Assembly (NCBI GenBank): GCA_000690595.2
Contig: JHUT02000014.1
Span: 1 to 64,000 of the forward strand
Source of the DNA: Natrinema mahii
Lineage (GTDB): Archaea > Halobacteriota > Halobacteria > Halobacteriales > Natrialbaceae
DNA length: 64,000 bases
Reading direction: 5' to 3'
The notes beneath the pieces were generated by a model. That model had not been told where the DNA came from. It made no database searches and saw nothing but the letters and a program-made list of their open reading frames with translations. Numbering within the stretch: position 1 is the stretch's first letter; every line of letters begins with the position of its first letter. The translations under genes were made by a program, and so were the position numbers. Below are positions 1-64,000 of this stretch, in pieces.

Positions 1-36
1 CCACCCCTGCGGTCCGCCGTACAGATGGGATCTGAT

Positions 37-1759
<1,723 letters not shown>

Positions 1760-1792
1760 ACTTCACGCTCTGTCCGCCCTCGTGGCGGACGT

Positions 1793-1864
1793 GGGCCCAT
1801 AGCTCAGTGGTAGAGTGCCTCCTTTGCAAGGAGGATGCCCAGGGTTCGAATCCCTGTGGGTCCA
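1793..1864 (+). tRNA. tRNA-Ala (anticodon TGC)
   Basis: A 72-nt cloverleaf lies in the 16S-23S spacer. The acceptor GGGCCCA pairs with TGGGTCC (one G-T), discriminator A is at 1864, the anticodon loop is CTTTGCAAG, and the T arm is GGGTTCGAATCCC. An alanine tRNA in this spacer is standard for Halobacteria. Confidence 0.97.
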
Positions 1865-2011
1865 TGTCTCGGGTTAGACCGAATCGTGCCCCTTAAGTGG
1901 GGCAGACGATTCGGGTCTAATCCGAACGAACCGATGCACCACCCCGCGCAAGTGCGGGTGGGAAGGGTCAATGCAGGCTCGCTGTCTACGAGCGTGCAGA
2001 TGAGACCGTGT

Positions 2012-5074
<3,063 letters not shown>

Positions 5075-5093
5075 ATTCGGTCTTGGACAGACC

Positions 5094-5135
5094 ACCGATA
5101 TTGGAATGATCACGGTTCGATTCCGTGAATCGGCG
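5094..5135 (+). ncRNA. tRNA-like element 1, directly before 5S copy 1
   Basis: A perfect T-arm (CACGG TTCGATT CCGTG) is followed by AATCGGC and one extra base. CCGAT at 5095-5099 can pair with ATCGG as an imperfect acceptor stem. D and anticodon arms are missing. The element ends exactly one base before the 5S 5' end. In Haloferax volcanii a tRNA-like element upstream of 5S is known to direct 5S 5' maturation by tRNase Z, and the same role is inferred here. Confidence 0.75.
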
Positions 5136-5257
5136 TTACGGCGGCCATAGCGGCGAGGTGCCTCCCGTACCCATCCCGAACACGGAAGATAAGCTCGCCT
5201 GCGTTTCGGTCAGTACTGGAGTGGGCGACCCTCTGGGAACCCCGATTCGCCGCCACC
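5136..5257 (+). rRNA. rrf: 5S ribosomal RNA, copy 1
   Basis: This 122-nt gene has the conserved core CCCGTACCCATCCCGAACAC and ends that pair as helix I (GGCGGC with GCCGCC). It is the first of two tandem 5S genes with a repeat period of 191 bp. It differs from copy 2 at roughly eight positions. Confidence 0.96.
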
Positions 5258-5276
5258 ATTCATATCGGCCGATACG

Positions 5277-5326
5277 GCCGACCTTCCGACAGTGGTCTGA
5301 CGGCGGTTCGATTCCGCCGGTCGGCA
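5277..5326 (+). ncRNA. tRNA-like element 2, directly before 5S copy 2
   Basis: This is a clean minihelix. GCCGACC (5277-5283) pairs perfectly with GGTCGGC, the T-arm GGCGG TTCGATT CCGCC is stacked directly on it, and discriminator A is at 5326. Only 18 nt replace the D and anticodon arms. The 5S copy 2 begins at the next base. This fits a tRNase Z substrate that sets the 5S 5' end; the shape is seen and the processing is inferred from H. volcanii. Confidence 0.8.
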
Positions 5327-5448
5327 TTACAGCGGCCACAGTGGCGAGGTGCCTCCCGTACCCATCCCGAACACGGAAGATAAGCTCGCCTACGTTACGG
5401 TCAGTACTGGAGTGGGCGACCCTCTGGGAACCCCGTTTCGCCGCTTCC
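5327..5448 (+). rRNA. rrf: 5S ribosomal RNA, copy 2
   Basis: This second 122-nt 5S gene has the same conserved core as copy 1. The fifth base is A instead of G and its helix I partner is T instead of C, a compensatory change that argues for function. No tRNA-Cys follows, although one often closes haloarchaeal rRNA operons. Confidence 0.95.
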
Positions 5449-5459
5449 ATTCATACTAA

Positions 5460-5492
5460 CCCCACATAGCAACTGCTGTGTGGGGCTTTGTA
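5460..5492 (+). terminator. rRNA operon terminator hairpin
   Basis: CCCCACATA (5460-5468) pairs with TGTGTGGGG (5477-5485), with GC/GC continuing into the loop. A T-rich stretch follows. It lies between the last 5S and the convergent RNase J gene, so it probably ends the rRNA transcript. Confidence 0.7.
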
Positions 5493-5554
5493 TTTTCACA
5501 CTGCTGCTACGCTAGTCGTCTTCGGTACGGACTCAAAAATATGACTGGGACGAT

Positions 5555-6901
5555 TTAGACGAGTTGGATGACGTTCCCGTTCGAAGTGACGTGCAGATCG
5601 CGTCCGAGCTTGTAGCCCTGACTAGAGGCCAGATCGACGTATCCCGAGAACCCGCTCATGTTCTGGTGTGCCGGAATCACGTGTTCTGGCTGCAGTGCAT
5701 CGAGCATCTCGTAGTGGCCCTCCTGACAGAGATGGCCCGAGACGTGAATGTCGTCGTAGATGCGCGCACCTTGCATGCGGAGGAGTTTCTCGGCCTGGTA
5801 GCGCTGGCCCTCGTTGGTCGGTTCCGGAATGACTCGAGCCGAAAAGACGACCTTGTCGCCGTCTTCCAGTTCGTAAGGCGTCTCGCCGCGACCCATGCGG
5901 GTGAGGGTCGCACGCGGCTCGCCCTGGTGACCGGTGACGACGGGCAGGAAGTTCTCTTTGCCCTCGTTCATGATCCGCTCGAAGGTCTGCTCGATGGATT
6001 GGCGGTAGCCGACCATCTCGACGTCGGAGGGGAAGTCGATCCCGATCTGTTTCGCGGTACCGGAGTACGTCTCCATCGAGCGGCCCAGGAGGATCGGCTG
6101 CCGACCGATGTCTCGAGCGAACTCGATGAGAGATTTCACTCGCGCGATGTGACTCGAGAACGTCGTCGCGACGATGCCGCCGTCGTAGTCCTCCATGCTG
6201 TAGAGGACGTCACGGAGGTGTTCGCGGGCGACGCTCTCGGAGGGCGTTCGTCCCTTCTTGTTCGCGTTGGTACAGTCCTCGATGTAGGCGAGGACGCCCT
6301 CGCCCTCACGGCCGATCTCACGGAACCGTTCCATGTCGATCGGGTCGCCGATGACGGGGGTGTGGTCCATCCGTTTGTCCAGCCCGTAGACGACGGCGCC
6401 TTCGGGCGTGTGGAGGACGGGGTTGATCGCGTCGACGATGGAGTGGGTGACGTTGACGAACTCGAGATCGAGGACGCCGCTGTCGCCGATCGACGTCGTC
6501 TCGCCGGGATCCATCGCGATCAGTTCGTTGTCGGCGTCGAACTTGCCTTCCTCCTCGAGTTCGCCTTTGACCAGTTCGAGCGTGAACGGGGAGGCGATGA
6601 TGGGGGCGTCGTATCGGTGTGCGAGTTTGCTGATCGCACCGATGTGGTCGAGGTGGCCGTGCGTTGGCACGATCGCCTGCACGTCGCCCTCGAGGTCGCT
6701 CATGATCCGGTCGTCGGGGATGGCACCCATGTCGATCAGATCGAGACTGTGCATGCCTTCGGTTCGGATGTTGTCGTGAATGAGTACCTTCGACAGGTTC
6801 AGACCCATGTCGAAGATCACGATGTCGTCGCCAGCGCGGACAGCCGTCATCTGTCGGCCGACTTCCTCGTAACCGCCGATCGTCGCAATTTCAATTTCCA
6901 T
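5555..6901 (-). CDS. rnj: Ribonuclease J (beta-CASP metallo-beta-lactamase, 5'-3' exoRNase)
   Basis: This 448-residue protein of the archaeal RNase J family degrades or matures RNA from the 5' end with two zinc ions. The N-terminus [12 protein letters not shown] is typical. The metal-binding motif THGHLDHIG lies at residues 80-88, and further His/Asp positions follow (VTHSIVDA). The beta-CASP region contains [10 protein letters not shown], and the C-terminal part has [15 protein letters not shown] and PEHVIPAH. Length matches the archaeal group (about 450 residues, without the bacterial C-terminal domain). It converges on the rRNA operon and appears monocistronic. The large opposite-strand reading frame is only a codon-bias shadow. 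Confidence 0.93.
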
Positions 6902-7353
6902 TGGTGAGACCGATCAGAGCAGTCCTGTGGACAGTCATGCGGCCAGAACGGTTGCCGGACGGATGTGCGGCACGGCGAGAACCGGCGTCGATCACGTCTC
7001 GGGCGGTCGAACCGATGTCCGGCCCCGACTGCGCCACGGACAGCGCCTTTTTCGGATAGTATAGCAACCGCTCTCCCGACGTAAGTAGCCCCGGGTTTCA
7101 GCGAGCAAGGGAGCGATCGATCGGGGCCCCGGTTGAGACGGGGCCCGGTGGTGAGGGGCGGAAGCCGGAGACGTGGCGGTGGATCGTCTCACACCGTGTC
7201 TCGAATCGGAACGGCGGCTCGAGCCGGCGCTGACTGGGCCCGCAGGGCGGTCGGAGACGAGGGATTGTCCGGTACTCGTGGCGTCGGCGACTGCCACACG
7301 CGACGGTCTCCCTGGTGTCGGCTTCGGACGACTCGAGTGGCGGTCGGCGGAGA
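6902..7353. other. Intergenic region, 452 bp, no gene seen
   Basis: This region lies between RNase J and the PadR-type regulator, both on the minus strand. Reading frames here have no family resemblance. It must hold the RNase J promoter on the minus strand and the end of the regulator transcript, but I cannot pick a convincing TATA box. Confidence 0.6.
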
Positions 7354-7629
7354 TTAGTCGCTGATATACTGTTGTTCCCACTCGCGGCGTTGTTCGATGG
7401 CTTGTTGGCCGCTGTCGCTGATCTCGTAGTAGTTCGTCCGGCGATCGAGTTGCCCTTTCTCGACGAGCTCCTTGTTGACGAGTGTATCGAGGTTCGGATA
7501 CAGGCGCCCGTGGTTGATCTCGCTGTTGTAGTACGTCTCGACTTCGTCTTTGACGTCTTGGCCGGACGGTTGATCGGCCCCTGCGATCACGTACAGAAGG
7601 TCTCGTTGAAACCCAGTCAGATCGTCCAT
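7354..7629 (-). CDS. PadR-family winged-helix transcriptional regulator
   Basis: This is a 91-residue DNA-binding protein. The line FQRDLLYVIAGADQPSGQDV and the later INHGRLYPNLDTLV with LDRRTNYYEISDSG form the PadR winged helix-turn-helix, with the conserved Tyr-Pro of helix 3 and the Y-x-I/L-T/S wing. It is short, consisting of little more than the DNA-binding domain, as is common for haloarchaeal PadR proteins. No operon partner is apparent. The ligand and targets are unknown. Confidence 0.88.
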   Translation of the reverse strand: MDDLTGFQRDLLYVIAGADQPSGQDVKDEVETYYNSEINHGRLYPNLDTLVNKELVEKGQLDRRTNYYEISDSGQQAIEQRREWEQQYISD

Positions 7630-7959
7630 TGTGTACTCGGGTGGACGAACGGGAATCCGACTATTTGTTATCGATTTCGTATCAACCGTTCCGAAGCCGT
7701 TCAGGGCAACTAACTGAGTCTATCGCGCCGATGGCTCCGATTTCGTTCGGTAACGACTGACTATATCCGAACGACGAAGGGGCGTCCGCTCGAGGCGAGA
7801 CGGAGGCGACCGCGTCGACGATCGGGGTGAGAACGCGAGGATCCGGCCCCGTTGCGAGGATGAGTGTCGTTGCGAGGAGAGAACGCAGTCGCTCGAGGCG
7901 TTAGGTCGGAAGAATGGTATTCGAACTGTGAAACCCGTTACCGAACGCGAGTAGCCGTA
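7630..7959. other. Intergenic region, 330 bp, no gene seen
   Basis: This region separates the regulator from the cold-shock gene. Nothing here looks coding. The minus-strand sequence around 7660-7675 is locally A+T rich and is the likely promoter zone of the regulator, but no clear box can be fixed. Confidence 0.5.
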
Positions 7960-8154
7960 TTACAGGCGGGTGACGTTGGTGGCGCGGGGGCCCTTGGGGG
8001 CCTGTTCGATGTCGAATTCGATCTCTGTGCCTTCTTCGAGGTCCGGACCGCCAACGTCTTCCATGTGGAAGAAAACGTCATCGTCCGCGTCGTCAGTCTC
8101 GATGAAACCGTAGCCGCCTGTGTCGTTGAAGAAATCAACGTTTCCTTTCGCCAT
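7960..8154 (-). CDS. cspA: Cold-shock domain protein (CspA-like)
   Basis: This 64-residue single cold-shock domain protein is an RNA/ssDNA-binding OB fold acting as an RNA chaperone. It has RNP1 as GGYGFIET, RNP2 as DVFFHME, and the usual N-terminus MAKGNVDFFNDTGG. It is strongly acidic, as expected for a salt-in haloarchaeon. It is monocistronic. A TATA-like sequence about 27 bp before the ATG suggests a leaderless mRNA. Confidence 0.95.
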   Translation of the reverse strand: MAKGNVDFFNDTGGYGFIETDDADDDVFFHMEDVGGPDLEEGTEIEFDIEQAPKGPRATNVTRL

Positions 8155-8180
8155 TGCAATTTCAGAGAGAGTCGCGATGC

Positions 8181-8186
8181 GTATAA
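8181..8186 (-). promoter_or_regulatory. TATA-like box of the cold-shock gene
   Basis: The minus strand reads TTATAC here, about 27-32 bp upstream of the ATG at 8154. That spacing puts transcription start at or next to the start codon, giving a leaderless mRNA as is common in haloarchaea. Confidence 0.5.
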
Positions 8187-8411
8187 CAGTTGTGCAATTA
8201 TTCCGCCTTCGAATGGAAGATAATGGGCTAGAATACGGAACGTGTGGCGGACGAATAGGCGAGAAACGCGTGAGTCCTGTTTTTCTCGAGGGGGCTATAC
8301 GGGAATCGGCCGGAAACCGACGGAGCGGCTCGAGAACCGGCTGTGATCGGGTCTGTGCCTGCAGCCGCTCGTTAGGTTAGGTTCGAGCGGCCGGGAAACG
8401 GGCAGTTTCGC

Positions 8412-8495
8412 TATAGTAGCCGCTGAAAGTCATTGCACAGCTGATCGCACGACAGCGTTGCGATCAGTATGTAAATCGTTTCAACGGCTACTATA
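8412..8495. repeat. 84-bp hairpin repeat, copy A (MITE-like)
   Basis: Terminal inverted repeats TATAGTAGCCG and CGGCTACTATA bound the element, and a strong inner stem CTGATCGCA/TGCGATCAG sits at its middle. A second copy at 50127-50210 has the same length and 6 mismatches. No coding capacity is present. It looks like a non-autonomous mobile element or a dispersed structured repeat. Its parent element is not in this window. Confidence 0.85.
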
Positions 8496-8714
8496 GTTTG
8501 TGTTCGAAGATGGGTGACCGTTCGTCAAGAACGTGGCGTCGATGACCGCTCTCGGCTCGCGGTCGTCTCGAGGCGTGCAGTCGACGGGTGGTTGCTGGCC
8601 AACGGCGACCGCCGGCTGTCGTCGCTACGTCCGATCGCCGCTCGAGGCGACGGCCGGTGCGATCGCGGGGGCGAAGTAGCATCGTTTAGGTGAGTCCGAC
8701 GGATACGCGGCGGC

Positions 8715-9440
8715 ATGAGTCAGGAACGATCCGTCGGCGTCCCGACGACCGCACAGGTCGCGTTGATCGGGCTCTTCGTGACGGCGCTTGTCACCGCACA
8801 GTTGACCGCGTCGAAGGTGTTGGCCTTCGAACTGCCCGTCGCGCTCCCGATCACCGGGGCACAGCTCGCGTTGCCGGGGGCCGCGCTCGCCTATGCACTG
8901 ACGTTTCTCGCGAGCGACTGCTACACTGAACTGTACGGTCGCCGCGCCGCACAGGTGTTGGTCAACGTCGGCTTCGTGTTGAACTTCGTCGTCCTCGCGC
9001 TAGTCTGGTCGACGATTGCCGCGCCGGCGGCCCCTACGAGCGTCGATCCGGGCGCGTTCGAGACCGCGCTGGGGGCGTCGACGAACGTGGTACTGGGGAG
9101 CCTTCTGGCCTACGTCGTCAGTCAGAACTGGGACGTTCTCGTCTTCCATCGGATCCGCGAGTACACCGGCCCTGAGAAGCTCTGGCTCCGGAACATCGGG
9201 TCGACGGCCTCCAGTCAGGCCATCGATACCGTCATCTTCGTCGTCGTCGCGTTCGCCGTTGCACCCGCCGTCCTCGGCGTCGGTACGGTCCTCACGCCCG
9301 ACCTCTTGCTCTCGTTGATCGTCGGGCAGTACCTGCTGAAACTCGCGATCGCCCTCTTGGACACCCCGGTCGTCTACGCTATCGTCTCGCTCGTGCGCTC
9401 GCGCGAGGGGGTCCCGGCCGAGGACGCCAGCACCGCCTGA
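8715..9440 (+). CDS. Queuosine-precursor transporter family (YhhQ/VUT) membrane protein
   Basis: This 241-residue protein has about six membrane segments. The family signatures are SDCYTELYGRRAA (near residue 68) and LWLRNIGSTASSQAIDT (near residue 156). Bacterial YhhQ imports 7-deazaguanine precursors of queuosine. In archaea the related tRNA modification is archaeosine, so import of preQ0 or a similar base is a reasonable inference. Length matches the family. It is monocistronic, and no archaeosine synthesis gene is seen nearby. Confidence 0.88.
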   Translation: MSQERSVGVPTTAQVALIGLFVTALVTAQLTASKVLAFELPVALPITGAQLALPGAALAYALTFLASDCYTELYGRRAAQVLVNVGFVLNFVVLALVWSTIAAPAAPTSVDPGAFETALGASTNVVLGSLLAYVVSQNWDVLVFHRIREYTGPEKLWLRNIGSTASSQAIDTVIFVVVAFAVAPAVLGVGTVLTPDLLLSLIVGQYLLKLAIALLDTPVVYAIVSLVRSREGVPAEDASTA

Positions 9441-9529
9441 TCGCTCGCGGCTCGCAGTCACCTCCTCACAGCCTCGGAGTTCTCGGTCCGAACGGGGAGC
9501 GTTTAGTAGCCCGCTCGAGAGGGGAGCGT

Positions 9530-10627
9530 ATGGACGAACGGGTCCGCGAACACGCCGAGGTACTGGTCGACTGGAGCGCGCGGGTCGAGGCGGGCGACGA
9601 CGTGGTCGTCTCGGTCGGGCCGGACGCGCACGAACTGGCCGTGGCCGTCGCCGAGAAACTCGGCGAGCGGGGCGCGAACCTGCTCGCGACGTACAGCTCG
9701 GGCGAGGTCACGCGCGCGTATCTGCAGGCTCACGACGACGCGTTCGACGAGACCCCCGCCCACGAACTCGCGCTCGTGGCGAACGCCGATGTCTATCTCT
9801 CGCTGGGCGGCGGGCGAAACACGAGCGCGACGGCGGACGTGCCGGGCGAGCGCCGGCGGGCCTACACCGAGGCCAGACGCGAGATTCGGGAGACCCGACT
9901 GGGGACCCGCTGGGTGTCGACGGTCCATCCGACGCGCTCGCTGGCCCAGCAGGCGAACATGGCCTACGAGGAGTACCGTGACTTTGCCTACGACGCCATC
10001 CTGCGGGACTGGGAGTCGCTGGCCGACGAGATGGCCCGGTTGAAGGACCTCCTCGACGCGGGTTCGGCGGTACGACTCGTCTCGAGCGACACCGATCTCA
10101 CGATGTCGATCGAGGACCGAACGGCGGTCAACAGCGCCGCCTCCGTGGCCTACGATTCCCACAACCTGCCGAGCGGGGAGGTGTTTACCGCGCCGTCCGC
10201 GACCGAGGGCGAGGTGACCTTCGACGTGCCGATGACGATCCGAGGCGAGTCCGTTCGGAACGTCCGCCTCGAGTTCGAGGACGGGGCGGTCGTCGACTAC
10301 GACGCCGAGCAGGGCGAAGACGTGATCGGCGACGTCCTCGAGACGGACGACGGCGCGCGCCGGCTGGGCGAACTCGGTATCGGCATGAACCGCGGGATCG
10401 ACCGCTACACGGACAACATCCTCTTCGACGAGAAGATGGGCGATACCGTCCACTTGGCGCTGGGTCGGGCGTACGACGCCTGTCTCCCCGACGGCGAGTC
10501 GGGCAACGACTCGGCGGTCCACGTCGACCTGATCACCGATGTGGGCGCGGACTCCCGCCTCGAGATCGACGGCGAGGTTGTCCAGCGAAACGGCGTCTTC
10601 CGGTTCGAGGACGGCTTCGATGTCTGA
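9530..10627 (+). CDS. M29-family aminopeptidase (AmpS-like metallopeptidase)
   Basis: This 365-residue cytosolic exopeptidase of the thermophilic metallopeptidase family M29 has a cobalt/zinc centre. The N-terminal half (nucleotide-fold-like, DDVVVSVGPDAHELA) and C-terminal catalytic half are both present. Conserved stretches are SHNLPSGEVFTAPS, ELGIGMNRGIDRYT, DEKMGDTVHLALGRAYD and VHVDLITD, which carry the metal-binding Glu, His and Asp residues. It starts at ATG 9530 and stands alone. It probably helps peptide turnover. Confidence 0.92.
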   Translation: MDERVREHAEVLVDWSARVEAGDDVVVSVGPDAHELAVAVAEKLGERGANLLATYSSGEVTRAYLQAHDDAFDETPAHELALVANADVYLSLGGGRNTSATADVPGERRRAYTEARREIRETRLGTRWVSTVHPTRSLAQQANMAYEEYRDFAYDAILRDWESLADEMARLKDLLDAGSAVRLVSSDTDLTMSIEDRTAVNSAASVAYDSHNLPSGEVFTAPSATEGEVTFDVPMTIRGESVRNVRLEFEDGAVVDYDAEQGEDVIGDVLETDDGARRLGELGIGMNRGIDRYTDNILFDEKMGDTVHLALGRAYDACLPDGESGNDSAVHVDLITDVGADSRLEIDGEVVQRNGVFRFEDGFDV

Positions 10628-10946
10628 GACGGGTCCCGAGTCGACCCGGTAGGGCGTGCCTACGAGCACCGAACGCGCCCGGGAACGCTGGAAGCCGAGT
10701 CATACTAATCCGTACGGAGTCCCTCACGACGAATACCGCCGCACCGGTGGCGGCCAGTAACCGGTTGGGATCACACGTCCCGGAATCGACCCGTCCACAG
10801 TCGTCTGCCCGCCCTGCCGGAGGCGGTCGCGCGCCGTCGGGTGGCGACGGGATCGTTCGCTCCCGGAACGGTCCCGTCCTCCCCGGCGGAGTATCCGGCG
10901 TCACCGTTTTCGTCACGTTCTCGAGTTTCGAGCCCCAACCACGGCT
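10628..10946. other. Intergenic region, 319 bp, nothing recognised
   Basis: This region lies between the aminopeptidase and the DUF309 gene. It is GC-rich, and reading frames here are extensions of frames shadowing the downstream gene. I see no RNA gene or repeat. Confidence 0.5.
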
Positions 10947-11561
10947 ATGCGCGACCACCTTCGAGCGGGGGCTGCGATCTTCAACGCCGGCCGCTACCAC
11001 GCCGCCCACGACGCCTGGGAGGACCGCTGGCTCGAGTGCGAGTCCGGCAGCGACGACGAGCGGTTGCTCCACGGCCTCATCCAGTACAGCGGCGCGGTCC
11101 ACCACGCCCGCGAGCGCAACTGGGAGGGCGCGGTCGGGCTCGCCGAGAGCGGCGGCGAGTACCTCGCTGGGCTGCCCGCGGACTACCGCGATCTGGGGCT
11201 CGAGCCGATCCGGACCGCGCTGTTCGAACTCGCGGCGGATCCCGAACGGATCGAGCGAGGACCGCCGGTCCCGATCGCACACGAGGGCGCGCCCCCGTCG
11301 CCGTCGGGGCTCGCGTTCGAGCCGACGGCGATCGCGGCGGTCGTCCTCGCCGAGGAGTTCGGCTACGACCCGGAGCCGGTCGCACGGGCTCGGGAGTACG
11401 CCCAAGCGGCCCTCGAGGACGGCGAGGACGACAGCCGGTTCATCACGCTGGTGTTCGATTTCGTCCGAGCGGACGAGCATCGGGGAATCATCTACCAGCG
11501 CCTGACGGACCACGTCGGCCGGCGGCGGGCTCGCGAGGAGGACGTCGACGGACTGTTCTGA
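10947..11561 (+). CDS. DUF309 family protein
   Basis: This is a 204-residue helical protein. The DUF309 signature is at the N-terminus: AIFNAGRYHAAHDAWEDRWL, then LLHGLIQYSGAVHHARERNW. This family has a four-helix arrangement and no settled biochemical role. The C-terminal half (after about residue 110) is an acidic region shared among haloarchaeal members. No operon partner is clear. Function is unknown. Confidence 0.87.
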   Translation: MRDHLRAGAAIFNAGRYHAAHDAWEDRWLECESGSDDERLLHGLIQYSGAVHHARERNWEGAVGLAESGGEYLAGLPADYRDLGLEPIRTALFELAADPERIERGPPVPIAHEGAPPSPSGLAFEPTAIAAVVLAEEFGYDPEPVARAREYAQAALEDGEDDSRFITLVFDFVRADEHRGIIYQRLTDHVGRRRAREEDVDGLF

Positions 11562-11697
11562 CCGTCGGACTCGAGTGTCGGCCGGCGATTCGGTACGCCG
11601 ACCTTTCGGGCCGCTCGTGGCTCGTCCAGTATACCGATAGCCGCCGTCGTTCGCCGACGGCCGGAGCTTCAAGTCCACCCCGTCCGAACGCCGGGGT

Positions 11698-12570
11698 ATG
11701 GAAATCGGTACCGTGTTACCGCAACTCGAGATCGGCCACGACCCGGAGACGATCGCCGACTACGCACGGCGCGTCGAGTCATCGGGGTACGAACACGTGC
11801 TGGCCTACGATCACGTTCTCGGCGTGAACCCGGACCGGGAGGGGTGGGACGGTCCCTACGACTACGAGAGTACGTTCCACGAGCCGCTGACGACCTATTC
11901 CTATCTGGCCGGACAGACGGAGGAACTGACTTTCATGACCGGGATTCTGGTCCTCCCGCAACGCCAGACGGCGCTCGTCGCGAAACAGGCCGCCCAACTG
12001 GATCGGTTTACCGACGGGCGGTTCCGGATGGGAGTCGGCGTCGGCTGGAACGAGCCCGAGTACGTCGGGCTCGGCGAGGACTTCTCGCGACGCGGGCAGC
12101 GTATCGAGGAACAGGTCGAGGTCCTCAGGTCCCTGTGGACCGACGACCTCGTCGCGTTCGACGGCGAGTTCCACGAGATTCCCGACGCCGGCATCCGGCC
12201 GCTACCGGTCCAGCGACCGATCCCGCTCTGGATGGGCGGGATGGCCGAGCCGGTCAAGCGCCGGGTCGCGCGGCTCGCGGACGGCTGGTTACCCCAGTTC
12301 CAGCCGGGCGACGAGGCCGAGGCCCACCTCGCGGACCTCGCCGAGTACGCCGAAGACGCGGGTCGGGATCCCGACGACATCGGCCTCGGCGGCCGGATGT
12401 ACGCCGTTCCCGGCGAGGAAGACGAGTGGATCGAGCGCGCACAGGCCTGGCGGGAGTTGGGGGCCGACTACCTCTCGATCACGACGATGTACCAGGGCCT
12501 CGAGGGCGCGGAACATACAGCCCACATCGAGCGGGTTGCCGAGGTACTGGACGAGACGGATCTGCTATAG
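11698..12570 (+). CDS. LLM-class F420-dependent oxidoreductase
   Basis: This 290-residue luciferase-like monooxygenase fold (TIM barrel) probably uses coenzyme F420 or a flavin as hydride carrier. Visible features are the N-terminus MEIGTVLPQLEIG, the barrel strand YEHVLAYDHVLG, FMTGILVLPQRQTALVAKQAAQLD, and RFRMGVGVGWNEPEY, which is typical of the TIGR03619-like F420 subgroup. The substrate cannot be read from the sequence. It is convergent with the aldo/keto reductase, whose stop lies one base away. Confidence 0.9.
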   Translation: MEIGTVLPQLEIGHDPETIADYARRVESSGYEHVLAYDHVLGVNPDREGWDGPYDYESTFHEPLTTYSYLAGQTEELTFMTGILVLPQRQTALVAKQAAQLDRFTDGRFRMGVGVGWNEPEYVGLGEDFSRRGQRIEEQVEVLRSLWTDDLVAFDGEFHEIPDAGIRPLPVQRPIPLWMGGMAEPVKRRVARLADGWLPQFQPGDEAEAHLADLAEYAEDAGRDPDDIGLGGRMYAVPGEEDEWIERAQAWRELGADYLSITTMYQGLEGAEHTAHIERVAEVLDETDLL

Positions 12571-12571
12571 C

Positions 12572-13543
12572 TTACTCGTGCCCGGCCACCGGCAACGGCT
12601 CGTAGGGCTCCTCGAGGTACGCCATGTCCGACTCCGAGAGGTCGATCTCGAGTGCTTCGACGGCGTCTTCGAGGTGTTCGACGCTGGTCGTCCCGACGAT
12701 GGGCGCGTCGACCCACTCCTTGTGCAGCAGCCAGGCCAGCGAGATCTGGGCCATCGAGACGCCCCTGTCGGCGGCCAGTTCCCCGATCCGTTCGTTGATC
12801 TCCTCGCCGCCGCCCTGGAGATAGGACATCTGCTCGAGGTACTGGTCGGTCCGTCCCCGCGTCGTCGACTCGATCTCCTCGTGGGGGCGGGTCGCGACGC
12901 CGCGGGCCAGCGGCGACCACGGAATCACGCCGATAGCTTCCTTCTCACAGAGGGGTAACATCTCGCGTTCCTCCTCGCGATAGAGGACGTTGTAGTGGTT
13001 CTGCATCGTCGCGAACCGCTCGAGGCCAAGCGTGTCGCTGGTCCGGAGGGCGTCGGCGAACTGGTGGGCCCACATCGAGGAGGTGCCGATGTAGCGGACC
13101 TGTCCGCGGCGGACGGCGTCGTCGAGCGCGCGCAGCGTCTCGTCGATCGGCGTCTCGTAGTCCCAGCGGTGGGTCTGATAGAGATCGATGGTGTCCATGC
13201 CGAGCCGCTCGAGACTGGCCGCGAGTTCCTGTTCGATCGCCTTGCGGGAGAGCCCGCTGGCGTTGGGGTTGTCGGGGTCCATCTCGCCGAAGACCTTCGT
13301 CGCGACGACCTGCGAGTCGCGGTCGTAGCCCGCGAGTGCGTCGCCGAGGATCTCCTCGGATTCTCCTGTGGAGTAGACGTTCGCGGTGTCGAAGAAGTTG
13401 ATCCCGAGATCGATCGCGCGATCGATCAGTTCCTCGCTCTCCTCGGGGTCGAGCATCCACTCCCGTTCCGTCCCGAAGCTCATACAACCGAGACAGATTC
13501 GGCTGACCGTCATCCCGGTCGAGCCGAGTGTCGTATACTCCAT
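12572..13543 (-). CDS. Aldo/keto reductase
   Basis: This is a 323-residue NADP-dependent (alpha/beta)8 barrel oxidoreductase. The catalytic tetrad can be read as Asp in FFDTANVYSTGESEE, the Tyr of that motif, Lys in VVATKVFGEMD and His in YQTHRWDYETP. The cofactor end reads APIVGTTSVEHLEDAVEA. It resembles the YajO/Tas branch often annotated as 1-deoxyxylulose-5-phosphate-like or general aldehyde reductases. Physiological substrate is unknown. Confidence 0.92.
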   Translation of the reverse strand: MEYTTLGSTGMTVSRICLGCMSFGTEREWMLDPEESEELIDRAIDLGINFFDTANVYSTGESEEILGDALAGYDRDSQVVATKVFGEMDPDNPNASGLSRKAIEQELAASLERLGMDTIDLYQTHRWDYETPIDETLRALDDAVRRGQVRYIGTSSMWAHQFADALRTSDTLGLERFATMQNHYNVLYREEEREMLPLCEKEAIGVIPWSPLARGVATRPHEEIESTTRGRTDQYLEQMSYLQGGGEEINERIGELAADRGVSMAQISLAWLLHKEWVDAPIVGTTSVEHLEDAVEALEIDLSESDMAYLEEPYEPLPVAGHE

Positions 13544-13606
13544 GGGGTCGCTCCGACGGGAACCGACTAAAAATCGCGGCTCGGCCGAATCGATTGCCGG
13601 CTCCTG

Positions 13607-14380
13607 TCAGGCGTCCGGCTCGACGACCTGCTCCTCGCCGTCGTAGTACGCGGAGTTGTCCTGCGGGTCGTAGCCAAGCGCCTCTCGAGCGCGCGCGATC
13701 GAGTAGTACTTGCGGTCGTTGTCGGAGATGCCGTAGACGATCTCGTAGTCGTAGTCCGCACGAATGCAGCGGTCGAACAGGTGCGCGCAGTCGCGGTAGG
13801 AGAGCCACATCGCCTGGCCGCGCTCGTAGTCGATCGGCGGATGGCCCTGCGTGAGGTTCCCGATGCGCACACAGGCGACGGCGAGGTCGTGTTCGTCGTG
13901 GTAGTACCGACCCAGCGTCTCGCCGGCGGCCTTCGAGACGCCGTAGAGGTTGCTCGGCCGGGGCAGTTCGGTCCCGTCGAGCAGGTAGTCGTCGTGTTCG
14001 CGGTACATCTCGGGCGTCCGCTCGTCGGTCTCGTAGTTACCGACGGCGTGGTTCGAGGACGCGAAGACGACCTTCTCGACGCCGGCGTCGACGGCCGCCT
14101 CGAAGACCGTCTGCGTCCCGTCGATGTTGTTCGTCAGGACGCTGTTCCACGGCGCTTCCGGCCGCGGGTCGCCCGCGAGGTGGATCACGACGTCGATGCC
14201 GTCCATCGCCTCCCGGACGGCCTCCTCGTCGGTGATGTCCGCGACGACGAACTCGCCCGGCTGATCGTCGGTCGGCGGCTCCCGATCCAGTAATCGCCAC
14301 TCGTGGTCGTCCGCGAGGCCGCCGAGGATGGCGCTTCCGACCCGCCCCGCAGCCCCAGTGAGCAGGACTGACTGTGCCAT
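13607..14380 (-). CDS. azf: NAD-dependent glucose-6-phosphate dehydrogenase, Azf type (extended SDR)
   Basis: This 257-residue extended short-chain dehydrogenase has the N-terminal Rossmann motif TGAAGRVGSAIL, the NAD-discriminating acidic residue in WRLLDREPP, IHLAGDPRPEAPW, FASSNHAVGNYE, and the catalytic NLYGVSKAAGE (Tyr-x-x-x-Lys). The pattern closely matches what I remember of haloarchaeal Azf, which starts the oxidative pentose phosphate pathway with NAD. I chose the ATG at 14380 because the glycine-rich loop then begins a few residues in; the longer frame adds 23 unlikely residues. Another sugar-nucleotide epimerase is the alternative. Confidence 0.78.
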   Translation of the reverse strand: MAQSVLLTGAAGRVGSAILGGLADDHEWRLLDREPPTDDQPGEFVVADITDEEAVREAMDGIDVVIHLAGDPRPEAPWNSVLTNNIDGTQTVFEAAVDAGVEKVVFASSNHAVGNYETDERTPEMYREHDDYLLDGTELPRPSNLYGVSKAAGETLGRYYHDEHDLAVACVRIGNLTQGHPPIDYERGQAMWLSYRDCAHLFDRCIRADYDYEIVYGISDNDRKYYSIARAREALGYDPQDNSAYYDGEEQVVEPDA

Positions 14381-14465
14381 TCGTTCGGTGGAAGGGAAAG
14401 CGTCGATAAGTACCATGCGGTTTGCCGGGCGTGCGGTCGGTGATGCCACACGCCCGTCGACCGCC

Positions 14466-14825
14466 TCACTCTCGAACCGACTCGAGTCGCATCAGCGGAT
14501 AGCCGTCCTCCATTTCCATGCGGGTGACGACCTCGCAGCCCTCGTAGTCGACGACGATCTCGACCTCGAGGAACCGCCCCGTCAGTTCGGTGTAGTCGGC
14601 CGTCGACTCGGCGAGTTCGGCCTCGAGTTCGTCGGTTCGAACGTCGACGGTGACCGCGCGGCAGTGGGGTTGGTTCTCGATCGATTCCTCCATCGCCGTC
14701 GCGAGGCTGGGCGCGCTCCCGGGCGAGACGGGCGTGCCGGCGAACTGGTGGTACAGCGAGCCGAACTTGATGCCGGCCTCGAAGCAGGCCGTCTCGGCGT
14801 CGGTCGGCGTTTCGTCTGCTGCCAT
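14466..14825 (-). CDS. mptD: Archaeal dihydroneopterin aldolase (MptD family)
   Basis: This is a 119-residue protein. The motif CFEAGIKFGSLYHQFAGTPV and the later sequence around residues 49-60 (ENQPHCRAVTVDV) are characteristic of the archaeal DHNA family (PF04038). It cleaves 7,8-dihydroneopterin to 6-hydroxymethyl-dihydropterin and glycolaldehyde in pterin/folate-type cofactor synthesis. The C-terminus EVEIVVDYEGCEVVTRMEMEDGYPLM completes the family pattern. ATG 14825 is preferred over an upstream in-frame ATG that adds 9 residues. Confidence 0.85.
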   Translation of the reverse strand: MAADETPTDAETACFEAGIKFGSLYHQFAGTPVSPGSAPSLATAMEESIENQPHCRAVTVDVRTDELEAELAESTADYTELTGRFLEVEIVVDYEGCEVVTRMEMEDGYPLMRLESVRE

Positions 14826-15098
14826 GGCTGAACGCTCGCCGGCGGTCGGCAAGGGGGTTCCGATGTGGGCGGAGCCGCGACCGCGGCGTTCCGGTCACGC
14901 GGCTCGCGTTTGGCCGTCCGTCCGGAGCGGTCGTCGGCCCGCCGTCCGGAGCGGGGCGGACTCGAGCGATCCGACTCCGGACGGAGGACCTCCCTTTCGA
15001 AATCGCGTCGCCGTTCGACCGCTATCGATCCGCTCGCGACCGATTTCACTTTCACTTTCGGGCGATCTTTTAACCCCAGTGCCCGCAAAGACGGTGAC

Positions 15099-15545
15099 AT
15101 GAGCCAAGCGACGCTCGGCGACGACGAGGAACTGTTCGGAGAAGCCGCCAACGAGATGCGCGAGGATGTCGAGTCCTCGCTCGAAGCGGCCTGGACGGCC
15201 CTGCCCGACGCCGACGACGTCTGGGAGACCGACGCGGATAACGTGTTGGGCGCGCTCAACGGACTCAACTCCGCGCTGGAGGTCGGCGACGCCGAGGACC
15301 ACCTCCGCGACGCGAAGAAGTGGTTCACGATGGGCCAACGCGCCGACGCCTTCGACGACGCCGACGACCTCGAGGCCGACATCGAGGCCCTCGAGGACGC
15401 GATCACGGACATCGCCGAGGCCGGCGAGCAGGTCGGCGAACTCACCTCGACGATCCCGGCGCTTCGGGGAACGCTGCAGGATGCGGGTCCCGAGGCCGAC
15501 GACGAATCGGCCGACGCCGCGGACGACGCGGACGACGAGGAGTAG
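15099..15545 (+). CDS. DUF5790 family protein (haloarchaeal)
   Basis: This 148-residue, extremely acidic helical protein begins MSQATLGDDEELFGEAANEM and contains DADNVLGALNGLNSALEVGD and HLRDAKKWFTMGQRADAF, a pattern seen across Halobacteria as DUF5790. It has no catalytic motif. The acidic tail is low-complexity. TTTTAA at 15068-15073 lies about 30 bp before the ATG and could be the TATA element of a leaderless message. The long 5' extension of the open frame (to 14865) is not supported. Function is unknown. Confidence 0.82.
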   Translation: MSQATLGDDEELFGEAANEMREDVESSLEAAWTALPDADDVWETDADNVLGALNGLNSALEVGDAEDHLRDAKKWFTMGQRADAFDDADDLEADIEALEDAITDIAEAGEQVGELTSTIPALRGTLQDAGPEADDESADAADDADDEE

Positions 15546-15562
15546 CCGATCGCCGCCGGACT

Positions 15563-16300
15563 CTACCGGTCCGCGGGCCGCGAGACGTCGCGTTCGGCGA
15601 CTTCCTCGAGGAGGCGGGCCAGCGCGTCGCCGGCGAGATCGAGCAGTTCCGCGCCGCGAGCAGCGTCGCCCTCGTTCGGATCACCGACGACTCCGTTCTC
15701 CGTAAACTCCGCCGCGTCGTAGGCCAGATTGGCGTGGCTCGTCCACTCGCCCCAGCCGTCGGCAGCGCCGGCGCGGGCGTCGTCGATGCGCTCTTCCCGA
15801 ACCGAGTCGGGATCGCAGTGACGCAACAGGGCCGTCTCGAGGGGGCCCCCGTGGCCCATGTCGGCGCTGTGGTCGCCGACGGCCTCGAACCAGGTGAACG
15901 GGACGACGTAGGCGTCGCCGTCCCGCGTGAGTCGGCCGCCGACTTCCCGGAGGGCGTCGACGTTGCCGCCGTGGCCGTTGACGAGGACGACCCGGTCGAA
16001 GCCGTGGTGGACGAGGCTCGCGACGGCCTCGCCGACGTAGTCCCGGAACGTGTCTTCGGAGACCCACATCGTGCCCGGGAACTGGCGGTGTTCTTCCGCG
16101 ATCCCGACCGGAATCGCCGGCGCGCGGACGACCTCACGCTCGCAGCGGTCGACGCCGGCGTCGGCGACCGCCTCGGCGGTCGCCACGTCCGTCCCGAGCG
16201 GGGCGTGCGGGCCGTGCTGTTCCGTGCTCCCGACGGGGACGACCGCGAGGTCTGTCTCGAGGTCCCGGACGTCCGTCCACGTGTTCTCGGAGAGGTGCAT
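15563..16300 (-). CDS. Creatininase-family amidohydrolase (ArfB-like formamide hydrolase)
   Basis: This is a 245-residue metal-dependent amidohydrolase. Metal ligands can be read in VGSTEQHGPHAPLGTDVATA (Glu, His, Asp), LVNGHGGNVDAL (His-Gly-Gly-Asn) and DMGHGGPLETALL. In archaea this family includes ArfB, which removes the formyl group from an early riboflavin/F420 precursor, so that role is plausible here. The F420-type oxidoreductase at 11.7 kb gives only weak context. The ATG at 16300 puts the family N-terminus first. Confidence 0.82.
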   Translation of the reverse strand: MHLSENTWTDVRDLETDLAVVPVGSTEQHGPHAPLGTDVATAEAVADAGVDRCEREVVRAPAIPVGIAEEHRQFPGTMWVSEDTFRDYVGEAVASLVHHGFDRVVLVNGHGGNVDALREVGGRLTRDGDAYVVPFTWFEAVGDHSADMGHGGPLETALLRHCDPDSVREERIDDARAGAADGWGEWTSHANLAYDAAEFTENGVVGDPNEGDAARGAELLDLAGDALARLLEEVAERDVSRPADR

Positions 16301-16415
16301 GACCGAACATCCGACCGCGCGGGCATCAAACCCGCGGTGACGGTGACCGCGACTCGCCCGCATCACGGCGAACGCAGGCCCAACCCGTTTGCGTCGCCGA
16401 ATCCTTTCACGACCC

Positions 16416-16760
16416 ATGCCCGACGATAGCCGCGAACGCGGCGTCGAACTCGGCGGCTTACAGGAGACCCTCGAGAGCGAGTCGTACCCGATCGGCCACG
16501 ACGAACTCCTCGAGAAACACGGCGACGAGACGATCGAGATGAGCGGTAACACGACGACGCTCGAGGACCTCATCGGCCCGCTCGGTGAGGACGAGTACCG
16601 CGACTACGAGGCAGTCGAGGGGGCGATCATGAACATGGTCGGCGACGAAGCCATCGGACGGAAGAACTACAGCGACCGGACCCCGCCCGCCGCGGGCGAG
16701 GACAGACAGGACGAGGGCGGGCCGGACCAGGACGACCAGGAAGAACAGGAATCCTTTTAA
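16416..16760 (+). CDS. DUF5789 family protein (haloarchaeal)
   Basis: This 114-residue acidic protein has the start MPDDSRERGVELGGLQETLE, the block SYPIGHDELLEKHGDETIEM, and the end region MNMVGDEAIGRKNYSDR, all features of the haloarchaeal DUF5789 family. The last 25 residues are Asp/Glu/Gln-rich tail. The start at 16416 is favoured over an upstream in-frame ATG at 16389. Function is unknown. Confidence 0.83.
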   Translation: MPDDSRERGVELGGLQETLESESYPIGHDELLEKHGDETIEMSGNTTTLEDLIGPLGEDEYRDYEAVEGAIMNMVGDEAIGRKNYSDRTPPAAGEDRQDEGGPDQDDQEEQESF

Positions 16761-16775
16761 TTCAGGCGGGACCCC

Positions 16776-18710
16776 TCAGTCGTCGCCGGCTTCGGTCCGG
16801 GCCTGTCGGCGCTGAGCGCGTTCGATGAACTCCTGCGGTAACTCGTCGATCTCGCCGGCTTGGACGCCCCAGAGGTGAGAGTAGAGTCCGCCGTTTTCCA
16901 GCAGCTCCTCGTGGGTGCCCCGTTCGACGATCTCGCCGCCCTCGAGGACGAGCACCTGGTCGGCGTCCTTGATCGTCGAGAGCCGGTGGGCGATGGCGAA
17001 GGTGGTGCGGTCCTCCGCGAGGTCGTCGATCGAGCGCTGGATGAGCATCTCCGTCTCGGTGTCGACGTCGCTGGTCGCTTCGTCCAAGACGAGGATGTCC
17101 GGATCTTTGAGGATCGCGCGGGCGATCGAGAGCCGCTGGCGCTGGCCGCCGGAGAGTTTGACCCCGCGTTCGCCGACCTCGGTGTCGTATCCCTCGGGCA
17201 GGTTGGTGATGAACTCGTGGGCCTCGGCCATCTTCGCGGCCTCGATCACGGCCTCGCGGTCGGCGTCGAACGTCCCGTACGTGATGTTCTCCTCGACGCT
17301 GCCGTAGAACAGGAACGTGTCCTGGCTGACGTAGCCAAGCGACTCGCGCAGGCTCCGCAGGGTCACGTCCTGTACCCGCTGGCTGTCGACGCGGATCTCG
17401 CCCTCGTCGACGTCGTACATCCGCAAGAGGAGTTTCAACACCGTCGACTTGCCAGCCCCGGTGGGGCCGACCAGCGCGAGCGTCTCGCCGCCCTCGAGGC
17501 TGAAGTCGATATCCTCGAGAATCGGCTCCGCGTCGTAGCCGAAGGAAACGTCGTCGTACTCGACCCGGCCCTCGGTCACCTCGAGGTCGGGGGCGTCGGG
17601 CTCCTCGCCGACGCGGTTGGGCTGGTCCATCAGCCCGAAGATGCGCTCGCTCGAGGCGCGGGCCCGCTGGTACATGTTGATGATTTGACCGAACTGGGCC
17701 ATCGGCCAGATAAAGCGCTGGGTGTAGAGGATGAAGACGACGAACATCCCGGTCGAGAGGTCGCCGGTGAACGGGCCCGGCGGGCCCTGCGTGACCCAGA
17801 GGCCGCCGACCATGAAGGTGATGACGAAACCGATCCCCGCGAGGACTCGCAGCCCTGGGAAGAACTTGATCCGGGTGCGGATCGCGCCCCAGTTGGCGTC
17901 GAAGTACTCCCGGGAGACGTCCTCGACGCGGTCGGACTCGTAGGACTCGGTCGTGCTGGATTTGATGACCTGAATGCCGCCGAGGTTGTTCTCGAGCCGG
18001 GAGTTGACCTTGCCGACGGTCGAGCGCACTTCCGCGTACTTGGGCTGGATGGTTCTGATGAACAGGGAGGTGAAGACGGCGATCAGCGGCACCGGAAGCA
18101 GTGCGACCAGCGCGAGTTGCCAGTTGATCGCGAGCAGGAGGCCGCCGATCCCGACCACCATCACGAGCAGCCGAAAGAGGGAGTTCATCCCGTCGTTCAA
18201 GAACTTCTCGAGGCGATTGACGTCGTTCGAGAGGATCGACATCATCTCGCCGGTCTGTTTGTCGGCGAAAAACCCCATGTCGAGGCGCTGCATCTCGTCG
18301 TAGGTGTCGGTCCGGACGTCGTGTTGGACGTTCTGGGCGAAGGTGTTGAACCCCCAGTTTCGGGTCCAGTGAAAGCCCGCCGAGAGGAGAAACGCGCTCG
18401 CGATGATCCCGATCGTCAGCCAGAACTGGGCCATCTGTCCGTCAGGAACGTACGGCCCGACGAGGCCGCCGCCGACCGGGAACGCCTCGGCGTAGGGCAC
18501 GTCCTGCCGGATCACGGCGTCGATCGCGACCCCGAGCATGAGCGCGGGCAGCAGGTCCAGAATCCGGGCGAAGAAACTCGCGATGACGCCGACGATCGCG
18601 GCACCCGTGTAGTTCGACCCGTACTCCAGGAACAACCGCTTCATCGGGTTCTCGATCTCCTCGCGTTGTTCCTCGAAGGGATCGTCCTCGTCCCAGTCGA
18701 CGCCACTCAT
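16776..18710 (-). CDS. ABC exporter, fused permease and ATPase (multidrug/lipid type)
   Basis: This 644-residue half-transporter has six membrane segments in the first 330 residues (IVGVIASFFARILDLLPALM onward) followed by a nucleotide-binding domain. Walker A is LVGPTGAGKSTVLKLL, the Q loop is YVSQDTFLFYGSV, the signature is VKLSGGQRQRLSIARA, Walker B is DPDILVLDEATSDVD and the switch His is in AIAHRLSTI. It probably works as a homodimer exporting lipophilic substrates. ATG 18710 (MSGVDWDEDD) is preferred over an ATG nine codons upstream. Confidence 0.94.
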   Translation of the reverse strand: MSGVDWDEDDPFEEQREEIENPMKRLFLEYGSNYTGAAIVGVIASFFARILDLLPALMLGVAIDAVIRQDVPYAEAFPVGGGLVGPYVPDGQMAQFWLTIGIIASAFLLSAGFHWTRNWGFNTFAQNVQHDVRTDTYDEMQRLDMGFFADKQTGEMMSILSNDVNRLEKFLNDGMNSLFRLLVMVVGIGGLLLAINWQLALVALLPVPLIAVFTSLFIRTIQPKYAEVRSTVGKVNSRLENNLGGIQVIKSSTTESYESDRVEDVSREYFDANWGAIRTRIKFFPGLRVLAGIGFVITFMVGGLWVTQGPPGPFTGDLSTGMFVVFILYTQRFIWPMAQFGQIINMYQRARASSERIFGLMDQPNRVGEEPDAPDLEVTEGRVEYDDVSFGYDAEPILEDIDFSLEGGETLALVGPTGAGKSTVLKLLLRMYDVDEGEIRVDSQRVQDVTLRSLRESLGYVSQDTFLFYGSVEENITYGTFDADREAVIEAAKMAEAHEFITNLPEGYDTEVGERGVKLSGGQRQRLSIARAILKDPDILVLDEATSDVDTETEMLIQRSIDDLAEDRTTFAIAHRLSTIKDADQVLVLEGGEIVERGTHEELLENGGLYSHLWGVQAGEIDELPQEFIERAQRRQARTEAGDD

Positions 18711-18764
18711 TGCACACGGCTCCGGGATCGCCGGCAATAAGGGTTATCTACGAATCGAAACACG

Positions 18765-19391
18765 TCAGGGGCGGACGGCCGCCGTCGGGGCCGCGTCGGG
18801 ATCGGCGAGCGCCCACCGCTCGAGCGCGTCGAATCCGGGGGTAACCTCGACGATCGCCGTCTCGGTCGACTCGAGGTCGATCTCGACCCGATCGCCGACC
18901 TCGATCCCGGTCTCGTTCGCGTAGCCGCGGGGCACCTCGAGGACCCACTTCCCGCGACCCGAGTACTCGAGGTCCTCGCCGTCCTCGCCGGCTTCGGGCG
19001 CTCGGGCGTGGTGAATCCGGGTGATCTCGCCGTCGGCGTCGATGAAGATGATGTCGATGTCGAAGTCCATCTCGCGCATCACGTAGGTCAGTTTCTGCTC
19101 CCGATTGTGGACGAACAGCATGCCGGTGCCCCGCTCGAGGGAGTCGTGATCGCTCAGGCCGGTGTAGCGTTCCGAGCGGTCGTCGGCGACCTCGACGTCG
19201 ACGACGGCCTTGGGTTCGGTACCGGCTCGGTCATCCGTTTCACCCTCGTCGGTCCCGTCGTCGAAGATCCGAACTTCGCCCTCGTCCGGTCCCCACGGAG
19301 CCGAGACGAAGCCGGCCTGGACGAGGACGGCGCCGATGATCGAGACGGCGGCGATCACCAGCAGCCCCTTCCAGACATACTCGAGCGCCAT
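18765..19391 (-). CDS. DUF192 domain protein with N-terminal membrane anchor
   Basis: This is a 208-residue protein. Residues 8-27 form a membrane helix, a charged linker follows, and then the DUF192 barrel: RYTGLSDHDSLERGTGMLFV, LTYVMREMDFDIDIIFIDAD, KWVLEVPRGYANETGIEVGD. The fold is known, but a biochemical role is not. The DUF192 domain probably faces outside the cell, given the anchor. The last 15 residues are an extra tail. It lies just upstream of tRNA-Val but on the other strand. Confidence 0.88.
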   Translation of the reverse strand: MALEYVWKGLLVIAAVSIIGAVLVQAGFVSAPWGPDEGEVRIFDDGTDEGETDDRAGTEPKAVVDVEVADDRSERYTGLSDHDSLERGTGMLFVHNREQKLTYVMREMDFDIDIIFIDADGEITRIHHARAPEAGEDGEDLEYSGRGKWVLEVPRGYANETGIEVGDRVEIDLESTETAIVEVTPGFDALERWALADPDAAPTAAVRP

Positions 19392-19453
19392 GCACGATTT
19401 CTGTGGGGCCAGAGAGTAAAGGTTATTCGGACGGACCCACTCGTCTCGGGTGC

Positions 19454-19527
19454 GGGCTCGTGGTCTAGCTGGTCATGACGCGGCCTTTACAAGGCCGAGG
19501 TCGGTGGTTCGAACCCGCCCGAGCCCA
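19454..19527 (+). tRNA. tRNA-Val (anticodon TAC)
   Basis: This is a 74-nt cloverleaf. Acceptor GGGCTCG pairs with CGAGCCC, discriminator A is at 19527, the anticodon arm is GGCCT TTACA AGGCC, and the T arm is GGTGG TTCGAAC CCGCC with the usual closing pattern. A partial copy of its 3' end follows 120 bp downstream. Confidence 0.96.
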
Positions 19528-19530
19528 CTT

Positions 19531-19560
19531 CCTGCTGCGAGCAACTTCGCGAGCAGCAGG
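19531..19560 (+). terminator. Hairpin just after tRNA-Val
   Basis: CCTGCTGC (19531-19538) pairs with GCAGCAGG (19553-19560), and further pairs form inside. It starts four bases after the tRNA and may stop transcription or guide 3' processing. There is no T-run, so termination is only a guess. Confidence 0.4.
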
Positions 19561-19626
19561 TATGTGGACCGAAGGCGGTTCGAACGAGAGAAGGCGACGC
19601 GAACCCAGTGAGCGAGTCTTCGCGTT

Positions 19627-19647
19627 GTTCGAACCCGCCCGAGCCCA
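19627..19647 (+). repeat. Duplicate of the tRNA-Val 3' end (21 bp)
   Basis: These 21 bases are identical to 19507-19527, covering the T-loop side and the 3' acceptor strand including discriminator A. The offset is exactly 120 bp. Upstream of the fragment no D or anticodon arm can be made. It looks like a scar of integration or excision at the tRNA, or a local duplication. Confidence 0.85.
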
Positions 19648-19756
19648 GCCGAGTCTTCACCGTGTTCAAACCCGCCGCTCCGAGCGGTCCGACAAACGCG
19701 GAGAAACGACCTCGAGCCGGGACGTACAACTGACCCACGCCGGCCGCAGTCTGGCG

Positions 19757-20203
19757 TTACTGTTTGAGTCGGGCGACGTTCTCGCGGATCTGGCCGAGCA
19801 GGCCCTCGCCCGACTCGGTCTGGAGGGCGGCATGCAGCGTCGAGTTCTCCGGTTCGTCCTTGACGACGATCCGGAGGTACGGCTCGAGTTGGTCGAAGTT
19901 GTCCGCGAGGACGACGGTGTGGTTGTCCTCGTCGTGGTCGACGACGCCGGCGTCGTCGAGTTTCGGGACGTGACACTGGACCGACGACACGTAGACGCTC
20001 TTGTACTCGTTTTTGGCGACCTCGTCCGGTGGGACGTCGTGTTCCCAGCCCGCGACCGTCTCGGCCAGCGTCGAGAGTTCGATCGGGTCCTCCCGCCCGC
20101 GAAGGGCATAGAGGAGGTAGCGACGCCGGCGGTTCGCTAACAGCTCGAGAATCGTGTCGGCGTCGAGTTCGCGGGCCTCCTGACCCGAGGTAAGGGCTTC
20201 CAT
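19757..20203 (-). CDS. Haloarchaeal winged-helix regulator (DUF7344 type)
   Basis: This is a 148-residue protein. ILELLANRRRRYLLYALRG with LSTLAETVAGWE and the recognition region VYVSSVQCHVPKLDDAGVVD form a winged helix-turn-helix of the kind annotated DUF7344 in Halobacteria. The C-terminal part after about residue 105 is a short helical extension, perhaps for dimerisation. No effector-binding domain is visible. Targets are unknown. It sits between tRNA-Val and tRNA-Phe. Confidence 0.82.
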   Translation of the reverse strand: MEALTSGQEARELDADTILELLANRRRRYLLYALRGREDPIELSTLAETVAGWEHDVPPDEVAKNEYKSVYVSSVQCHVPKLDDAGVVDHDEDNHTVVLADNFDQLEPYLRIVVKDEPENSTLHAALQTESGEGLLGQIRENVARLKQ

Positions 20204-20423
20204 AACACGATATTACCTCCCGGGGCGCAAAAGGGTGTCTTGAATATCCGAAATTCCAACAGACGCCGGTAATGGCACGTAGAATCGCGTGTATCGCTTC
20301 CATTACTCGCGAATCGCTGCCGTACTCGGGCGATCGGGTCGCCGGTCGGTCATCTGTAAGCCGCCCGGAACGACGATCGCGATTCGAAATCCTTTTTTAT
20401 ACGATGGACGGAGAAAGAGATGC

Positions 20424-20497
20424 GCCGCCTTAGCTCAGACTGGGAGAGCACTCGACTGAAGATCGAGCTGTCCCCGGTTCAAATCCGGGAGGCGGCA
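20424..20497 (+). tRNA. tRNA-Phe (anticodon GAA), left attachment site of the island
   Basis: This is a 74-nt cloverleaf. Acceptor GCCGCCT pairs with AGGCGGC, the discriminator is A, the anticodon loop is CTGAAGA, and the T arm is CCCGG TTCAAAT CCGGG. Its last 24 bases recur with three changes at 40240-40263, so the tRNA 3' end served as the integration site. The tRNA itself stays intact. Confidence 0.96.
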
Positions 20498-20581
20498 TCC
20501 CCTTCTCGGTTTACATGCCGGAACGACAAACTCCCTACTCAGTAGTCTCTACGCCGGTGTTTGCAAGGGGGGTGAGCGCGG

Positions 20582-22216
20582 GTGCAACTGATCGAGACCG
20601 CGCCCCACGAGTTCGCGGCGCACTACCTCTTCGCCGCGCACGGTCTCGATCCGTTCTTTGCGTGCGACAGTCGGATCAAGGACGGCGACGGGAGTCAGCA
20701 CGCTGAGTTCGAATTTGAGGGGGAGTCGTGGCAGGTGACGCTCTCTTATCGAGACTCCGGCCTCGAGCATCCCGGCGAGCAACTCCCGACTGGCACCGAG
20801 TTCCGACTCGCAGAGATGCGCGAGTTCGATCTCAGTGTCGAGAGCGGCGAAGATGTCGTCGGAGAACGGTCGTTCCACGCTCATATCGCGCCGCGATGGC
20901 AGGGGATGCGAAGCGAGGGGGGTAACGAAATCAGCGTCCCCGACGATCTCGATGAAGGAGTGAATCTCCACGTTCAGGGCTCGAATATCGAATTTGACCG
21001 TTATCACCCACTGATCCAGCACGCGGCGCGCGCGGTCGGGATCAACAGCCGGTACTTCGACGAGCTACACGACTTTTCGACGATCCTCGATGCCGAGCGA
21101 TACGTACGCATCGATAAGAACGAGAGTGGCCCAGTGCATGCGCGGGACGGTCCGATAGCCCAACTGGGCCACCTGCTCGAGAACGACCGTACGGGGCGAC
21201 GCAAACTCGTTCAGTACGACAGCGATGAACTCGCTCGAGATCGTCCCGGATACTATCACACGGCGACTCTCGGCCCACGACGTGTCCGTGAGGCGTTTCC
21301 ATCGCACGAGCTACCGAAGGAGGTGAAACACTACTACGCGCAGCAGGCGGTGAGCCTGGATAACAGTCGTTCAATCGCGCATCCGAAAGTCGGTGTGTCC
21401 TACCAACGGTCGTTCTGGAAGGAGCAACTCGATGCCTCCCCGACCGATCTCGAACGTCTCAATCGCGAACTCGAGGAAACGCTTCTCAGTGTTCTCGCGG
21501 AAGCCGGTCTTCCGCTTCGATCGGGGGCTGGAACCTACGTCGACGATGCGTACTTCGTGGCCAAAGACTCCGACCGCGATCGGGATATCATCGAATTGGA
21601 CTTCACTCAGATCAAGCACCGCCAAGAGTCGGTCGTCATCAAGCACCTCGCGGACGGGATCGCCCCGACAGCGTGGGAATCCCTCGAGGTTCTCGTAACC
21701 GACGGTGGCGAGGTGAGTCCACAGGATATCGCTGACGAGACGGGCCGCCATCCAGGGAGTGTCCGTAGGGCCCTAAACAGAATTCCGGAGCTGGTCGAGC
21801 GGGAGTATGGACGGGTCTCTCTTCGATCGAAGTACATCGCTGATCTCGTCCACGACGCAGTGAAAGAGGCGAAGGAAGCGACGAGACGAGCTGCGGAAGC
21901 CGGTGCCAAGGCGATCGAAGCGGCCGAACGCGGACTCGATCACTCGACGAGCGCGTTCATCGCATGGGCCGCAAAACATGATATCGATGTCCGAGATCGG
22001 GATGGGGAAGAACTCCGTCTGGAGTTCGGTGTCGTAGACGATATCAAGCGAAAGATCCGGGAAGGTTACGAGCTATGGACTGCTGCCGATATGCCCGAGG
22101 ACCGGTATCGAATGGCCAAGATCCAATACGAGAAAGAGATCGACTCTGGCCTCCGGTCGGTCGATAAGACCGAGACGAAATCCTTTGCCTCAGTAGTGTG
22201 GCATCACCTCGGCTGA
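20582..22216 (+). CDS. Haloarchaeal mobile-element protein with C-terminal helix-turn-helix (DUF7845-like), function unknown
   Basis: This is a 544-residue protein. The N-terminus (IETAPHEFAAHYLFAAHGLD) and the blocks PLIQHAARAVGINSRYFDEL and PGYYHTATLGPRRVREAF resemble a family I associate with haloarchaeal islands (DUF7845; assigned from memory). Around residues 380-415, a stretch reading SPQDIADETGRHPGSVRRAL is a clear helix-turn-helix, followed by an Ala/Glu-rich helix likely to form a coiled coil. The start is GTG at 20582 after a purine-rich GGGGGG sequence. It is the first gene inside the left end. A role in element maintenance is possible but unproven. Confidence 0.7.
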   Translation: MQLIETAPHEFAAHYLFAAHGLDPFFACDSRIKDGDGSQHAEFEFEGESWQVTLSYRDSGLEHPGEQLPTGTEFRLAEMREFDLSVESGEDVVGERSFHAHIAPRWQGMRSEGGNEISVPDDLDEGVNLHVQGSNIEFDRYHPLIQHAARAVGINSRYFDELHDFSTILDAERYVRIDKNESGPVHARDGPIAQLGHLLENDRTGRRKLVQYDSDELARDRPGYYHTATLGPRRVREAFPSHELPKEVKHYYAQQAVSLDNSRSIAHPKVGVSYQRSFWKEQLDASPTDLERLNRELEETLLSVLAEAGLPLRSGAGTYVDDAYFVAKDSDRDRDIIELDFTQIKHRQESVVIKHLADGIAPTAWESLEVLVTDGGEVSPQDIADETGRHPGSVRRALNRIPELVEREYGRVSLRSKYIADLVHDAVKEAKEATRRAAEAGAKAIEAAERGLDHSTSAFIAWAAKHDIDVRDRDGEELRLEFGVVDDIKRKIREGYELWTAADMPEDRYRMAKIQYEKEIDSGLRSVDKTETKSFASVVWHHLG

Positions 22217-22430
22217 ACCCGCCTCGGTAGTGGCAACACTATCGAGCGCGGCGATTTCGCAGCAAACTCTGCTTCTTTCTGTATAGCTCAGTGTTCCACC
22301 CCAGGGGTACGGCACGGGGAGGCAGGAATGTGTTTTGCTGAAGTCCCCCTTAGGGACACGCCTAATAGGAAATCTAGCAAAGGATATCTGTTTCGTAGAT
22401 CGGTACTGTCTACTGTCGATTCGAGCTATA

Positions 22431-23780
22431 TTAACTGTCTTTATTACGCGCTTGGCGATAGAGAACAACTACAAGTCCAATAAGTCCAATAATGATGTCC
22501 TTGGCCCCGAAACCGGGAATGTTATCGCCTTCCGGCTGATTGTCCTTGTCTCCTTCAGACTGATCATCCTGACTTGTATTGTTGGTAGCGTTAGAGCGGA
22601 CGTGATGGTGGCCGAGCGTACCTAACTGAACGCGTGAGTCAATACTGTGTCCGCTTGTAGGGTCATTGACGACCGTTGGCGACGAAACCAACGGTGCCTC
22701 AGACTTGCCGAACGTCCATTCCGCCATGCCTGACTCAGTGTCAACCGCATACAGGGTACCAGACTCAACGAACTGACCTGAGCCTACGTAGACCGTTTTG
22801 TCGACGACTGTTGGAGACGCTACTATTGGTGCAGATGGCTTTTTGAACGTCCACTTGACTTCTCCGGAATTGGCCCCAATCGCATACAACCGCTCGTCTG
22901 CTGCACCTACGTATACACTCCCATCAGCGACTGTCGGGGAGGAGAACACAAACGCATCCGGATCATCAAAGATCCACTCAGCCTCGCCGGATCCGGTGTC
23001 AATCGCATAGACGTTTCCGTTGTCACTCCCCACGTATACGGTCCCTTCAGCCACTGTTGGTGACGAGATAAACGGTGACTTGGGTTCATTGAACGCCCAC
23101 TTTTTGTCGCCAGATTCAGCGTCAACCGCGTACAGTGTGCCCTCTTTGCTATCTTCTCCAGACCCAACATAAACAGTCCCGTCGACCACTGTCGGCGAAG
23201 CTGCTAGCGGCGCCTCAAACTCGTCGAAAGTCCATTTAGCCTCTCCCGAGTCAGCATTGATTGCATACATTTGTTTGTCCACCGAACCTACGTAGACAAT
23301 TCCATCGGCAACAGCCGGCGATCCTGGAATTCTATCTCTTGGTTCGGTGAATGTCCATTCAGGCTCTCCTGAATCAGCGTCAATCGCGACAACTATCCCA
23401 GCGACAGAACCAACGTAGACAGTCCCATCAACTACTGTTGGAGACGAAAATACCTGATATAGATTCTCATCAAAAGTCCACTCAAGATCACCAGTGGCGG
23501 CATCAACTGCGTAGACGCTCCCATCGTCGCTTCCGACGTATACCGTTCCCTTGACGACTGTGGGTGACGATGCGACTCGATCCGACGGCATCTCAAAGGT
23601 CCATTCTTCGATACCTGTCGCAGTGTTTATTCCATATAGTGTTCCACTCTCGTCGGATCTTCCTGCACCAACAACTAGGAGATTTCTATTCTCAGTCGAC
23701 ATAGCTGTCGATTTGCCACTCAAGTTACTGGCAGAAATTCCCGCGAACGTCGTATAGAGAAGGTTCCGTCGATGTATCAT
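22431..23780 (-). CDS. Exported eight-blade PQQ-like beta-propeller protein with PGF-CTERM-like anchor
   Basis: This is a 449-residue protein. The N-terminus has twin arginines before a hydrophobic stretch (RRNLLYTTFAGISA), suggesting Tat export. Eight repeats of about 42 residues follow, each like SPTVVDGTVYVGS, YAVDA and EWTF, which make a beta-propeller. The C-terminus has a Gln/Glu/Asp/Asn linker, then IPGFGAKDIIIGLIGLVVVL and a basic end, resembling an archaeosortase PGF-CTERM signal. It starts 5 bp after the stop of the giant toxin-like gene, so both are probably one transcript. Cofactor-binding residues for PQQ are not evident, so the propeller is more likely a binding scaffold. Confidence 0.85.
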   Translation of the reverse strand: MIHRRNLLYTTFAGISASNLSGKSTAMSTENRNLLVVGAGRSDESGTLYGINTATGIEEWTFEMPSDRVASSPTVVKGTVYVGSDDGSVYAVDAATGDLEWTFDENLYQVFSSPTVVDGTVYVGSVAGIVVAIDADSGEPEWTFTEPRDRIPGSPAVADGIVYVGSVDKQMYAINADSGEAKWTFDEFEAPLAASPTVVDGTVYVGSGEDSKEGTLYAVDAESGDKKWAFNEPKSPFISSPTVAEGTVYVGSDNGNVYAIDTGSGEAEWIFDDPDAFVFSSPTVADGSVYVGAADERLYAIGANSGEVKWTFKKPSAPIVASPTVVDKTVYVGSGQFVESGTLYAVDTESGMAEWTFGKSEAPLVSSPTVVNDPTSGHSIDSRVQLGTLGHHHVRSNATNNTSQDDQSEGDKDNQPEGDNIPGFGAKDIIIGLIGLVVVLYRQARNKDS

Positions 23781-23785
23781 GATTA

Positions 23786-26700
23786 TTACCCCGTTATGAT
23801 ACCAGCGTGGTAACCCGACTGAGAGCCAACTATATTAGAACCATTCCAGACATCGTCGAATGCGGATGTTTCATTGTTTGGTATTCTTGGTTGGGTACCG
23901 CTGCTCTGAACATCTTCAAATCCGCGTATTTTGCCGTTTTGGTTTATCCTTGGAGCAGTTCCGCCGTTCTTTACATACGGGTAGGCATTGTATATCCCAC
24001 CCTTCTCGCCTTCAGTGACTATCCTCATTTTGCTGATCCTATATTGTTCTGCACTTTTTCCATCTAATGTGTATACGACTGCGTTATTGTCGTATCTAGT
24101 TTTTTCTGCAGAGTTCTTTATTAACCTAACAACTTCTTCTTCACTCATTCGGTTTGGGAGCGATTTCACAGTGTTATCAATTTGAACATTCCCGCCAGTG
24201 GGATACCATCCATGCGGCGCATCATCAGCTGACTTAACCACATGGTTTTCTCCCATACCCGTATGTTTTGATAGAATCTCGTCTAATTGCTCTTGTCTTA
24301 GCCATCTAGCCTTTCCATTCGGATTTTTTGTTATCATCCGAACTTCAGACATGTCATTAACTCTTTCAGCGTCCAATGCAGAATCGATAGTTGAATCAGT
24401 TACTCTGCTTCCGACTTGGATTTGTTTTAGATTGGATCCCTCACTTGACAAACGCTTGATTACTTCTGGATTGACACCTTGTTCGGATAGTCGCTTCGCG
24501 CCTCGGAGATCGCCCCCTTGTCTCGCTACTGATTGGATCCATTCGTCACCATGGGTGCGTTGTAATGTGTTATAGATATCTTCTGAGTAGAGTTCCTTCA
24601 GAAGTCGTTCATTGAACTCCGAAGATCCCGACCGAAGTAGTAGCGGCGTTAGTTGGTTGATCTTGGTTGGATGCCTCGCGGCGAACTGCCTTACCTTGCT
24701 GACCGTCTTCGGTGTTGCTGCTGGTCCAGAAAGGAGTCCAAGTGATGATAGTCCTGCGTCAACACCATCTCTACGCTCTGCGGCACTGACGAGGTCTCGA
24801 GCATCGGCAGCTGTCCCCACTCCTGGTGCTATAGAGGACCCCATCCAGCCGGCAAAGAAGGCTGCTGAGTGTTCTTCATCGTACTTTTTGTACTCCCAGC
24901 AATGGTCTCCGCAGGCAACTCCCCATGCTGCCGCAGAGATACCGCTGAAATCAGCGCCCTCTGCCTGAACGCGGTACTCTTCGAGACCGGGTTGGGCTCT
25001 TAAGGTTGCTGTGCCAACTGGTTTACCATTCTTATATATATCAACGTAATATCTTTTGCCAATCGAGAATTGTTCCTGAAATTCAAAAGTACCGTTCTCG
25101 TCAGCTATAGCGGTCTTATTTCCACGAAGAGTTTCAAGACGTGCGTTCTTAATCGGGCTACCGTTTTCATCCATGACGACACCTGAGACTGTTTGGGTCT
25201 GTCCAAGCTGTATCTCAATATCTTCCTCAGTTGGACTCACAGGATAGACGATTTTGGAGGGAGAAGTTCCACCACCATCGTAAATTACGATTCGATCGTG
25301 AGGTTCGATATCTTGAGAAAAGGTGACTTCACCGCTCCTGTTGGTGAGCCTTGGTTTCTGGGCACGAGTCAATTGGACTGATCTGAAACTGGCGGGACTA
25401 CCATCTTTTTCAAATACTTGAACTGAGAGAGTCTTCTCGGTATTTAGGAAAACCTCTTCTTGTGTAGTCATATTCTCACCGCTAGATCCTGCTACATTGA
25501 GTTCGGCATAGAGTTCGGTTGTTTCGCCTGGTCCTACCATCAAATCTTTAACCGGACTAACAGCGAACGACTTCTCGAACCCACCGCTAGACAGATCATG
25601 GCAGGCGATTTCATTGGGTGTGTAAACATCTGTTTCATAGAGACAAACCGTGCCCTCGTCACCGATCTGACCCGCTACTTCGATATCGAACGGTTCTTGA
25701 GATCCAACCTCTGACGGCGGTCCTGTATCCCAATGTACTCGATTTATATCGTCCTCTGTCTTGTTTGCTTTAACAACGATATCCCAAGAGATAGTGTCAC
25801 TTTTACCGCCACTTTCGTCATAGGTTACTGCTGAAACAATATACTCTCCATTATTATTGAAGCTATTATTATAGGTGGCTAAACCACTGGATCCACTGAT
25901 ACTGTTGTTCGTTTGGCGATTCCCGTCAATAGACCACTCCACAGTCTTGAGGTTGCCATCGTCGTCGGAGATGTCAATACTAAATTCAGTTGATTCTCCT
26001 TCATCAACAGTGAAATCTTGTCCGGGCGAATTACGTTCGGCTTCCGGAGGTGTGTTTTTTTCTTTAACGGTAACTTCCCAAGTAACTGCTTCGTCATTAT
26101 AGATATCTTGACTATTGAATACATCTGCTTCTACCGTGTACTCACCCGGTTCATCGAAGGTATGATCCCATTCTTCTGTGTCAGAAGACCCGCTTAACCC
26201 CCATGTTACGTCTTGTTGGTTATGATCGACGTACCACTCAGTACCGACTAGTTCTCCATCGGAATCTTCCCCGCCTACAGTAAACGTTTGACTCTCACCC
26301 TCCTCGAGAGTTATCACTTTATCGGGGGCTTCTATCTGCGATTCTGGCGGTTGATTTTCGTCTGCTTCGACAGTGATCTCCCAAGAAATTGTGTCGCCTT
26401 CAAATCCCTTCTCATCAAAAACAACAGCCGATATAAGAAACGTTCCCTTGCTATTGAAGGTGTTCTCATAGGTGTCCCTATCATTGGAACCGCTGACACT
26501 GTTTGATGTCTGGTGATTCCCATCGATATACCACTCCACGTTCCTGAGATTGCCATCATTATCCGAGACATCAACGCCAAATTCAACTGATTCACCTTTC
26601 TCGCGAGTAACGGAAAAGTCAGGAGAGTTTCGTTCGGCCCTTGGGGGCTTGTTTTCTTCTTCCTTAACAATGACAGTCCAGAGAGCTGCCTCGTCGTTGT

Positions 26701-27979
26701 ATACATCTTCATCATCGAACACATCTGCTTCTACTGTGTATTCTCCCGGTTTATCGAAGGTATGACCCCATTCGTCTGTGTCAGATGAGCCGCTCAGTCC
26801 CCATGTTACTTCTTGCTGGGTATGGTCAACGTACCACTCGGTACCGACTAGCTCTCCATCAGGATCTTCCGCACTTACAGTAAAAGTTGGGCTCTCACCC
26901 TCTTCGATAGTTATCTCCTTATCTGGCGATTCTATCTGCGATTCTGGCGGTTGATTTTCGTCTGCTTTGACGGTAACCTCCCAAGAAATCGTGTCGCCTT
27001 CGAGTCCCTGCTCGTCATAGACAACTGCTGAGACATAGTGCTTTCCATCATTGCTGAAAACGGTGTTGTAGCTGTCTACATCTCTAGAATCCCTAACAGG
27101 ATTAGTTGTCTGGTAATCTCCATCTATGTACCAGTCAACGTTCCTGAGATTACCATCGTCATCAAAGACATCGACATTAAACTCAACTGATTTGCCTTCC
27201 TCGCGGGTAACAGAAAAATCAGGAGAATCACGTTCAGCCCTTGGAGGATTGTTTTCCTCTGCTTCCTCAACGGTGACAGTCCAGAGAGCTGCCTCGTCGT
27301 TGTATGCATCTTTATCATCGAACACATCTGCTTCTACCGTGTATTCTCCCGGTTTATCGAAGGTGTAATCCCATTCATCTGTGTCAGATGAACCGCTTAA
27401 TCCCCATGTTACTTCTTGTTGGGTGTGATCGACATACCACTCAGTACCGACTAGTTCTCCATCTGGATCTTCCGCACTTACAGTAAAGGTCGGGCTCTCT
27501 CCCTCTTCGATAGTTATCTCCTTACGGGGTGATTCTATCTGTGATTCTGGTGGTTGATTTTCGTCTGCTTCGACGGTAACCTCCCAAGAAATTCTATCAG
27601 ATTTCTCCCACTCATCATTATAGACGACTGCTGCGACGAGATAGGTACCCTCGCTATCAAAAGTGGTATCGTAGGTGTCTGTATCGCTGAAACCATTAAT
27701 GCTGTTTGTAGTTTGCCGATTGCCATCAATATACCACTCAACATTTCCAAGGTTACCGTCGTCATCAGAAACATCAATACTGAATTCTACTGACTCTCCT
27801 TCTTCACTGCTAACAGCAAAATCAGGGGAGTTGCGTTCGGCTTCTGGCGAGGTAGTGGCCGAGGCTGATGTTACAAGTGCTACAGATGAAAAGAGGATAA
27901 GTATCAGCAGAATAGCACCCCCTGTTGAAACGCTATTTAAACCACTCTGCGGTCTGTCCTCGTTGTCCCCCACCAGCAT
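23786..27979 (-). CDS. Giant exported polymorphic-toxin-like protein
   Basis: This is a 1397-residue protein. Residues 20-41 are a signal/membrane helix (GGAILLILILFSSVALVTSA). Seven Ig/PKD-like domains of about 85-90 residues then alternate as two types, A (AERNSPDF, WYIDGN) and B (ESQIESP, TFTVSAEDPDGEL, EWYVDH). Next are a less repetitive region and a carboxypeptidase-regulatory-like domain (VSGVVMDENGSPIKNARLE). Residues 1039-1104 (IAPGVGTAADARDLVSA) resemble bacterial pretoxin segments. The final ~177 residues hold a variable-looking domain with EILSKHTG and GGIYNAYPY, reminiscent of EndoU/BECR-type RNase toxins. Secretion, presentation on repeats and a toxic tip fit a contact-dependent weapon. 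The toxin call is inference. Confidence 0.72.
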   Translation of the reverse strand: MLVGDNEDRPQSGLNSVSTGGAILLILILFSSVALVTSASATTSPEAERNSPDFAVSSEEGESVEFSIDVSDDDGNLGNVEWYIDGNRQTTNSINGFSDTDTYDTTFDSEGTYLVAAVVYNDEWEKSDRISWEVTVEADENQPPESQIESPRKEITIEEGESPTFTVSAEDPDGELVGTEWYVDHTQQEVTWGLSGSSDTDEWDYTFDKPGEYTVEADVFDDKDAYNDEAALWTVTVEEAEENNPPRAERDSPDFSVTREEGKSVEFNVDVFDDDGNLRNVDWYIDGDYQTTNPVRDSRDVDSYNTVFSNDGKHYVSAVVYDEQGLEGDTISWEVTVKADENQPPESQIESPDKEITIEEGESPTFTVSAEDPDGELVGTEWYVDHTQQEVTWGLSGSSDTDEWGHTFDKPGEYTVEADVFDDEDVYNDEAALWTVIVKEEENKPPRAERNSPDFSVTREKGESVEFGVDVSDNDGNLRNVEWYIDGNHQTSNSVSGSNDRDTYENTFNSKGTFLISAVVFDEKGFEGDTISWEITVEADENQPPESQIEAPDKVITLEEGESQTFTVGGEDSDGELVGTEWYVDHNQQDVTWGLSGSSDTEEWDHTFDEPGEYTVEADVFNSQDIYNDEAVTWEVTVKEKNTPPEAERNSPGQDFTVDEGESTEFSIDISDDDGNLKTVEWSIDGNRQTNNSISGSSGLATYNNSFNNNGEYIVSAVTYDESGGKSDTISWDIVVKANKTEDDINRVHWDTGPPSEVGSQEPFDIEVAGQIGDEGTVCLYETDVYTPNEIACHDLSSGGFEKSFAVSPVKDLMVGPGETTELYAELNVAGSSGENMTTQEEVFLNTEKTLSVQVFEKDGSPASFRSVQLTRAQKPRLTNRSGEVTFSQDIEPHDRIVIYDGGGTSPSKIVYPVSPTEEDIEIQLGQTQTVSGVVMDENGSPIKNARLETLRGNKTAIADENGTFEFQEQFSIGKRYYVDIYKNGKPVGTATLRAQPGLEEYRVQAEGADFSGISAAAWGVACGDHCWEYKKYDEEHSAAFFAGWMGSSIAPGVGTAADARDLVSAAERRDGVDAGLSSLGLLSGPAATPKTVSKVRQFAARHPTKINQLTPLLLRSGSSEFNERLLKELYSEDIYNTLQRTHGDEWIQSVARQGGDLRGAKRLSEQGVNPEVIKRLSSEGSNLKQIQVGSRVTDSTIDSALDAERVNDMSEVRMITKNPNGKARWLRQEQLDEILSKHTGMGENHVVKSADDAPHGWYPTGGNVQIDNTVKSLPNRMSEEEVVRLIKNSAEKTRYDNNAVVYTLDGKSAEQYRISKMRIVTEGEKGGIYNAYPYVKNGGTAPRINQNGKIRGFEDVQSSGTQPRIPNNETSAFDDVWNGSNIVGSQSGYHAGIITG

Positions 27980-28188
27980 TTTATTCTCATCCTAGCATTC
28001 CTGACCGAACTAATCACTTTTTCCCTATTATTCAGCCTACTTCCCTCTAATTACTATGTGTTCGGTTTGACTGCAATCCGCTCTTAGGTCCAATTGACGT
28101 GTCGAAAATAACCTCAAGAGAAATCACTCATCTTTACTGAAAAAAAAAAACTCATATTTCTGACACTTCTGCTGCTCCCGATACATTG

Positions 28189-28213
28189 TGTCCGGATTGC
28201 CTGCATACCGGAC
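28189..28213. promoter_or_regulatory. Operator-like dyad 1 (TGTCCGG/CCGGAC)
   Basis: TGTCCGG at 28189-28195 faces CCGGAC at 28208-28213 across 12 bp. It shares half-sites with the tandem pair at 28272-28332 and lies closer to the toxin-like gene. Confidence 0.45.
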
Positions 28214-28271
28214 GAAAATGGCCTGAAGTATAGTTCTTTAGGTGGTATTGTGGGAACAATCAGTCTGATTC

Positions 28272-28332
28272 TGTCCGACTTTAGGAAAGTTCTCGGACAC
28301 TGCTTATCCGACTCTCCCCGAATTCTCGGACA
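28272..28332. promoter_or_regulatory. Tandem operator-like dyads 2 and 3 (33-bp period)
   Basis: TGTCCGA (28272-28278) and TCGGACA (28293-28299) form a perfect 7-bp dyad. A second copy, TATCCGA (28305-28311) and TCGGACA (28326-28332), repeats it exactly 33 bp on, about three helix turns. They sit 20-80 bp before the GTG at 28352. Confidence 0.55.
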
Positions 28333-28351
28333 CAATCATTCCGGTAACCAC

Positions 28352-28636
28352 GTGCCCACTGAACGCCGAATTATTGGACTGACCAAGTTCGTCACCCTCG
28401 CTGAAGGCGCCAATTCTGAACTCTCGCGAAGAGCTTGGCAGTTGACCGCCAATCGTCTCCTCAAATACGATATCGAGCCCACTGAGGCCATTTTTTATCT
28501 GTCGCAGTCCCTGACCAGTACGGCCGGCCAATCGCTCTTGGGATTGAAACACCTCCACGGCCACCTAGCCGCAGCGCTGGTCGACTGCAAGGCAACTCGT
28601 CACGTCGACGGCTTCGAGATCGACGTGGCTTACTAA
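28352..28636 (+). CDS. Hypothetical protein, 94 residues
   Basis: The likely start is GTG at 28352 (VPTERRIIGLTKFVTLAEG); an ATG 34 codons upstream would run through the operator dyads. Codon use is GC-rich at third positions, unlike the non-coding region before it, which supports real coding. The protein is helical (ELSRRAWQLTANRLL, TAGQSLLGLKHLHGHLAAAL) with no motif I recognise. It is convergent with the wHTH gene. Function is unknown; a regulatory or element-maintenance role is a guess from position. Confidence 0.6.
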   Translation: MPTERRIIGLTKFVTLAEGANSELSRRAWQLTANRLLKYDIEPTEAIFYLSQSLTSTAGQSLLGLKHLHGHLAAALVDCKATRHVDGFEIDVAY

Positions 28637-28654
28637 ATCGAACAGTATAGAAAA

Positions 28655-29014
28655 TCAGGCCTCGGTGGTGGCGTCGTCTGTGCCACCGTTGAGGAAGACG
28701 TTGGCAACCTCGTGGTCGAACTCGCCGAGTGCCTGCGCTGCGTCGCTATCTTTGTTGATCTGGTACATCGTCGAGTTACCGACGGTGCGGGTTTCTTCGA
28801 TCAGGCCGTAGTTGAGCAGATCCTTTCTGTGGTCGTAGAACGTGCTACGTTCGATGCCAGCGAGCCGTGCAATGTCACTGGGGTTGAGGTCGCGGCGGGA
28901 TTCGCTGAGGAGTACCGCGAGGATCCGCACCTTCGGGTGATCACCGAGAACGTCGGTAAGCGTGTTGTCCACGCCGAGTGCGTCGTCTGGGTTTTTGTTG
29001 TTGCTGGGTGCCAT
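28655..29014 (-). CDS. Winged-helix transcriptional regulator
   Basis: This is a 119-residue DNA-binding protein. VLGDHPKVRILAVLLSESRR, LNPSDIARLAGIERSTFYDH and NYGLIEETRTVGNSTMYQIN form an ArsR/MarR-like winged helix with its wing. Short proteins of this type are frequent in haloarchaeal plasmids and islands. It is divergent from the small gene at 29157 across a 142-bp gap, so it may regulate that gene, itself, or the nearby dyads. Confidence 0.83.
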   Translation of the reverse strand: MAPSNNKNPDDALGVDNTLTDVLGDHPKVRILAVLLSESRRDLNPSDIARLAGIERSTFYDHRKDLLNYGLIEETRTVGNSTMYQINKDSDAAQALGEFDHEVANVFLNGGTDDATTEA

Positions 29015-29117
29015 GCCTGCGCTCAGGCTCTAGTATGGATCTGTTCCACTTAATGTTTTCGTAGAACATCAGTACCAGAGCTTCAAGACTACACCCCTGG
29101 TGTTGGTAGACAACAGG

Positions 29118-29123
29118 TTTATA
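29118..29123 (+). promoter_or_regulatory. TATA box of the gene at 29157
   Basis: TTTATA at 29118-29123 lies about 36 bp before the ATG at 29157, the expected position for a haloarchaeal TATA box with a very short leader. Confidence 0.55.
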
Positions 29124-29156
29124 TTTGACCGGGTCGTACTAACACACGACGAGGCC

Positions 29157-29432
29157 ATGAATAGCGACGAAGAGTTCGAAAACGACATCGTCGAAACGTT
29201 GGTCCGAAAGAAGGTCACAGGCGGTAAGAAGCACCAGATCGACACGGTGAAAAACTGGTTCGCGTCCTCGGATCAGGGGCGTGTCGAAGACCTAATTGAA
29301 AAATTGGCGCGTGACCCAGATGCGCCGGTCGAGATGTACGGTGGCGGGGCGCGGGCGAACGTTCGCCTCACGTCACGGCAGGATGCCAAAGAGTGGTTGG
29401 ACGACCGCGGTCGCGATCTCTGGTGGGCGTAG
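29157..29432 (+). CDS. Hypothetical protein, 91 residues
   Basis: It begins MNSDEEFENDIVETLVRKKV and is mostly helical with a positively charged first half (VTGGKKHQIDTVKNWF) and an end rich in Trp (RGRDLWWA). No known domain is recognised. The ATG at 29157 fits the TATA box at 29118; an upstream in-frame start would lie upstream of that box. It is divergent from the wHTH regulator. Function is unknown. Confidence 0.6.
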   Translation: MNSDEEFENDIVETLVRKKVTGGKKHQIDTVKNWFASSDQGRVEDLIEKLARDPDAPVEMYGGGARANVRLTSRQDAKEWLDDRGRDLWWA

Positions 29433-29793
29433 TCAGAGTCCGTCGTGGCCTCGGCACTTTCTCATGGGACGCCGCCACTCACCGACGCTGTCCTCGTCGT
29501 CAGGTGTTACCTGACACTCGGCCGCAGGAACACCTGTCGGACGCGTCTCGAGAGGTAGTGCCCCGACAGGCCATAAGACGCACAGGTTTCGATCGTCTGA
29601 AAGACGGCTTCGTGGTCGTGTCCATCAGTCGCGATGGATAGAAAATCCAGCACGGGATTGAAACAGTTAATCGGTATCTGTGGGCCCTATATTTACCGTT
29701 GATTGACGATCTCCTATCCAGCTCTGTTCGTATTCTCAGACAAGACGAAAATGATGAATCACTTGTAGAGGGATAGGACACTAACAGGTAGCC
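29433..29793. other. Intergenic region, 361 bp, with one perfect palindrome
   Basis: No gene is supported. GTCAGGT GTT ACCTGAC at 29499-29515 is a perfect 17-bp hairpin/operator candidate. The right part (29640-29790) is A+T rich and probably holds the promoter for the nuclease-like gene. Confidence 0.5.
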
Positions 29794-30402
29794 ATGAGCA
29801 AGAAACCTGACCTTCTCACTCAATTAGCTGACTCATTTGCATCTGTAATTCCGGATGTCGATACACGTGCCGAACACGATCGATGGAAATCCGGAATCGG
29901 GCCATTCGAGGAAGAGAATCAGATCGAAATGATTCTCGAAGCGCTCGAGGGCCACCCGCTACGAGAAGCGATCGAGGCTGAAGTATCGTACCTCGATGGT
30001 TCGCAACGATGCGACCTCTTTCTTGATCACGACGGGCGTCAACTTCCAGTGGAAGCCAAGCTACTCCGGTTCCGGTACGATAACGGAAACATCGATCCGA
30101 ACAGTTTCGCTCGTATCTTCACGCCATTTCCTGAACGGAGTTCCTCATCCCTACTTACTGATACAAAGAAACTCTACGAGTCAGAGTTTGGATCAAACGG
30201 CGGAGTACTCGGTCTCTATTACGAAAAAACCGATGAAGAGTACGAGCAAATGACTGCCGAGGCAGTTGCCGAGAAGTTTTGTATGGACGTGGATCACTGG
30301 TACGATTTCCAGGTAGAAACGAGGAATATCGCCTACTTTGACGGGCTACAGCATCCCAATCATCAGCAAGGCGCCGTCATCACGTGGGAGATCGTCGAGT
30401 GA
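29794..30402 (+). CDS. PD-(D/E)XK nuclease-superfamily-like protein
   Basis: This is a 202-residue protein. The core region reads EAEVSYLDGSQRCDLFLDHD followed by LPVEAKLLRFRYDNG: an Asp on one strand and Glu-x-Lys on the next, the arrangement of the PD-(D/E)XK nuclease active site. A conserved Glu upstream (ENQIEMILEALEGHPLREAI) may be the helix residue. The rest has no recognised domain. It starts at ATG 29794 and is followed 8 bp later by a truncated DUF6884 gene, so the two were probably an operon. Defence or element-processing nuclease activity is inferred. Confidence 0.6.
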   Translation: MSKKPDLLTQLADSFASVIPDVDTRAEHDRWKSGIGPFEEENQIEMILEALEGHPLREAIEAEVSYLDGSQRCDLFLDHDGRQLPVEAKLLRFRYDNGNIDPNSFARIFTPFPERSSSSLLTDTKKLYESEFGSNGGVLGLYYEKTDEEYEQMTAEAVAEKFCMDVDHWYDFQVETRNIAYFDGLQHPNHQQGAVITWEIVE

Positions 30403-30409
30403 TCGAACA

Positions 30410-30553
30410 ATGACCGAAATAAGACTAGTAAGCTATACGAAAACGAAACGCGAATTACCAGAGCCACCGGATGAGTTGTACAGTCCGTTGACGCTGTTCA
30501 GCAAGGTTCGCCAGTACTGTGGATCTCATCTACTGAAACTCCGAGTTAGATAG
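30410..30553 (+). pseudogene. Truncated DUF6884 gene (N-terminal 47 residues)
   Basis: The frame reads MTEIRLVSYTKTKRELPEPP and LYSPLTLFSKVRQYCGSH. This is the N-terminal signature of DUF6884-type proteins (lVSCtKtKr ... LY.pS.LF.kar.Y), which normally continue for another ~100 residues. Here it stops after LLKLRVR. The break falls exactly where the 3' end of the opposite-strand CARF-like gene begins (30530), so that gene's arrival or a deletion probably cut it. The usual Cys of the motif is Tyr here. Family assignment is from memory. Confidence 0.65.
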
Positions 30554-31441
30554 CGGATCGTTAGTTGCAGCCCACATCTCACCAATACGAGAGAATTCGA
30601 TCCGATGTCTCTTCCCTTCTTCCTTTTTTACAACTAACCCCTTTTCTCTAAGATTGTCTATCCAATATCTCACCTTATTCTTATGAGAATTATCACACTC
30701 TATCTCCCTCCATTCTGCATGCTGACGCGCCAGTTCTGATATCGACTCTGCTTCCCCCATATACTGTAGCACCTGAAGTGCCTCCTCCTCTGATTCGGTG
30801 ATCCCGGTTACAGGTGGTGCTACGAATTCCACATGGTGCTTTTCGTTCGGAAGTTGTCGCGTTCCACTTGTAGTCCCTTTATCTAAATCATCTAATAAGC
30901 TAGAAATACTTTCTAAATGCTCTTCTGCATCTGGCTTGATATCTTGGCTGAAGTCCCCTTCTTTCAAAAAGTCAGCTATAGACTCCAGTTCCTCTATAGT
31001 GTTTATCATCAGGTAGTTTTCTGGCGACGAATAATATGTGTGAATTTTGTCTCTCATTTCTGGACGCTCTACGACATGGGTGTTAGCCGCCGTAGCATAT
31101 GCAAATGCTACTGTTCTCGGCATAGATGAGATATTGACGAAGATCGTGTTTCCTTCGTCAAGTTCCGAGGTGAGCGTCTTATACGCATATTCATACAAAT
31201 TTTTGTAATTAAATATATCAGATATCACCTCCGTTTCTACTGTAGTACCAAGCACGCTTTCAACTGAACTTTTAAGTTCACTAACAATATTCTCAGCGAG
31301 TTCTGCTTCCTTTTTCCGATCTGACTCTTGCTCTGAATACAAGAGAACAATCCTATCTGGGTCGAAATCATCGTAATGGAGAGGTTGCACCAGCCTCTCA
31401 AAATCGAACCCCACCGGAATATAGTGTACTTCGTCGCCCAT
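30530..31441 (-). CDS. CARF-like sensor with winged helix (HFX_2341/DUF6293 family regulator)
   Basis: This is a 303-residue protein. The N-terminal Rossmann-like domain contains VHYIPVGFDFERLVQPLHYD, DRIVLLYS and FVNISSMPRTVAFAYATAA, a layout like the CARF/Csa3 group that binds cyclic oligonucleotides or related ligands. A linker leads to a C-terminal winged helix (SEEEALQVLQYMGEAESISE, VRYWIDNLREKGLVVKKEE). It is divergent from the CBASS-like operon, whose first gene starts 337 bp away, so it may sense a nucleotide signal and control that operon. The family name is from memory; ligand binding is inference. Confidence 0.75.
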   Translation of the reverse strand: MGDEVHYIPVGFDFERLVQPLHYDDFDPDRIVLLYSEQESDRKKEAELAENIVSELKSSVESVLGTTVETEVISDIFNYKNLYEYAYKTLTSELDEGNTIFVNISSMPRTVAFAYATAANTHVVERPEMRDKIHTYYSSPENYLMINTIEELESIADFLKEGDFSQDIKPDAEEHLESISSLLDDLDKGTTSGTRQLPNEKHHVEFVAPPVTGITESEEEALQVLQYMGEAESISELARQHAEWREIECDNSHKNKVRYWIDNLREKGLVVKKEEGKRHRIEFSRIGEMWAATNDPLSNSEFQ

Positions 31442-31778
31442 AACCCACTAGTTATCAACTGGAATTCAATAAATGCTTTTGTGCAAAATCAGCCATCACA
31501 CGATGCGAATTCTACTGTTGACGGTATTTACTAGATATAAACAGCAGTTCGCATGATCACAAAAAATCGGCTAGTCTAATCCGCTAGATGGATTTTTGGG
31601 TGTTTAGGTTGTGTGTATATCTAACTTCAAGAAGGTATATCTCATACCGATGATAACTCGGGGTAATGTGTCCAATTGGCTCAGAACACAGAGTCCGTGT
31701 TCAGAAGCAAGTTCCCGTATCAACCACTTGCTGTGGTGGACTCAGCTTCTGACAAAAGAGGCCATTAGATGTTAAACA
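31442..31778. promoter_or_regulatory. Divergent control region of the CBASS-like operon
   Basis: This 337-bp, A+T-rich region lies between the CARF-like gene and the unknown gene at 31779. Near the right end TCAGAAGC (about 31700) faces GCTTCTGA (about 31745), with a smaller CCAC/GTGG hairpin between, so the leader RNA could fold or the dyad could bind a regulator. No gene is supported. Confidence 0.5.
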
Positions 31779-32711
31779 ATGGAAAATGTGCATGGGATAA
31801 CCGCGAAGGAAGCCAAATCCGACAAGCAAAGCAATACGGATGGCGGCGAATCGCGGTCAGAAGAAGAAGAAGAACAGATATATCAAACAGGGCTAGTTCA
31901 GGGAACCGAGCTACCAGAACGTCCAGGACTAGAAATTCCTCGCGTCCAAGCGACTCAAGCCCATTTCGAGTTCTCGACATCCCTTGAGGGCGTCGTAATG
32001 ATTAGTATTGAGGACGCACGCCGATTAGCAGCCAAAGGGGAAACAGCGGAGTCCGTTTTCGGAAACATGCTCGTCACCGTAACGACAACCGTTCACGACG
32101 AGATACTCGAGAAATGGTATCCGGAGAAAGAAATCCAACTGGTTCTGGACTTTGAGCCCGATTTCTACGTTCCTTGTGATCGTCCAGTCTATCGAACGGA
32201 TAGTAAGAAAGAGCGACGCGAAATAATAACCCGATATCTCCGAGACTTGAAGGAGATTACCAAAGCTATCAGAAATCTCTCCACAGAGATCATTCCATTA
32301 GTCAAAGGAGAACTTCCCCGAGAACGAAAACAGTGTTATCGATGCTTTAAGGGTCTAGGCTTTGATCGATTTGGCTACTATTGTTCTCAATACTTCTTAT
32401 ATGGTAATCACGGTGAGGAACTAATCCAGGATGTCCGGCAGATCGTCAGTGAGGCACAGCCAAGAGCGATGCTACTTATCGGAGTGCAAGCATCGTCGTA
32501 CCTTCGACGTATGCCTCTCGAAGTTACTGCTGCTGCTGGAGAGCGTTGGCGGCGGAAATCTGGCCTTCGGAACGATTCACTAAGTATACAGCAGGTACAG
32601 CGGAACTATCGAGATTGGTCTCGCGAAATCGAAAAAGAGCTTGAAGGGGGTCAGTCGCGTCTGGAGAGGTTTGTCACAAACACTGCAGAGGCCTCAATTC
32701 ATGGGAACTAA
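31779..32711 (+). CDS. Unknown protein, first gene of the CBASS-like operon
   Basis: This 310-residue protein belongs to no family I can name. It has an acidic N-terminal ~60 residues, then a region with FEPDFYVPCDRPVYRTDSKK, IIPLVKGELPRERKQCYRCF, DRFGYYCSQYFLYGNHGEEL and a stretch reading AMLLIGVQASSYLRRMPLEV. Alternating strands and helices ending in a glycine suggest an alpha/beta, perhaps TIM-barrel-like, enzyme fold. CYRC could bind metal. The stop overlaps the CD-NTase start by 11 bp, so the two are translationally coupled and probably act together. It could be an effector-side or regulatory partner of the cyclase. Confidence 0.7.
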   Translation: MENVHGITAKEAKSDKQSNTDGGESRSEEEEEQIYQTGLVQGTELPERPGLEIPRVQATQAHFEFSTSLEGVVMISIEDARRLAAKGETAESVFGNMLVTVTTTVHDEILEKWYPEKEIQLVLDFEPDFYVPCDRPVYRTDSKKERREIITRYLRDLKEITKAIRNLSTEIIPLVKGELPRERKQCYRCFKGLGFDRFGYYCSQYFLYGNHGEELIQDVRQIVSEAQPRAMLLIGVQASSYLRRMPLEVTAAAGERWRRKSGLRNDSLSIQQVQRNYRDWSREIEKELEGGQSRLERFVTNTAEASIHGN

Positions 32712-33690
32712 AATAACATCACAAGACGATGCGGCAGCTGGTAAAGAAGATAGCAAGGAGGGTGGTCTTCCTGAGGAACAACAAGAACTACCCGAAAGCC
32801 GAAATGAAGCGGAGCAAGCGGCAGAAGAGGTGTGTGAAGAAGAGGCAGACCAGTCAAAGGTTTCTGAGCGAGAAGGCAAGAAAGTCGCTGATCGTCGGGA
32901 AGAAGTGCGTGATGCTCTTGAGGATGAACTCGGGATCAAAGAGCAGCATATCTTCGGTTCATTTACTCGAGGCACCTTAGTTGGCCCTCTTGACGAGGAT
33001 TCAGACACTGATGTTATGTTCGTGTTGGACGAGGAAGAACACGGAGATTGGATTCGAGATCCAGAAAATGGTCCTCGAAACAGTCTACGGCGCGTGAAGC
33101 GGATCCTTCAGAATGACTCCCGGTTTAAGCGCGCAAATATTTCTGTTGACAGGAATGTAGTAGCGATCCAGTTCGATGATTTCACAGTTGAGGTCGCTCC
33201 GGCGTTCGAGCGAGGTGATGATTACGTTATTCCGAACACGTATCGGGAAGGTGCTGGATGGGTCCGAACAAATCCACGCCGGTATAAACAACAGTTCGAA
33301 GCAGTCAACGAAAATCGGAATGGGAACGTCGCAAAGCTCGCACGACTCGCAAAAAAGTACAACGAGCAAACTGGTAAGCAGATCTCATCGTATCATATGG
33401 AAGTCATGGTGTATGATTTCATGCGAACTCGTTCTTACCAAGATGAGCCGATAGATAGACTCGTAGACGACTTCTTTGGACAACTTCCTGAGCGACTATC
33501 GAGTGGGACCTACGACCCTGCAACGGACCAAAAAATCGACGACGGCCTTCGGAATGAGGATCGTGAAGAAGCGATCTCTAACGCGAAGAAAGCGAGAGAG
33601 AAACTTCAGAGAGCTAGAGAAAGAAAAGAGAACAACGAAACAGATTCCCAAGAGCACTATGAGGAGGTCGTCGATGGTAACATCGAATAA
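32701..33690 (+). CDS. CD-NTase (cGAS/DncV-like nucleotidyltransferase, SMODS family)
   Basis: This is a 329-residue protein. After a ~75-residue acidic low-complexity N-terminus comes the polymerase-beta-like active site: HIFGSFTRGT (Gly86-Ser87) and DEDSDTDVMFVLD (Asp102, Asp104). The third carboxylate position reads VEVAPAF, with Glu instead of the usual Asp. RTNPRRYKQQF and the helical C-terminus fit the SMODS layout. Such enzymes make cyclic di- or oligonucleotides on phage sensing to trigger an effector. The start at 32701 overlaps the previous gene. The SLATT gene follows and overlaps by 17 bp. Confidence 0.85.
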   Translation: MGTKITSQDDAAAGKEDSKEGGLPEEQQELPESRNEAEQAAEEVCEEEADQSKVSEREGKKVADRREEVRDALEDELGIKEQHIFGSFTRGTLVGPLDEDSDTDVMFVLDEEEHGDWIRDPENGPRNSLRRVKRILQNDSRFKRANISVDRNVVAIQFDDFTVEVAPAFERGDDYVIPNTYREGAGWVRTNPRRYKQQFEAVNENRNGNVAKLARLAKKYNEQTGKQISSYHMEVMVYDFMRTRSYQDEPIDRLVDDFFGQLPERLSSGTYDPATDQKIDDGLRNEDREEAISNAKKAREKLQRARERKENNETDSQEHYEEVVDGNIE

Positions 33691-34231
33691 GTCTAAGAAT
33701 CGCCGATCTCTGCTAGAAGACAAAGCTATTGAGGAGATCGTGAGTCTTTGGTATACTTATAACCAATTATTTAAAGCAGCTAACTTTCACCGCCATGTGG
33801 GTCAAAGCGTGTCTTTTCTAACTGGTATTCTTGGTGGGATTCTCACCTATGGACTAATTTGGGATGGGATCCCAAATACGATTATGATTGGTTTTGCGGT
33901 CCTGATTTCCGTTCTAACTGCTCTCCGTAGCGCCTTCCAGCTCACAGATAAACAACGGGAGTTACGAGCGGCAGCGAACGAATACAAGGACTTGTGTGAT
34001 GAAACTCGACTTTTACTTCAACTGGATTTTCCTAATGAGGACATCTCAGATGTAGAGATTGAGGATAAAATTCGAGAGATCAATGATCGACGTCGAGAAC
34101 TCAACAAAGAGTCTCCTGATGTCAGCAGCTTCTGGTATCACTATATCAAGTATAGGAAATCACCCTCCGCCCTTGGAGAAATAACCGTTTCAGATACGGA
34201 ACGCGCGATCGTTACCGGGCAAGATACCTAA
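33674..34231 (+). CDS. SLATT-domain two-TM membrane protein (CBASS effector)
   Basis: This is a 185-residue protein. A helical N-terminus (IVSLWYTYNQLFKAANFH) is followed by two adjacent membrane segments (SFLTGILGGILTYGLIWD and TIMIGFAVLISVLTALRSAF), then a long cytoplasmic helix bundle (QRELRAAANEYKDLCDETRL). This is the SLATT arrangement (SMODS- and SLOG-associating 2TM effector), thought to open pores and kill the cell when it receives a nucleotide signal. GAGGAGG at 33661-33667 is a strong ribosome-binding site that fixes the start at ATG 33674, inside the end of the CD-NTase gene. Confidence 0.85.
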   Translation: MVTSNKSKNRRSLLEDKAIEEIVSLWYTYNQLFKAANFHRHVGQSVSFLTGILGGILTYGLIWDGIPNTIMIGFAVLISVLTALRSAFQLTDKQRELRAAANEYKDLCDETRLLLQLDFPNEDISDVEIEDKIREINDRRRELNKESPDVSSFWYHYIKYRKSPSALGEITVSDTERAIVTGQDT

Positions 34232-34281
34232 GTGAATATCTCACCGAAAAAGCTAGGTGTGGGGGAGTTGATTTGATATGT

Positions 34282-34494
34282 ATGTCCGTAAATGCAGAGA
34301 ATGATTCATCCGAGTTACCGAAGGAGTGGTGGACAGTTGCCTATACTCGCTCAGGAGGTCGATATAGCGAGACTGAGCGGTTAAGTGATGAAAAAACGGC
34401 AAAGCGGAAGCGGCAGGCAATCTTAAACACATATGACGATATTCTCTCTATTGAATTGATTCAAGAGACACAACTGGCCTGGGACTCAGAATAG
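34282..34494 (+). CDS. Small hypothetical protein downstream of the CBASS-like operon
   Basis: This is a 70-residue protein (MSVNAENDSSELPKEWWTVA, YTRSGGRYSETERLSDEKTA). It has no membrane segment and no known domain; the middle looks like a short beta-hairpin with a charged helix. It begins 50 bp after the SLATT stop, with a GGGGGAG purine run at 34261. A TTG at 34273 would sit better behind that run and would add three residues. Same strand and closeness suggest membership in the operon, but this is not certain. Confidence 0.6.
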   Translation: MSVNAENDSSELPKEWWTVAYTRSGGRYSETERLSDEKTAKRKRQAILNTYDDILSIELIQETQLAWDSE

Positions 34495-34791
34495 TAGTTC
34501 ATTTGATTTCCAGTCGTTGGGAGGTTTGGTTAGATCATTGATTTCTTTCTAGAGTTCGCTATATCATGTCTTCGATTCTCAGTTTTACCCCTACAGAAAA
34601 TGAAAGACCGGGTCATCAATAGGGAATTGGCCTCCAGTCACGAGTGAAAATGTCCTCGAAGACAGGCTTCGCGGACACTGTCCCGCGGTAACTACATATT
34701 CGAATTTAACGGACAATCCCTGTAGCGACTGAGGATTTCAACAGACCCAACGAAGTCTAATCCGAAACCGCTGTTCAGTGAACTGTTTCGA
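34495..34791. other. Intergenic region, 297 bp, no gene seen
   Basis: This A+T-rich convergent gap lies between the small protein and the membrane-protein gene. No clear hairpin terminator or gene is visible. Confidence 0.5.
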
Positions 34792-35862
34792 CTACTTATC
34801 TTCCTGCACGACTTCCCTTATTACGTCGGTGTATTGGTTGTCTGAAGGATCGACAAAATATTTCATGACACTGAGGACCATCTTTTGGCTAATCAACCCT
34901 CCTCGGTTCGTCAGCAGATATACCATGAACGGTATAATAATGATAACTGCTGCACCTCGAATAGACCCAGTATTGGATAGCGTAGAAAACGTAACGAGGA
35001 TGCAGAAAATCAATTCCATCGGCATCTTCGGAAGTGAACGTGAAACCACTTTCCGCAGTCCGAACCGAGCGTGAAGCAGCAAGAATGAGTAGTAAACAGC
35101 TGTAACGATTAGTGTCAGGCTGAGCATCTTTACAGCTTCAACGGTAGACAGTGCCTCGAATAACGCCGTGAAAAGCAAGAGCAAAGTGATGGAGACCAAC
35201 GCGTGAAACCCTACGATTAGAATGGGGACAGCATTCTTCTGTCTCTTAATATGCTGTTTCAGTTGGTCGTATTCTTCGGGTGTAATATCGCCTTCACGTT
35301 TCTTCCGCATCAACCGCCTTGCCTTGTCGAGATCCAGTGAATTCTCGACATCTAAGTCATAACTCGCTCTTTCCGACTGTCGATCAAAAAACAAGGCAGT
35401 CCGAGCAATCAAACCCGTTGGACTATCTTCCCCTGCCTTTTCGATAAAAGTCTCTCGACGCTGCTCGTCATACCGGAAAACCGGATGATTGAACGCCGCA
35501 AACAGTGAGACTCCGAAAACCATTGATCCTGCCAAAAGGATATACTGGTCAAAACTACCGTCAAACCGAATTGCCAGATCTCCGAGATTCTTAAACACGA
35601 GGTGGGAGGTGATTGCAACGCTGGTTACCAACATGGCTGTCCCTGTCCACCGTGCCGCGTTCGAATCGGACAAGTTCTCGTCAGAGACAACGAGATGGTA
35701 TCTGATAAACAAAGCTCCGAACAGTAGGACGAAGACACCGGTGTCAACGAACACTGGATTGGAGAAAAAAACGTTATACAGACCATAGACTGCGGTGAAG
35801 AAGAATACCTCGTAGCCTATCCGCTCTTTCACGGACAGTTTTGACCCGGCACGCCCCATCAA
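34792..35862 (-). CDS. Multi-pass membrane protein, function unknown
   Basis: This 356-residue protein has about eight membrane helices: a set of four in the first 130 residues, then a soluble segment (residues about 130-205, including LDKARRLMRKKREGDITPEE), then four more. The soluble part DITPEEYDQLKQ resembles the SHOCT-like helices often linked to membrane domains. No transport or enzymatic motif is recognised. It lies inside the island; a role in a two-component defence arrangement with neighbours is possible but has no direct support. Confidence 0.65.
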   Translation of the reverse strand: MMGRAGSKLSVKERIGYEVFFFTAVYGLYNVFFSNPVFVDTGVFVLLFGALFIRYHLVVSDENLSDSNAARWTGTAMLVTSVAITSHLVFKNLGDLAIRFDGSFDQYILLAGSMVFGVSLFAAFNHPVFRYDEQRRETFIEKAGEDSPTGLIARTALFFDRQSERASYDLDVENSLDLDKARRLMRKKREGDITPEEYDQLKQHIKRQKNAVPILIVGFHALVSITLLLLFTALFEALSTVEAVKMLSLTLIVTAVYYSFLLLHARFGLRKVVSRSLPKMPMELIFCILVTFSTLSNTGSIRGAAVIIIIPFMVYLLTNRGGLISQKMVLSVMKYFVDPSDNQYTDVIREVVQEDK

Positions 35863-35891
35863 TCAAAATTCAAATCCCAGTCACCAAGACT

Positions 35892-36119
35892 TTACTGATT
35901 ACCCTCAGATGAGTAGTCCTCACACACGACGTTTTGTAATTCATCCAGAAGGTCAGAATCATGCTTTTCAGCATGCTGCCGGAGTATTTCGATATCTCGA
36001 GGAAGTTCCTCTTGGATTTTCTTTCTAACGCGACTCACAGCAATATACGGGTTTTCTTTAGAGTCGGGATCAGTTAGCGATTCGCGTTCACCTTCAGTCA
36101 ATAGCGCACGCCGTGCCAT
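35892..36119 (-). CDS. Small haloarchaeal protein, 75 residues
   Basis: It begins MARRALLTEGERESLTDPDS and contains NPYIAVSRVRKKIQEELPRD and LLDELQNVVCED. I remember this pattern as recurring in haloarchaeal plasmids and islands without a known function. It is helical and charged, so DNA or RNA binding is possible. It is divergent from the gene at 36366 across a control region with two TTTCC-N6-GGAAA dyads, which it might bind. Confidence 0.7.
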   Translation of the reverse strand: MARRALLTEGERESLTDPDSKENPYIAVSRVRKKIQEELPRDIEILRQHAEKHDSDLLDELQNVVCEDYSSEGNQ

Positions 36120-36162
36120 ATTTGCTTATCATGGTCTGATGCATTACCATTTACGGAAACCA

Positions 36163-36202
36163 TTTCCCTATATGGAAAGTTATTAGTTTCCACATTTGGA
36201 AA
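36163..36202. promoter_or_regulatory. Two operator-like dyads (TTTCC-N6-GGAAA)
   Basis: TTTCCctatatGGAAA at 36163-36178 and TTTCCacatttGGAAA at 36187-36202 share the half-sites and spacing, 24 bp apart. A further GGAAA lies just before them (about 36155). They sit about 45-80 bp upstream of the minus-strand gene start at 36119, where a repressor could overlap its promoter. Confidence 0.55.
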
Positions 36203-36365
36203 GTGGCCACTAGCACGGGAGTGCGCCGCAAAATTGGCCAAGGGTGATGGGACACCCTCGACCGTGCTGAACAAGTCAGCATGACGCATTACGAGAACGA
36301 CGCGGATAAATCCGACGCACAGAGTCAGAATCCACGGACGATCGCAGTTACAGGGAGGTTGCACG

Positions 36366-36683
36366 ATGAGTGAGTCAAACTGGGAAGAAATAGGTCGGAC
36401 ATTGCTCCAGAAGGAACTCGAGCGGGTGAGCGAAGAGGCTGCTCACGATGTCTTTTTCCCGTCGGCACGCCGACTCGATCGAGGAGAAGACCTGCAAGCT
36501 GAAGATATCCACAGAATGCGTGAAAGCGTGGAAGAACTCCGACGACTCACTGAGTCAGCTGCAGCAGCAACCCCAGAAGCGACACCGCTTCCCGATATCT
36601 GGGATGTACTCGATGATGAAGCACGATCTCAGTACGTGCAGCACGTCCGAGAGAAATCTCAGGAGAGTCGAAAGCGGCAGTAG
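36366..36683 (+). CDS. Hypothetical protein, 105 residues
   Basis: It begins MSESNWEEIGRTLLQKELER and is almost wholly helical and charged (VSEEAAHDVFFPSARRLDRG, MRESVEELRRLTESAAA), with a likely coiled coil in the middle. No family is recognised. The start at 36366 lies 164 bp after the paired dyads. Function is unknown. Confidence 0.6.
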   Translation: MSESNWEEIGRTLLQKELERVSEEAAHDVFFPSARRLDRGEDLQAEDIHRMRESVEELRRLTESAAAATPEATPLPDIWDVLDDEARSQYVQHVREKSQESRKRQ

Positions 36684-36739
36684 CAAACCAGATAGGTGAA
36701 ACAGGCCATTTGAGGGTGTATCTATTCTGCCGGATTCAC

Positions 36740-37420
36740 CCTTCTATCTGGAATCTCTTCGTTGCCCTTACCTTGCTGTTCGCTGCTCCTCTTTGGTCAT
36801 GCCTCTTTGACGAATCACGACCGCCCCTTACACCCCCTTCAAGTGCTTGCTCGTTGCTGCTCGTTCATGGCTCGAGCTGGGGAAAGCACTTTGAGCAGGC
36901 AGAACAACCCCCTCGTTTTCGCTGGTCGTTTCTGCCCCGAACCCCCTTGCCGTCCCTGCCTTTTGCTGGTCGTTTTGCCTCGATCGAAGCGACCGCCCCT
37001 CGAGCAGCCGCTACCACCCCCTTGTTTGCCTGGTCGTTGCTGCTCTTTCGCTGCTCGAGCCGAACAAGGTGTCCCCGATCGACTCCTACCACCCCTTCAG
37101 GGCCCCCTTCTGACTGCTCGAGAGTTGGTCGCGTTCCCCTGCCGTCCCTGCCTTTTCGCTGGTAGCCACTGGTCGTCTCTCTCTGGATCGTTCCGACCAG
37201 TCGCTCGGCCAGCCATGACCACCCCCTCAAGGGCCCCCTTCTGGCTGCTCGAGACTGGGTCGTATCCCCCTGCCGTCCCTGCCTTTTCCCTGGTCGTTTT
37301 GCCTCGATCGAAGCGACCGCCCCTCAAGCAGCCGCTACACCCCCCTTGGTTGCCCGGTCGTTGCTGCTTTTTTGTTGGTCGGAGTTGCTCTACACGTCTT
37401 TGTTTTCCACCTCGGAATTG
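36740..37420. repeat. C/T-rich tract with imperfect long direct repeats
   Basis: The plus strand is strongly pyrimidine-rich. A segment of about 103 bp occurs twice (about 36942-37044 and 37266-37369), with blocks TGCCGTCCCTGCCTTTT and CTCGATCGAAGCGACCGCCC in the same order. A second unit of about 75 bp is also duplicated (37088-37164 and 37216-37292). Open frames through it read as low-complexity Pro/Ser/Cys/Leu on one strand and Arg/Gly on the other, which I do not accept as proteins. This is probably non-coding; its role is unknown. Confidence 0.7.
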
Positions 37421-37423
37421 GCC

Positions 37424-38059
37424 TTACTCGTCCGGGAGTGATCGAAGTGCTTCCCACTCTTCGTCAGTGAGATCAGCGTGACGTACCAGCCCAGCGATTT
37501 CGCTGTCACTCAGCGGTTCGCCCTGCTTTAACTTCTCACGAGCCCCCTCGTAATCGATTTCCCAGACGTTCCAATCCACGTCGACATTCACGGTCGCCTC
37601 CGCGGTTAGCTCGTTCCCGCGCGAGTCGGTGTGTTCTCGGTAGGAACTTGCCTGTTCGATAGCCTCCTCGACGACTCCTTCGAAATCTACTGAGGTTTGT
37701 GTGCTAATCACGTGATAGAGAAACCCGATAGCAAAGACTGACCCATCGTAGACTTCGATTCCTTTCGACTGATTTGGAGCTGGCGGGGGAGTCATGTCGC
37801 TGAATATGGTCTCGATCTCCTGCTCGTCCAAACAGCTCAAGAGTAGCTCAAAGTCGAGCAGCCCGTTCCTGATTCGGTCACGGAGTCGTTGGCGTAATTG
37901 GGACTCAACATGCTCCTCGAGATTCTTTTGACCAAACAGATACTCGCGATCGTCGTATGTGAGGAGCCCAGATGGCCGGCTACGCGGTTCGTCAGTATAG
38001 CGAAGTTGTAGTTTTCGCCTTTCAATCGTCTCTTCATCCTCGTTATCGTAATACGTCAT
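37424..38059 (-). CDS. Conserved haloarchaeal island protein, function unknown
   Basis: This 211-residue protein has an N-terminal block (RKLQLRYTDEPRSRPSGLLT, YDDREYLFGQKNLEEHVESQ, LRQRLRDRIRNGLLDFELLL) with the look of a conserved helical domain, and a C-terminal VRHADLTDEEWEALRSLPDE. Similar proteins are, in my memory, frequent in haloarchaeal plasmids and islands. No catalytic motif is seen. The C-rich repeat tract follows its 3' end directly. Confidence 0.68.
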   Translation of the reverse strand: MTYYDNEDEETIERRKLQLRYTDEPRSRPSGLLTYDDREYLFGQKNLEEHVESQLRQRLRDRIRNGLLDFELLLSCLDEQEIETIFSDMTPPPAPNQSKGIEVYDGSVFAIGFLYHVISTQTSVDFEGVVEEAIEQASSYREHTDSRGNELTAEATVNVDVDWNVWEIDYEGAREKLKQGEPLSDSEIAGLVRHADLTDEEWEALRSLPDE

Positions 38060-38121
38060 TAGGTATGGCTACTAACGTCGTAATATAAAAAACTAATTAG
38101 GAAGCGCACATTGAGGCTGAT

Positions 38122-38268
38122 ATGTCGTCGACCGAGTGGACGAGCATCCCAGTACACCCGGACGTACGAAACGAGATCCGCGAGGAGAAACCGGCCGGAG
38201 AGTCCTATACGGAATTCCTGCAAGGTCTCCTCACTCAGCAATCGGCTGACGACGAGAAGACACAGTAG
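38122..38268 (+). CDS. Small ribbon-helix-helix/VapB-like protein (48 residues)
   Basis: The frame reads MSSTEWTSIPVHPDVRNEIR and continues EEKPAGESYTEFLQGLL before TAG at 38266. The pattern of a strand (TSIPVHPDV) followed by two helices resembles the haloarchaeal DUF7557-like or VapB-type antitoxins with a ribbon-helix-helix fold. No toxin gene of the PIN type follows, so it may act as a stand-alone DNA-binding protein. It is divergent from the gene ending at 37424 and precedes a structured region. Confidence 0.65.
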   Translation: MSSTEWTSIPVHPDVRNEIREEKPAGESYTEFLQGLLTQQSADDEKTQ

Positions 38269-38316
38269 CAGGCATATACCAACGGCTCAGCGGTGTTGGT
38301 CCACGGCGACAGAACA

Positions 38317-38338
38317 CTGGAGTGTCCCACCACTCCAG
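38317..38338. other. Short perfect hairpin (8-bp stem)
   Basis: CTGGAGTG (38317-38324) pairs with CACTCCAG (38331-38338) across six bases. It lies about 50 bp after the small antitoxin-like gene and may end its transcript. Confidence 0.5.
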
Positions 38339-38387
38339 GGCTCTCCCCTTCATCCGGGGCGGGTGTCGCCGGCGAAGCAAATGGATG

Positions 38388-38473
38388 CTGGAGCCGATCA
38401 GGAAGATCGGAACCCCGTACCAGCTGATATGCAATCATTGCATATCAGCATTCGGGTTCCTTCTGGGCTCCAG
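38388..38473. other. Long stepwise inverted repeat (86 bp)
   Basis: Three nested pairings share one centre: CTGGAGCC/GGCTCCAG (38388-38395, 38466-38473), GGAACCC/GGGTTCC (38409-38415, 38454-38460), and GCTGATATGCAA/TTGCATATCAGC (38423-38434, 38438-38449) around a 3-bp loop. It lies in a gene-free gap of 246 bp. It could be a structured RNA, a replication or recombination site, or a binding site for an element-encoded protein. Confidence 0.7.
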
Positions 38474-38514
38474 CTCCGGTCTGGCCGACCTACTCGGCTG
38501 CGAAGACTGGACGC

Positions 38515-38748
38515 ATGCACGCAACCCACGATGACAACGCGGAACGTAGTCAGGTCGACTCGAGCGACGAAATTAGTAGCCGTACCAGCGACGAGGTTGG
38601 AAAGCGAATCGAACGATTCGGCCACGACAAGATCCGGCTCGTCGAGTGCCCGGTCTGTGGTGTTGGCCTCAGAAACAAGAAGACGGCAAATCACATCGAG
38701 AAACACTCTCCCTCCGATTTCGGGCTAACCGGGGGTGAGGTCCTATGA
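38515..38748 (+). CDS. Small zinc-finger-like protein (77 residues)
   Basis: CPVCGVGLRNKKTANHIEKH places two Cys and two His as in a C2H2 zinc finger, preceded by a charged N-terminus of about 45 residues. Such one-finger proteins are common on archaeal mobile elements. Its stop overlaps the next start (ATGA at 38745), so both are translated together. A regulatory role in the element is likely. Confidence 0.7.
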   Translation: MHATHDDNAERSQVDSSDEISSRTSDEVGKRIERFGHDKIRLVECPVCGVGLRNKKTANHIEKHSPSDFGLTGGEVL

Positions 38749-38945
38749 GTGGGGCCACTTCCGATCCGGATCGGTACGTCCAGGAGAACAAGGACACGCT
38801 CGTTCGTATCATCAAACACAGCGACGACAAGTTCGTTCGAGGGCTTGCTCTCGCGGCGATAGTCCGCTATGGAGACGAACCGCTCCTTCACGATATCGAG
38901 CACGAGATCGATCGGGCGAAACAGGACATGGAGGAACGCGTCTAA
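38745..38945 (+). CDS. Small hypothetical protein (66 residues), coupled to the zinc-finger gene
   Basis: It begins MSGATSDPDRYVQENKDTLV and is helical (RGLALAAIVRYGDEPLLHDI). It starts within an ATGA overlap with the preceding gene. It ends 8 bp before the convergent integrase gene. No family is recognised. Position next to the integrase hints at an excision or control function, but there is no direct evidence. Confidence 0.62.
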   Translation: MSGATSDPDRYVQENKDTLVRIIKHSDDKFVRGLALAAIVRYGDEPLLHDIEHEIDRAKQDMEERV

Positions 38946-38953
38946 TGACGACC

Positions 38954-40201
38954 TCAGTCCGTACTGGCGTCGGCGAACTCTCGAGCCTCCCGGAGCACCC
39001 CGGGGTTCTCGTCGGCGAGTTCGATGAACTTCTCGACTCGCTCGAGATCGTCGAGCAGTTCGGGATCATCGCGAGCAATCTTGAGAAGTTCAGTCCGGGT
39101 CTCCTCTTGTCGTTCCTCGATCTCTTCAACAGCCCCGTGTTCCATCGCTTGACCGCACCACACGCAAAGCGATTCGTTCCGTGGTGTCTTCCGCTGACAG
39201 CGGGGACAAGTCTGCGGAGAGATGGGATCGGACTCGTCTTCCTCGACGTCGACGCCGTGAGCCCTCGCGATCTCTCGATCGTTGGCGTCACCGAAGACGG
39301 CGACGTAGCGAGCGGCGACATCGGAACCGCGATCCCATCCGTGATGGTCCTCGAGGTGCGCCTGGTTGACGCCCTCGGAAGCGAGATAGGATGCGGAGGA
39401 TTTCCGCATCTGAGTGAAGGTAACGTCGGTGTGAGTGACGCCGGCCTTCCGGGCGTGCTTCTTCAGAATCTTCAGCTTCATCTGATAGCTGACTTCCTTC
39501 GGCTGGTTGAGCTGGCACCACAGTGGTGCTTGCGGATCGTTCGGTGCGGGATGGACATTCAGCCATTGTCGGAGATACGGAGCAGCAGCGATGAGCATAA
39601 TCGACCGCTCGCCCTTCTTCCCGTCGACGGAAATCTGGAGGCCGTACTTGTGATCGGCGATGTCGCCGACGGTAAGGGACAGAATCTCACCGCTTCGAGC
39701 GCCGGAGTCCCATGCGGTCGCGATGAGAGCTTTGTCGCGATGGTGACGACACTCCTCGAGCATCGGCTTGATGTGGTCGTCCCACCAGAGCATCTTCGCC
39801 GGGTCCGGCATCGGATTGTAGTTCTTCGATGTCGTCGCGGAGACCCAGGAGATACTGTCGGGGATCTCATCGCCGTCAGTGACGCGTTTGCCAAACATCC
39901 GAAGGGCGACCCGATAGTCTCGGTTCGATTCCTCGTTTTCGTAGTTACTGTGGATCCAGCGGACGATGTCTTCCGCTGCTCTCTTATCCTCGAGAGCGTC
40001 CGCGAGTCCACCAACGTTCTCGGAGATCCGAACACAGTGCCTGACGAGCTTCGCACGGCGCTGCTTACCGTACTGACTCCCGAGGAGGGCGAGTTGCCTG
40101 TCGAAGTCGATGAGGGCCTCCTGATCGTCGCTACTGATGTCTTCGCTGTCCTCGATACGCTCTTGCAGCCGTTCGAGCCGACGGTCAGCATCGCGGGTCA
40201 T
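38954..40201 (-). CDS. Tyrosine recombinase (integrase) of the island
   Basis: This is a 415-residue protein. The catalytic residues are readable: Arg169 in GARSGEILSL, Lys around 195 in VDGKKGERS, Arg266 in FTQMRKSSASYL (Thr replaces the first His of the HxxR box), the region LEDHHGWDRG, and the nucleophile Tyr299 in VAARYVAVFG. After the catalytic domain is a zinc ribbon (CPRCQRKTPRNESLCVWCGQ) and a helical tail. It lies 38 bp from the right attachment site. It should insert the element at the tRNA-Phe 3' end and, with help, excise it. Confidence 0.92.
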   Translation of the reverse strand: MTRDADRRLERLQERIEDSEDISSDDQEALIDFDRQLALLGSQYGKQRRAKLVRHCVRISENVGGLADALEDKRAAEDIVRWIHSNYENEESNRDYRVALRMFGKRVTDGDEIPDSISWVSATTSKNYNPMPDPAKMLWWDDHIKPMLEECRHHRDKALIATAWDSGARSGEILSLTVGDIADHKYGLQISVDGKKGERSIMLIAAAPYLRQWLNVHPAPNDPQAPLWCQLNQPKEVSYQMKLKILKKHARKAGVTHTDVTFTQMRKSSASYLASEGVNQAHLEDHHGWDRGSDVAARYVAVFGDANDREIARAHGVDVEEDESDPISPQTCPRCQRKTPRNESLCVWCGQAMEHGAVEEIEERQEETRTELLKIARDDPELLDDLERVEKFIELADENPGVLREAREFADASTD

Positions 40202-40239
40202 CGTCTACTCAGGGGGTTATCGTATGAGCATGTAAACCA

Positions 40240-40263
40240 CCGGTTGAGGTCCGGGAGGCGGCA
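40240..40263 (+). repeat. Right attachment site (copy of the tRNA-Phe 3' end)
   Basis: These 24 bases match the 3' end of tRNA-Phe (20474-20497) with three changes in the T-loop. The last 14 bases (TCCGGGAGGCGGCA) are exact. Beyond it, a hairpin GGCTAC/GTAGCC followed by an A-run at 40272-40305 probably belonged to the original downstream flank of the tRNA. Confidence 0.88.
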
Positions 40264-40523
40264 TATTCTGAGGCTACGAACGAAGTGAGTAGCCGAAAAA
40301 ACGACGTCGAACGGATTTTGAACCAGACGAGTCGCAGCCCGCGAGCGAAGCGAGCGGGATTGTCGTCGTCAGGCGGTTCTGTGTTGTAGTGGTGGCGTCC
40401 GTCTCGACACCGTCGACCGGTATTTCCCGTCGGAATCACTCGAGCTGGGAACGGAAATCGAGGCTGAACGGCTCGTGAGTGTGGCGTACTCTCACGTTCC
40501 ACGCGAGGAACGGCGACCAACCG

Positions 40524-40736
40524 CTACTCGTCGGTCGTCGTGTCGATCCCGAGCGTCTTATTCAGCCCGCAGAAACACGTCGTCGCGTTGAAGCCGAGCC
40601 CGAGTGCCCCGACGAGCGCAAGCAGGCCGGTCTTGTGTTTTCCGTTTCGGAGTGTGGTTGCTGCGACGAGGGCCAGCACAACGGCGAGTAGTGCGCGGAC
40701 GAGTCTGTCACGGCCACCGACGTTCCGGTCGACCAT
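40524..40736 (-). CDS. DUF2892 (YgaP-type) membrane protein
   Basis: This 70-residue protein starts MVDRNVGGRDRLVRALLAVV, with two membrane helices and the line TTCFCGLNKTLGID at the end. This is the inner-membrane DUF2892 domain also found in YgaP-like rhodaneses, but here without a rhodanese domain. The Cys pair of the second helix is conserved in the family. The start at ATG 40736 is the family N-terminus; the longer frame is not supported. Role: unknown, perhaps sulfur-related. Confidence 0.85.
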   Translation of the reverse strand: MVDRNVGGRDRLVRALLAVVLALVAATTLRNGKHKTGLLALVGALGLGFNATTCFCGLNKTLGIDTTTDE

Positions 40737-40916
40737 ATCGAATACTGGACCGCCTCGGCCTTGTATCTTCTCGAGCGGATTCTGACTCGACTCATACGCA
40801 CAGCGAAACGGGCGGGGACTCCCTTCTTTCGGGTCATATTCGGGATGGCGTTTCCGTTCGATTCCATCGCCGAGAGACTGCCGTGTTCGACAGTCGACCT
40901 GATGACGATCGATTAA

Positions 40917-40922
40917 TTTATT
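40917..40922 (+). promoter_or_regulatory. TATA box of the 39-residue gene at 40948
   Basis: TTTATT at 40917-40922 ends 25 bp before the ATG at 40948. The spacing predicts a leaderless message. Confidence 0.5.
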
Positions 40923-40947
40923 GTACTTGTGTCCGAGAACGAACGCT

Positions 40948-41067
40948 ATGGACGCGCTCAAAATCGTCGCCGAGATGATCGAGGGATACCTCTCGGGCGG
41001 GACCGAGGAGGCAGTGTCTGAGGGTGTCGAAGAGACGGCGGAAGAAGCGACGGGAGAGGACCTCTAA
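40948..41067 (+). CDS. Acidic microprotein (39 residues)
   Basis: The frame reads MDALKIVAEMIEGYLSGGTE then EAVSEGVEETAEEATGEDL and TAA. It has a clear TATA box at leaderless spacing and no competing frame. It would form two amphipathic helices separated by a glycine turn. I recall similar short haloarchaeal frames but cannot name a family. Function is unknown. Confidence 0.55.
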   Translation: MDALKIVAEMIEGYLSGGTEEAVSEGVEETAEEATGEDL

Positions 41068-41180
41068 CGCGAGCGGTCGGCGCGGATCCGAGTCCGTCCG
41101 TGAACGGCGCGCCGCCGTGTGCGGACGACCGACAGTGTCGAAACCGGGTATCGAACGCGTTCGATCGGTCCGCCCGGCGC

Positions 41181-41381
41181 TCAGTCGTCCGGCTCGTAAT
41201 CGAAGATGTCTTCGATTCGGCAGTCGAAATAGCGTGCTAACTCGAACGCGAGCTCGAGGCTCGGGTCGTACCGCCCGCGTTCGATCGCGTTGATCGTCTG
41301 TCGCGAGACGCCGACCCGGTCGGCGAGTTCGGCCTGCGTGACGTCGGCTTTCGCCCGCCAGACGGTGAGATCGTTCTCCAT
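41181..41381 (-). CDS. XRE-family helix-turn-helix regulator (YozG type)
   Basis: This is a 66-residue protein. WRAKADVTQAELADRVGVSR then QTINAIERGRYDPSLELAFE is the standard lambda-repressor-like domain, and ARYFDCRIEDIFDYEPD is the typical end of the short YozG group. It follows a DUF2178-like membrane gene by 3 bp on the same strand. This pairing recurs in many bacteria and archaea and suggests the regulator controls its own operon. Confidence 0.9.
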   Translation of the reverse strand: MENDLTVWRAKADVTQAELADRVGVSRQTINAIERGRYDPSLELAFELARYFDCRIEDIFDYEPDD

Positions 41382-41384
41382 GGT

Positions 41385-41774
41385 TCACATGACCCGTTCG
41401 TAGTACCAGATCGCACTCGGTAACACGAGAAACGGCACGGCCATGAGCCACGTCAGCGGCTCGAGTATCGGCGTCGTGAGATCGGTACTGCGCTCGAGGG
41501 TCGTCCAGACGGCGACCGCCCAGAAGAACGCCCAGAGGGAGACCGCCGTTCCCCGGAGGCCGATCTTGAGATACCGTTCGTCGTAGTCGTTTCGTCGCTC
41601 GGCGAGGCGAAACGACCAGACACCGACGAGGGTGACGAGGAGGCCGCCGCCGATCGCGAGGGCGGCACTGGTCCCTGTGTCGGGTGCCACGTCGGCACCG
41701 ACGGTCAACGCGACGACGCCGGCGATCATGAGTGCGATCCCGACGGACAGCTTCCGGGAATACGTCTCTGCCAT
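41385..41774 (-). CDS. DUF2178-like four-helix membrane protein
   Basis: This is a 129-residue protein with four membrane segments (IALMIAGVVALTVGADVA, AALAIGGGLLVTLVGVWSF, AVSLWAFFWAVAVWTTL, LTWLMAVPFLVLPSAIWYY) and a charged cytoplasmic loop RLAERRNDYDERYLKIG. It is first in an operon with the XRE regulator. The ATG at 41774 (MAETYSRKLS) avoids a 74-residue upstream extension that crosses the palindrome at 41782. Function is unknown; such pairs are suspected envelope-stress systems. Confidence 0.78.
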   Translation of the reverse strand: MAETYSRKLSVGIALMIAGVVALTVGADVAPDTGTSAALAIGGGLLVTLVGVWSFRLAERRNDYDERYLKIGLRGTAVSLWAFFWAVAVWTTLERSTDLTTPILEPLTWLMAVPFLVLPSAIWYYERVM

Positions 41775-41781
41775 ATCGTGT

Positions 41782-41793
41782 AAAGTATACTTT
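41782..41793. promoter_or_regulatory. Perfect 12-bp palindrome before the DUF2178/XRE operon
   Basis: AAAGTATACTTT ends 8 bp before the minus-strand ATG at 41774. It is too close to be the TATA box of that start, so it is a good candidate for the XRE operator. Confidence 0.5.
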
Positions 41794-41926
41794 CCAATAC
41801 GTTGTACGTCTTTTCCATATTGTCGGAGGAATACGATACTCGAGTCACGACGGACGCGGGAACTGACTGCAAACGGCCGACGGGAAGCGGTCCCTCGATT
41901 GGTTGCCCCAATCCGGTCGAGATCGG

Positions 41927-42217
41927 TCAGAGCGGCGTCGTACAGCGACGGCAGTACGTGAATTCGGCGTCGTTTGCCGCACCGCAGCGACGGCACGTCA
42001 CGCGCGTTCGACCCGCCGTGTCCGCCTCGAGCGAGTCGGGGGGTGTGCGGTCGGACGCCTCGTCGTCGGCGTCTCCCCCCAGCTCGCCGGTCCGTCGCTC
42101 GCGGTGGCGCTCGAGGCCGTCCCGTGCGATCTCCACGAGAACCGGGACGCTAGCTCCCAACGCGGCGAGCAGGAGGATGCCGACGGCGACGGCATACAAC
42201 TGCCCGGGTGAACCCAT
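41927..42217 (-). CDS. Membrane-anchored zinc-ribbon protein
   Basis: This 96-residue protein has an N-terminal membrane helix (LYAVAVGILLLAALGASVPV), a charged acidic linker, and a C-terminal zinc ribbon with paired CxxC motifs (CRRCGAANDAEFTYCRRC). It is monocistronic. Similar small membrane zinc ribbons in Halobacteria carry DUF numbers but no known role. Confidence 0.75.
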   Translation of the reverse strand: MGSPGQLYAVAVGILLLAALGASVPVLVEIARDGLERHRERRTGELGGDADDEASDRTPPDSLEADTAGRTRVTCRRCGAANDAEFTYCRRCTTPL

Positions 42218-42396
42218 ATACCGTCGCTACGGTCGCCCGACGGGTATCGATTGTGGTGTGAGACCACACAACATGTATGTCCGGCGAGACGAGCGGTGGT
42301 GTCCCTCGAGTCGGGCGACGAAACGGTTCGGCCGACGTAACCGGCACATCGTTCGGGAAGCCGACTTCTCAAGGGGCCCGAGGCTGACATACGGAC

Positions 42397-43257
42397 GTGA
42401 GCAGTAACTCGATCACAAACGAGAGCGACACGTTCGAGATCGGCGAGACGACCGTCCATCGGCTCGGCTTCGGGGCGATGCGGATCACGGGCGAGGACAT
42501 CATCGGTGCGCCCGACGACGAGGCGGCCGCCCGCGAGGTCGTCGAACACGCCGTCGACTGCGGCGTCGATCTCATCGACACGGCCGACTCCTACGGGCCG
42601 GCGGCCAGCGAGCGACTCATCGGCGAGGCGATCGGCGACCACGACGACGTCTTGGTCGCGACCAAGGCCGGCCTGCTGCGCAACCGCGAGGGCGACTGGC
42701 TCGCACACGGCGACCCCGACTACATCCGTAATCAGGTACTCACGTCACTGGACCGGCTCCGGACAGACACCATCGACCTCTACCAGTTCCACCGCCCCGA
42801 CGACGACACGCCCTTCGAGGACTCCGTGGCGGCCTTCGCGGAACTCAAAGACGAGGGGCTCGTCCGCGAAGTCGGCCTCAGCAACGTCTCCCCGGAACTC
42901 ATCGACCAGGCCCGGGAACAGGTCGAGGTCGCGACCGTCCAGAACCGGTACAACCTGAACGACCGCGGCGCGGCCGACTCCCTCGAACTCTGCGCGGAGA
43001 ACGACATCGGATTCATCCCGTGGGCCCCGATCAACGGCGACGATCTGGCCGAACACGGCGACCTCCTCGACGAGATCGCCGAGACCCACGACGCGACGCG
43101 CCGACAGGTCGGCCTCGCGTGGCTGCTCGAGCGCTCGCCGGTCATCCTGCCGATCCCGGGAACGTCCGATCCCGACCACCTCGAGTCGAACGTCGCCGCC
43201 TCGGAACTCTCGCTGTCCGACGACGAGGTGCAGCGACTGACCGACGCGGCCGAATAG
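42397..43257 (+). CDS. Aldo/keto reductase
   Basis: This is a 286-residue (alpha/beta)8 NADP oxidoreductase. Tetrad residues are in DLIDTADSYGPAASE (Asp, Tyr), VLVATKAGLLRN (Lys) and DLYQFHRPDDDTPFE (His). The cofactor end reads VILPIPGTSDPDHLESNVAA. It begins with GTG at 42397. Its branch differs from the reductase at 12.6 kb. Substrate is unknown. A TGTGGT/ACCACA dyad lies about 130 bp upstream. Confidence 0.92.
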   Translation: MSSNSITNESDTFEIGETTVHRLGFGAMRITGEDIIGAPDDEAAAREVVEHAVDCGVDLIDTADSYGPAASERLIGEAIGDHDDVLVATKAGLLRNREGDWLAHGDPDYIRNQVLTSLDRLRTDTIDLYQFHRPDDDTPFEDSVAAFAELKDEGLVREVGLSNVSPELIDQAREQVEVATVQNRYNLNDRGAADSLELCAENDIGFIPWAPINGDDLAEHGDLLDEIAETHDATRRQVGLAWLLERSPVILPIPGTSDPDHLESNVAASELSLSDDEVQRLTDAAE

Positions 43258-43540
43258 ATCGCCGGATCTGGTCAGTCACGACACCACGGGTCGGCCCGCG
43301 GCGCTCGAAGCGATCGTGGGAGAGACCGAGCCCCGGACACCGCGACGCGGGCTCCGACGGGTGTCGGAGACGTCGCGTCGGGCGGCCGCCATCCGGCGCG
43401 GTACGGGCTGCCGGCCCGAAATGCGAGCGCATGATCGGGCCGGTGCCCGGTGTGGCTCCCTTCGAAAGCCCCCAAAGCGGATCGACCCGTCACCCTGTTT
43501 CCGACGGAAGCCTGATACGTCAGTCCCGCAATGGTGACGT

Positions 43541-44389
43541 ATGGTTGCATGTGACGACCTCGAACACGGACAGGCCCGCGTCAACGACACGAAACTCCAC
43601 TACGTGACCGCCGGCGACGGCCCGCCGCTGGTCCTGTGTCACGGCTGGCCCCAGACCTGGTACGAGTGGCGGGACGTGATCCCGTCTCTCGCCGACGACT
43701 ACACCGTCATCGCACCCGATCTCCGGGGACTGGGTGATTCCGCGACTCCCACCTCGGGATACGACAAGGACACCGTCGCGACCGACGTCCGGGAACTCGT
43801 CGCCCACCTCGGCTTCGGGGACGATCGGATCGCGCTCGTCGGCCACGACTGGGGAATGCCGACGGCCTACGCCTACGCTGCCCAGTATCGCGACGAAGTC
43901 CGCGCGCTCTGTGTTCTCGAGGCCGGCCTACCGGGGATCAACGAAGACGGAAAGCAGAAGCTCTGGCACACCCGCTTTCACGGCGTTCGTGACCTGCCCG
44001 AGCGGCTGGTCGCCGGCCGGGAGCGGCTGTATCTCGACTGGTTCTACAAGGAGGGCGCGTACGACCCGTCCGCGATCGACGACGCGGCCCGCGACGAGTA
44101 CGTCCGGTGTTACTCGCAGGCCGGCGGCCTGCGGGGCGGCTTCGAGTACTACCGCGCCTACGAGACCGACGCCGAACACAACCGCGCCCACGCCGAGGCC
44201 CCCCTCGAGCTACCGGTCCTCGCACTCGGCGGCGCGGCCTCGTTTCGGGAGCTGCCGATCCGGGACATGGAGGCGGTCGCGACCGACGTCTCCGGCGAGG
44301 TCGTCGACCGCGCCGGCCACTGGATTCCCGAGGAGCGGCCGGCGTACTTCGTCGACCGGCTGACGGCGTTTCTCGACGACGCGGCGTGA
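43541..44389 (+). CDS. Alpha/beta hydrolase, epoxide-hydrolase-like
   Basis: This 282-residue protein has the oxyanion motif LCHGWPQTWYEW and the nucleophile elbow ALVGHDWGMPTAY, where the nucleophile is Asp as in soluble epoxide hydrolases and haloalkane dehalogenases. APDLRGLGDSATP is the usual strand-5 loop, and the catalytic His lies in VVDRAGHWIPEERP. The cap has Tyr-containing segments (ERLYLDWFYKEGAYD), favouring an epoxide hydrolase. The natural substrate is unknown. Confidence 0.88.
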   Translation: MVACDDLEHGQARVNDTKLHYVTAGDGPPLVLCHGWPQTWYEWRDVIPSLADDYTVIAPDLRGLGDSATPTSGYDKDTVATDVRELVAHLGFGDDRIALVGHDWGMPTAYAYAAQYRDEVRALCVLEAGLPGINEDGKQKLWHTRFHGVRDLPERLVAGRERLYLDWFYKEGAYDPSAIDDAARDEYVRCYSQAGGLRGGFEYYRAYETDAEHNRAHAEAPLELPVLALGGAASFRELPIRDMEAVATDVSGEVVDRAGHWIPEERPAYFVDRLTAFLDDAA

Positions 44390-44419
44390 CCGCCCCTCGA
44401 GCCGGGTGCGACCCCGCGG

Positions 44420-44773
44420 TCAGTACTGGTCTTTGACCCTGTCGATCTGGCAGTCGATGCAGAGATCGTCGGCGAAACAGGCGACGTTGTCGTGGGGGCA
44501 GTCGTACGCCTCGACCTCGACGGAGAGGCGGCGTTTCGCGCGTTCCCACTCCGTCGCCCAGTCGTCGATCGCCATCTCCGCGGAGGTAAAGACGACCTCG
44601 CCGTCCCGGTCGACGATCTTTGCGACCGTGACCGAGCGGTGATTGGCCTCGACGACGTCGATCGCCTCCTCGTAGGACACACAGCGGATCTCCTCCCGGC
44701 CCGACTGATCGTCCAGCAGGTGGACGGCGATGGAGCCGTCGTACTCCTCGGTCGGCTCCAGTCCGTGAGTCAT
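44420..44773 (-). CDS. Hypothetical haloarchaeal protein (117 residues)
   Basis: This acidic protein has a beta-rich core (GSIAVHLLDDQSGREEIRCV, VTVAKIVDRDGEVVFTSAEM) and a Cys-rich end (VEAYDCPHDNVACFADDLCI, then DCQIDRVKDQY), whose Cys/His set may bind zinc. ATG 44773 is preferred over an in-frame start nine codons upstream. No family name can be given with confidence. It is convergent with the hydrolase. Confidence 0.68.
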   Translation of the reverse strand: MTHGLEPTEEYDGSIAVHLLDDQSGREEIRCVSYEEAIDVVEANHRSVTVAKIVDRDGEVVFTSAEMAIDDWATEWERAKRRLSVEVEAYDCPHDNVACFADDLCIDCQIDRVKDQY

Positions 44774-44917
44774 ATCGGCAGTATCGGACCCACGCGACAA
44801 AAAGTTCCGCGTCGGTGGCTCGGACTCGGTTCGCTTGCGGCGGCTCCCGCGACGGTCGATCGAGTACGGTACGCGGCCTCGAGCCGTCGCTCACTTCGTT
44901 CGCGACGACGTCGTGAA

Positions 44918-44944
44918 AAAGTCCGGGTGCGAGAATCGAACCCG
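44918..44944 (-). repeat. Duplicate of the tRNA-His 3' end (27 bp)
   Basis: The 27 bases are identical to 45026-45052, which cover the T-arm and 3' acceptor strand of tRNA-His plus the next three bases. The offset is 108 bp, downstream of the tRNA on its own strand. A 10-bp perfect hairpin (GACTGCGAGA/TCTCGCAGTC) fills part of the gap. On the minus strand the fragment is followed by a run of five T, which could serve as a terminator. Confidence 0.85.
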
Positions 44945-45028
44945 ACTGCGAGACTCGTTTCACTCGTCTCGTGTGGTTCGATCTCGCAGTCGGACTTTCG
45001 ACTCCTCACGTTCGTTCGTCGCCAGAAA

Positions 45029-45101
45029 GTCCGGGTGCGAGAATCGAACCCGCGTCTCAGCCTCCACAAGGCTGAAGGATAACCACTACCCCAACCCGGA
45101 C
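45029..45101 (-). tRNA. tRNA-His (anticodon GTG)
   Basis: This is a 73-nt cloverleaf on the minus strand. GTCCGGG pairs with CCCGGAC including the extra G-1:C73 pair that marks histidine tRNAs. The anticodon loop is CTTGTGGAG and the T arm is CGGG TTCGATT CTCG. It is followed on its strand by a partial copy of itself. Confidence 0.95.
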
Positions 45102-45266
45102 GCGCTTACACCTGAACCTACAGCCGGTTGGATTAAAATACGTTACGACTCCCGGACGCGGTGTGTGACGCCCTCGCTCGGTTTCGGCCGGCCGGTCTCG
45201 GCCGCCCCCGCGGGTCGTTCGCGACCGAGACGTTTTTCGATCCGCGGGCGTTACTTCCGCCAACGC

Positions 45267-45722
45267 GTGGCCATCACCGACAAGATCTACGTCAAGAACC
45301 ACCGCCAGCTCAGCTCCCAGCTCGAGACGAACATCCCCAAAGGGGCGTTCAAGGGCGCGACGCTGGATATGCTCTTCCAGGGCGAGGGTCTCGAGAAACT
45401 CGACGACGCGACCCGCGATCGGGTCCTCGATTTCACGCAGGACTTCCTCGATTGTAGCTGCGACAACAACCCCTACTGTGGCTGTCCCGAGCGCAAGTTC
45501 ATGACGTACCTGCTCGAGTTACGCGCCGAGGGGCTCGGCCCGGACGCGATCGTCGACGTGATGACCGACGACTACATGGTGTATGCTTACTCCGGCGACG
45601 TGCTCTCCTTCCTCGATAACGCCGTTCGAACCCTCGAGGCCGCCGAGGGATTGGCACGAGTCGACGGTGCCGAGGAGAAACACGACGAAATCCGGCGAGC
45701 GAAGCGGAATCTCGAGCGCTAA
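45267..45722 (+). CDS. Haloarchaeal DUF5814-like protein
   Basis: This 151-residue protein begins at GTG 45267 with AITDKIYVKNHRQLSSQLET and contains DFLDCSCDNNPYCGCPERKF, a Cys cluster likely to hold zinc or an iron-sulfur centre, then YLLELRAEGLGPDAIVDVM. I recognise it as DUF5814-like, sometimes found next to or fused to helicases. No helicase is present nearby. Longer upstream frames overlap tRNA-His on the other strand and are rejected. Function is unknown. Confidence 0.75.
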   Translation: MAITDKIYVKNHRQLSSQLETNIPKGAFKGATLDMLFQGEGLEKLDDATRDRVLDFTQDFLDCSCDNNPYCGCPERKFMTYLLELRAEGLGPDAIVDVMTDDYMVYAYSGDVLSFLDNAVRTLEAAEGLARVDGAEEKHDEIRRAKRNLER

Positions 45723-45868
45723 GCGGCTATTCTTCTCCGGGTCCACCCTTCTACACCGGTCCGACGCGTCGGCCCTCGGTCGTATCCGTCCACCTACGCG
45801 TTTCGGACATTATTGATAATGTATAATCGTCGAGCACGCCATCAGTGGCTCGCCCGTATCGAGAATCG

Positions 45869-46096
45869 ATGCCGAACACGACGATAGAGACGATCAACAC
45901 GATGCTCGATAGCGTGCAGGGGGAACTCGAGGATCCGGATCTGCGGTTCAAGATCCGGACCGCGCGCCAGCTCCTGCTGGTGATCGAAGAACAACACGAC
46001 ATCGGTCGGGACGCGCTCGTGGACGCCGATCTCGACGACTCGACTCGCAAGGACCTGCAGCAACTCGGTTATCTGGGCAGGGACGATCACCGGTAG
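45869..46096 (+). CDS. Hypothetical protein (75 residues)
   Basis: It begins MPNTTIETINTMLDSVQGEL and is fully helical with acidic character (IRTARQLLLVIEEQHDIGRD). The start at 45869 is taken over an in-frame upstream ATG at 45845. It is convergent with the ribbon-helix-helix gene. No family is recognised. Confidence 0.65.
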   Translation: MPNTTIETINTMLDSVQGELEDPDLRFKIRTARQLLLVIEEQHDIGRDALVDADLDDSTRKDLQQLGYLGRDDHR

Positions 46097-46122
46097 GTGC
46101 CGTTCGGATCGGGTGCACGCCG

Positions 46123-46527
46123 TCAGCGCAACTGGTAGGTCTCGTCCTCGTCGTCGAGTTCGTCGAGCAACAGGATTTCCTCGTCCTCGTCCTCGAGGCG
46201 GTCCTGCAGGTCGTTGACGTAGGCCTTGTACTCCTCGAGTTGCTCCCGGAGGTGTTCGGCCTCGAGTTCGAGCCGCTCGTGTTCGCGAACGAACTGCTTT
46301 GGCACCTCGACGGTCGGCGGGAACGAGACGTCAGCCCCCTCGTCTGTGCGGACTTCGAGGTCCGTCTCGGGGACGACCTCGACCTGACCGTCGTGTTCGA
46401 CCAGTTGGTCGACGTAGTCCCGGAAGACGGCCGACAGCGAGATGTCGCGCTCCTCGGCGATCGCCTGCAGCGCCTCGAAGGCGTCCTCGTTGACCCGGAA
46501 CGAGATGGTCTTGTTCTTGTTCCCCAT
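46123..46527 (-). CDS. Ribbon-helix-helix protein with C-terminal coiled coil
   Basis: This is a 134-residue protein. KTISFRVNEDAFEALQAIAE then ERDISLSAVFRDYVDQL forms a CopG-like ribbon-helix-helix. A short acidic linker leads to residues about 84-115 (REHERLELEAEHLREQLEEY), a likely coiled coil, and an acidic tail. The coiled coil would let dimers join or bind a partner. Small haloarchaeal RHH proteins of this type include cell-division regulators, but this one is longer and its targets are unknown. Confidence 0.85.
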   Translation of the reverse strand: MGNKNKTISFRVNEDAFEALQAIAEERDISLSAVFRDYVDQLVEHDGQVEVVPETDLEVRTDEGADVSFPPTVEVPKQFVREHERLELEAEHLREQLEEYKAYVNDLQDRLEDEDEEILLLDELDDEDETYQLR

Positions 46528-46676
46528 CGATAGCCGTATTCGTCGTTCCTGATACTTAACGATTCGTCAGACGAAGGGTGTCGCGGCGGTCTACGGTCGC
46601 GCTCGAGCGACGCGCGTGGATCGCCGCGACCGTCCGTGACCCGACAGGCTATCCGCTTTGAGGCCCAACGCGGCGT

Positions 46677-47657
46677 ATGCTGACTGACACGCCGGGACTC
46701 CACCACGTGACCGGGATCGTCGGGGATGCCCAGTCGGCGATCGACTGCTACGGCGGCGTCCTCGGGCTCCGGCTCGTCACGCAGACGGTCAACTTCGAGG
46801 ATATCCTCCAGCACCACCTCTACTTCGGCGACGCCGCGGGGACGCCGGGGACGGTCCTGACCCACTTCGCGGATCCCCACGGCGAGCCCGGACGGCACGG
46901 GGCACCCCAGCCCGAATCGGTCGCGTTCGTCGTCCCCGACGGCTCGCTCGCGTACTGGGCGGACCGGCTCGCGGACCACGATATCGACATCGAAGGGCCG
47001 CTCGAGCGGTTCGACGAACGGGTGCTGCGCGTTGCCGACCCCGCGGGGACGCGACTCGAACTCGTCGCCGGGCCGCCCGTCCCGAGCGCCGTCGAGCCCT
47101 GGACTGGCGGACCGGTGCCGACCGACCACGCGATCCGCGGTCTTCACGGGGTCGCGACGTTGTCGGTCAATCCCTACGCGACCGCGAGCGCGCTCGAAAC
47201 GCTCGGCTTCGAACGCGAGGCGGCAGACGGCGATCGGATCCGGTACCGGGCGTCCGGGACGCGGGCGACGGTCGTTGACGTCCTCGATCGCGACGCGGCG
47301 TTCGGCCGCGAGGGACGGGGAACGCTGCACCACGTCGCGGTCCGGGTCGAGGAAGAAGACGCCCTCCACGAGTGGCGCAACCTGTTCGACGAGCGCGGAT
47401 ACGATGTCTCCCGCGTGAAAGACCGGCACGTCTTCCACTCGCTGTACGTCCGGGAACCGGGCGGTATCCTCCTCGAACTGGCCACGGAGACCGACGGCGT
47501 CGCAGCCAGCGGGCCGACCGGCGGCCCCGGCGAGTCGCTGTACCTACCCGAGTGGTTCGAACGCGATCGGGACCTGATCGAGAGTCAACTCCCCGAGTTG
47601 ACGGTGCCGGCCGGGAGCGGGGTCGACGAGAGCGGCGACCCGGTCGGGGACCGATGA
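46677..47657 (+). CDS. VOC-superfamily ring-cleaving dioxygenase-like protein (MhqO-like)
   Basis: This is a 326-residue protein with two tandem glyoxalase/dioxygenase modules. GLHHVTGIVGDAQSAIDCYG and LHGVATLSVNPYATASALE start the two halves, and metal ligands sit at His9-type positions, at GTLHHVAVRV and in GGILLELATETD (Glu). The order matches MhqO-type extradiol dioxygenases that act on quinones or catechols. Its stop overlaps the next gene (ATGA), an esterase/hydrolase, as in the bacterial mhq detoxification clusters. Confidence 0.85.
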   Translation: MLTDTPGLHHVTGIVGDAQSAIDCYGGVLGLRLVTQTVNFEDILQHHLYFGDAAGTPGTVLTHFADPHGEPGRHGAPQPESVAFVVPDGSLAYWADRLADHDIDIEGPLERFDERVLRVADPAGTRLELVAGPPVPSAVEPWTGGPVPTDHAIRGLHGVATLSVNPYATASALETLGFEREAADGDRIRYRASGTRATVVDVLDRDAAFGREGRGTLHHVAVRVEEEDALHEWRNLFDERGYDVSRVKDRHVFHSLYVREPGGILLELATETDGVAASGPTGGPGESLYLPEWFERDRDLIESQLPELTVPAGSGVDESGDPVGDR

Positions 47658-48325
47658 CCGGGACCGGAAACCCGATGGACGGTGTCTCGGGACCCCACGC
47701 CGGCCGACCACTGCTCACCGCCGGCGCGCCAGCGCTGGCCGCCGAGGCCGCGCTCGTGTGCTGTCACGGCCGCGGCGCGACTGCGCAGGGCGTTATCAAC
47801 CTCATGGCCCCTGCCGTTCGCCACGGCGTCGCCGTCCTCGCTCCCGACGCCGAACGCAGTCGCTGGTACCGCAGACCCGCGACCGCCCCCCGAGCCGAGA
47901 ACGAGCCGTGGCTCTCCTCGAGCGTCGACTGCGTGGCGGCGGCCCTCGAGTCGGCGGCCGAGATCGGCGTCCCGCCCGAGCGGACCGTCATCGCGGGCTT
48001 CTCGCAGGGAGCCTGCGTCGCCGCCGAATTCGCCCGCCGGAATCCAGCCCAGTACGGCGGGCTCGCCGTCCTCTCGGGAACGCTCCCCGGGACGCTCGCC
48101 GAACTCGAGGCGACCGCGATCGACGGCTCGCTCGCGGGGACGCCGCTCCTACTGGGCTACGGCGCCGACGACCCACACGTCGATTCGGCCCACGTCACCG
48201 AGACGGCCCGGATCTTCGAAGAGGCGGCCGCCGCGGTCGACGAGCGGCGGTATCCCGAGACCGGCCACGAAGTCACCGACGACGAGTTCGACGGCGTTGG
48301 GGCGCTGCTTGAGGCCGCGCTGTAG
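47654..48325 (+). CDS. Alpha/beta hydrolase, phospholipase/carboxylesterase type (MhqD-like)
   Basis: This is a 223-residue protein. The catalytic Ser lies in VIAGFSQGACVAAEFARR, Asp in LLLGYGADDPHVD and His in YPETGHEVTDDE. LVCCHGRGATAQGVINLM forms the oxyanion hole. The start ATG overlaps the stop of the dioxygenase gene. The pairing suggests a small operon for removal of quinones or similar electrophiles. The exact substrate is unknown. Confidence 0.85.
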   Translation: MTGTGNPMDGVSGPHAGRPLLTAGAPALAAEAALVCCHGRGATAQGVINLMAPAVRHGVAVLAPDAERSRWYRRPATAPRAENEPWLSSSVDCVAAALESAAEIGVPPERTVIAGFSQGACVAAEFARRNPAQYGGLAVLSGTLPGTLAELEATAIDGSLAGTPLLLGYGADDPHVDSAHVTETARIFEEAAAAVDERRYPETGHEVTDDEFDGVGALLEAAL

Positions 48326-48338
48326 CTTGCGGTTCGAC

Positions 48339-48350
48339 TAAAACAAAAAA
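48339..48350 (-). terminator. T-rich terminator of the rpa operon
   Basis: On the minus strand, TTTTTTGTTTTAG lies about 20 bases after the stop of the RPA-associated gene. A T-run alone can stop archaeal RNA polymerase. Confidence 0.4.
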
Positions 48351-48370
48351 CCGGTCGACTGGTCCAGCCG

Positions 48371-49015
48371 TCAGACCGTCGCTTCGGCGTCGTCGGGCTC
48401 CTCGACGTCCTCGAGTTGCTCGAGCGCCTGGATCACGTCGTTGCGGTAGTTGACGACCGGCGAGTCGTAGCGCTCGCGGGCCATCTCGGCGTACTCGTTC
48501 GTGGGTGCGGTTGAGCCGCTTTCGGGCGCTTCCTGTTCGGCTTCCCACGCCTCGAATGCCTCGATGCGGTCGAGGGTGCGTTCGGCGGTTTCGACGACCC
48601 AGCGGTCGCGGGTGGCGTCATCGACGACCGCGATGGACTCGGGTCGCAGGGAGACGTTGACCGTGCCGTCGTCGGTCTCGTAGGTGCGTGGTTTGCCGAC
48701 GATCGAGACGTACGCCGGCGGTTCGGTATCTCGCAGGACCGCGGCGGCTTCGGGCTGGTACTGTCCGGCGTAGACGAAGAACGTCCCGGTCGGGTCGATG
48801 ACCCGGCCGCGCCAGTACTCGCTGTCGTCGCCGACGTCTTCGGTCTCGGTCAGGGTACCGGTGACGAACACGCGGTTCGCGCGGTCGCCCGTCGGGAGCA
48901 GCGCGTAGTTGGGCGCGCGCTCGTCGTCGCTCTCTTTGAAGGTGTACGTCGAGTCGTTGAATTCGGACGCGAAGACGCGGCGGGCGACTTCGCGGGTGAG
49001 TTCTGTCTGGCTCAT
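48371..49015 (-). CDS. rpap3: RPA-associated protein (COG3390 type)
   Basis: This 214-residue protein starts MSQTELTREVARRVFASEFN and contains DRANRVFVTGTLTETEDVGD, YWRGRVIDPTGTFFVYAGQY and PPAYVSIVGKPRTYE, an OB-fold-like partner of replication protein A. It begins 1 bp after the RPA stop. In Haloferax the rpa3-rpap3 pair has this two-gene order, unlike the rpa1 operon, which also holds a phosphoesterase. The proteins bind each other and help DNA repair. Symbol from gene order and size. Confidence 0.83.
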   Translation of the reverse strand: MSQTELTREVARRVFASEFNDSTYTFKESDDERAPNYALLPTGDRANRVFVTGTLTETEDVGDDSEYWRGRVIDPTGTFFVYAGQYQPEAAAVLRDTEPPAYVSIVGKPRTYETDDGTVNVSLRPESIAVVDDATRDRWVVETAERTLDRIEAFEAWEAEQEAPESGSTAPTNEYAEMARERYDSPVVNYRNDVIQALEQLEDVEEPDDAEATV

Positions 49016-49016
49016 C

Positions 49017-49946
49017 TCACATCGACCTCGCTTTGATCAGCAGTTCCTCGCCATCGATCGGCCCGTCGAGTTCCTCGACGTCGTCGGCCAGCACGTACCG
49101 GCCGAAGGTCGGCCCCTCGATGCGGTAGTAGGTGCCGACGATGTCCTCGCGGATCTCGTCGGCGACGATGGTCGTGTCCAAGGCGTCCATCGCCATCTCC
49201 TTGGCCTCCTCTAAGCTCAGCCCCGTCAGGTTCTCGGTAGCGTCCTTGTCGAAGATGACCTCGTGGGCGTCGATGCCGTCGTCGACGACGGCCTTGATGC
49301 GGAGGTCGAACTCGCCTTCGCCCTCGCCGTGTTCGTTACAGCGCCCGTTCTGGAGGACGCGGGTACAGCCCTCCTCGGGACAGCGCTTGATCAGCCCGCT
49401 GCCGCTTTGCATGTCGACCAGCGCGCCCTCGACCTCGCTGGTGTCGTTGCCGACTTCGAGGTCCTCGTCGAGTTCCTCGATCACCGTCGTCGAGTTGAGT
49501 TTGACCGAGTACCGGCCCTGGTACTCGTCGGTGACGACGTTGCGAAGTTCGTAGACGCCGCCCTCCTCGAGCGCGGGGAGGTCGGACTTTGCCCACTTGG
49601 TGAACTTGATCGTCCCCGTCGGGTCGCCCAGCAGGCCGACCTGCGCGACGGAGTCGCTGCGGGGGTCCCAGAGTTCGATGACCTTCGCGGTCAGGTCGAT
49701 CCACTCCTCGGGCTCGTCGACGTCCTCGACGTTGGCCGCCTCGCTGTCGCCGCCCGAGATGTCCTCGCGCTCGAGGCCGGCCTCCTCTAAGTAGTGGTTG
49801 GTGACGCTCCGGCGCGCCTCGTCCATCGGTACTTTGTACTCGTCGACGAGCGTCGTCAGGCGCTCTTCGACGTCCTCGACGTCGACGTCGAGGTGGTCCG
49901 AAAACTGCTCGTGGATGTCGTCCGCGTGTTGTCGTACGTCGCTCAT
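49017..49946 (-). CDS. rpa3: Replication protein A, single-strand DNA-binding (RPA3-like)
   Basis: This is a 309-residue protein. An N-terminal helical region (DDIHEQFSDHLDVDVEDVEE) is followed by an OB fold (WIDLTAKVIELWDPRSDSVA, VGLLGDPTGTIKFTKWAKSD) and a zinc finger CPEEGCTRVLQNGRCNEHG near residue 190. It then has a C-terminal domain with VGTYYRIEGPTFGRYVLADD. Length fits RPA3 (about 310) rather than the longer RPA1. It binds ssDNA in replication and repair. ATG 49946 (MSDVRQH) is chosen over one three codons upstream. Confidence 0.88.
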   Translation of the reverse strand: MSDVRQHADDIHEQFSDHLDVDVEDVEERLTTLVDEYKVPMDEARRSVTNHYLEEAGLEREDISGGDSEAANVEDVDEPEEWIDLTAKVIELWDPRSDSVAQVGLLGDPTGTIKFTKWAKSDLPALEEGGVYELRNVVTDEYQGRYSVKLNSTTVIEELDEDLEVGNDTSEVEGALVDMQSGSGLIKRCPEEGCTRVLQNGRCNEHGEGEGEFDLRIKAVVDDGIDAHEVIFDKDATENLTGLSLEEAKEMAMDALDTTIVADEIREDIVGTYYRIEGPTFGRYVLADDVEELDGPIDGEELLIKARSM

Positions 49947-50126
49947 TGGCTTCACGCCTCCTCTTCGGTTTCAGTGGGAGGCATACGTCCGTTCGCTCCC
50001 GATGGTATTTAAACTACCGCCACCGGAGCGAAAGTGAACGGCGGCGGAAGAAACCGCAAGACGGCGTCGCGGGGCCGATTCGGAACGCCGATCGCAGCGG
50101 TGTCGACGGGTCCCGCGACCGGCGGT

Positions 50127-50210
50127 TATAGTAGCCGCTGACAGTCATTGCACACCTGATCGCATGACAACGTTGCGATCAGTGTGTGAATCGTTTCAAC
50201 GGCTACTATA
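50127..50210. repeat. 84-bp hairpin repeat, copy B (MITE-like), overlapping a gene end
   Basis: This copy has the same length as the one at 8412-8495, with 6 mismatches between them. Its terminal inverted repeats are perfect (TATAGTAGCCG/CGGCTACTATA). Its right end covers the last codons and stop of the DHDPS-family gene, so the element has been inserted into, or has become, the gene's 3' end. Confidence 0.85.
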
Positions 50211-51098
50211 CTGCCCGCCGACCTCGAGCGCCGTCTCGAGGGCGTCGCCGATCGCCTCGGTCCCCGCGTCGTCGACGGTGACCAGCGGCGGGCGGACCTC
50301 GGCGGCGTCGAGGACGCCGCGCTCGGTGAGGGCCGTCTTCGTCGCGGGCGCGAAGCCGTGGCTCGTACAGGCCTCGAACAGCGGCGAGATCGCGTCGGAC
50401 TGGAGTTCCCGCCCGCGCTCCGCGTTTGCCTGCTCGAACGCCTCGCCAAGCACTTCGGGGACGACGTTCGACAGCGCGTTGATCCCCCCGTCGGCCCCCA
50501 TCCGCAAGGCGGGCACCAGCAGGGCGTCGTACCCCTGTAGACAGAGGAAGTCGTCGGGGGTCTCCCGCAGCACCGAGAGGAAATAGGAAAGATCGCCGCT
50601 CGAGTCCTTGGTACCGATCGCCGCGTCGCGCTCGGCGACGGCGGCCACGGTCTCGGGTTCGATCCGGTGGCCCGTACACTGCGGGATGTTGTACAGCAGG
50701 ACGGGAAGCGCCGCCTCCTCGAGGACGGCCTCGAAGAACGCTCGATTGCCGTCGGGCGCGTTCGCCGTCGTGAAATACGGCGCGACGATCGCGGCGGCAT
50801 CGGCTCCCGCCTCGGCCGCGCGGTCGATGGCTGTGACGGTGTCGGCGACGCTTGTGGCGGCCGCACCGGCGACGACCGGGACGTCGACGCGGTCGACGGT
50901 CGCCGCGACGACCCGGCGCTGCTCGTCGGCGGTCAGGCTCGGGAACTCGCCGGTCGTCCCGCAGGGAAAAACCGCGTCGATGCCGCCGTCTTCGAGATGG
51001 GCGAGCAGGTCGATCAAGGCCGCCTCGTCGATCGCGCCGTCGTCGAAGGGGGTCACCGTCGGCGCGGTGATTCCCCGAAGTGCATCGCGGATAGCCAT
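50196..51098 (-). CDS. Dihydrodipicolinate synthase/N-acetylneuraminate lyase family aldolase
   Basis: This 300-residue class I aldolase barrel has GTTGEFPSL (substrate carboxylate site), the catalytic Tyr in VLLYNIPQCTGHRI, and the Schiff-base Lys in AAIGTKDSSGD. It could be a lysine-pathway DapA or a 2-keto-3-deoxysugar-acid aldolase; motifs alone do not decide. ATG 51098 (MAIRDALRGI) is preferred. The last residues YSSR and the stop TGA are read from the inverted repeat of the 84-bp element at 50127-50210, so the original C-terminus may have been altered. Confidence 0.87.
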   Translation of the reverse strand: MAIRDALRGITAPTVTPFDDGAIDEAALIDLLAHLEDGGIDAVFPCGTTGEFPSLTADEQRRVVAATVDRVDVPVVAGAAATSVADTVTAIDRAAEAGADAAAIVAPYFTTANAPDGNRAFFEAVLEEAALPVLLYNIPQCTGHRIEPETVAAVAERDAAIGTKDSSGDLSYFLSVLRETPDDFLCLQGYDALLVPALRMGADGGINALSNVVPEVLGEAFEQANAERGRELQSDAISPLFEACTSHGFAPATKTALTERGVLDAAEVRPPLVTVDDAGTEAIGDALETALEVGGQYSSR

Positions 51099-51209
51099 GC
51101 TCGTTGCCTCCGTCGGGACGATGAAAATCGTTCGCATCGGTTCCGCAAGCCGTCGCCGCGCCTCCGACCACCGGCGGGCCTATGTGTCCGGCGGTCGAAC
51201 CACGGGGCA

Positions 51210-51521
51210 ATGGCGGATCAGCGTCGACTCGAGCGGTTCCTGCGCTCGACGCTGCAGGGAGCCGGCGAGCAGTTCGAGGAGCTTCGCAGATCGACCGACG
51301 GCCAGCTCGAGGAGGCCCGCGAGGCCTACGAGGTGGCGCGAAACGCCCGCGAGTTGCCCACCGACGAGGCGGGCCGGGCGAAGATCGTCTGTCGGCGCTA
51401 CGCCCAACAGCGGGCGGCGAAGTTAGACGAGGAGTACCGACCGGCCTGTTACGAGGCGGACCACCCCGACTGCGAGGGCTGTGCCGAGGATGTCCAACGC
51501 GGGCGGATCGAGACCTGGTGA
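51210..51521 (+). CDS. DUF7091-like haloarchaeal protein
   Basis: This 103-residue protein begins MADQRRLERFLRSTLQGAGE and has helices around EELRRSTDGQLEEAREAYEV. It ends in YEADHPDCEGCAEDVQRG with paired Cys. I recall it as DUF7091. Divergent long frames through this region are shadows of the neighbouring aldolase. It stops one base before the nucleotidyltransferase start, so the two form an operon. Function is unknown. Confidence 0.7.
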   Translation: MADQRRLERFLRSTLQGAGEQFEELRRSTDGQLEEAREAYEVARNARELPTDEAGRAKIVCRRYAQQRAAKLDEEYRPACYEADHPDCEGCAEDVQRGRIETW

Positions 51522-51522
51522 G

Positions 51523-52563
51523 ATGGATCGGCCCGTCGTCGCCTGCGTCCTCGCCGGGGGCATCGGCAGCCGGCTCTATCCCGCGAGTCGGGGGGATCGC
51601 CCCAAGCAGTTCCTCGAGTTCGGCGGCGACCGATCGCTGCTCTCGCGGACGATGGACCGGACGGCCGTCGCCGACGAGCGCTACGTCCTGACCCGCGAGA
51701 CGTTCGCCGACGCGGTTCACGACCACGCGCCCGAGGCGGGCCTGCTGGTCGAACCCGCGGGCAAGGACACCGGGCCGGCGCTGGTCTACGCCGCCTGGCG
51801 ACTCCGCGAGCGGTTCGACCAGGAGCCGGTCCTCGTCTGTCTCCCCAGTGACCACCACGTCGGCGACGACGCTGCCTTCGCCGCCCGCCTCGAGCGCGCC
51901 GCCGAAATCGCCGCCGAGACCGACGGGCTCGTGACGCTGGGCGTCGATCCCACGCGGCCGGCGACGGGCTACGGCTATATCGTCCCCGCGAGCGACGACG
52001 GCAGCCTCGAGGGGACGACGGCGGACTACGCCGCCGTCGAGCGCTTCACCGAGAAACCCGACCGCGAGGAAGCGCGGCGGCTCCGCGAGGCGGGCGCGTA
52101 CTGGAACGCCGGCATCTTCGCCTGGACGCCCGGCGCGCTCTTGCGGGAGGCGCGGGACTCGCCGCTCGCATCGCTGGTCGACGCCCTCGAGGCCGGCGAA
52201 CCCGAGCGCGGCTTCGACGCGATCGACGCGGTCAGCGTCGACTACGCGATTATGGAACGGGCAAGCGACGTCTTCGTGACGCCGTTATCGGTGGGCTGGG
52301 ACGACCTCGGGACGTGGGACGCGGTCGGGCGGACCCGATCGAGCCCCGACGCGGACGCGACGAACGACCGCGTCGCCGGCGAGATCCTGTCGCTCGACGC
52401 AGCGGACAACGTCGTCGCCGCGCCCGATCGGCACGTCTCCCTGCTCGAGGTCGAGGACCTGATCGTCGCCGCCTACGACGATCGGATCCTCGTCGCGCCG
52501 CGGGAGTCGTCACAGCGGGTTCGAGACGTCGTCGACCGACTCCGCGAACGCGACGCGTTCTGA
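51523..52563 (+). CDS. Mannose-1-phosphate guanylyltransferase
   Basis: This is a 346-residue nucleotidyltransferase that makes GDP-mannose from mannose 1-phosphate and GTP. The pyrophosphorylase motif is CVLAGGIGSRLYPASRGDRP with KQFLEF following. Further family marks are PAGKDTGPALVYAA, LVCLPSDHHVGDD, GYGYIVPAS, VERFTEKPD, YWNAGIFAWTP and VGWDDLGTWDAV. GDP-mannose feeds protein glycosylation and polysaccharides. It overlaps no gene but follows the DUF7091-like gene by one base. Confidence 0.93.
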   Translation: MDRPVVACVLAGGIGSRLYPASRGDRPKQFLEFGGDRSLLSRTMDRTAVADERYVLTRETFADAVHDHAPEAGLLVEPAGKDTGPALVYAAWRLRERFDQEPVLVCLPSDHHVGDDAAFAARLERAAEIAAETDGLVTLGVDPTRPATGYGYIVPASDDGSLEGTTADYAAVERFTEKPDREEARRLREAGAYWNAGIFAWTPGALLREARDSPLASLVDALEAGEPERGFDAIDAVSVDYAIMERASDVFVTPLSVGWDDLGTWDAVGRTRSSPDADATNDRVAGEILSLDAADNVVAAPDRHVSLLEVEDLIVAAYDDRILVAPRESSQRVRDVVDRLRERDAF

Positions 52564-52601
52564 GAAACGGCGGCGGAAAACAGCGAAAGCGAGTGTACTT
52601 G

Positions 52602-52811
52602 TCAGCTCGAGCCGGCTGCTCCCGTCCCGCCGTTACCGTCTTCCGGCCACACTGCCCAGAGGAGGAGCCCGATAACGAGGACGCCTCCGAGGGCGAGCGA
52701 TTCGAGGATCGAGAGTTTGATCCCGAACCACGACAGGGCCGTCCGGAACTCGACGACGAACGGGACCAGGAAGGCCACGACGACCAGTAGCGCCCCCTTC
52801 GAGATGCGCAT
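52602..52811 (-). CDS. cbaC: CbaC, small membrane subunit of the ba3 oxidase operon
   Basis: This 69-residue protein has two membrane helices (GALLVVVAFLVPFVVEF and LGGVLVIGLLLWAVWPE) and a Gly/Thr/Ala tail. It starts directly after the CbaA stop, last in the cbaDBAC order described for Natronomonas pharaonis. The role of CbaC is not settled, and the assignment here rests mainly on position and topology. Confidence 0.8.
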   Translation of the reverse strand: MRISKGALLVVVAFLVPFVVEFRTALSWFGIKLSILESLALGGVLVIGLLLWAVWPEDGNGGTGAAGSS

Positions 52812-54560
52812 CTAGCGGATCACCTCACTGAGCGATTCAATGACGGCGGGGTCGACCCACGTCGAGAGCCTGAAGCCCTCGATGTCGGGTCCGAAGAGGC
52901 CGCCGGCGTCGATGATGCTCGCGAGCGGAAGCGTGTACGCGATGATCACGAGGACGACGGCGATCGCGGTCCAGAGCTTGAGGTTGTCGAGGATGCGCGG
53001 CGAGTCCTCGGCTCCGGAGAGCGTATCCGCGTAGGTGTTGTCGGGGATCGACTCGCTGTTGCTACCGATCGAGGTCATGACCATGTTCAGGAGGAACAGG
53101 GCAAGCGACAGCGTCAGGATGACCGCGCCGAGTGCGACCTGCATGTTGATCTCGCCGACGGTACCCACGGCGGGCTCGAAGTCGAAGCCCTGGTACTGCG
53201 GTTCGGCGGTCCGGCGGGGAAGCCCGAACAGCCCGGAGCGGTGCATCGCGTTGGTCATGAACGTCATGCCGATGAACCAGAGGACGACCTGTCCGAGCGC
53301 GACCGACCGGTTCCAGAGTTCTTTGCCCGTCAGCTGCGGGATGAACCAGTAGGAGGCGGCCATAAACGTCAGCGCGACGGCAGTGCCGACGGTGAGGTGG
53401 AAGTGCCCGACGACCCACCACGTGTTGTGGACGAGGTAGTTGATGTTCATGCCGGCGTTGATCATGCCGGAGAAGCCGGCCGCGGCGAACATCAGGCCCG
53501 CGAGCGCCATCCCGGTGAAGATCGGGTCGCGCCACGGGAGTGCCTTCAGCCAACCGAGGTAGCCCTCACCACCGCGCTGGCGCGCGCCGTGTTCCATGCT
53601 CGCGACGACGGTGAAGGCGGTCAGCAGGCTCGGCAGGAGGAGGAACATCGTGTTCGTCATCGCGATGAACTTGTACCCCTCGGCGATGCCCGGATCCAGA
53701 TACTGGTGGTGGATGCCGAGCGGCGTCGAGAGCAGCAGGAACAGCACGAAGACGACGCGTGCAAGCGGGTCGCTGAACAGTTTCCCGCCGGAGAACTTCG
53801 GCAGCATGGTGTACCACATCAGGTACGCCGGCATCAGCCAGAAGTAGACGACGGCGTGGCCGAAGTACCAGAACATCGTCCGGGTCAACAGCGGATTAAC
53901 CGACTCGGTGATCCCCAGCGACCACGGCAGCAGGAACACGAGGATCGACAGGGATACACCGAGCGTGCAGATGTACCAGAACAGCGTCGTCGTCAGGACC
54001 ATGAAGGTCGGCAGTGGGATCCGCTCGTCAGGGTTTTCGCGCCGCCAGGCCAACCACGTCCGGAACCAGTCGACGCCGGCGAGCCAGGAGCCGACGACGA
54101 ACACCACCAAGCCGATGTAGAAGAACGGATGAGCCTCTAGCGGCGCGTAGAACGTAAAGAGGACGTCTGCGTTCAGTTCCGAGCCGAGTATCGACGGCGC
54201 CGACTCGAGGAAGCCGCTAAAGATCGTGATCCCGGCGAGTGCCGCGCCGATGACCATCATGATGTACCAGGCCCAGGTGAACCGGGTGTCGACGACGCCC
54301 CGATCGAGGCTGGTCGTTACCGCCCACGTGAAGGTTCCCACGAGGAAGAAGATCGTAAACACGATCACCAGCAACACGCCGTGGGCGGTCAGGACGGTGT
54401 AGTAGTCGGGTGATTGAATGAACCTGAAGACGTCGGTGCGGTGAAGCGCCTGCACCAACCCGAGCACCCCGCCGATCGCCAGCGCGATGAAGGAACTCCA
54501 GAAGGCGGCCTTGATCACGCGCGCCTCGTCGGGGAACTGATCGAGGTAGGCGTTACGCAT
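52812..54560 (-). CDS. cbaA: CbaA, subunit I of ba3-type cytochrome c oxidase
   Basis: This 582-residue heme-copper oxidase subunit has about 13 membrane helices. The low-spin heme ligand is in VLTAHGVLLVI. The CuB region reads YFGHAVVYFWLMPAYLMWYT (His and the cross-linked Tyr) and LGIHHQYLDPG (two His). Heme ligands are in TWWVVGHFHLTVG. It reduces O2 and pumps protons. GGAGGTG on the minus strand before ATG 54560 fixes that start; a GTG three codons upstream lies inside this site. It overlaps cbaB by 8 bp. Confidence 0.95.
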   Translation of the reverse strand: MRNAYLDQFPDEARVIKAAFWSSFIALAIGGVLGLVQALHRTDVFRFIQSPDYYTVLTAHGVLLVIVFTIFFLVGTFTWAVTTSLDRGVVDTRFTWAWYIMMVIGAALAGITIFSGFLESAPSILGSELNADVLFTFYAPLEAHPFFYIGLVVFVVGSWLAGVDWFRTWLAWRRENPDERIPLPTFMVLTTTLFWYICTLGVSLSILVFLLPWSLGITESVNPLLTRTMFWYFGHAVVYFWLMPAYLMWYTMLPKFSGGKLFSDPLARVVFVLFLLLSTPLGIHHQYLDPGIAEGYKFIAMTNTMFLLLPSLLTAFTVVASMEHGARQRGGEGYLGWLKALPWRDPIFTGMALAGLMFAAAGFSGMINAGMNINYLVHNTWWVVGHFHLTVGTAVALTFMAASYWFIPQLTGKELWNRSVALGQVVLWFIGMTFMTNAMHRSGLFGLPRRTAEPQYQGFDFEPAVGTVGEINMQVALGAVILTLSLALFLLNMVMTSIGSNSESIPDNTYADTLSGAEDSPRILDNLKLWTAIAVVLVIIAYTLPLASIIDAGGLFGPDIEGFRLSTWVDPAVIESLSEVIR

Positions 54561-55359
54561 CGCCGTCACCTCCGTCAGCGGACTCGTTGCCCTCGGGAGT
54601 CACGACCGACAGCGTTCCGCTTTCCTCGTAGTCGTCGACGGTCACGGTCCAGTCGTTGTCACCCTCGTCGAGGTCGGCGCTGTCGACGGTAAACGCGACT
54701 TCCTCGCTGCCGTCGCCGGGCACCGTCACGTCCTCTTCCTGCGTCTGATTGCCGATCTCGAGGGAGACGGTCGTCTCGAGGTCCTCTTGCATGCCGTTGG
54801 TCACGTTTGCGGTGATGGTTGTCTCGTTGCCCGCGTCGATCTCGTCGTCGGCCTCGACGGATAGTTCGGTCAGGTCGAACTCGTCTTCGGGGACGACGTT
54901 CAGTTTCCCTTCCATCGTGTGGTGATACTCGCCGCAGTACTCGTTACAGAGGATGCCGTACTCGTCGGGTTCGTCGAACTTCGCGGTCATCTCCGAGACC
55001 TGCCCGGGAACGACCATCGTGTTCACGTTCGTTCCCACGACGGAGAAGCTGTGTGTCACGTCCCGGCTGGTGACGTAGAACGTCACCTCGCTGTTGGCCG
55101 GTATCTCGATTTCGCTGGGCGTGTACGACCACGCCTGTGCGACGACCGTGACTTCGTACTCGTTGCCGCCGACGTGTTCGACGCCGGGCTCGGCGAACCG
55201 TTCGTCGTCGTTGATCTCGTCGGGGTTGATGTCACCGCCGTCGTCGTCGATCATCGCGATACCCGGACCGACCGCCCCGTAGGTAATCGTCGCGATGAAA
55301 CCAACGATTAACACCATGGAAGCGACGATCCAGACCTTCTCGTAAGTGTGAATGTTCAT
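54553..55359 (-). CDS. cbaB: CbaB, CuA subunit II of ba3 oxidase, with extra C-terminal CARDB-like domain
   Basis: This 268-residue protein has one N-terminal membrane helix (VWIVASMVLIVGFIATITYG) and then a cupredoxin domain. CuA ligands are His103 (VTHSFSV), Cys138, Cys142, His146 and Met149 in CNEYCGEYHHTM. It accepts electrons from halocyanin. After residue about 160 it continues with a second beta-sandwich (LTELSVEADDEIDAGNETTI, VPGDGSEEVAFTVDSADLDE), typical of CARDB adhesion domains and unusual for a subunit II. The start overlaps the cbaD stop (ATGA). Confidence 0.92.
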   Translation of the reverse strand: MNIHTYEKVWIVASMVLIVGFIATITYGAVGPGIAMIDDDGGDINPDEINDDERFAEPGVEHVGGNEYEVTVVAQAWSYTPSEIEIPANSEVTFYVTSRDVTHSFSVVGTNVNTMVVPGQVSEMTAKFDEPDEYGILCNEYCGEYHHTMEGKLNVVPEDEFDLTELSVEADDEIDAGNETTITANVTNGMQEDLETTVSLEIGNQTQEEDVTVPGDGSEEVAFTVDSADLDEGDNDWTVTVDDYEESGTLSVVTPEGNESADGGDGDA

Positions 55360-55559
55360 GCCAGTCCCACCACCGTCAGGGCCATTCCGACGACGGTCGG
55401 CCCGTTGCCGAGGAACTCGACGAAGTACATGAATATCCACAGCAATACTAGTATGAGGAAGTAGATTCCGATCAGGATCGCCGTCCCGATCGGATCGTAC
55501 TCCTCGTGCCCGAGTGTTCGAACATGATCGGGCTCCCGTTGTTCTGTTCCTGAGCTCAT
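55356..55559 (-). CDS. cbaD: CbaD, small membrane protein of the ba3 oxidase operon
   Basis: This 67-residue protein has a polar N-terminus (MSSGTEQREPDHVRTLGHEE), then two membrane helices (TAILIGIYFLILVLLWIFMY and NGPTVVGMALTVVG). It is first in cbaDBAC. It overlaps the start of cbaB. The start at 55559 gives the expected small size. Its role is likely in assembly or stability. Confidence 0.83.
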   Translation of the reverse strand: MSSGTEQREPDHVRTLGHEEYDPIGTAILIGIYFLILVLLWIFMYFVEFLGNGPTVVGMALTVVGLA

Positions 55560-55659
55560 ACGGATGAGTAGGTAATAGGGGCGACTTACCATCAACCTTG
55601 GTTCCCGGTCGATGGGAAGAGGGTGGGGTATTAAGCCCTCGTCGCGCACAGTGCCGAGT

Positions 55660-55875
55660 ATGAATCTCGAGACAGTATCGCCGCGGCTGGCTGCGACCGC
55701 GGGGCTACTGGCGATCGTTCCGTTGCTCGTCTACGGACTCACCAACTCGGTATACGCCGGCGCCGTCAGTACGGTCAACGTCGTTCTCATCGTCGGTTCA
55801 CTGTACGTCGCGATGTCCCCGGTCGAGGGCTCGCACGGCGATCACCACGGTAACGGCAACGGAACTGCCGGGTGA
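55660..55875 (+). CDS. Small two-helix membrane protein divergent from the oxidase operon
   Basis: This 71-residue protein begins MNLETVSPRLAATAGLLAIV and has a second helix SVYAGAVSTVNVVLIVGSLY. It ends with a His-rich tail (EGSHGDHHGNGNGTAG) that might bind copper. It overlaps the next gene by 4 bp, so it belongs to the copper-delivery operon. The 100-bp gap to cbaD holds both promoters. Confidence 0.75.
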   Translation: MNLETVSPRLAATAGLLAIVPLLVYGLTNSVYAGAVSTVNVVLIVGSLYVAMSPVEGSHGDHHGNGNGTAG

Positions 55876-56765
55876 CCGCCGCCCGCGAGATGACTCTCAG
55901 TTCACTCTCCCCGGAGCTACTGACGACTAGCGTAGGGCACGGAGTCATCCGGTTCCCCGTCGGAACACCGCTGATGGCGAGTCCGGGCTCCGGACTCGCC
56001 CTCGAACACGTGAACCTGTTCGTCCTCTTCGTCGTCGGACTGCTCGCCGGCGCTCACTGTCTGGGCATGTGCGGCCCGCTCGTGACGGCGTACGCCGACC
56101 GAATCGGCGACGCCAGTGACAAGCGCCGCGACGACACGCTGACCGGCTACGAGGTGCGCCAGCACGCGCTGTTCAACCTCGGTCGGACGATCAGCTACGC
56201 TGCGATCGGTGGCCTGTTCGGTCTCCTCGGTGCGGTGACGATCGCCTCGAGCGAGGCCGTCGCCGCGGTCGGCGATAACGTCAGGGGAGCGACCGGCATC
56301 CTCGTCGGGATCGCGATCGTCGCGAGCGGGCTCTACTACCTCCGAGGAAAGACCGCCGTTCCCGGCCACGGGCTCCCGGTCGTCGGCACGCTGTTTCGCC
56401 GCCTCTCGGCGCTGCTTTCGAGCCGTATCGATCGGCTCGCGACGTCGCCGGGGATCGTCGCGCTCGGTGCGGTTCACGGGGTCATGCCGTGTCCGATCAT
56501 CTATCCCGCGTATCTCTACGCGTTCGCGTTGGGATCGCCGGCGCGTGGCGCGCTCTCGCTGGCCGTCCTCGGAGTCGGAACGATCCCCACGCTGTTCGTC
56601 TACGGCACTGCCATGACCGCGATCGACGTCGACACGCGAGTGCGACTCCACCGCGCGCTGGGCGCGGCGTTTCTCCTCCTCGGCTACATCCCGCTCTCGC
56701 ACGGTCTGATGCTGTATGGCATCCACCTGCCCCACCTCCCGCTCCCGTACGAACCGCTTTTCTAA
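55872..56765 (+). CDS. TauE/SafE-like membrane protein (UreH_2 domain), copper/oxidase assembly
   Basis: This 297-residue protein has about six membrane helices. GAHCLGMCGPLVTAYAD and GVMPCPIIYPAYLYAF are the paired Cys motifs of the PF13386-like group, which in bacteria is found with cytochrome oxidase copper-loading genes rather than sulfite export. It precedes the CcoI-like ATPase by 2 bp. Handling of copper for the ba3 oxidase is inferred from motif and position. Confidence 0.82.
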   Translation: MTAAREMTLSSLSPELLTTSVGHGVIRFPVGTPLMASPGSGLALEHVNLFVLFVVGLLAGAHCLGMCGPLVTAYADRIGDASDKRRDDTLTGYEVRQHALFNLGRTISYAAIGGLFGLLGAVTIASSEAVAAVGDNVRGATGILVGIAIVASGLYYLRGKTAVPGHGLPVVGTLFRRLSALLSSRIDRLATSPGIVALGAVHGVMPCPIIYPAYLYAFALGSPARGALSLAVLGVGTIPTLFVYGTAMTAIDVDTRVRLHRALGAAFLLLGYIPLSHGLMLYGIHLPHLPLPYEPLF

Positions 56766-56767
56766 CG

Positions 56768-59233
56768 ATGGCACCGGAATCACCACCCACGCCGGATTCG
56801 CTGTCGCCGTCGGCCGAGACCGACGGCTCGAGTGCGACCGGCGGGGCGGCGGTCGACGACGCGGCTGCCGACACCTGCGACCTCTGTGACCTGCCGACGC
56901 CAGCGGAGCCGATCACCGACCCGGACGTCGACGGCACGTACTGCTGTCGTGGCTGTCTCGCGGTCGCTCGCACGCTCGATGGGACCGATGACGCGCCCGA
57001 CGAGTCGTCGGTCCAATCCCGCCTCGATTCCGGCGACGACGGGCCGGACCTCGACGATCTCGACGGCGAGGACGCCTACCTCGCGGTCGACGGCATGCAC
57101 TGCTCGACCTGTGAGGCGTTCCTCGAGACAACCGCCGAGCGAGAACCCGGGATCCGCGGCGCGACGGCGAGCTACGCGACGGACACGATTCGGCTCGTCT
57201 ACGATCCCGATCGACTCGAGACCGACGACCTCCCCGATCTCGTCTCCGGCTACGGGTACACCGCGTCCGATCGATCGGCTGCCAGTGATGCGAGCAGCTC
57301 GGACGACGGGCTCGCGCCGCTCTTGTTCGGTGGGTTCTTCGGCATGATGGTCATGATGTGGTACGTCCTGTTTCTCTACCCGACGTACTTCGGCTACCAG
57401 CCGGTCGCCGACTTCGGCGGGTACGAGACCGCCTTTCTGTCGGCGAACATCTGGGTGTTCACCTCGATCATTCTCTTCTATACCGGCGGTCCGATCCTCC
57501 GGGGGGCCTACGTGAGCCTCCGGGCCGGCAGCCCGAACATGGACTTGCTGGTGGCGACGGCGGCACTCGGCTCCTATAGCTACAGCGCCGTCGCGATCCT
57601 GCTCGGCAACGCCCACCTCTACTTCGACGTCACCGTCGCCGTCGTCCTCGTCGTCACCGCAGGCGGGCGCTACGAACGGATCGTCAAGCGCCGCGCGACC
57701 GGCCTGCTTTCCGATCTGACCGAACGACAGGTCGACGAGGCTCGCCGCGAGAGCGGCGAGACGGTCCCCCTCGAGGCGGTCGAGCCCGGCGACCGCCTGC
57801 TCGTGCGTCCCGGTGAGCGGGTTCCCCTCGACGGCGAGATCGCGGAGGGGTCGGCCGCGGTCGACGAATCGCTGGTCACCGGCGAGTCGCTGCCGGCCCA
57901 GAAGGGGCCGGGCGATCAGGTCCGCGGGGGAACCGTCGTTACCGACGCCCCGCTCGTCGTCGCGGTCGGCGACGAGGCGGAAAGTACCCTCGACCGGCTC
58001 GTCTCCCTGCTCTGGTCGATCCAGAGCTCCCGGCCGGGCGTCCAGCGGCTCGCGGACAAGCTCGCGACCGTCTTCGTCCCGCTGGTGATCGCCCTCGCTA
58101 TCGTGACGGTCGCCGTCTCGCTGGCGACCGGCTCGAGCCCGGCGACGGCGCTGTTGCTCGGGCTTACGGTCGTCATCGTCTCCTGTCCCTGTGCGCTGGG
58201 GCTGGCGACGCCGCTGGCCATCGCCGCGGGGATCCAGTCGGCCGCCGAACGGGGGATCGTCGTCGCCGCGGAGACGATCTTCGAGGACGCCCCCGACGTC
58301 GATACCGTCGTTCTCGACAAGACGGGGACGCTCACGACCGGGACGATGACCGTCGACGCCGTCCATACGGTCGCTGGCGACGCCGGGGACGACGGCCCCG
58401 GCCGCGAGGAACTGCTCCGGCGGGCCGGCGCGGTCGAGGCCCTCTCCGAACACCCCGTCGCGGCCGCCGTCACCGACGCGGCACCCGACGATGCGACGGC
58501 AGCCAGCGCCGTCGAGGACTTCGAGCGGGCAAACCGCGGCGTCAGCGGCCGCGTCGACGGCGACCGGGTCGCCGTCGGCCACCCCGACTTCTGTCGCGAG
58601 CGCGGCCTGACGATCCCCGACGCCCTCGAGCCCCGGATCGAGGACGCGCGAGCGGCGGGCCGCGTGCCCGTCGTCGTCGGCTGGGACGACCGCGTCCACG
58701 GCGTCGTCGTCGTCGGGGACTCACCGCGCGAGGACCTCGAGGCGGCCCTGACCGACCTCTCGGCGGACCACGAGGTCGTCGTCCTCACCGGTGACGAGGG
58801 AGCGGCGGCCGAGCGCTTCCGCAACCTCGAGGGCGTCGACGAGGTTTTCGCGGGGGTGCCGCCGGAGGCGAAAGCCGAGACCGTCGACCGGCTCCGGGCC
58901 CGGGGGACGGTCGCGATGGTCGGCGACGGCAGCAACGACGCGCCCGCGCTGGCCGCGGCCGACGTCGGGATCGCGATGGGCGGGGGGACACAGCTCGCGA
59001 CCGACGCGGCCGACGCGGTGATCGTCGGCGACGACCTCACGGCCGTCGGCGAGACGTTCGCCGTGGCGACGGCGACCCACCGGCGGATCCGGCAGAACCT
59101 CGGCTGGGCCTTCGTCTACAACGCGGTCGCGATCCCGCTGGCCGTCGCCGGCCTGTTGAACCCGCTGTTCGCCGCTCTCGCGATGGCCGCGAGCAGCCTG
59201 CTCGTCGTCTGTAACTCCGCGCGGTCGCTGTGA
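56768..59233 (+). CDS. CcoI/FixI-like copper P1B-type ATPase
   Basis: This is an 821-residue copper transporter. The N-terminal domain CDLCDLPTPAEPITD with YCCRGCLAVAR (residues 37-66) is the metal-binding domain found in CcoI/FixI ATPases. A heavy-metal-associated domain follows (GMHCSTC, Cys112 and Cys115). Eight membrane helices include SCPCALGLATPLAI. The catalytic Asp is in LDKTGTLTTGTM, and the hinge is GDGSNDAPALAAADVG. CcoI-like pumps supply copper for oxidase assembly, which fits the divergent cbaDBAC operon. It could also serve as an ordinary efflux CopA. Confidence 0.92.
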   Translation: MAPESPPTPDSLSPSAETDGSSATGGAAVDDAAADTCDLCDLPTPAEPITDPDVDGTYCCRGCLAVARTLDGTDDAPDESSVQSRLDSGDDGPDLDDLDGEDAYLAVDGMHCSTCEAFLETTAEREPGIRGATASYATDTIRLVYDPDRLETDDLPDLVSGYGYTASDRSAASDASSSDDGLAPLLFGGFFGMMVMMWYVLFLYPTYFGYQPVADFGGYETAFLSANIWVFTSIILFYTGGPILRGAYVSLRAGSPNMDLLVATAALGSYSYSAVAILLGNAHLYFDVTVAVVLVVTAGGRYERIVKRRATGLLSDLTERQVDEARRESGETVPLEAVEPGDRLLVRPGERVPLDGEIAEGSAAVDESLVTGESLPAQKGPGDQVRGGTVVTDAPLVVAVGDEAESTLDRLVSLLWSIQSSRPGVQRLADKLATVFVPLVIALAIVTVAVSLATGSSPATALLLGLTVVIVSCPCALGLATPLAIAAGIQSAAERGIVVAAETIFEDAPDVDTVVLDKTGTLTTGTMTVDAVHTVAGDAGDDGPGREELLRRAGAVEALSEHPVAAAVTDAAPDDATAASAVEDFERANRGVSGRVDGDRVAVGHPDFCRERGLTIPDALEPRIEDARAAGRVPVVVGWDDRVHGVVVVGDSPREDLEAALTDLSADHEVVVLTGDEGAAAERFRNLEGVDEVFAGVPPEAKAETVDRLRARGTVAMVGDGSNDAPALAAADVGIAMGGGTQLATDAADAVIVGDDLTAVGETFAVATATHRRIRQNLGWAFVYNAVAIPLAVAGLLNPLFAALAMAASSLLVVCNSARSL

Positions 59234-59283
59234 GAGACGAGCCGCGATGAAGGGTCGGGAGCGGGGGCGGGCGCTTGCCCCCT

Positions 59284-59520
59284 CTACTCGTCCGCGTCGT
59301 CGGTAGTCACGACTCGTTCGACCTCCCGCCGCTCGCCGTCCGCGTAGACGTAGGTCGTTCCCTCGTCCTCGTCGCGGGTCCGCCGGTGGCTCCCGTCACA
59401 GAAGGGAAACTCGTCCGAGAGCCCGCACTGACAGACCGCTATGTCGCCTTTCTCGTCGTCGATGTCCGCCGGCTCGAGCTTCCGGGGGCCGTTGGCCTCG
59501 AGTTCGACCAGTCGCGTCAT
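59284..59520 (-). CDS. CDGSH-type iron-sulfur protein
   Basis: This 78-residue protein has CQCGLSDEFPFCDGSHRRTR, the CDGSH signature with three Cys and one His that bind a [2Fe-2S] cluster. The rest is a strongly acidic single-domain protein. The start at 59520 gives the usual size. It lies next to oxidase and copper genes, but no direct functional link can be shown. It may be a redox sensor or an electron carrier. Confidence 0.9.
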   Translation of the reverse strand: MTRLVELEANGPRKLEPADIDDEKGDIAVCQCGLSDEFPFCDGSHRRTRDEDEGTTYVYADGERREVERVVTTDDADE

Positions 59521-59710
59521 CGCGTGGCTCTCGCGTCGCCGTCGCCAAAACGCTTCGCTCGCGTTCGCGTCCCGGCAGTGTCCGTACGGCGCGCCGCCGG
59601 ACGACGGCTGGGGAGTCACGGGCCGTCGCGGAGAATGATGGCACGCCACACGGCCTACGGGAACGGCAAGGTTCTTGGTTCGGCTGTTGAAACTCAGGGT
59701 AGGAACAGTC

Positions 59711-60004
59711 ATGTGGATCTCCGCCGCGGCAATGCCGACCGCGATCGCCCTCGCGGTCGTCAAGACGCTGGTTCTCGTCGTCGGCGGCGTCATCACGTTC
59801 TTCGCGTACAAGGCCTACCGGCGCACCCGCCAGCCCGCGCTGGCCTATCTCGCGCTCGGTTTCGGCCTCGTTACCCTCGGACTGGTTCTCGCCGGCATGC
59901 TGTATGAGGTCCTCGGCCTCCCACTGATGACCGGCATCCTTCTCGAGAGCCTGCTGGTACTGGCCGGCTTCTTCGTGATCGCGTACTCGTTGTACGTGAC
60001 CTGA
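59711..60004 (+). CDS. Three-helix membrane protein (DUF7521-like)
   Basis: This 97-residue protein has three membrane helices (ALAVVKTLVLVVGGVITFFA, LAYLALGFGLVTLGLVLAG, GILLESLLVLAGFFVIAYSL) and a basic loop (YKAYRRTRQPA). It resembles small haloarchaeal DUF7521 proteins. The start is ATG 59711. Its stop is followed by a weak hairpin (CCAAATCTGTTTGG, about 60027). Function is unknown. Confidence 0.75.
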   Translation: MWISAAAMPTAIALAVVKTLVLVVGGVITFFAYKAYRRTRQPALAYLALGFGLVTLGLVLAGMLYEVLGLPLMTGILLESLLVLAGFFVIAYSLYVT

Positions 60005-60335
60005 GCCGCATCGGTGTCCCGCTCGACCAAATCTGTTTGGGACCAACGGTATCCGTGATCGCGGAATACCCGAAGGTACGGCAGGGACGATCGGCGCTGA
60101 ACCATGGAGCTTCACGCCCCCTGCCGTCGTACCCCCTCCCTCTTCCCCATCCACTCCCCCTTCCGTTCGACGCGCTCGGCCACACGTCCCGTGGCGCAGT
60201 CGGTCCGTTCGCTCGGACAGCGCAACCACCCAGAGGTAAGTGGACCGACACACGAGTGACCGCTATGCGAATCGAACACGCAGCCGACGGGCAGGCGTCA
60301 AACGGATCGGCTACCGCGTCGGAGGGCGATCGCCG
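60005..60335. other. Intergenic region, 331 bp, with a polypyrimidine tract
   Basis: A C/T-rich run of about 60 bases lies at about 60111-60170. No gene is supported, and the frame that crosses it into the FAD gene is an extension. The left end has a short CCAAA/TTTGG hairpin. Confidence 0.5.
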
Positions 60336-61529
60336 ATGAGCGGCCCGGACGACGTCGAGCTAGCGGTCGGTGCGGACGCGTTCACGCAGGACGGCAGGGG
60401 CCTCGAGGTCGCGGTCGTCGGCGCGGGCGCCGTCGGCGCGACCGCGGCCTACGACCTCGCACGGGAGGGTGCCGACGTGACTGTCTACGACCGCGGAAGC
60501 GTCGCCAGCGGTGCCAGCGGCCGGGCGGCGGGGATCTGTTACGATGCGTTCGCGGACGGGCTCGACGCCGAGATCGCCGGCGACGCCATCGAGCGCTTCC
60601 GCGCGCTCTCGGGCGACGATACCTTCGCGTTCACCGAGTGTCCCTACGTCTGGCTCGCCCGCGAGGACGATCCCGACCGCGCCGACGCGATCCGGGACCA
60701 GGTCAGGCGCATGCAAGACAACGGCGTCGTCGCGCTCGAGCTCGAGGGCGACGCGCTCGCGGACCGGTTCCCCGCCCTGCGGACCGACGACGTGGCCGTC
60801 GCCGGGATCGCCGGCGCAGCGGGCTATGCCGATCCCGCCGAGTACACCGCTTGCCTCGCGGCCGCGGCCACCGGGGCGGGCGCGACCCTGGAGACCGAGA
60901 CGCCGGTCGAAGTCCGGGCCGATCCCGCCCGCGTGATCCGCCCGGACGGCGCGGTCCACGAGGTCGACGCGGTTCTCGTGGCCGCCGGAGCCCGGACCGG
61001 TGGATTGCTCGCGGACGCGGGCCTCGAGCTGGCCATGAAGCCCTATCGCGTCCAGGCGCTGGTCGCGGACGGCGACCTCGCGGAGCCGATGTGTTACGAC
61101 GCCAGCGGCGACTTCTACCTGCGACCCCACGCCGAGGGCGTCCTCGCGGGCGACGGGACCGAGGAACGCGAAGCCGATCCCGACGGCTACGATCGCGAGG
61201 CCGATTCCGAGTTTCGGGCCGACCTCCGCGAGCGGGTCTCACATCGGGTTCCGGCGCTCGATCTCGCGGCCGAGAACGCCATCACCCGGTCGTGGGCCGG
61301 CCTCTGTACGGCGACTCCGGACCGGGACCCGCTGGTCGGGCAGGTTCGGGACGGGCTCTACGTCGCGACTGGGTTCCAGGGCCACGGCTTCATGCGTGCG
61401 CCGGCGATCGGCCAGCGACTCGCGGACGAGATCCTCGGCGGCGACGGGATCGCGGCGTTCGATCCGACCAGATTCGACGGCGACGAAGAATTCGAGATCG
61501 CGACGGGGACGACGACGGACCCGAACTGA
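60336..61529 (+). CDS. FAD-dependent oxidoreductase (DAO/glycine-oxidase-like)
   Basis: This is a 397-residue flavoprotein. The dinucleotide-binding motif VAVVGAGAVGATAAYDLARE starts at about residue 24, with the acidic residue in DVTVYDRGS. ASGRAAGICYDAF, AVLVAAGARTGGLLAD and GLYVATGFQGHGFMRAPAIG complete the DAO family pattern. It probably oxidises an amine or a hydroxy acid such as sarcosine or proline; the substrate is unknown. ATG 60336 is chosen over an upstream in-frame start. It is convergent with Hsp20, whose stop is 2 bases away. Confidence 0.9.
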   Translation: MSGPDDVELAVGADAFTQDGRGLEVAVVGAGAVGATAAYDLAREGADVTVYDRGSVASGASGRAAGICYDAFADGLDAEIAGDAIERFRALSGDDTFAFTECPYVWLAREDDPDRADAIRDQVRRMQDNGVVALELEGDALADRFPALRTDDVAVAGIAGAAGYADPAEYTACLAAAATGAGATLETETPVEVRADPARVIRPDGAVHEVDAVLVAAGARTGGLLADAGLELAMKPYRVQALVADGDLAEPMCYDASGDFYLRPHAEGVLAGDGTEEREADPDGYDREADSEFRADLRERVSHRVPALDLAAENAITRSWAGLCTATPDRDPLVGQVRDGLYVATGFQGHGFMRAPAIGQRLADEILGGDGIAAFDPTRFDGDEEFEIATGTTTDPN

Positions 61530-61530
61530 C

Positions 61531-62016
61531 TCAGTCGTCGACGGTGACCGGTTCGGTGTCCGTCTCCGCGGACGCGCCCCGGTCGGATTCTTCGAGCGAC
61601 TCGACGCTCGAGCCGGTCTCCGGTGGCGCGTCCTCGAGCGACGACCCTTTCGGAATCTCGACGCTCAGCGTGCCGGTTTCGGTGAGGCGAGCGGTTCCGG
61701 CGTCGGGGTCGACGACGGCGTCGGCGGGCAGTTCGGCGACGCCCGACAGCGACATTCCCCGGCCGGGGAACCGCATCTCGTAGCCCTCGTGGAACCCCCG
61801 GAAGCGATCGATCCGGAGCGTGACGGTGCCGTCGAGATAGCGGACCTGAATGTCGTCCGGTTCGGCCCCGGGTGCGTCGAAGACGACCCGATAGGCGTCG
61901 TCGGTCTCGAGGATGTCGACGGGGAGCGAACGGTGGTTCTGGACGCGGCCGTTCGCGCGCCCGATCTGTCGGTACAACGTACTGCCGACCGATTTACCGA
62001 GGTCGTTGAGGCTCAC
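61531..62016 (-). CDS. Small heat-shock protein (Hsp20/alpha-crystallin family)
   Basis: This is a 161-residue protein. The alpha-crystallin domain runs from about residue 32 (PVDILETDDAYRVVFDAPGA) to TLSVEIPKGSS, with IQVRYLDGTVTLRIDRFRGF, and the long acidic tail is low complexity. It acts as an ATP-independent chaperone. The conserved I-x-I/V motif at the very end is not seen. Confidence 0.87.
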   Translation of the reverse strand: MSLNDLGKSVGSTLYRQIGRANGRVQNHRSLPVDILETDDAYRVVFDAPGAEPDDIQVRYLDGTVTLRIDRFRGFHEGYEMRFPGRGMSLSGVAELPADAVVDPDAGTARLTETGTLSVEIPKGSSLEDAPPETGSSVESLEESDRGASAETDTEPVTVDD

Positions 62017-62218
62017 GGGAACTCACCCCGGACGGGGCGGCCGGCACGGGCGGCGGTCGCGGGGGCCGAGAGAAGGAACTGACAGTACATGGCAGACATG
62101 ACCGTGCGAACGGCTACGTGAGCCCGCTTCATATCCCTTTTGCCCGGAACAAAAGAAACGTCAGACGCTCGGCTCGAGACCGCCCGCGGCAAGGCGACTG
62201 ACGGGTGCCGATTCCCCG

Positions 62219-62377
62219 TCAGAGTTCGACCCGCTCGAGACAGTCGGTCCCCCCACAGACCGGACACGCCAGGTCGGCGACCTCGAGGTCGTCGGGAACG
62301 TCGTAGGTGTAGTGGTTCTCGAAGATATCGAGAAAACAGTCATCGTCGGTACACACGATCTCTTCCGTCGGCGGCAT
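62219..62377 (-). CDS. Small zinc-ribbon protein (52 residues)
   Basis: The sequence MPPTEEIVCTDDDCFLDIFE then NHYTYDVPDDLEVADLACPV and CGGTDCLERVEL contains three Cys pairs (CTDDDC, CPVC, and GTDC). This fits a zinc ribbon found in small haloarchaeal proteins (DUF7559-like). The start at 62377 is preferred over one 14 codons upstream. Function is unknown. Confidence 0.75.
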   Translation of the reverse strand: MPPTEEIVCTDDDCFLDIFENHYTYDVPDDLEVADLACPVCGGTDCLERVEL

Positions 62378-62535
62378 ACCGTTTCGTTCGGTCGGGAAAC
62401 TAATCAACATTGGCTTCACCCACGACGGCTGCAGACTCCGGTCGGCTCACTCCCGCTCGCGGTCGAGTCTCGGTAGCCGCGTGGCCGGCACTCGACGGCT
62501 CGCTACGGCGTTCGGTCGGGGGCGTGTAGTCACCG

Positions 62536-62540
62536 TTTTA
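62536..62540 (+). promoter_or_regulatory. TATA-like box of the radical SAM gene
   Basis: TTTTA at 62536-62540 lies 24-29 bp before the ATG at 62565, consistent with a leaderless message. Confidence 0.45.
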
Positions 62541-62564
62541 CCCCTCGAGGCGCTACCGGGAGCC

Positions 62565-64000
62565 ATGACTGACCCCGAGACGCTGTCGGTGACGATCGTC
62601 GACGGCTACGTCGACGAGCCCGCACACTTCGGGGTGCCGCCGTACATTTCGACGTATCCCCGGTACGCGGCGGGCGCGCTCGTCGACGCGGGCGTCCCCC
62701 GTGAGCAAATCACCTATCACACGATCGATCGGCTCCGCGACGACCCCGACTACTGGCGGGACGTCGACGAGGCCGATCTCCTGCTCTATCTGGGCGGGAT
62801 GACCGTCCCCGGGAAGTACGTCGGCGGGACGCCGGCCGAACCCGACGAGGTCCGCAAGCTGGCCTGGACCGCCACCGGCACGAGCCTGATGGGCGGCCCC
62901 GTCAAGTTCGGCGTCGGCGACGAAAACGCCGGTGCGACCGAGACCGAACGGCAGGATCTGGACTTCGATTTCGTCGCCAAGGGTGACGTCGAGGCCGCCG
63001 TCTACGATCTCGTCGAGAGCGGTCTCGAGGGCTTCAACAACCGGATGCGAGACGTCGAGGAGGTCTCGCGGTGGGCCCGAGAGGGCGCGTTCGTCGTCGA
63101 ACAGCATCCCAACCACCCGGACCATCTCATCGCCGAACTCGAGACCTCCCGGGGCTGTGCGTATCGGTGTTCGTTCTGTACGGAACCGCTCTATGGGAAC
63201 CCCGAGTTCCGGCCGCCGCCGACGGTCGTCGGCGAGGTCGACGCCCTCTCCGAGTACGGCGTCAAACACTTCCGGCTCGGCCGGCAGGCCGATATCCTCG
63301 CCTACGGCGGCGACGGGGAAGCGCCCAACCCCGACGCCCTGCGCCAGCTCTACGGCGGCATCCGCGAGGTCGCGCCCGACCTCGAGACGCTGCATCTTGA
63401 CAACATGAACCCCATCACGATCGTCGAGTGGCCCGAGGCCAGCCGTGAGGGGATCCGGATCATCGCCGAACACAACACGCCCGGCGACACGGCCGCGTTC
63501 GGCCTCGAGTCAGCCGATCCGGTCGTCCAAGAGGAGAACAACCTCAACGTCACCGCCGATGAGTGTTTCGAGGCGGTCAAGATCGTCAACGAGGAAGCGG
63601 GCTGGCGACCCGGCGAAGACCCCGGGGACGGCCCGAGCGTCGGTCGGGACACCCCGAACCGGCTCCCCAAGCTCCTGCCCGGCATCAACCTCCTGCACGG
63701 ACTCAAGGGCGAGCGCGAGGAAACCTACGAGCGCAACCGCGAGTTCCTCCAGCGAGTCTACGACGAGGGCTACATGCTCCGGCGGATCAATATCCGGCAG
63801 GTGATGGCCTTCGACGGCACCGACATGAGCGACACCGGGGCCGAGATCGCCAACGACCACAAACAGCTGTTCAAACGCTACAAGAAGCGGGTCCGCGAGG
63901 AGATCGACAATCCCATGCTCGAGCGGGTCGCCCCGCTCGGGACCGTCCTCCCCGATGTCCACCTCGAGTACCATCAGGACGGCAAGACCTTCGGCCGCCA
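62565..64000 (+). CDS. Radical SAM protein (partial, runs off the window)
   Basis: The open frame continues past the end with 478 codons visible. An N-terminal domain with LLYLGGMTVPGKYVGG is followed by ETSRGCAYRCSFCTEPLYGN, the CxxxCxxC cluster site (near residue 200), then FRLGRQADILAYGGDG, TLHLDNMNP, PGDTAAFGLESAD and LLPGINLLHGLKGE. The layout resembles archaeal radical SAM proteins with an N-terminal B12-binding-like domain (MJ_1487 group). The reaction is unknown. It was recognised by reading the plus-strand frame directly. Confidence 0.88.
   Translation, partial: MTDPETLSVTIVDGYVDEPAHFGVPPYISTYPRYAAGALVDAGVPREQITYHTIDRLRDDPDYWRDVDEADLLLYLGGMTVPGKYVGGTPAEPDEVRKLAWTATGTSLMGGPVKFGVGDENAGATETERQDLDFDFVAKGDVEAAVYDLVESGLEGFNNRMRDVEEVSRWAREGAFVVEQHPNHPDHLIAELETSRGCAYRCSFCTEPLYGNPEFRPPPTVVGEVDALSEYGVKHFRLGRQADILAYGGDGEAPNPDALRQLYGGIREVAPDLETLHLDNMNPITIVEWPEASREGIRIIAEHNTPGDTAAFGLESADPVVQEENNLNVTADECFEAVKIVNEEAGWRPGEDPGDGPSVGRDTPNRLPKLLPGINLLHGLKGEREETYERNREFLQRVYDEGYMLRRINIRQVMAFDGTDMSDTGAEIANDHKQLFKRYKKRVREEIDNPMLERVAPLGTVLPDVHLEYHQDGKTFGR

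Follow-up and report, generated by a model that had tools for sequence, protein, structure and literature searches.

The window, i.e., a stretch of 64,000 nt from Natrinema mahii (contig JHUT02000014.1), carries a regulator gene that lies divergent from an operon of three genes (Table 1). The encoded protein consists of a CARF domain (about residues 3-140), a linker and a winged helix (about residues 209-295). That this open reading frame specifies a CARF-type sensor joined to a winged helix, as the sequence-only reading had proposed, is borne out by Pfam, PADLOC and an AlphaFold2 model: HFX_2341_N is matched with 73 bits (cut-off 30, E 3.8e-20), as expected of the HFX_2341/DUF6293 domain family, DUF6293_C is matched at the expected place with 22.8 bits (E 1.2e-4), below its cut-off of 27, and the PADLOC model CARF3 reaches 307 bits. 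The sensor part thus matches CARF models, and the Pfam scan of the protein gave no match to a WYL domain. Scores remain below the cut-off for the NCBIfam equivalog of HFX_2341/Crr, NF051475 (212.5 bits, cut-off 500), and for Csa3, TIGR01884 (18.6 bits, cut-off 60.2); the core HFX_2341/Crr copy of the same genome is located on another contig. The gap of 337 bp up to the divergent ATG at 31779, also part of the earlier reading, agrees to the nucleotide.

The same reading had the regulator face a CD-NTase operon. A CD-NTase gene is indeed present, but it comes second, after a TGT-like gene and before the effector gene. With a CD-NTase and an effector, the operon has the gene content of a CBASS operon, and its TGT-like protein, by the PADLOC TGT match, provides the Cap10 that characterizes type IV CBASS. 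The effector, for which SLATT_4 scores 52 bits and thus slightly below the cut-off of 55, probably starts at 33674, the mechanical ORF beginning at 33476. A gene for Cap9 (QueC-like) is absent from the operon in the window, QueC was found in just two of the other loci examined, and the genome has one strong QueC, which is encoded on another contig; the host archaeosine QueC may stand in for Cap9. The combination of an N-terminal Met-Gly on the CD-NTase with a TGT-like Cap10 is the context of type IV CBASS (PMC11996544). The CD-NTase in the window starts with Met-Gly followed by a long linker, and such a start is possible in all haloarchaeal CD-NTases examined (the window protein and 19 relatives), which corresponds to a deazaguanylation context, though Cap9 is missing from the window operon.

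Table 1. Features of the regulator locus and of related loci discussed in the text.
Feature	Position	Strand	Basis or remark
1397-aa protein	23786-27979	-	Edge of low-GC island
202-aa protein	29794-30402	+	Downstream of CARF gene
CARF-wHTH regulator, 303 aa from ATG	30530-31441	-	ORF; Pfam and PADLOC matches
Divergent intergenic control region, 337 bp	31442-31778		77% identical to orthologous locus of G087
Likely basal promoter of CARF gene, GCATTTATTG on minus strand	31467-31476	-	Predicted from sequence
Candidate operator dyad CAAAAAATCGGCTAG-N9-CTAGATGGATTTTTG	31560-31598		Weak candidate; unique in G000 and G087 genomes
TATA-like GTATATCT	31615-31622	+	Predicted; 36 nt past centre of window dyad
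TGT-like (Cap10-type) protein, 310 aa	31779-32711	+	PADLOC TGT 388 bits
CD-NTase, 329 aa from ATG 32701	32701-33690	+	PADLOC Cyclase 474 bits; NCBIfam CBASS_cyclase_b 260 bits (cut-off 200)
SLATT-type 2TM effector	33674-34231	+	PADLOC 2TM effector E 1e-13
Integrase gene	38954-40201		Pfam scan
Cap10-type TGT-like gene and Met-Gly protein with long acidic linker	L085:11069-13118; L086:10578-12639; L138:5785-7679; L087:7560-9372		

About 22-36 kb of the window form a low-GC island, with a GC content of mostly 0.45-0.53 vs. 0.60-0.71 in most of the flanking sequence. The 1397-aa protein at the island edge shows, by eye, repeated PKD/Ig-like segments and a distinct C-terminal part, and could be a secreted surface protein. 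No family model reaches its cut-off with the 202-aa protein encoded behind the CARF gene; the V-E-A-K motif of this protein hints at a putative PD-(D/E)xK-like nuclease.

Synteny was followed in a set of 391 haloarchaeal genomes. Matches to the window protein occur in 376 of these, because the core homologue Crr is included. An accessory subfamily was therefore set apart by an accessory-sequence profile, which finds 24 genomes with at least 398 bits (core proteins at the loci tested score about 290-325); this profile was built from members known to be mostly TGT-linked, and a remote accessory CARF without TGT might escape it. In 23 of the 24 genomes, the accessory CARF gene and a TGT-like gene are immediate, divergent neighbours, with G235 counted by coordinates matching those of L187 (Halococcus thailandensis). 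The sole exception, G269 (Haloarcula japonica), sits at a contig end, and its divergent 385-aa gene gave no sign of being TGT-like (hhalign probability 0.2%, no informative Pfam or PHROGs match). Since no more than 57 of the 391 genomes contain a TGT-like gene of this kind, the pairing is far above chance; the pairs are spread over different replicons and several families. Named genomes, a set that overlaps with the larger one, were scanned as well; the 27 loci obtained gave a TGT-like neighbour for 18 of 19 accessory-type CARFs and for none of the eight core-type loci, where the near-universal HFX_2341/Crr resides.

The CD-NTase model PDLC00805 is matched in 23 of the 391 genomes, and every CD-NTase locus also has the TGT-like and SLATT genes, in unchanged order. 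Nine of the 24 accessory CARFs face such operons, i.e., in nine of the 23 CD-NTase genomes, always right next to the TGT-like gene and divergent from it (G000, G087, G040, G258, G219, G223, G198, G113 and G322, where the divergence runs across the ends of a contig taken to be circular). Another 14 face TGT-like operons without an HMM-detectable CD-NTase (13 loci plus Halococcus L187), and 14 of the 23 CD-NTase genomes have no accessory CARF. The juxtaposition of DUF6293 and CD-NTase genes is hence not peculiar to the window genome, and the expected synteny is kept in several families; the constant partner, however, is the TGT-like (Cap10-type) gene and not the CD-NTase.

In a tree of the CARF proteins, core, TGT-only and CD-NTase-linked groups separate with two label changes, the minimum possible, and the accessory subfamily is split from core Crr by a long, fully supported branch. 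The CARF and CD-NTase trees correspond in their main split. CARF-linked CD-NTases occur in both deep halves of the CD-NTase tree, while the TrmB-regulated members fall together in one, a sign that regulators were exchanged or replaced at the same divergent slot. This slot is occupied in nine CARF-less CBASS loci (L029, L030, L032, L036, L038, L040, L043, L044, L045) by a TrmB-type regulator and a PadR/SocA-like 150-aa protein. At L031, L033 and L047, genes for an AAA-type ATPase (about 370 aa) and a protein of 244-248 aa closely precede the TGT-like gene in the same orientation. As to the TGT-only operons, the gene following the TGT-like gene encodes either a protein with a Met-Gly-linker start or a protein of about 150 aa starting with MPRKGG/MTRK. 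The former carries, in the place of the CD-NTase, a Thioredoxin_5/DSBA-like domain in L085 (by eye also in L086 and L138) and an unassigned domain in L087; these four Met-Gly proteins are possible new clients of N-terminal deazaguanylation. The latter is conserved (MPRKGG/MTRK...SHLRD) behind a diverged TGT-like gene in L118, L119, L120, L121 and L153, with a divergent CARF regulator, and its C-terminal part recurs in the Met-Gly protein of L087.

A 22-bp palindrome of the type TCGTACAAA-N4-TTTTGTACGA lies between the two genes in six CD-NTase loci, namely L163 (Halonotius terrestris), L049, L048, L051, L035 and L041, which are related to one another and do not represent six independent events. 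Its centre is located 74-81 nt from the CARF start, and the best case is TCGTACAAATTGTTTTGTACGA. Within the dyad, 42 of 66 positions are paired, vs. 26 at the best other slide and 16.2 +/- 3.6 (SD) in random windows. The TATA-like box of the TGT-like operon, picked by eye, follows 33-35 nt past the palindrome centre in five loci and 39 nt in one. In genome-wide searches allowing up to three mismatches, a pattern that leaves out the diverged palindromes of G113 and G040, the motif was found only at the CARF-TGT locus in G198 and G223, and the whole Halonotius genome contains one further match, with three mismatches. The palindrome is therefore a probable local, dedicated operator and the predicted site of the CARF protein. 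The control region in the window holds no convincing site of this type, the best window score (13.5 bits) being found elsewhere, at 46163, and the recognition-helix region reads NSHKNKVRYW in the window protein vs. DSFKSKVQYN in the palindrome-group relatives. The dyad proposed for the window itself has a spacing to a TATA-like box that is close to that of the six loci; between G000 and G087 it shares a run of 23 identical bases, which is not significant against shuffled sequences (P 0.13). The intergenic alignment of the TGT-only group shows conserved promoter-like elements and no clear dyad.

A sequence search of the PDB with the CARF and TGT profiles returned nothing below E 0.1, so that a search by structure was needed. 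The AlphaFold2 model, computed from the window protein and public relatives (25 rows; pLDDT 76.8, pTM 0.69), has the predicted Rossmann-like fold of the CARF superfamily. Its best structural match in Foldseek is cA4-bound Csa3 (6wxq, E 6e-6, prob 1.00; also 6w11), followed by Csm6, Can2 and Cam1. Structure comparison with Can2, Card1 and Csa3 gives Z values of about 12-14; VIA-align yields Z 14.1 to Can2 and, across 197 residues that include a domain shift (rmsd 11.7), Z 13.3 to Csa3, and the C-terminal winged helix compares to haloarchaeal RosR with Z 13. Two loops line the predicted pocket: V10-G-F-D13, which resembles the first pocket motif of Csa3 (PMC8699464), and N103-I-S105-S-M-P-R109, which follows strand 4, fits the CARF signature [DN]x[ST]xxx[RK] (PMC4012209) and is invariant in both alignments used (A2 and the 25-row A3). 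Both loops are invariant across accessory CARFs, and core Crr deviates only slightly. Each lineage has its own state at position 36 in the loop that follows strand 2, namely Ser in CBASS-linked, mostly His in TGT-only and Gly in core proteins.

The domain make-up, the divergent synteny, the palindrome in six relatives and the CARF pocket motifs suggest that the regulator is probably dedicated to the Cap10-CD-NTase-SLATT operon that it faces, a type IV-like CBASS, and controls the transcription of this operon in a ligand-gated manner. From these observations we infer DNA binding: a dimer would use its winged helices to bind a palindromic operator between the two genes and would thereby set the expression of the operon, and probably of its own gene, too. 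A nucleotide-type ligand, the presumed class, would bind in the CARF pocket and alter either operator binding or the effect of binding. As to the sign of regulation, an activator or a two-way switch appears to fit better than a TATA-blocking repressor, because the palindrome is placed upstream of both basal promoters. Doubt about a dedicated regulator arises in the window, since the six-locus palindrome is missing, the recognition-helix region differs and the local dyad is weak. Moreover, cA4 left DNA binding by Csa3 unchanged in vitro (PMC8844856), which counts against ligand gating.

For the ligand, parsimony favours a putative class common to the whole family. Type III CRISPR cyclic oligoadenylates from the same cell are an unlikely source, because Cas10 was not found in any of the 23 carrier genomes with one Pfam model, which an unusual Cas10 might escape. 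The best-placed candidate, which we hold tentatively, is a housekeeping nucleotide, e.g., c-di-AMP, common to core Crr and both accessory lineages; CBASS and TGT-like operons might then, with the same reserve, be coupled to the state of the cell and not to CBASS activity. A DacZ-type c-di-AMP synthase (PF02457) is encoded in 23 of 23 carrier genomes, and the accessory CARFs have their pocket loops in common with core Crr. However, residues near the pocket are lineage-specific, and we know of no direct evidence for c-di-AMP binding by any CARF domain. Both cyclic oligoadenylates and c-di-AMP are discussed as ligands by the authors of the Crr study (PMC11434293).

Rather doubtful is the proposal that the CARF domain binds the cyclic oligonucleotide of the neighbouring CD-NTase, resulting in feedback on, or priming of, CBASS expression. 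CARF domains in solved complexes bind cyclic oligoadenylates, the closest structural match of the model is a cA4-bound protein, and the absence of Cas10 matches calls for another source of ligand. CBASS-linked CARFs also have their own state (Ser) at position 36 and stand apart in the tree, and the main splits of the CARF and CD-NTase trees agree; co-inheritance as a cassette, however, accounts equally well for the tree pattern. The proposal is weakened because the TGT-only sister clade, in which both invariant pocket loops are the same, faces TGT-like operons that have no CD-NTase, and because core Crr, with the same motifs, is present in most genomes, including genomes without CBASS, vs. a CD-NTase in only 23 of 391. 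In addition, the majority of CD-NTase genomes do without an accessory CARF. The CD-NTase product is thus a possible ligand for the CBASS-linked lineage only, and the full feed-forward loop on the CBASS alarm, in which CBASS-linked CARFs, on binding what their own CD-NTase makes, would raise operon transcription, is less likely still.

That the sensor responds to the 7-deazapurine/Cap10 side, i.e., to the free base or to the state of the TGT-like protein, is improbable: the TGT-like gene is the constant divergent neighbour and no other partner is shared by all accessory loci, but core Crr has the same pocket loops without such a neighbour, and no precedent of CARF domains binding 7-deazapurine-type ligands is known to us. 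Very improbable is a passenger Crr paralogue without a role in operon control, to which the low-GC island and the nearby integrase might point, given the strict divergence from a single gene family in 23 of 24 cases, on different replicons and in several families, and the conserved palindrome between the genes.

One of the closest known systems is HFX_2341/Crr of Haloferax mediterranei, which has the same domain order, 38-40% identity and the same pocket loops. When Crr is overexpressed, cas transcripts decrease, so transcription is the level at which the family acts (PMC11434293). Crr is a chromosomal regulator of near-universal occurrence and has no TGT-like gene next to it, while the window regulator is accessory and TGT-linked. 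With CRISPR-associated, cA4-binding Csa3, it has the fold, the type of pocket motif and a MarR-like wHTH in common (PMC8699464), but it scores below the TIGR01884 cut-off, no cas gene is among the neighbours scanned and no Cas10 was found in the genome. CapW of bacterial CBASS (PMC9122588) is likewise a CBASS-encoded, dimeric wHTH regulator, presumed to be ligand-gated, with a palindrome in the promoter region; unlike the window regulator with its CARF sensor and a site position that suggests an upstream switch, it is a repressor with a WYL sensor. The operon resembles type IV CBASS (Cap9/Cap10; PMC11996544) in its Met-Gly CD-NTase, TGT-like Cap10 and effector, and differs in having no Cap9/QueC gene. 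Transcriptional control of CBASS as such is established by CapW (PMC9122588), and CapK/CapS, located upstream of diverse immune operons, also exert transcription control (PMC13373217).

Transcription factors of CBASS are already known, and so are Csa3, as a CARF-wHTH regulator of CRISPR, and Crr, as a global regulator; a full-text literature search of incomplete coverage returned no paper that links a CARF regulator to CBASS or to Cap10-type operons. In the CBASS-associated regulators known so far, sensing relies on WYL or other domains. A CARF sensor on CBASS would link two worlds of cyclic-oligonucleotide defence at the level of transcription, and if the feed-forward loop were true, a sensor known from type III CRISPR would close a loop on CBASS. 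The conserved palindrome provides a ready DNA probe, and the three lineages (core, CBASS-linked and TGT-only), which have the pocket loops in common and differ in their partners, offer a direct route to the ligand of the orphan Crr.

Follow-up and report, generated by a model that had tools for sequence, protein, structure and literature searches.

A pyrimidine-rich, repeat-built noncoding tract in the core of a Natrinema tRNA-Phe integrative element with a Rep-Arvir initiator

The proteins of the DUF7845 family, named Rep-Arvir, are described as rolling-circle initiators or endonucleases (PMC13107129, published in 2026). In SNJ2, the family member ORF19 carries the motif KHYYM, and the origin is formed by the 210 bp downstream of the gene, with a hairpin at the distal end (PMC13107129). 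When only these 210 bp accompanied it, the SNJ2 rep gene was unstable, and truncating the integrase side reduced stability; the authors explain the instability of the small plasmid by a lack of accessory proteins, and the conversion of the displaced strand to double strand appears in the accessible part of that paper as a hypothesis only (PMC13107129). Single-strand origins have been proposed in archaea for pRN1 and for M. mazei vectors, and, going by the available portions of the two sources, they are unproven (PMC3869888, PMC9569500). In the open-access literature, we found no paper on a haloarchaeal single-strand origin or on a haloarchaeal tract of the kind analysed here.

The tract lies at positions 36740-37420 of a 64,000-nucleotide stretch of Natrinema mahii DNA (assembly GCA_000690595.2, contig JHUT02000014.1, positions 1 to 64,000 of the forward strand), which we call the window. 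Judged from its surroundings in the sequence, it is a noncoding stretch in the core of an integrative element, 19.8 kb long, that sits in tRNA-Phe. The 3' end of this tRNA (tRNA 20424-20497; att half 20474-20498, + strand) recurs at 40240-40264 (+ strand) with 22 of 25 bases identical, the two halves bounding 19,766 bp, and the second half is 38 bp from the gene of a tyrosine recombinase (38954-40201, - strand; PF00589, E 2.5e-14). Next to the tRNA is a gene for a DUF7845 (Rep-Arvir) rolling-circle initiator (20582-22216, + strand; PF25227 match at 20582-22213, E 1.1e-120) with the motif KHYYA, followed directly on its 3' side by 152 bp (22217-22368) that are common to three elements and constitute a candidate double-strand origin. 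This rep-downstream sequence ends near a hairpin, recognised by eye; it is also found in two further genomes, G394 (86%) and G025 (89%), and its matches to the tract are at chance level. The DUF7845 match, the KHYYA motif and the shared sequence downstream of rep are the reasons for placing the tract inside an integrative element with a rolling-circle initiator. The element carries as cargo a CBASS oligonucleotide cyclase (32641-33690, + strand, from library searches) and a SLATT/2TM-type protein (33476-34231, + strand), the latter assigned from an NCBIfam SLATT_4 score of 52.2 bits, just under the cut-off of 55, and a PADLOC 2TM effector match at E 1.1e-13. We also note three 300-nt direct repeats (81-82%) at 26057-27559, inside an element ORF of 1397 aa with Ig-like and PKD domains.

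The first-pass annotation had described about 680 bp strongly pyrimidine-rich on one strand, and the composition bears this out: on the + strand, the tract has 252 C, 194 T, 156 G and 79 A, or 65.5% pyrimidine. In 600-bp windows moved by 20 bp, the pyrimidine fraction reaches its maximum of 0.655 at 36721, in the tract, against a mean of 0.501 (sd 0.041) over the whole window; in 450-bp windows moved by 15 bp, the highest fraction is 0.662, at 36931. The two pairs of repeated blocks that had been noticed were also recovered, the first slightly longer than the 103 bp originally given and the second close to its 75 bp. The first pair, 36942-37057 and 37266-37381 (+ strand), is 116 nt long, 83% identical and spaced by 324; the second, 37092-37163 and 37223-37294 (+ strand), is 72 nt long, 88% identical and spaced by 131. 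Looser families comprise 60 nt in four copies (62-70% to the reference) and 54 nt in three (65-74%). We rejected a tandem or CRISPR-like array, as Tandem Repeats Finder reports four arrays in the whole window and none in the tract, and the spacings are irregular (119, 131, 183, 192, 205 and 324). The tract is intergenic between two genes that converge on it, the stop codon of gene B at 36683 (+ strand) on one side and that of gene A at 37424 (- strand) on the other.

A protein hidden in one of the frames of the tract was considered and rejected, in agreement with the earlier statement that the tract does not read as protein. In the alignment of its three copies, gaps include lengths of 1 and 2, so the reading frame is broken between copies, and codon scores are negative in all six frames of all eight tract segments. 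Genes A and B and the integrase score 0.24, 0.15 and 0.30 bits per codon in their own frames, weakly positive values to be read with the facts that one wrong integrase frame also gives 0.15 and that A and the integrase are among the 18 training genes, leaving B as the sole independent control. None of eight ORFs from the three tract copies exceeded the cut-off in a Pfam search (best E 0.0088), and tblastn of two translated tract ORFs against plasmids gave no match. The tract does have a long open + frame (239 aa), which is expected because purines, needed for stop codons, are scarce there; the similar-looking ORF of the second copy (58.7% over 196 aa) follows from the DNA similarity between the copies. 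Rfam gave no match at E up to 1 in 35500-38700, and only the tRNA reached the gathering score in 20300-40400.

Similarity searches place the clear relatives of the tract in one genus. A second copy is present in the same genome (C3:339437-340181, 84-86%), and the congener G192 has the tract core, 36908-37381 of the window, at 85% over about 475 bp, the similarity ending at both borders. Among 29 genomes of the genus (E <= 0.001), four match: these two genomes, G005 with a decayed copy (71% over about 80 bp) and G391 (78% over 66 bp). A sample of 391 genomes from the class, with the own genome among them, gave three matches at E <= 1e-4, all within the genus. At E <= 0.01, 13 of 125 genomes of the family match; the nine outside the genus are matches of 24-41 bases only, several on one motif, and from an inspection of their loci, together with two loci of the own genome, we regard them as chance, with motif counts that are mixed. 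The other genome sets searched gave no convincing tract. Plasmid and phage records, collections that may omit near relatives, gave no match, and a pattern scan of genome contigs, again from a collection in which near relatives are possibly absent, gave 25 matches, none of them haloarchaeal and judged to be chance; viral contigs gave three matches. A pyrimidine-rich stretch near a related rep in G143 was set aside, since it overlies a 260-aa ORF on the other strand. A dispersed haloarchaeal repeat was likewise rejected in the form of a 22-base pattern (at most three mismatches), which is rarer than its reversed control in the 29 genomes of the genus (34 against 61). In the same genomes, the 19-base tract motif GCCTCGATCGAAGCGACCG, with at most two mismatches, occurs about 59 times among the matches listed against once for a reversed control that contains CTAG, a word often avoided in genomes, and that may therefore be unfair. 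Only three of the motif matches are in the window tract and its second copy and the rest are scattered variants. There may be a short dispersed motif.

Looking for similar tracts in other islands, as the first-pass annotation had proposed, proved worthwhile. The full or core copies outside the window also sit in integrated elements, and in all three copies (the window, C3 and G192), the tract lies between convergent A and B. The G192 element has the same att half (L015:5602-5625), with tRNA-Phe (L140:6011-6084) about 19.4 kb away. The C3 copy belongs to an element in tRNA-Thr, bounded by 17 bp of the tRNA-Thr 3' end that are repeated exactly (L141:4081-4097 and L012:12985-13001, E 0.001), and the recombinase beside the att at L012:12985-13001 is 39.6% identical to that of the window. 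The Rep proteins, each encoded next to a tRNA, are 94-97% identical in the three elements and all have KHYYA where SNJ2 ORF19 has KHYYM. Across the elements, the order A-tract-B is kept, whereas cargo differs in each and, for C3, so do the type of integrase and the att site. In place of the CBASS genes, C3 has an Eco57I-type protein of 1442 aa, and G192 a GIY-YIG protein and others; one cargo gene, 29794-30402, is common to the window and G192 (93%). A CBASS system and an Eco57I-type gene are therefore differing cargo within one family of Rep-Arvir elements. Besides the tract core and the rep-downstream sequence, the stretches 28187-28300, 34567-34677, 36207-36365 and 38302-38514, noncoding according to the gene list, align to both other elements. 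On either side of the variable defence cargo, all three elements have a noncoding segment of about 110-145 bp: 28187-28300 and 34567-34677 in the window, L141:7701-7830 and L012:6395-6538 in C3, and L140:1636-1750 and L015:11653-11763 in G192. The window segments are 71-74% identical to the others, C3 and G192 agree at 97% (left segment), and parts of the right segment also match L163 and L172; the segments may be borders of cargo exchange. Decayed relatives of the element, with an interrupted rep, are seen near tRNA-Phe in G025 (C55, near 16442-17645) and G005 (C1, near 3289155-3290168).

Gene A (37424-38059, - strand) encodes 211 aa, predicted to be all-helical, of a widespread haloarchaeal family that is present in 244 of the 391 class genomes; an alignment of 26 members has the invariant motif G-x-L-x-x-x-D-R-x-x-L. 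The window protein gave no Pfam, NCBIfam, PHROG or PADLOC match at E 0.1, and the best match of a gene A profile to PDB sequences was at E 0.082. Gene B (36366-36683, + strand) encodes 105 aa, predicted to be helical, which library searches assign to no family. It is present in four of 125 family genomes: the own genome (twice), G192, G005 (a remnant of 29 residues) and G395 (25-26% identity and no tract match). The G395 relative (L057:1480-1797, on the 19.6-kb contig C9) lies just 5' of an ORF (L057:1915-2553) that by eye looks like a TnpB-type protein. Fold searches of A against PDB and of B against viral proteins gave nothing at E <= 0.001; no gene B was confirmed in viral contigs, and genes A and B were both without a match in plasmids. 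Directly 3' of gene B, at 36688-36753, there is an 8-bp inverted repeat (CCAGATAG / CTATCTGG), with one change in the C3 copy, which could be a 3' end signal of the gene. The core module further contains a 75-aa gene on the - strand (35892-36119; PHROG 26393, function not known) and three small + strand ORFs (38122-38268, 38515-38748 and 38745-38945) with no Pfam match at E 0.01. The nearest gene A outside the genus, among the 391 class genomes, is in G368 (50%), where its neighbours include an integrase of 77% identity and relatives of these small genes; the 19 kb of this locus that we examined contain neither gene B nor the tract. A tract beside every gene A homologue was rejected for the 33 loci scanned (L041 gave no alignment). 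A purine-rich, multi-block downstream region with a repeated motif was found among them only at L012, L015, L018 (the window) and L016/L023, the last two being one place where the purine-rich motif region lies in the first block only.

Comparison of the window with G192 provides a yardstick for the divergence of the tract. The integrases are 95% identical and their four-fold sites agree at 168 of 191 positions (12% differ), the tract core is 83-85% identical (15-17% differ), and gene A and gene B have amino-acid identities of 36% and 58%. Because the tract diverges about as much as the four-fold sites of the integrase, no selection needs to be invoked outside one block, provided that the locus was inherited vertically. 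An earlier idea of strong purifying selection on the whole tract, derived from the saturated four-fold sites of A and B, was dropped, since, measured against the orthologous integrase, it is A and B that stand out; to judge from these alignments, they are exchanged or fast-evolving parts of the locus. The exception within the tract is the block 37196-37311, which has an imperfect dyad inside. Only 4 of its 116 columns vary among the three copies, whereas 100 of 454 do so across the core, and 5000 permutations produced no such window; the test counts gaps as variable, treats columns as independent and uses a length of 116 chosen after the alignment had been viewed. Constraint and recent gene conversion would both fit the block.

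The three-copy alignment was folded with RNAalifold, giving -131.8 kcal/mol and 119 pairs for the + strand and -129.4 kcal/mol and 125 pairs for the - strand. Changes on both sides of a pair number 4 of 119 on the + strand and 3 on the - strand; 19 of 500 shuffles reach the + value. Plain column shuffles give z of -4.8 for the + strand (0/100) and -2.0 for the - strand (3/100), shuffles that keep the dinucleotides of one row -6.3 (0/150) and -2.3 (0/150) with RNA parameters, and DNA parameters -4.6 (0/100) and -2.4 (1/100). With two rows only, the + strand falls to -3.1 and -3.1 and the - strand to -1.8 and -0.2, and pieces of 150 columns lie between -0.2 and -2.5, except for one of -4.1. Much of the fold is long-range pairing between the repeat copies. 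Controls were not uniformly weak: 12 strand tests on six other alignments ranged from -4.5 to +1.9, the alignment at 38.1-38.5 kb giving -4.0 and -4.5. Folded singly as RNA, the tract copies give -2.0 to -5.5 and the controls -5.0 to +0.6, and as DNA, the copies give -3.1, -4.0 and -3.9 on the + strand and -3.3, -2.8 and -4.2 on the - strand, with no steady strand preference in either case. We conclude that a fold favouring the + strand, which is the sense strand of rep, has modest support from these models. The structured RNA suggested by the first-pass annotation accordingly keeps this modest support from the three-copy alignment and is weakened by the strong control values.

We suggest, tentatively and at less than even chance, that the tract is a cis-acting DNA site for replication or maintenance of the element. 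It is noncoding, it is kept in the element core across three related elements, and it contains a near-invariant block. We consider it equally likely that the tract is a neutral repeat remnant. In that case, unequal recombination and slippage would have expanded a noncoding spacer between the convergent genes into a pyrimidine-rich array of imperfect repeats that now drifts, and the block would be due to recent gene conversion or transfer between elements. Such a patch would account for the length changes between tract copies, one of them of several tens of bases, for a divergence near the neutral rate of the orthologous integrase, for the confinement of clear matches to one genus in the sets searched, and for a mixed site pattern, as after exchange between copies: the window agrees with C3 at 34 sites, C3 with G192 at 32 and the window with G192 at 23, and all three differ at 6. 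It fits less well with a block in which 4 of 116 columns vary against 22% overall, and with the retention of the tract between A and B, genes that have themselves been replaced or have greatly diverged. The decaying repeat array that had been proposed at the outset may also apply: G005 has a decayed copy and, with vertical descent, the overall divergence calls for no selection.

Two weaker rivals make use of the same observations. The tract could act as RNA, either as a structured noncoding RNA or as a long 3' untranslated region of gene B on the + strand, with a role in regulation of A, as antisense to the A transcript or in protein binding. Its position is suitable, immediately after gene B and in antisense orientation to any transcript running on from gene A, and the + strand fold pairs 95.8% of its cells in 119 pairs, with z as low as -6.3 (-4.8 in plain shuffles). 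However, Rfam has no match, all but one of the 150-column pieces give z no lower than -2.5 and controls equal some of the tract values; in addition, the better survival on the + strand of changes compatible with G-U pairing may in part follow trivially from the many exchanges between C and T in a strand so rich in these two bases. We regard a function as RNA as unlikely. More doubtful still is a recombination anchor, that is, a repeat-rich site at which homologous exchange swaps A, B and cargo between elements. The G192 comparison is what favours it, for the integrase (95%) and tract core (85%) are close, yet A and B are far diverged and most cargo is different, with breaks at 36908 and 37381. 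Any noncoding sequence would serve this purpose, however, and the conserved noncoding segments at 28187-28300 and 34567-34677, which flank the cargo directly, are better suited to cargo exchange.

Returning to the cis-acting site, a replication site, as first proposed, is the reading that would best fit the context of an integrative element with a rolling-circle initiator. On this reading, the excised circular element would use the tract as a cis-acting DNA site in its replication or stable maintenance. Our most specific guess, one form of this reading and an improbable one by our own estimate, is that the tract acts as a single-strand (lagging-strand) origin. The displaced + strand, in the sense of rep, would fold over the tract into long imperfect stems, the folded strand would offer the host a start point for the second strand, and what is recognised would be the repeats and the near-invariant dyad. 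The tract is a reasonable candidate for such a start because a rolling-circle replicon needs one and because the tract is noncoding, foldable and kept while integrase, att site and cargo change. The instability of the SNJ2 rep with its 210 bp alone and the reduced stability on truncation would be in keeping with this, although the authors' own explanation lies in accessory proteins (PMC13107129). In its fullest form, which we likewise think improbable, the tract would be a Rep-Arvir single-strand origin of its own kind, long, built of repeats and pyrimidine-rich on the displaced strand, that is carried between elements with A and B as integrase, att site and defence cargo change. On the circle, followed in the direction of rep, the tract precedes the candidate double-strand origin by about 4.6 kb, which would place it 5' of that origin if the rep-sense strand is nicked. 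This distance counts against the proposal, as single-strand origins usually lie nearer the double-strand origin in the systems covered by the available parts of PMC3869888 and PMC9569500. Against any cis-acting site are also the near-neutral divergence, the origin of the tract copies from one small clade, with Reps 94-97% alike, and the Rep loci that do without a tract. Of 36 Rep places listed in the genus, three belong to elements that have the tract in full or its core and one to the decayed element; G394 has a Rep of 89% identity and the downstream sequence and no tract. In favour of a cis-acting site, in genomes with broken close relatives of the window rep, the tract is either decayed (G005) or was not found (G025 and G290). 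A noncoding region that can fold, with its near-invariant block, in the cores of three related elements is a concrete place in which to seek the start of the second strand.

Several known systems resemble this locus in part. Repeat RNAs of type III toxin-antitoxin systems are, like the tract, noncoding repeats beside a small gene. In those systems, the repeats lie 5' of the toxin gene, on the strand that encodes it; we rejected this assignment, as both neighbours of the tract read into it. With other tRNA-integrated archaeal elements, the window element shares an att site in the 3' end of a tRNA and a recombinase beside the att (PMC8371274), and the accessible part of that review of recombinases describes no such tract. 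The resemblance to Rep-Arvir replicons is closer. SNJ2 ORF19 and the window element have in common a DUF7845 initiator, a KHYY motif and an integrase at the other end (PMC13107129), and the conserved noncoding sequence 3' of rep, which ends near a hairpin, may be a further parallel. They differ in that the window element bears CBASS cargo, with no virion genes recognised among the ORFs searched, and in the tract itself, as PMC13107129 places the origin downstream of rep and describes, in the part available, no counterpart. Single-strand origins of the pT181 type, as far as the available portions of the sources go (PMC5714925, PMC3869888, PMC9569500), are like the tract in being noncoding, possibly with a strand-specific fold, in a rolling-circle replicon and apart from the double-strand origin; the tract is longer (about 470-680 bp), rich in repeats and 4.6 kb from the candidate double-strand origin. 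If the comparison holds, the tract would be, as far as literature searches show, the first candidate for a single-strand origin in haloarchaea.
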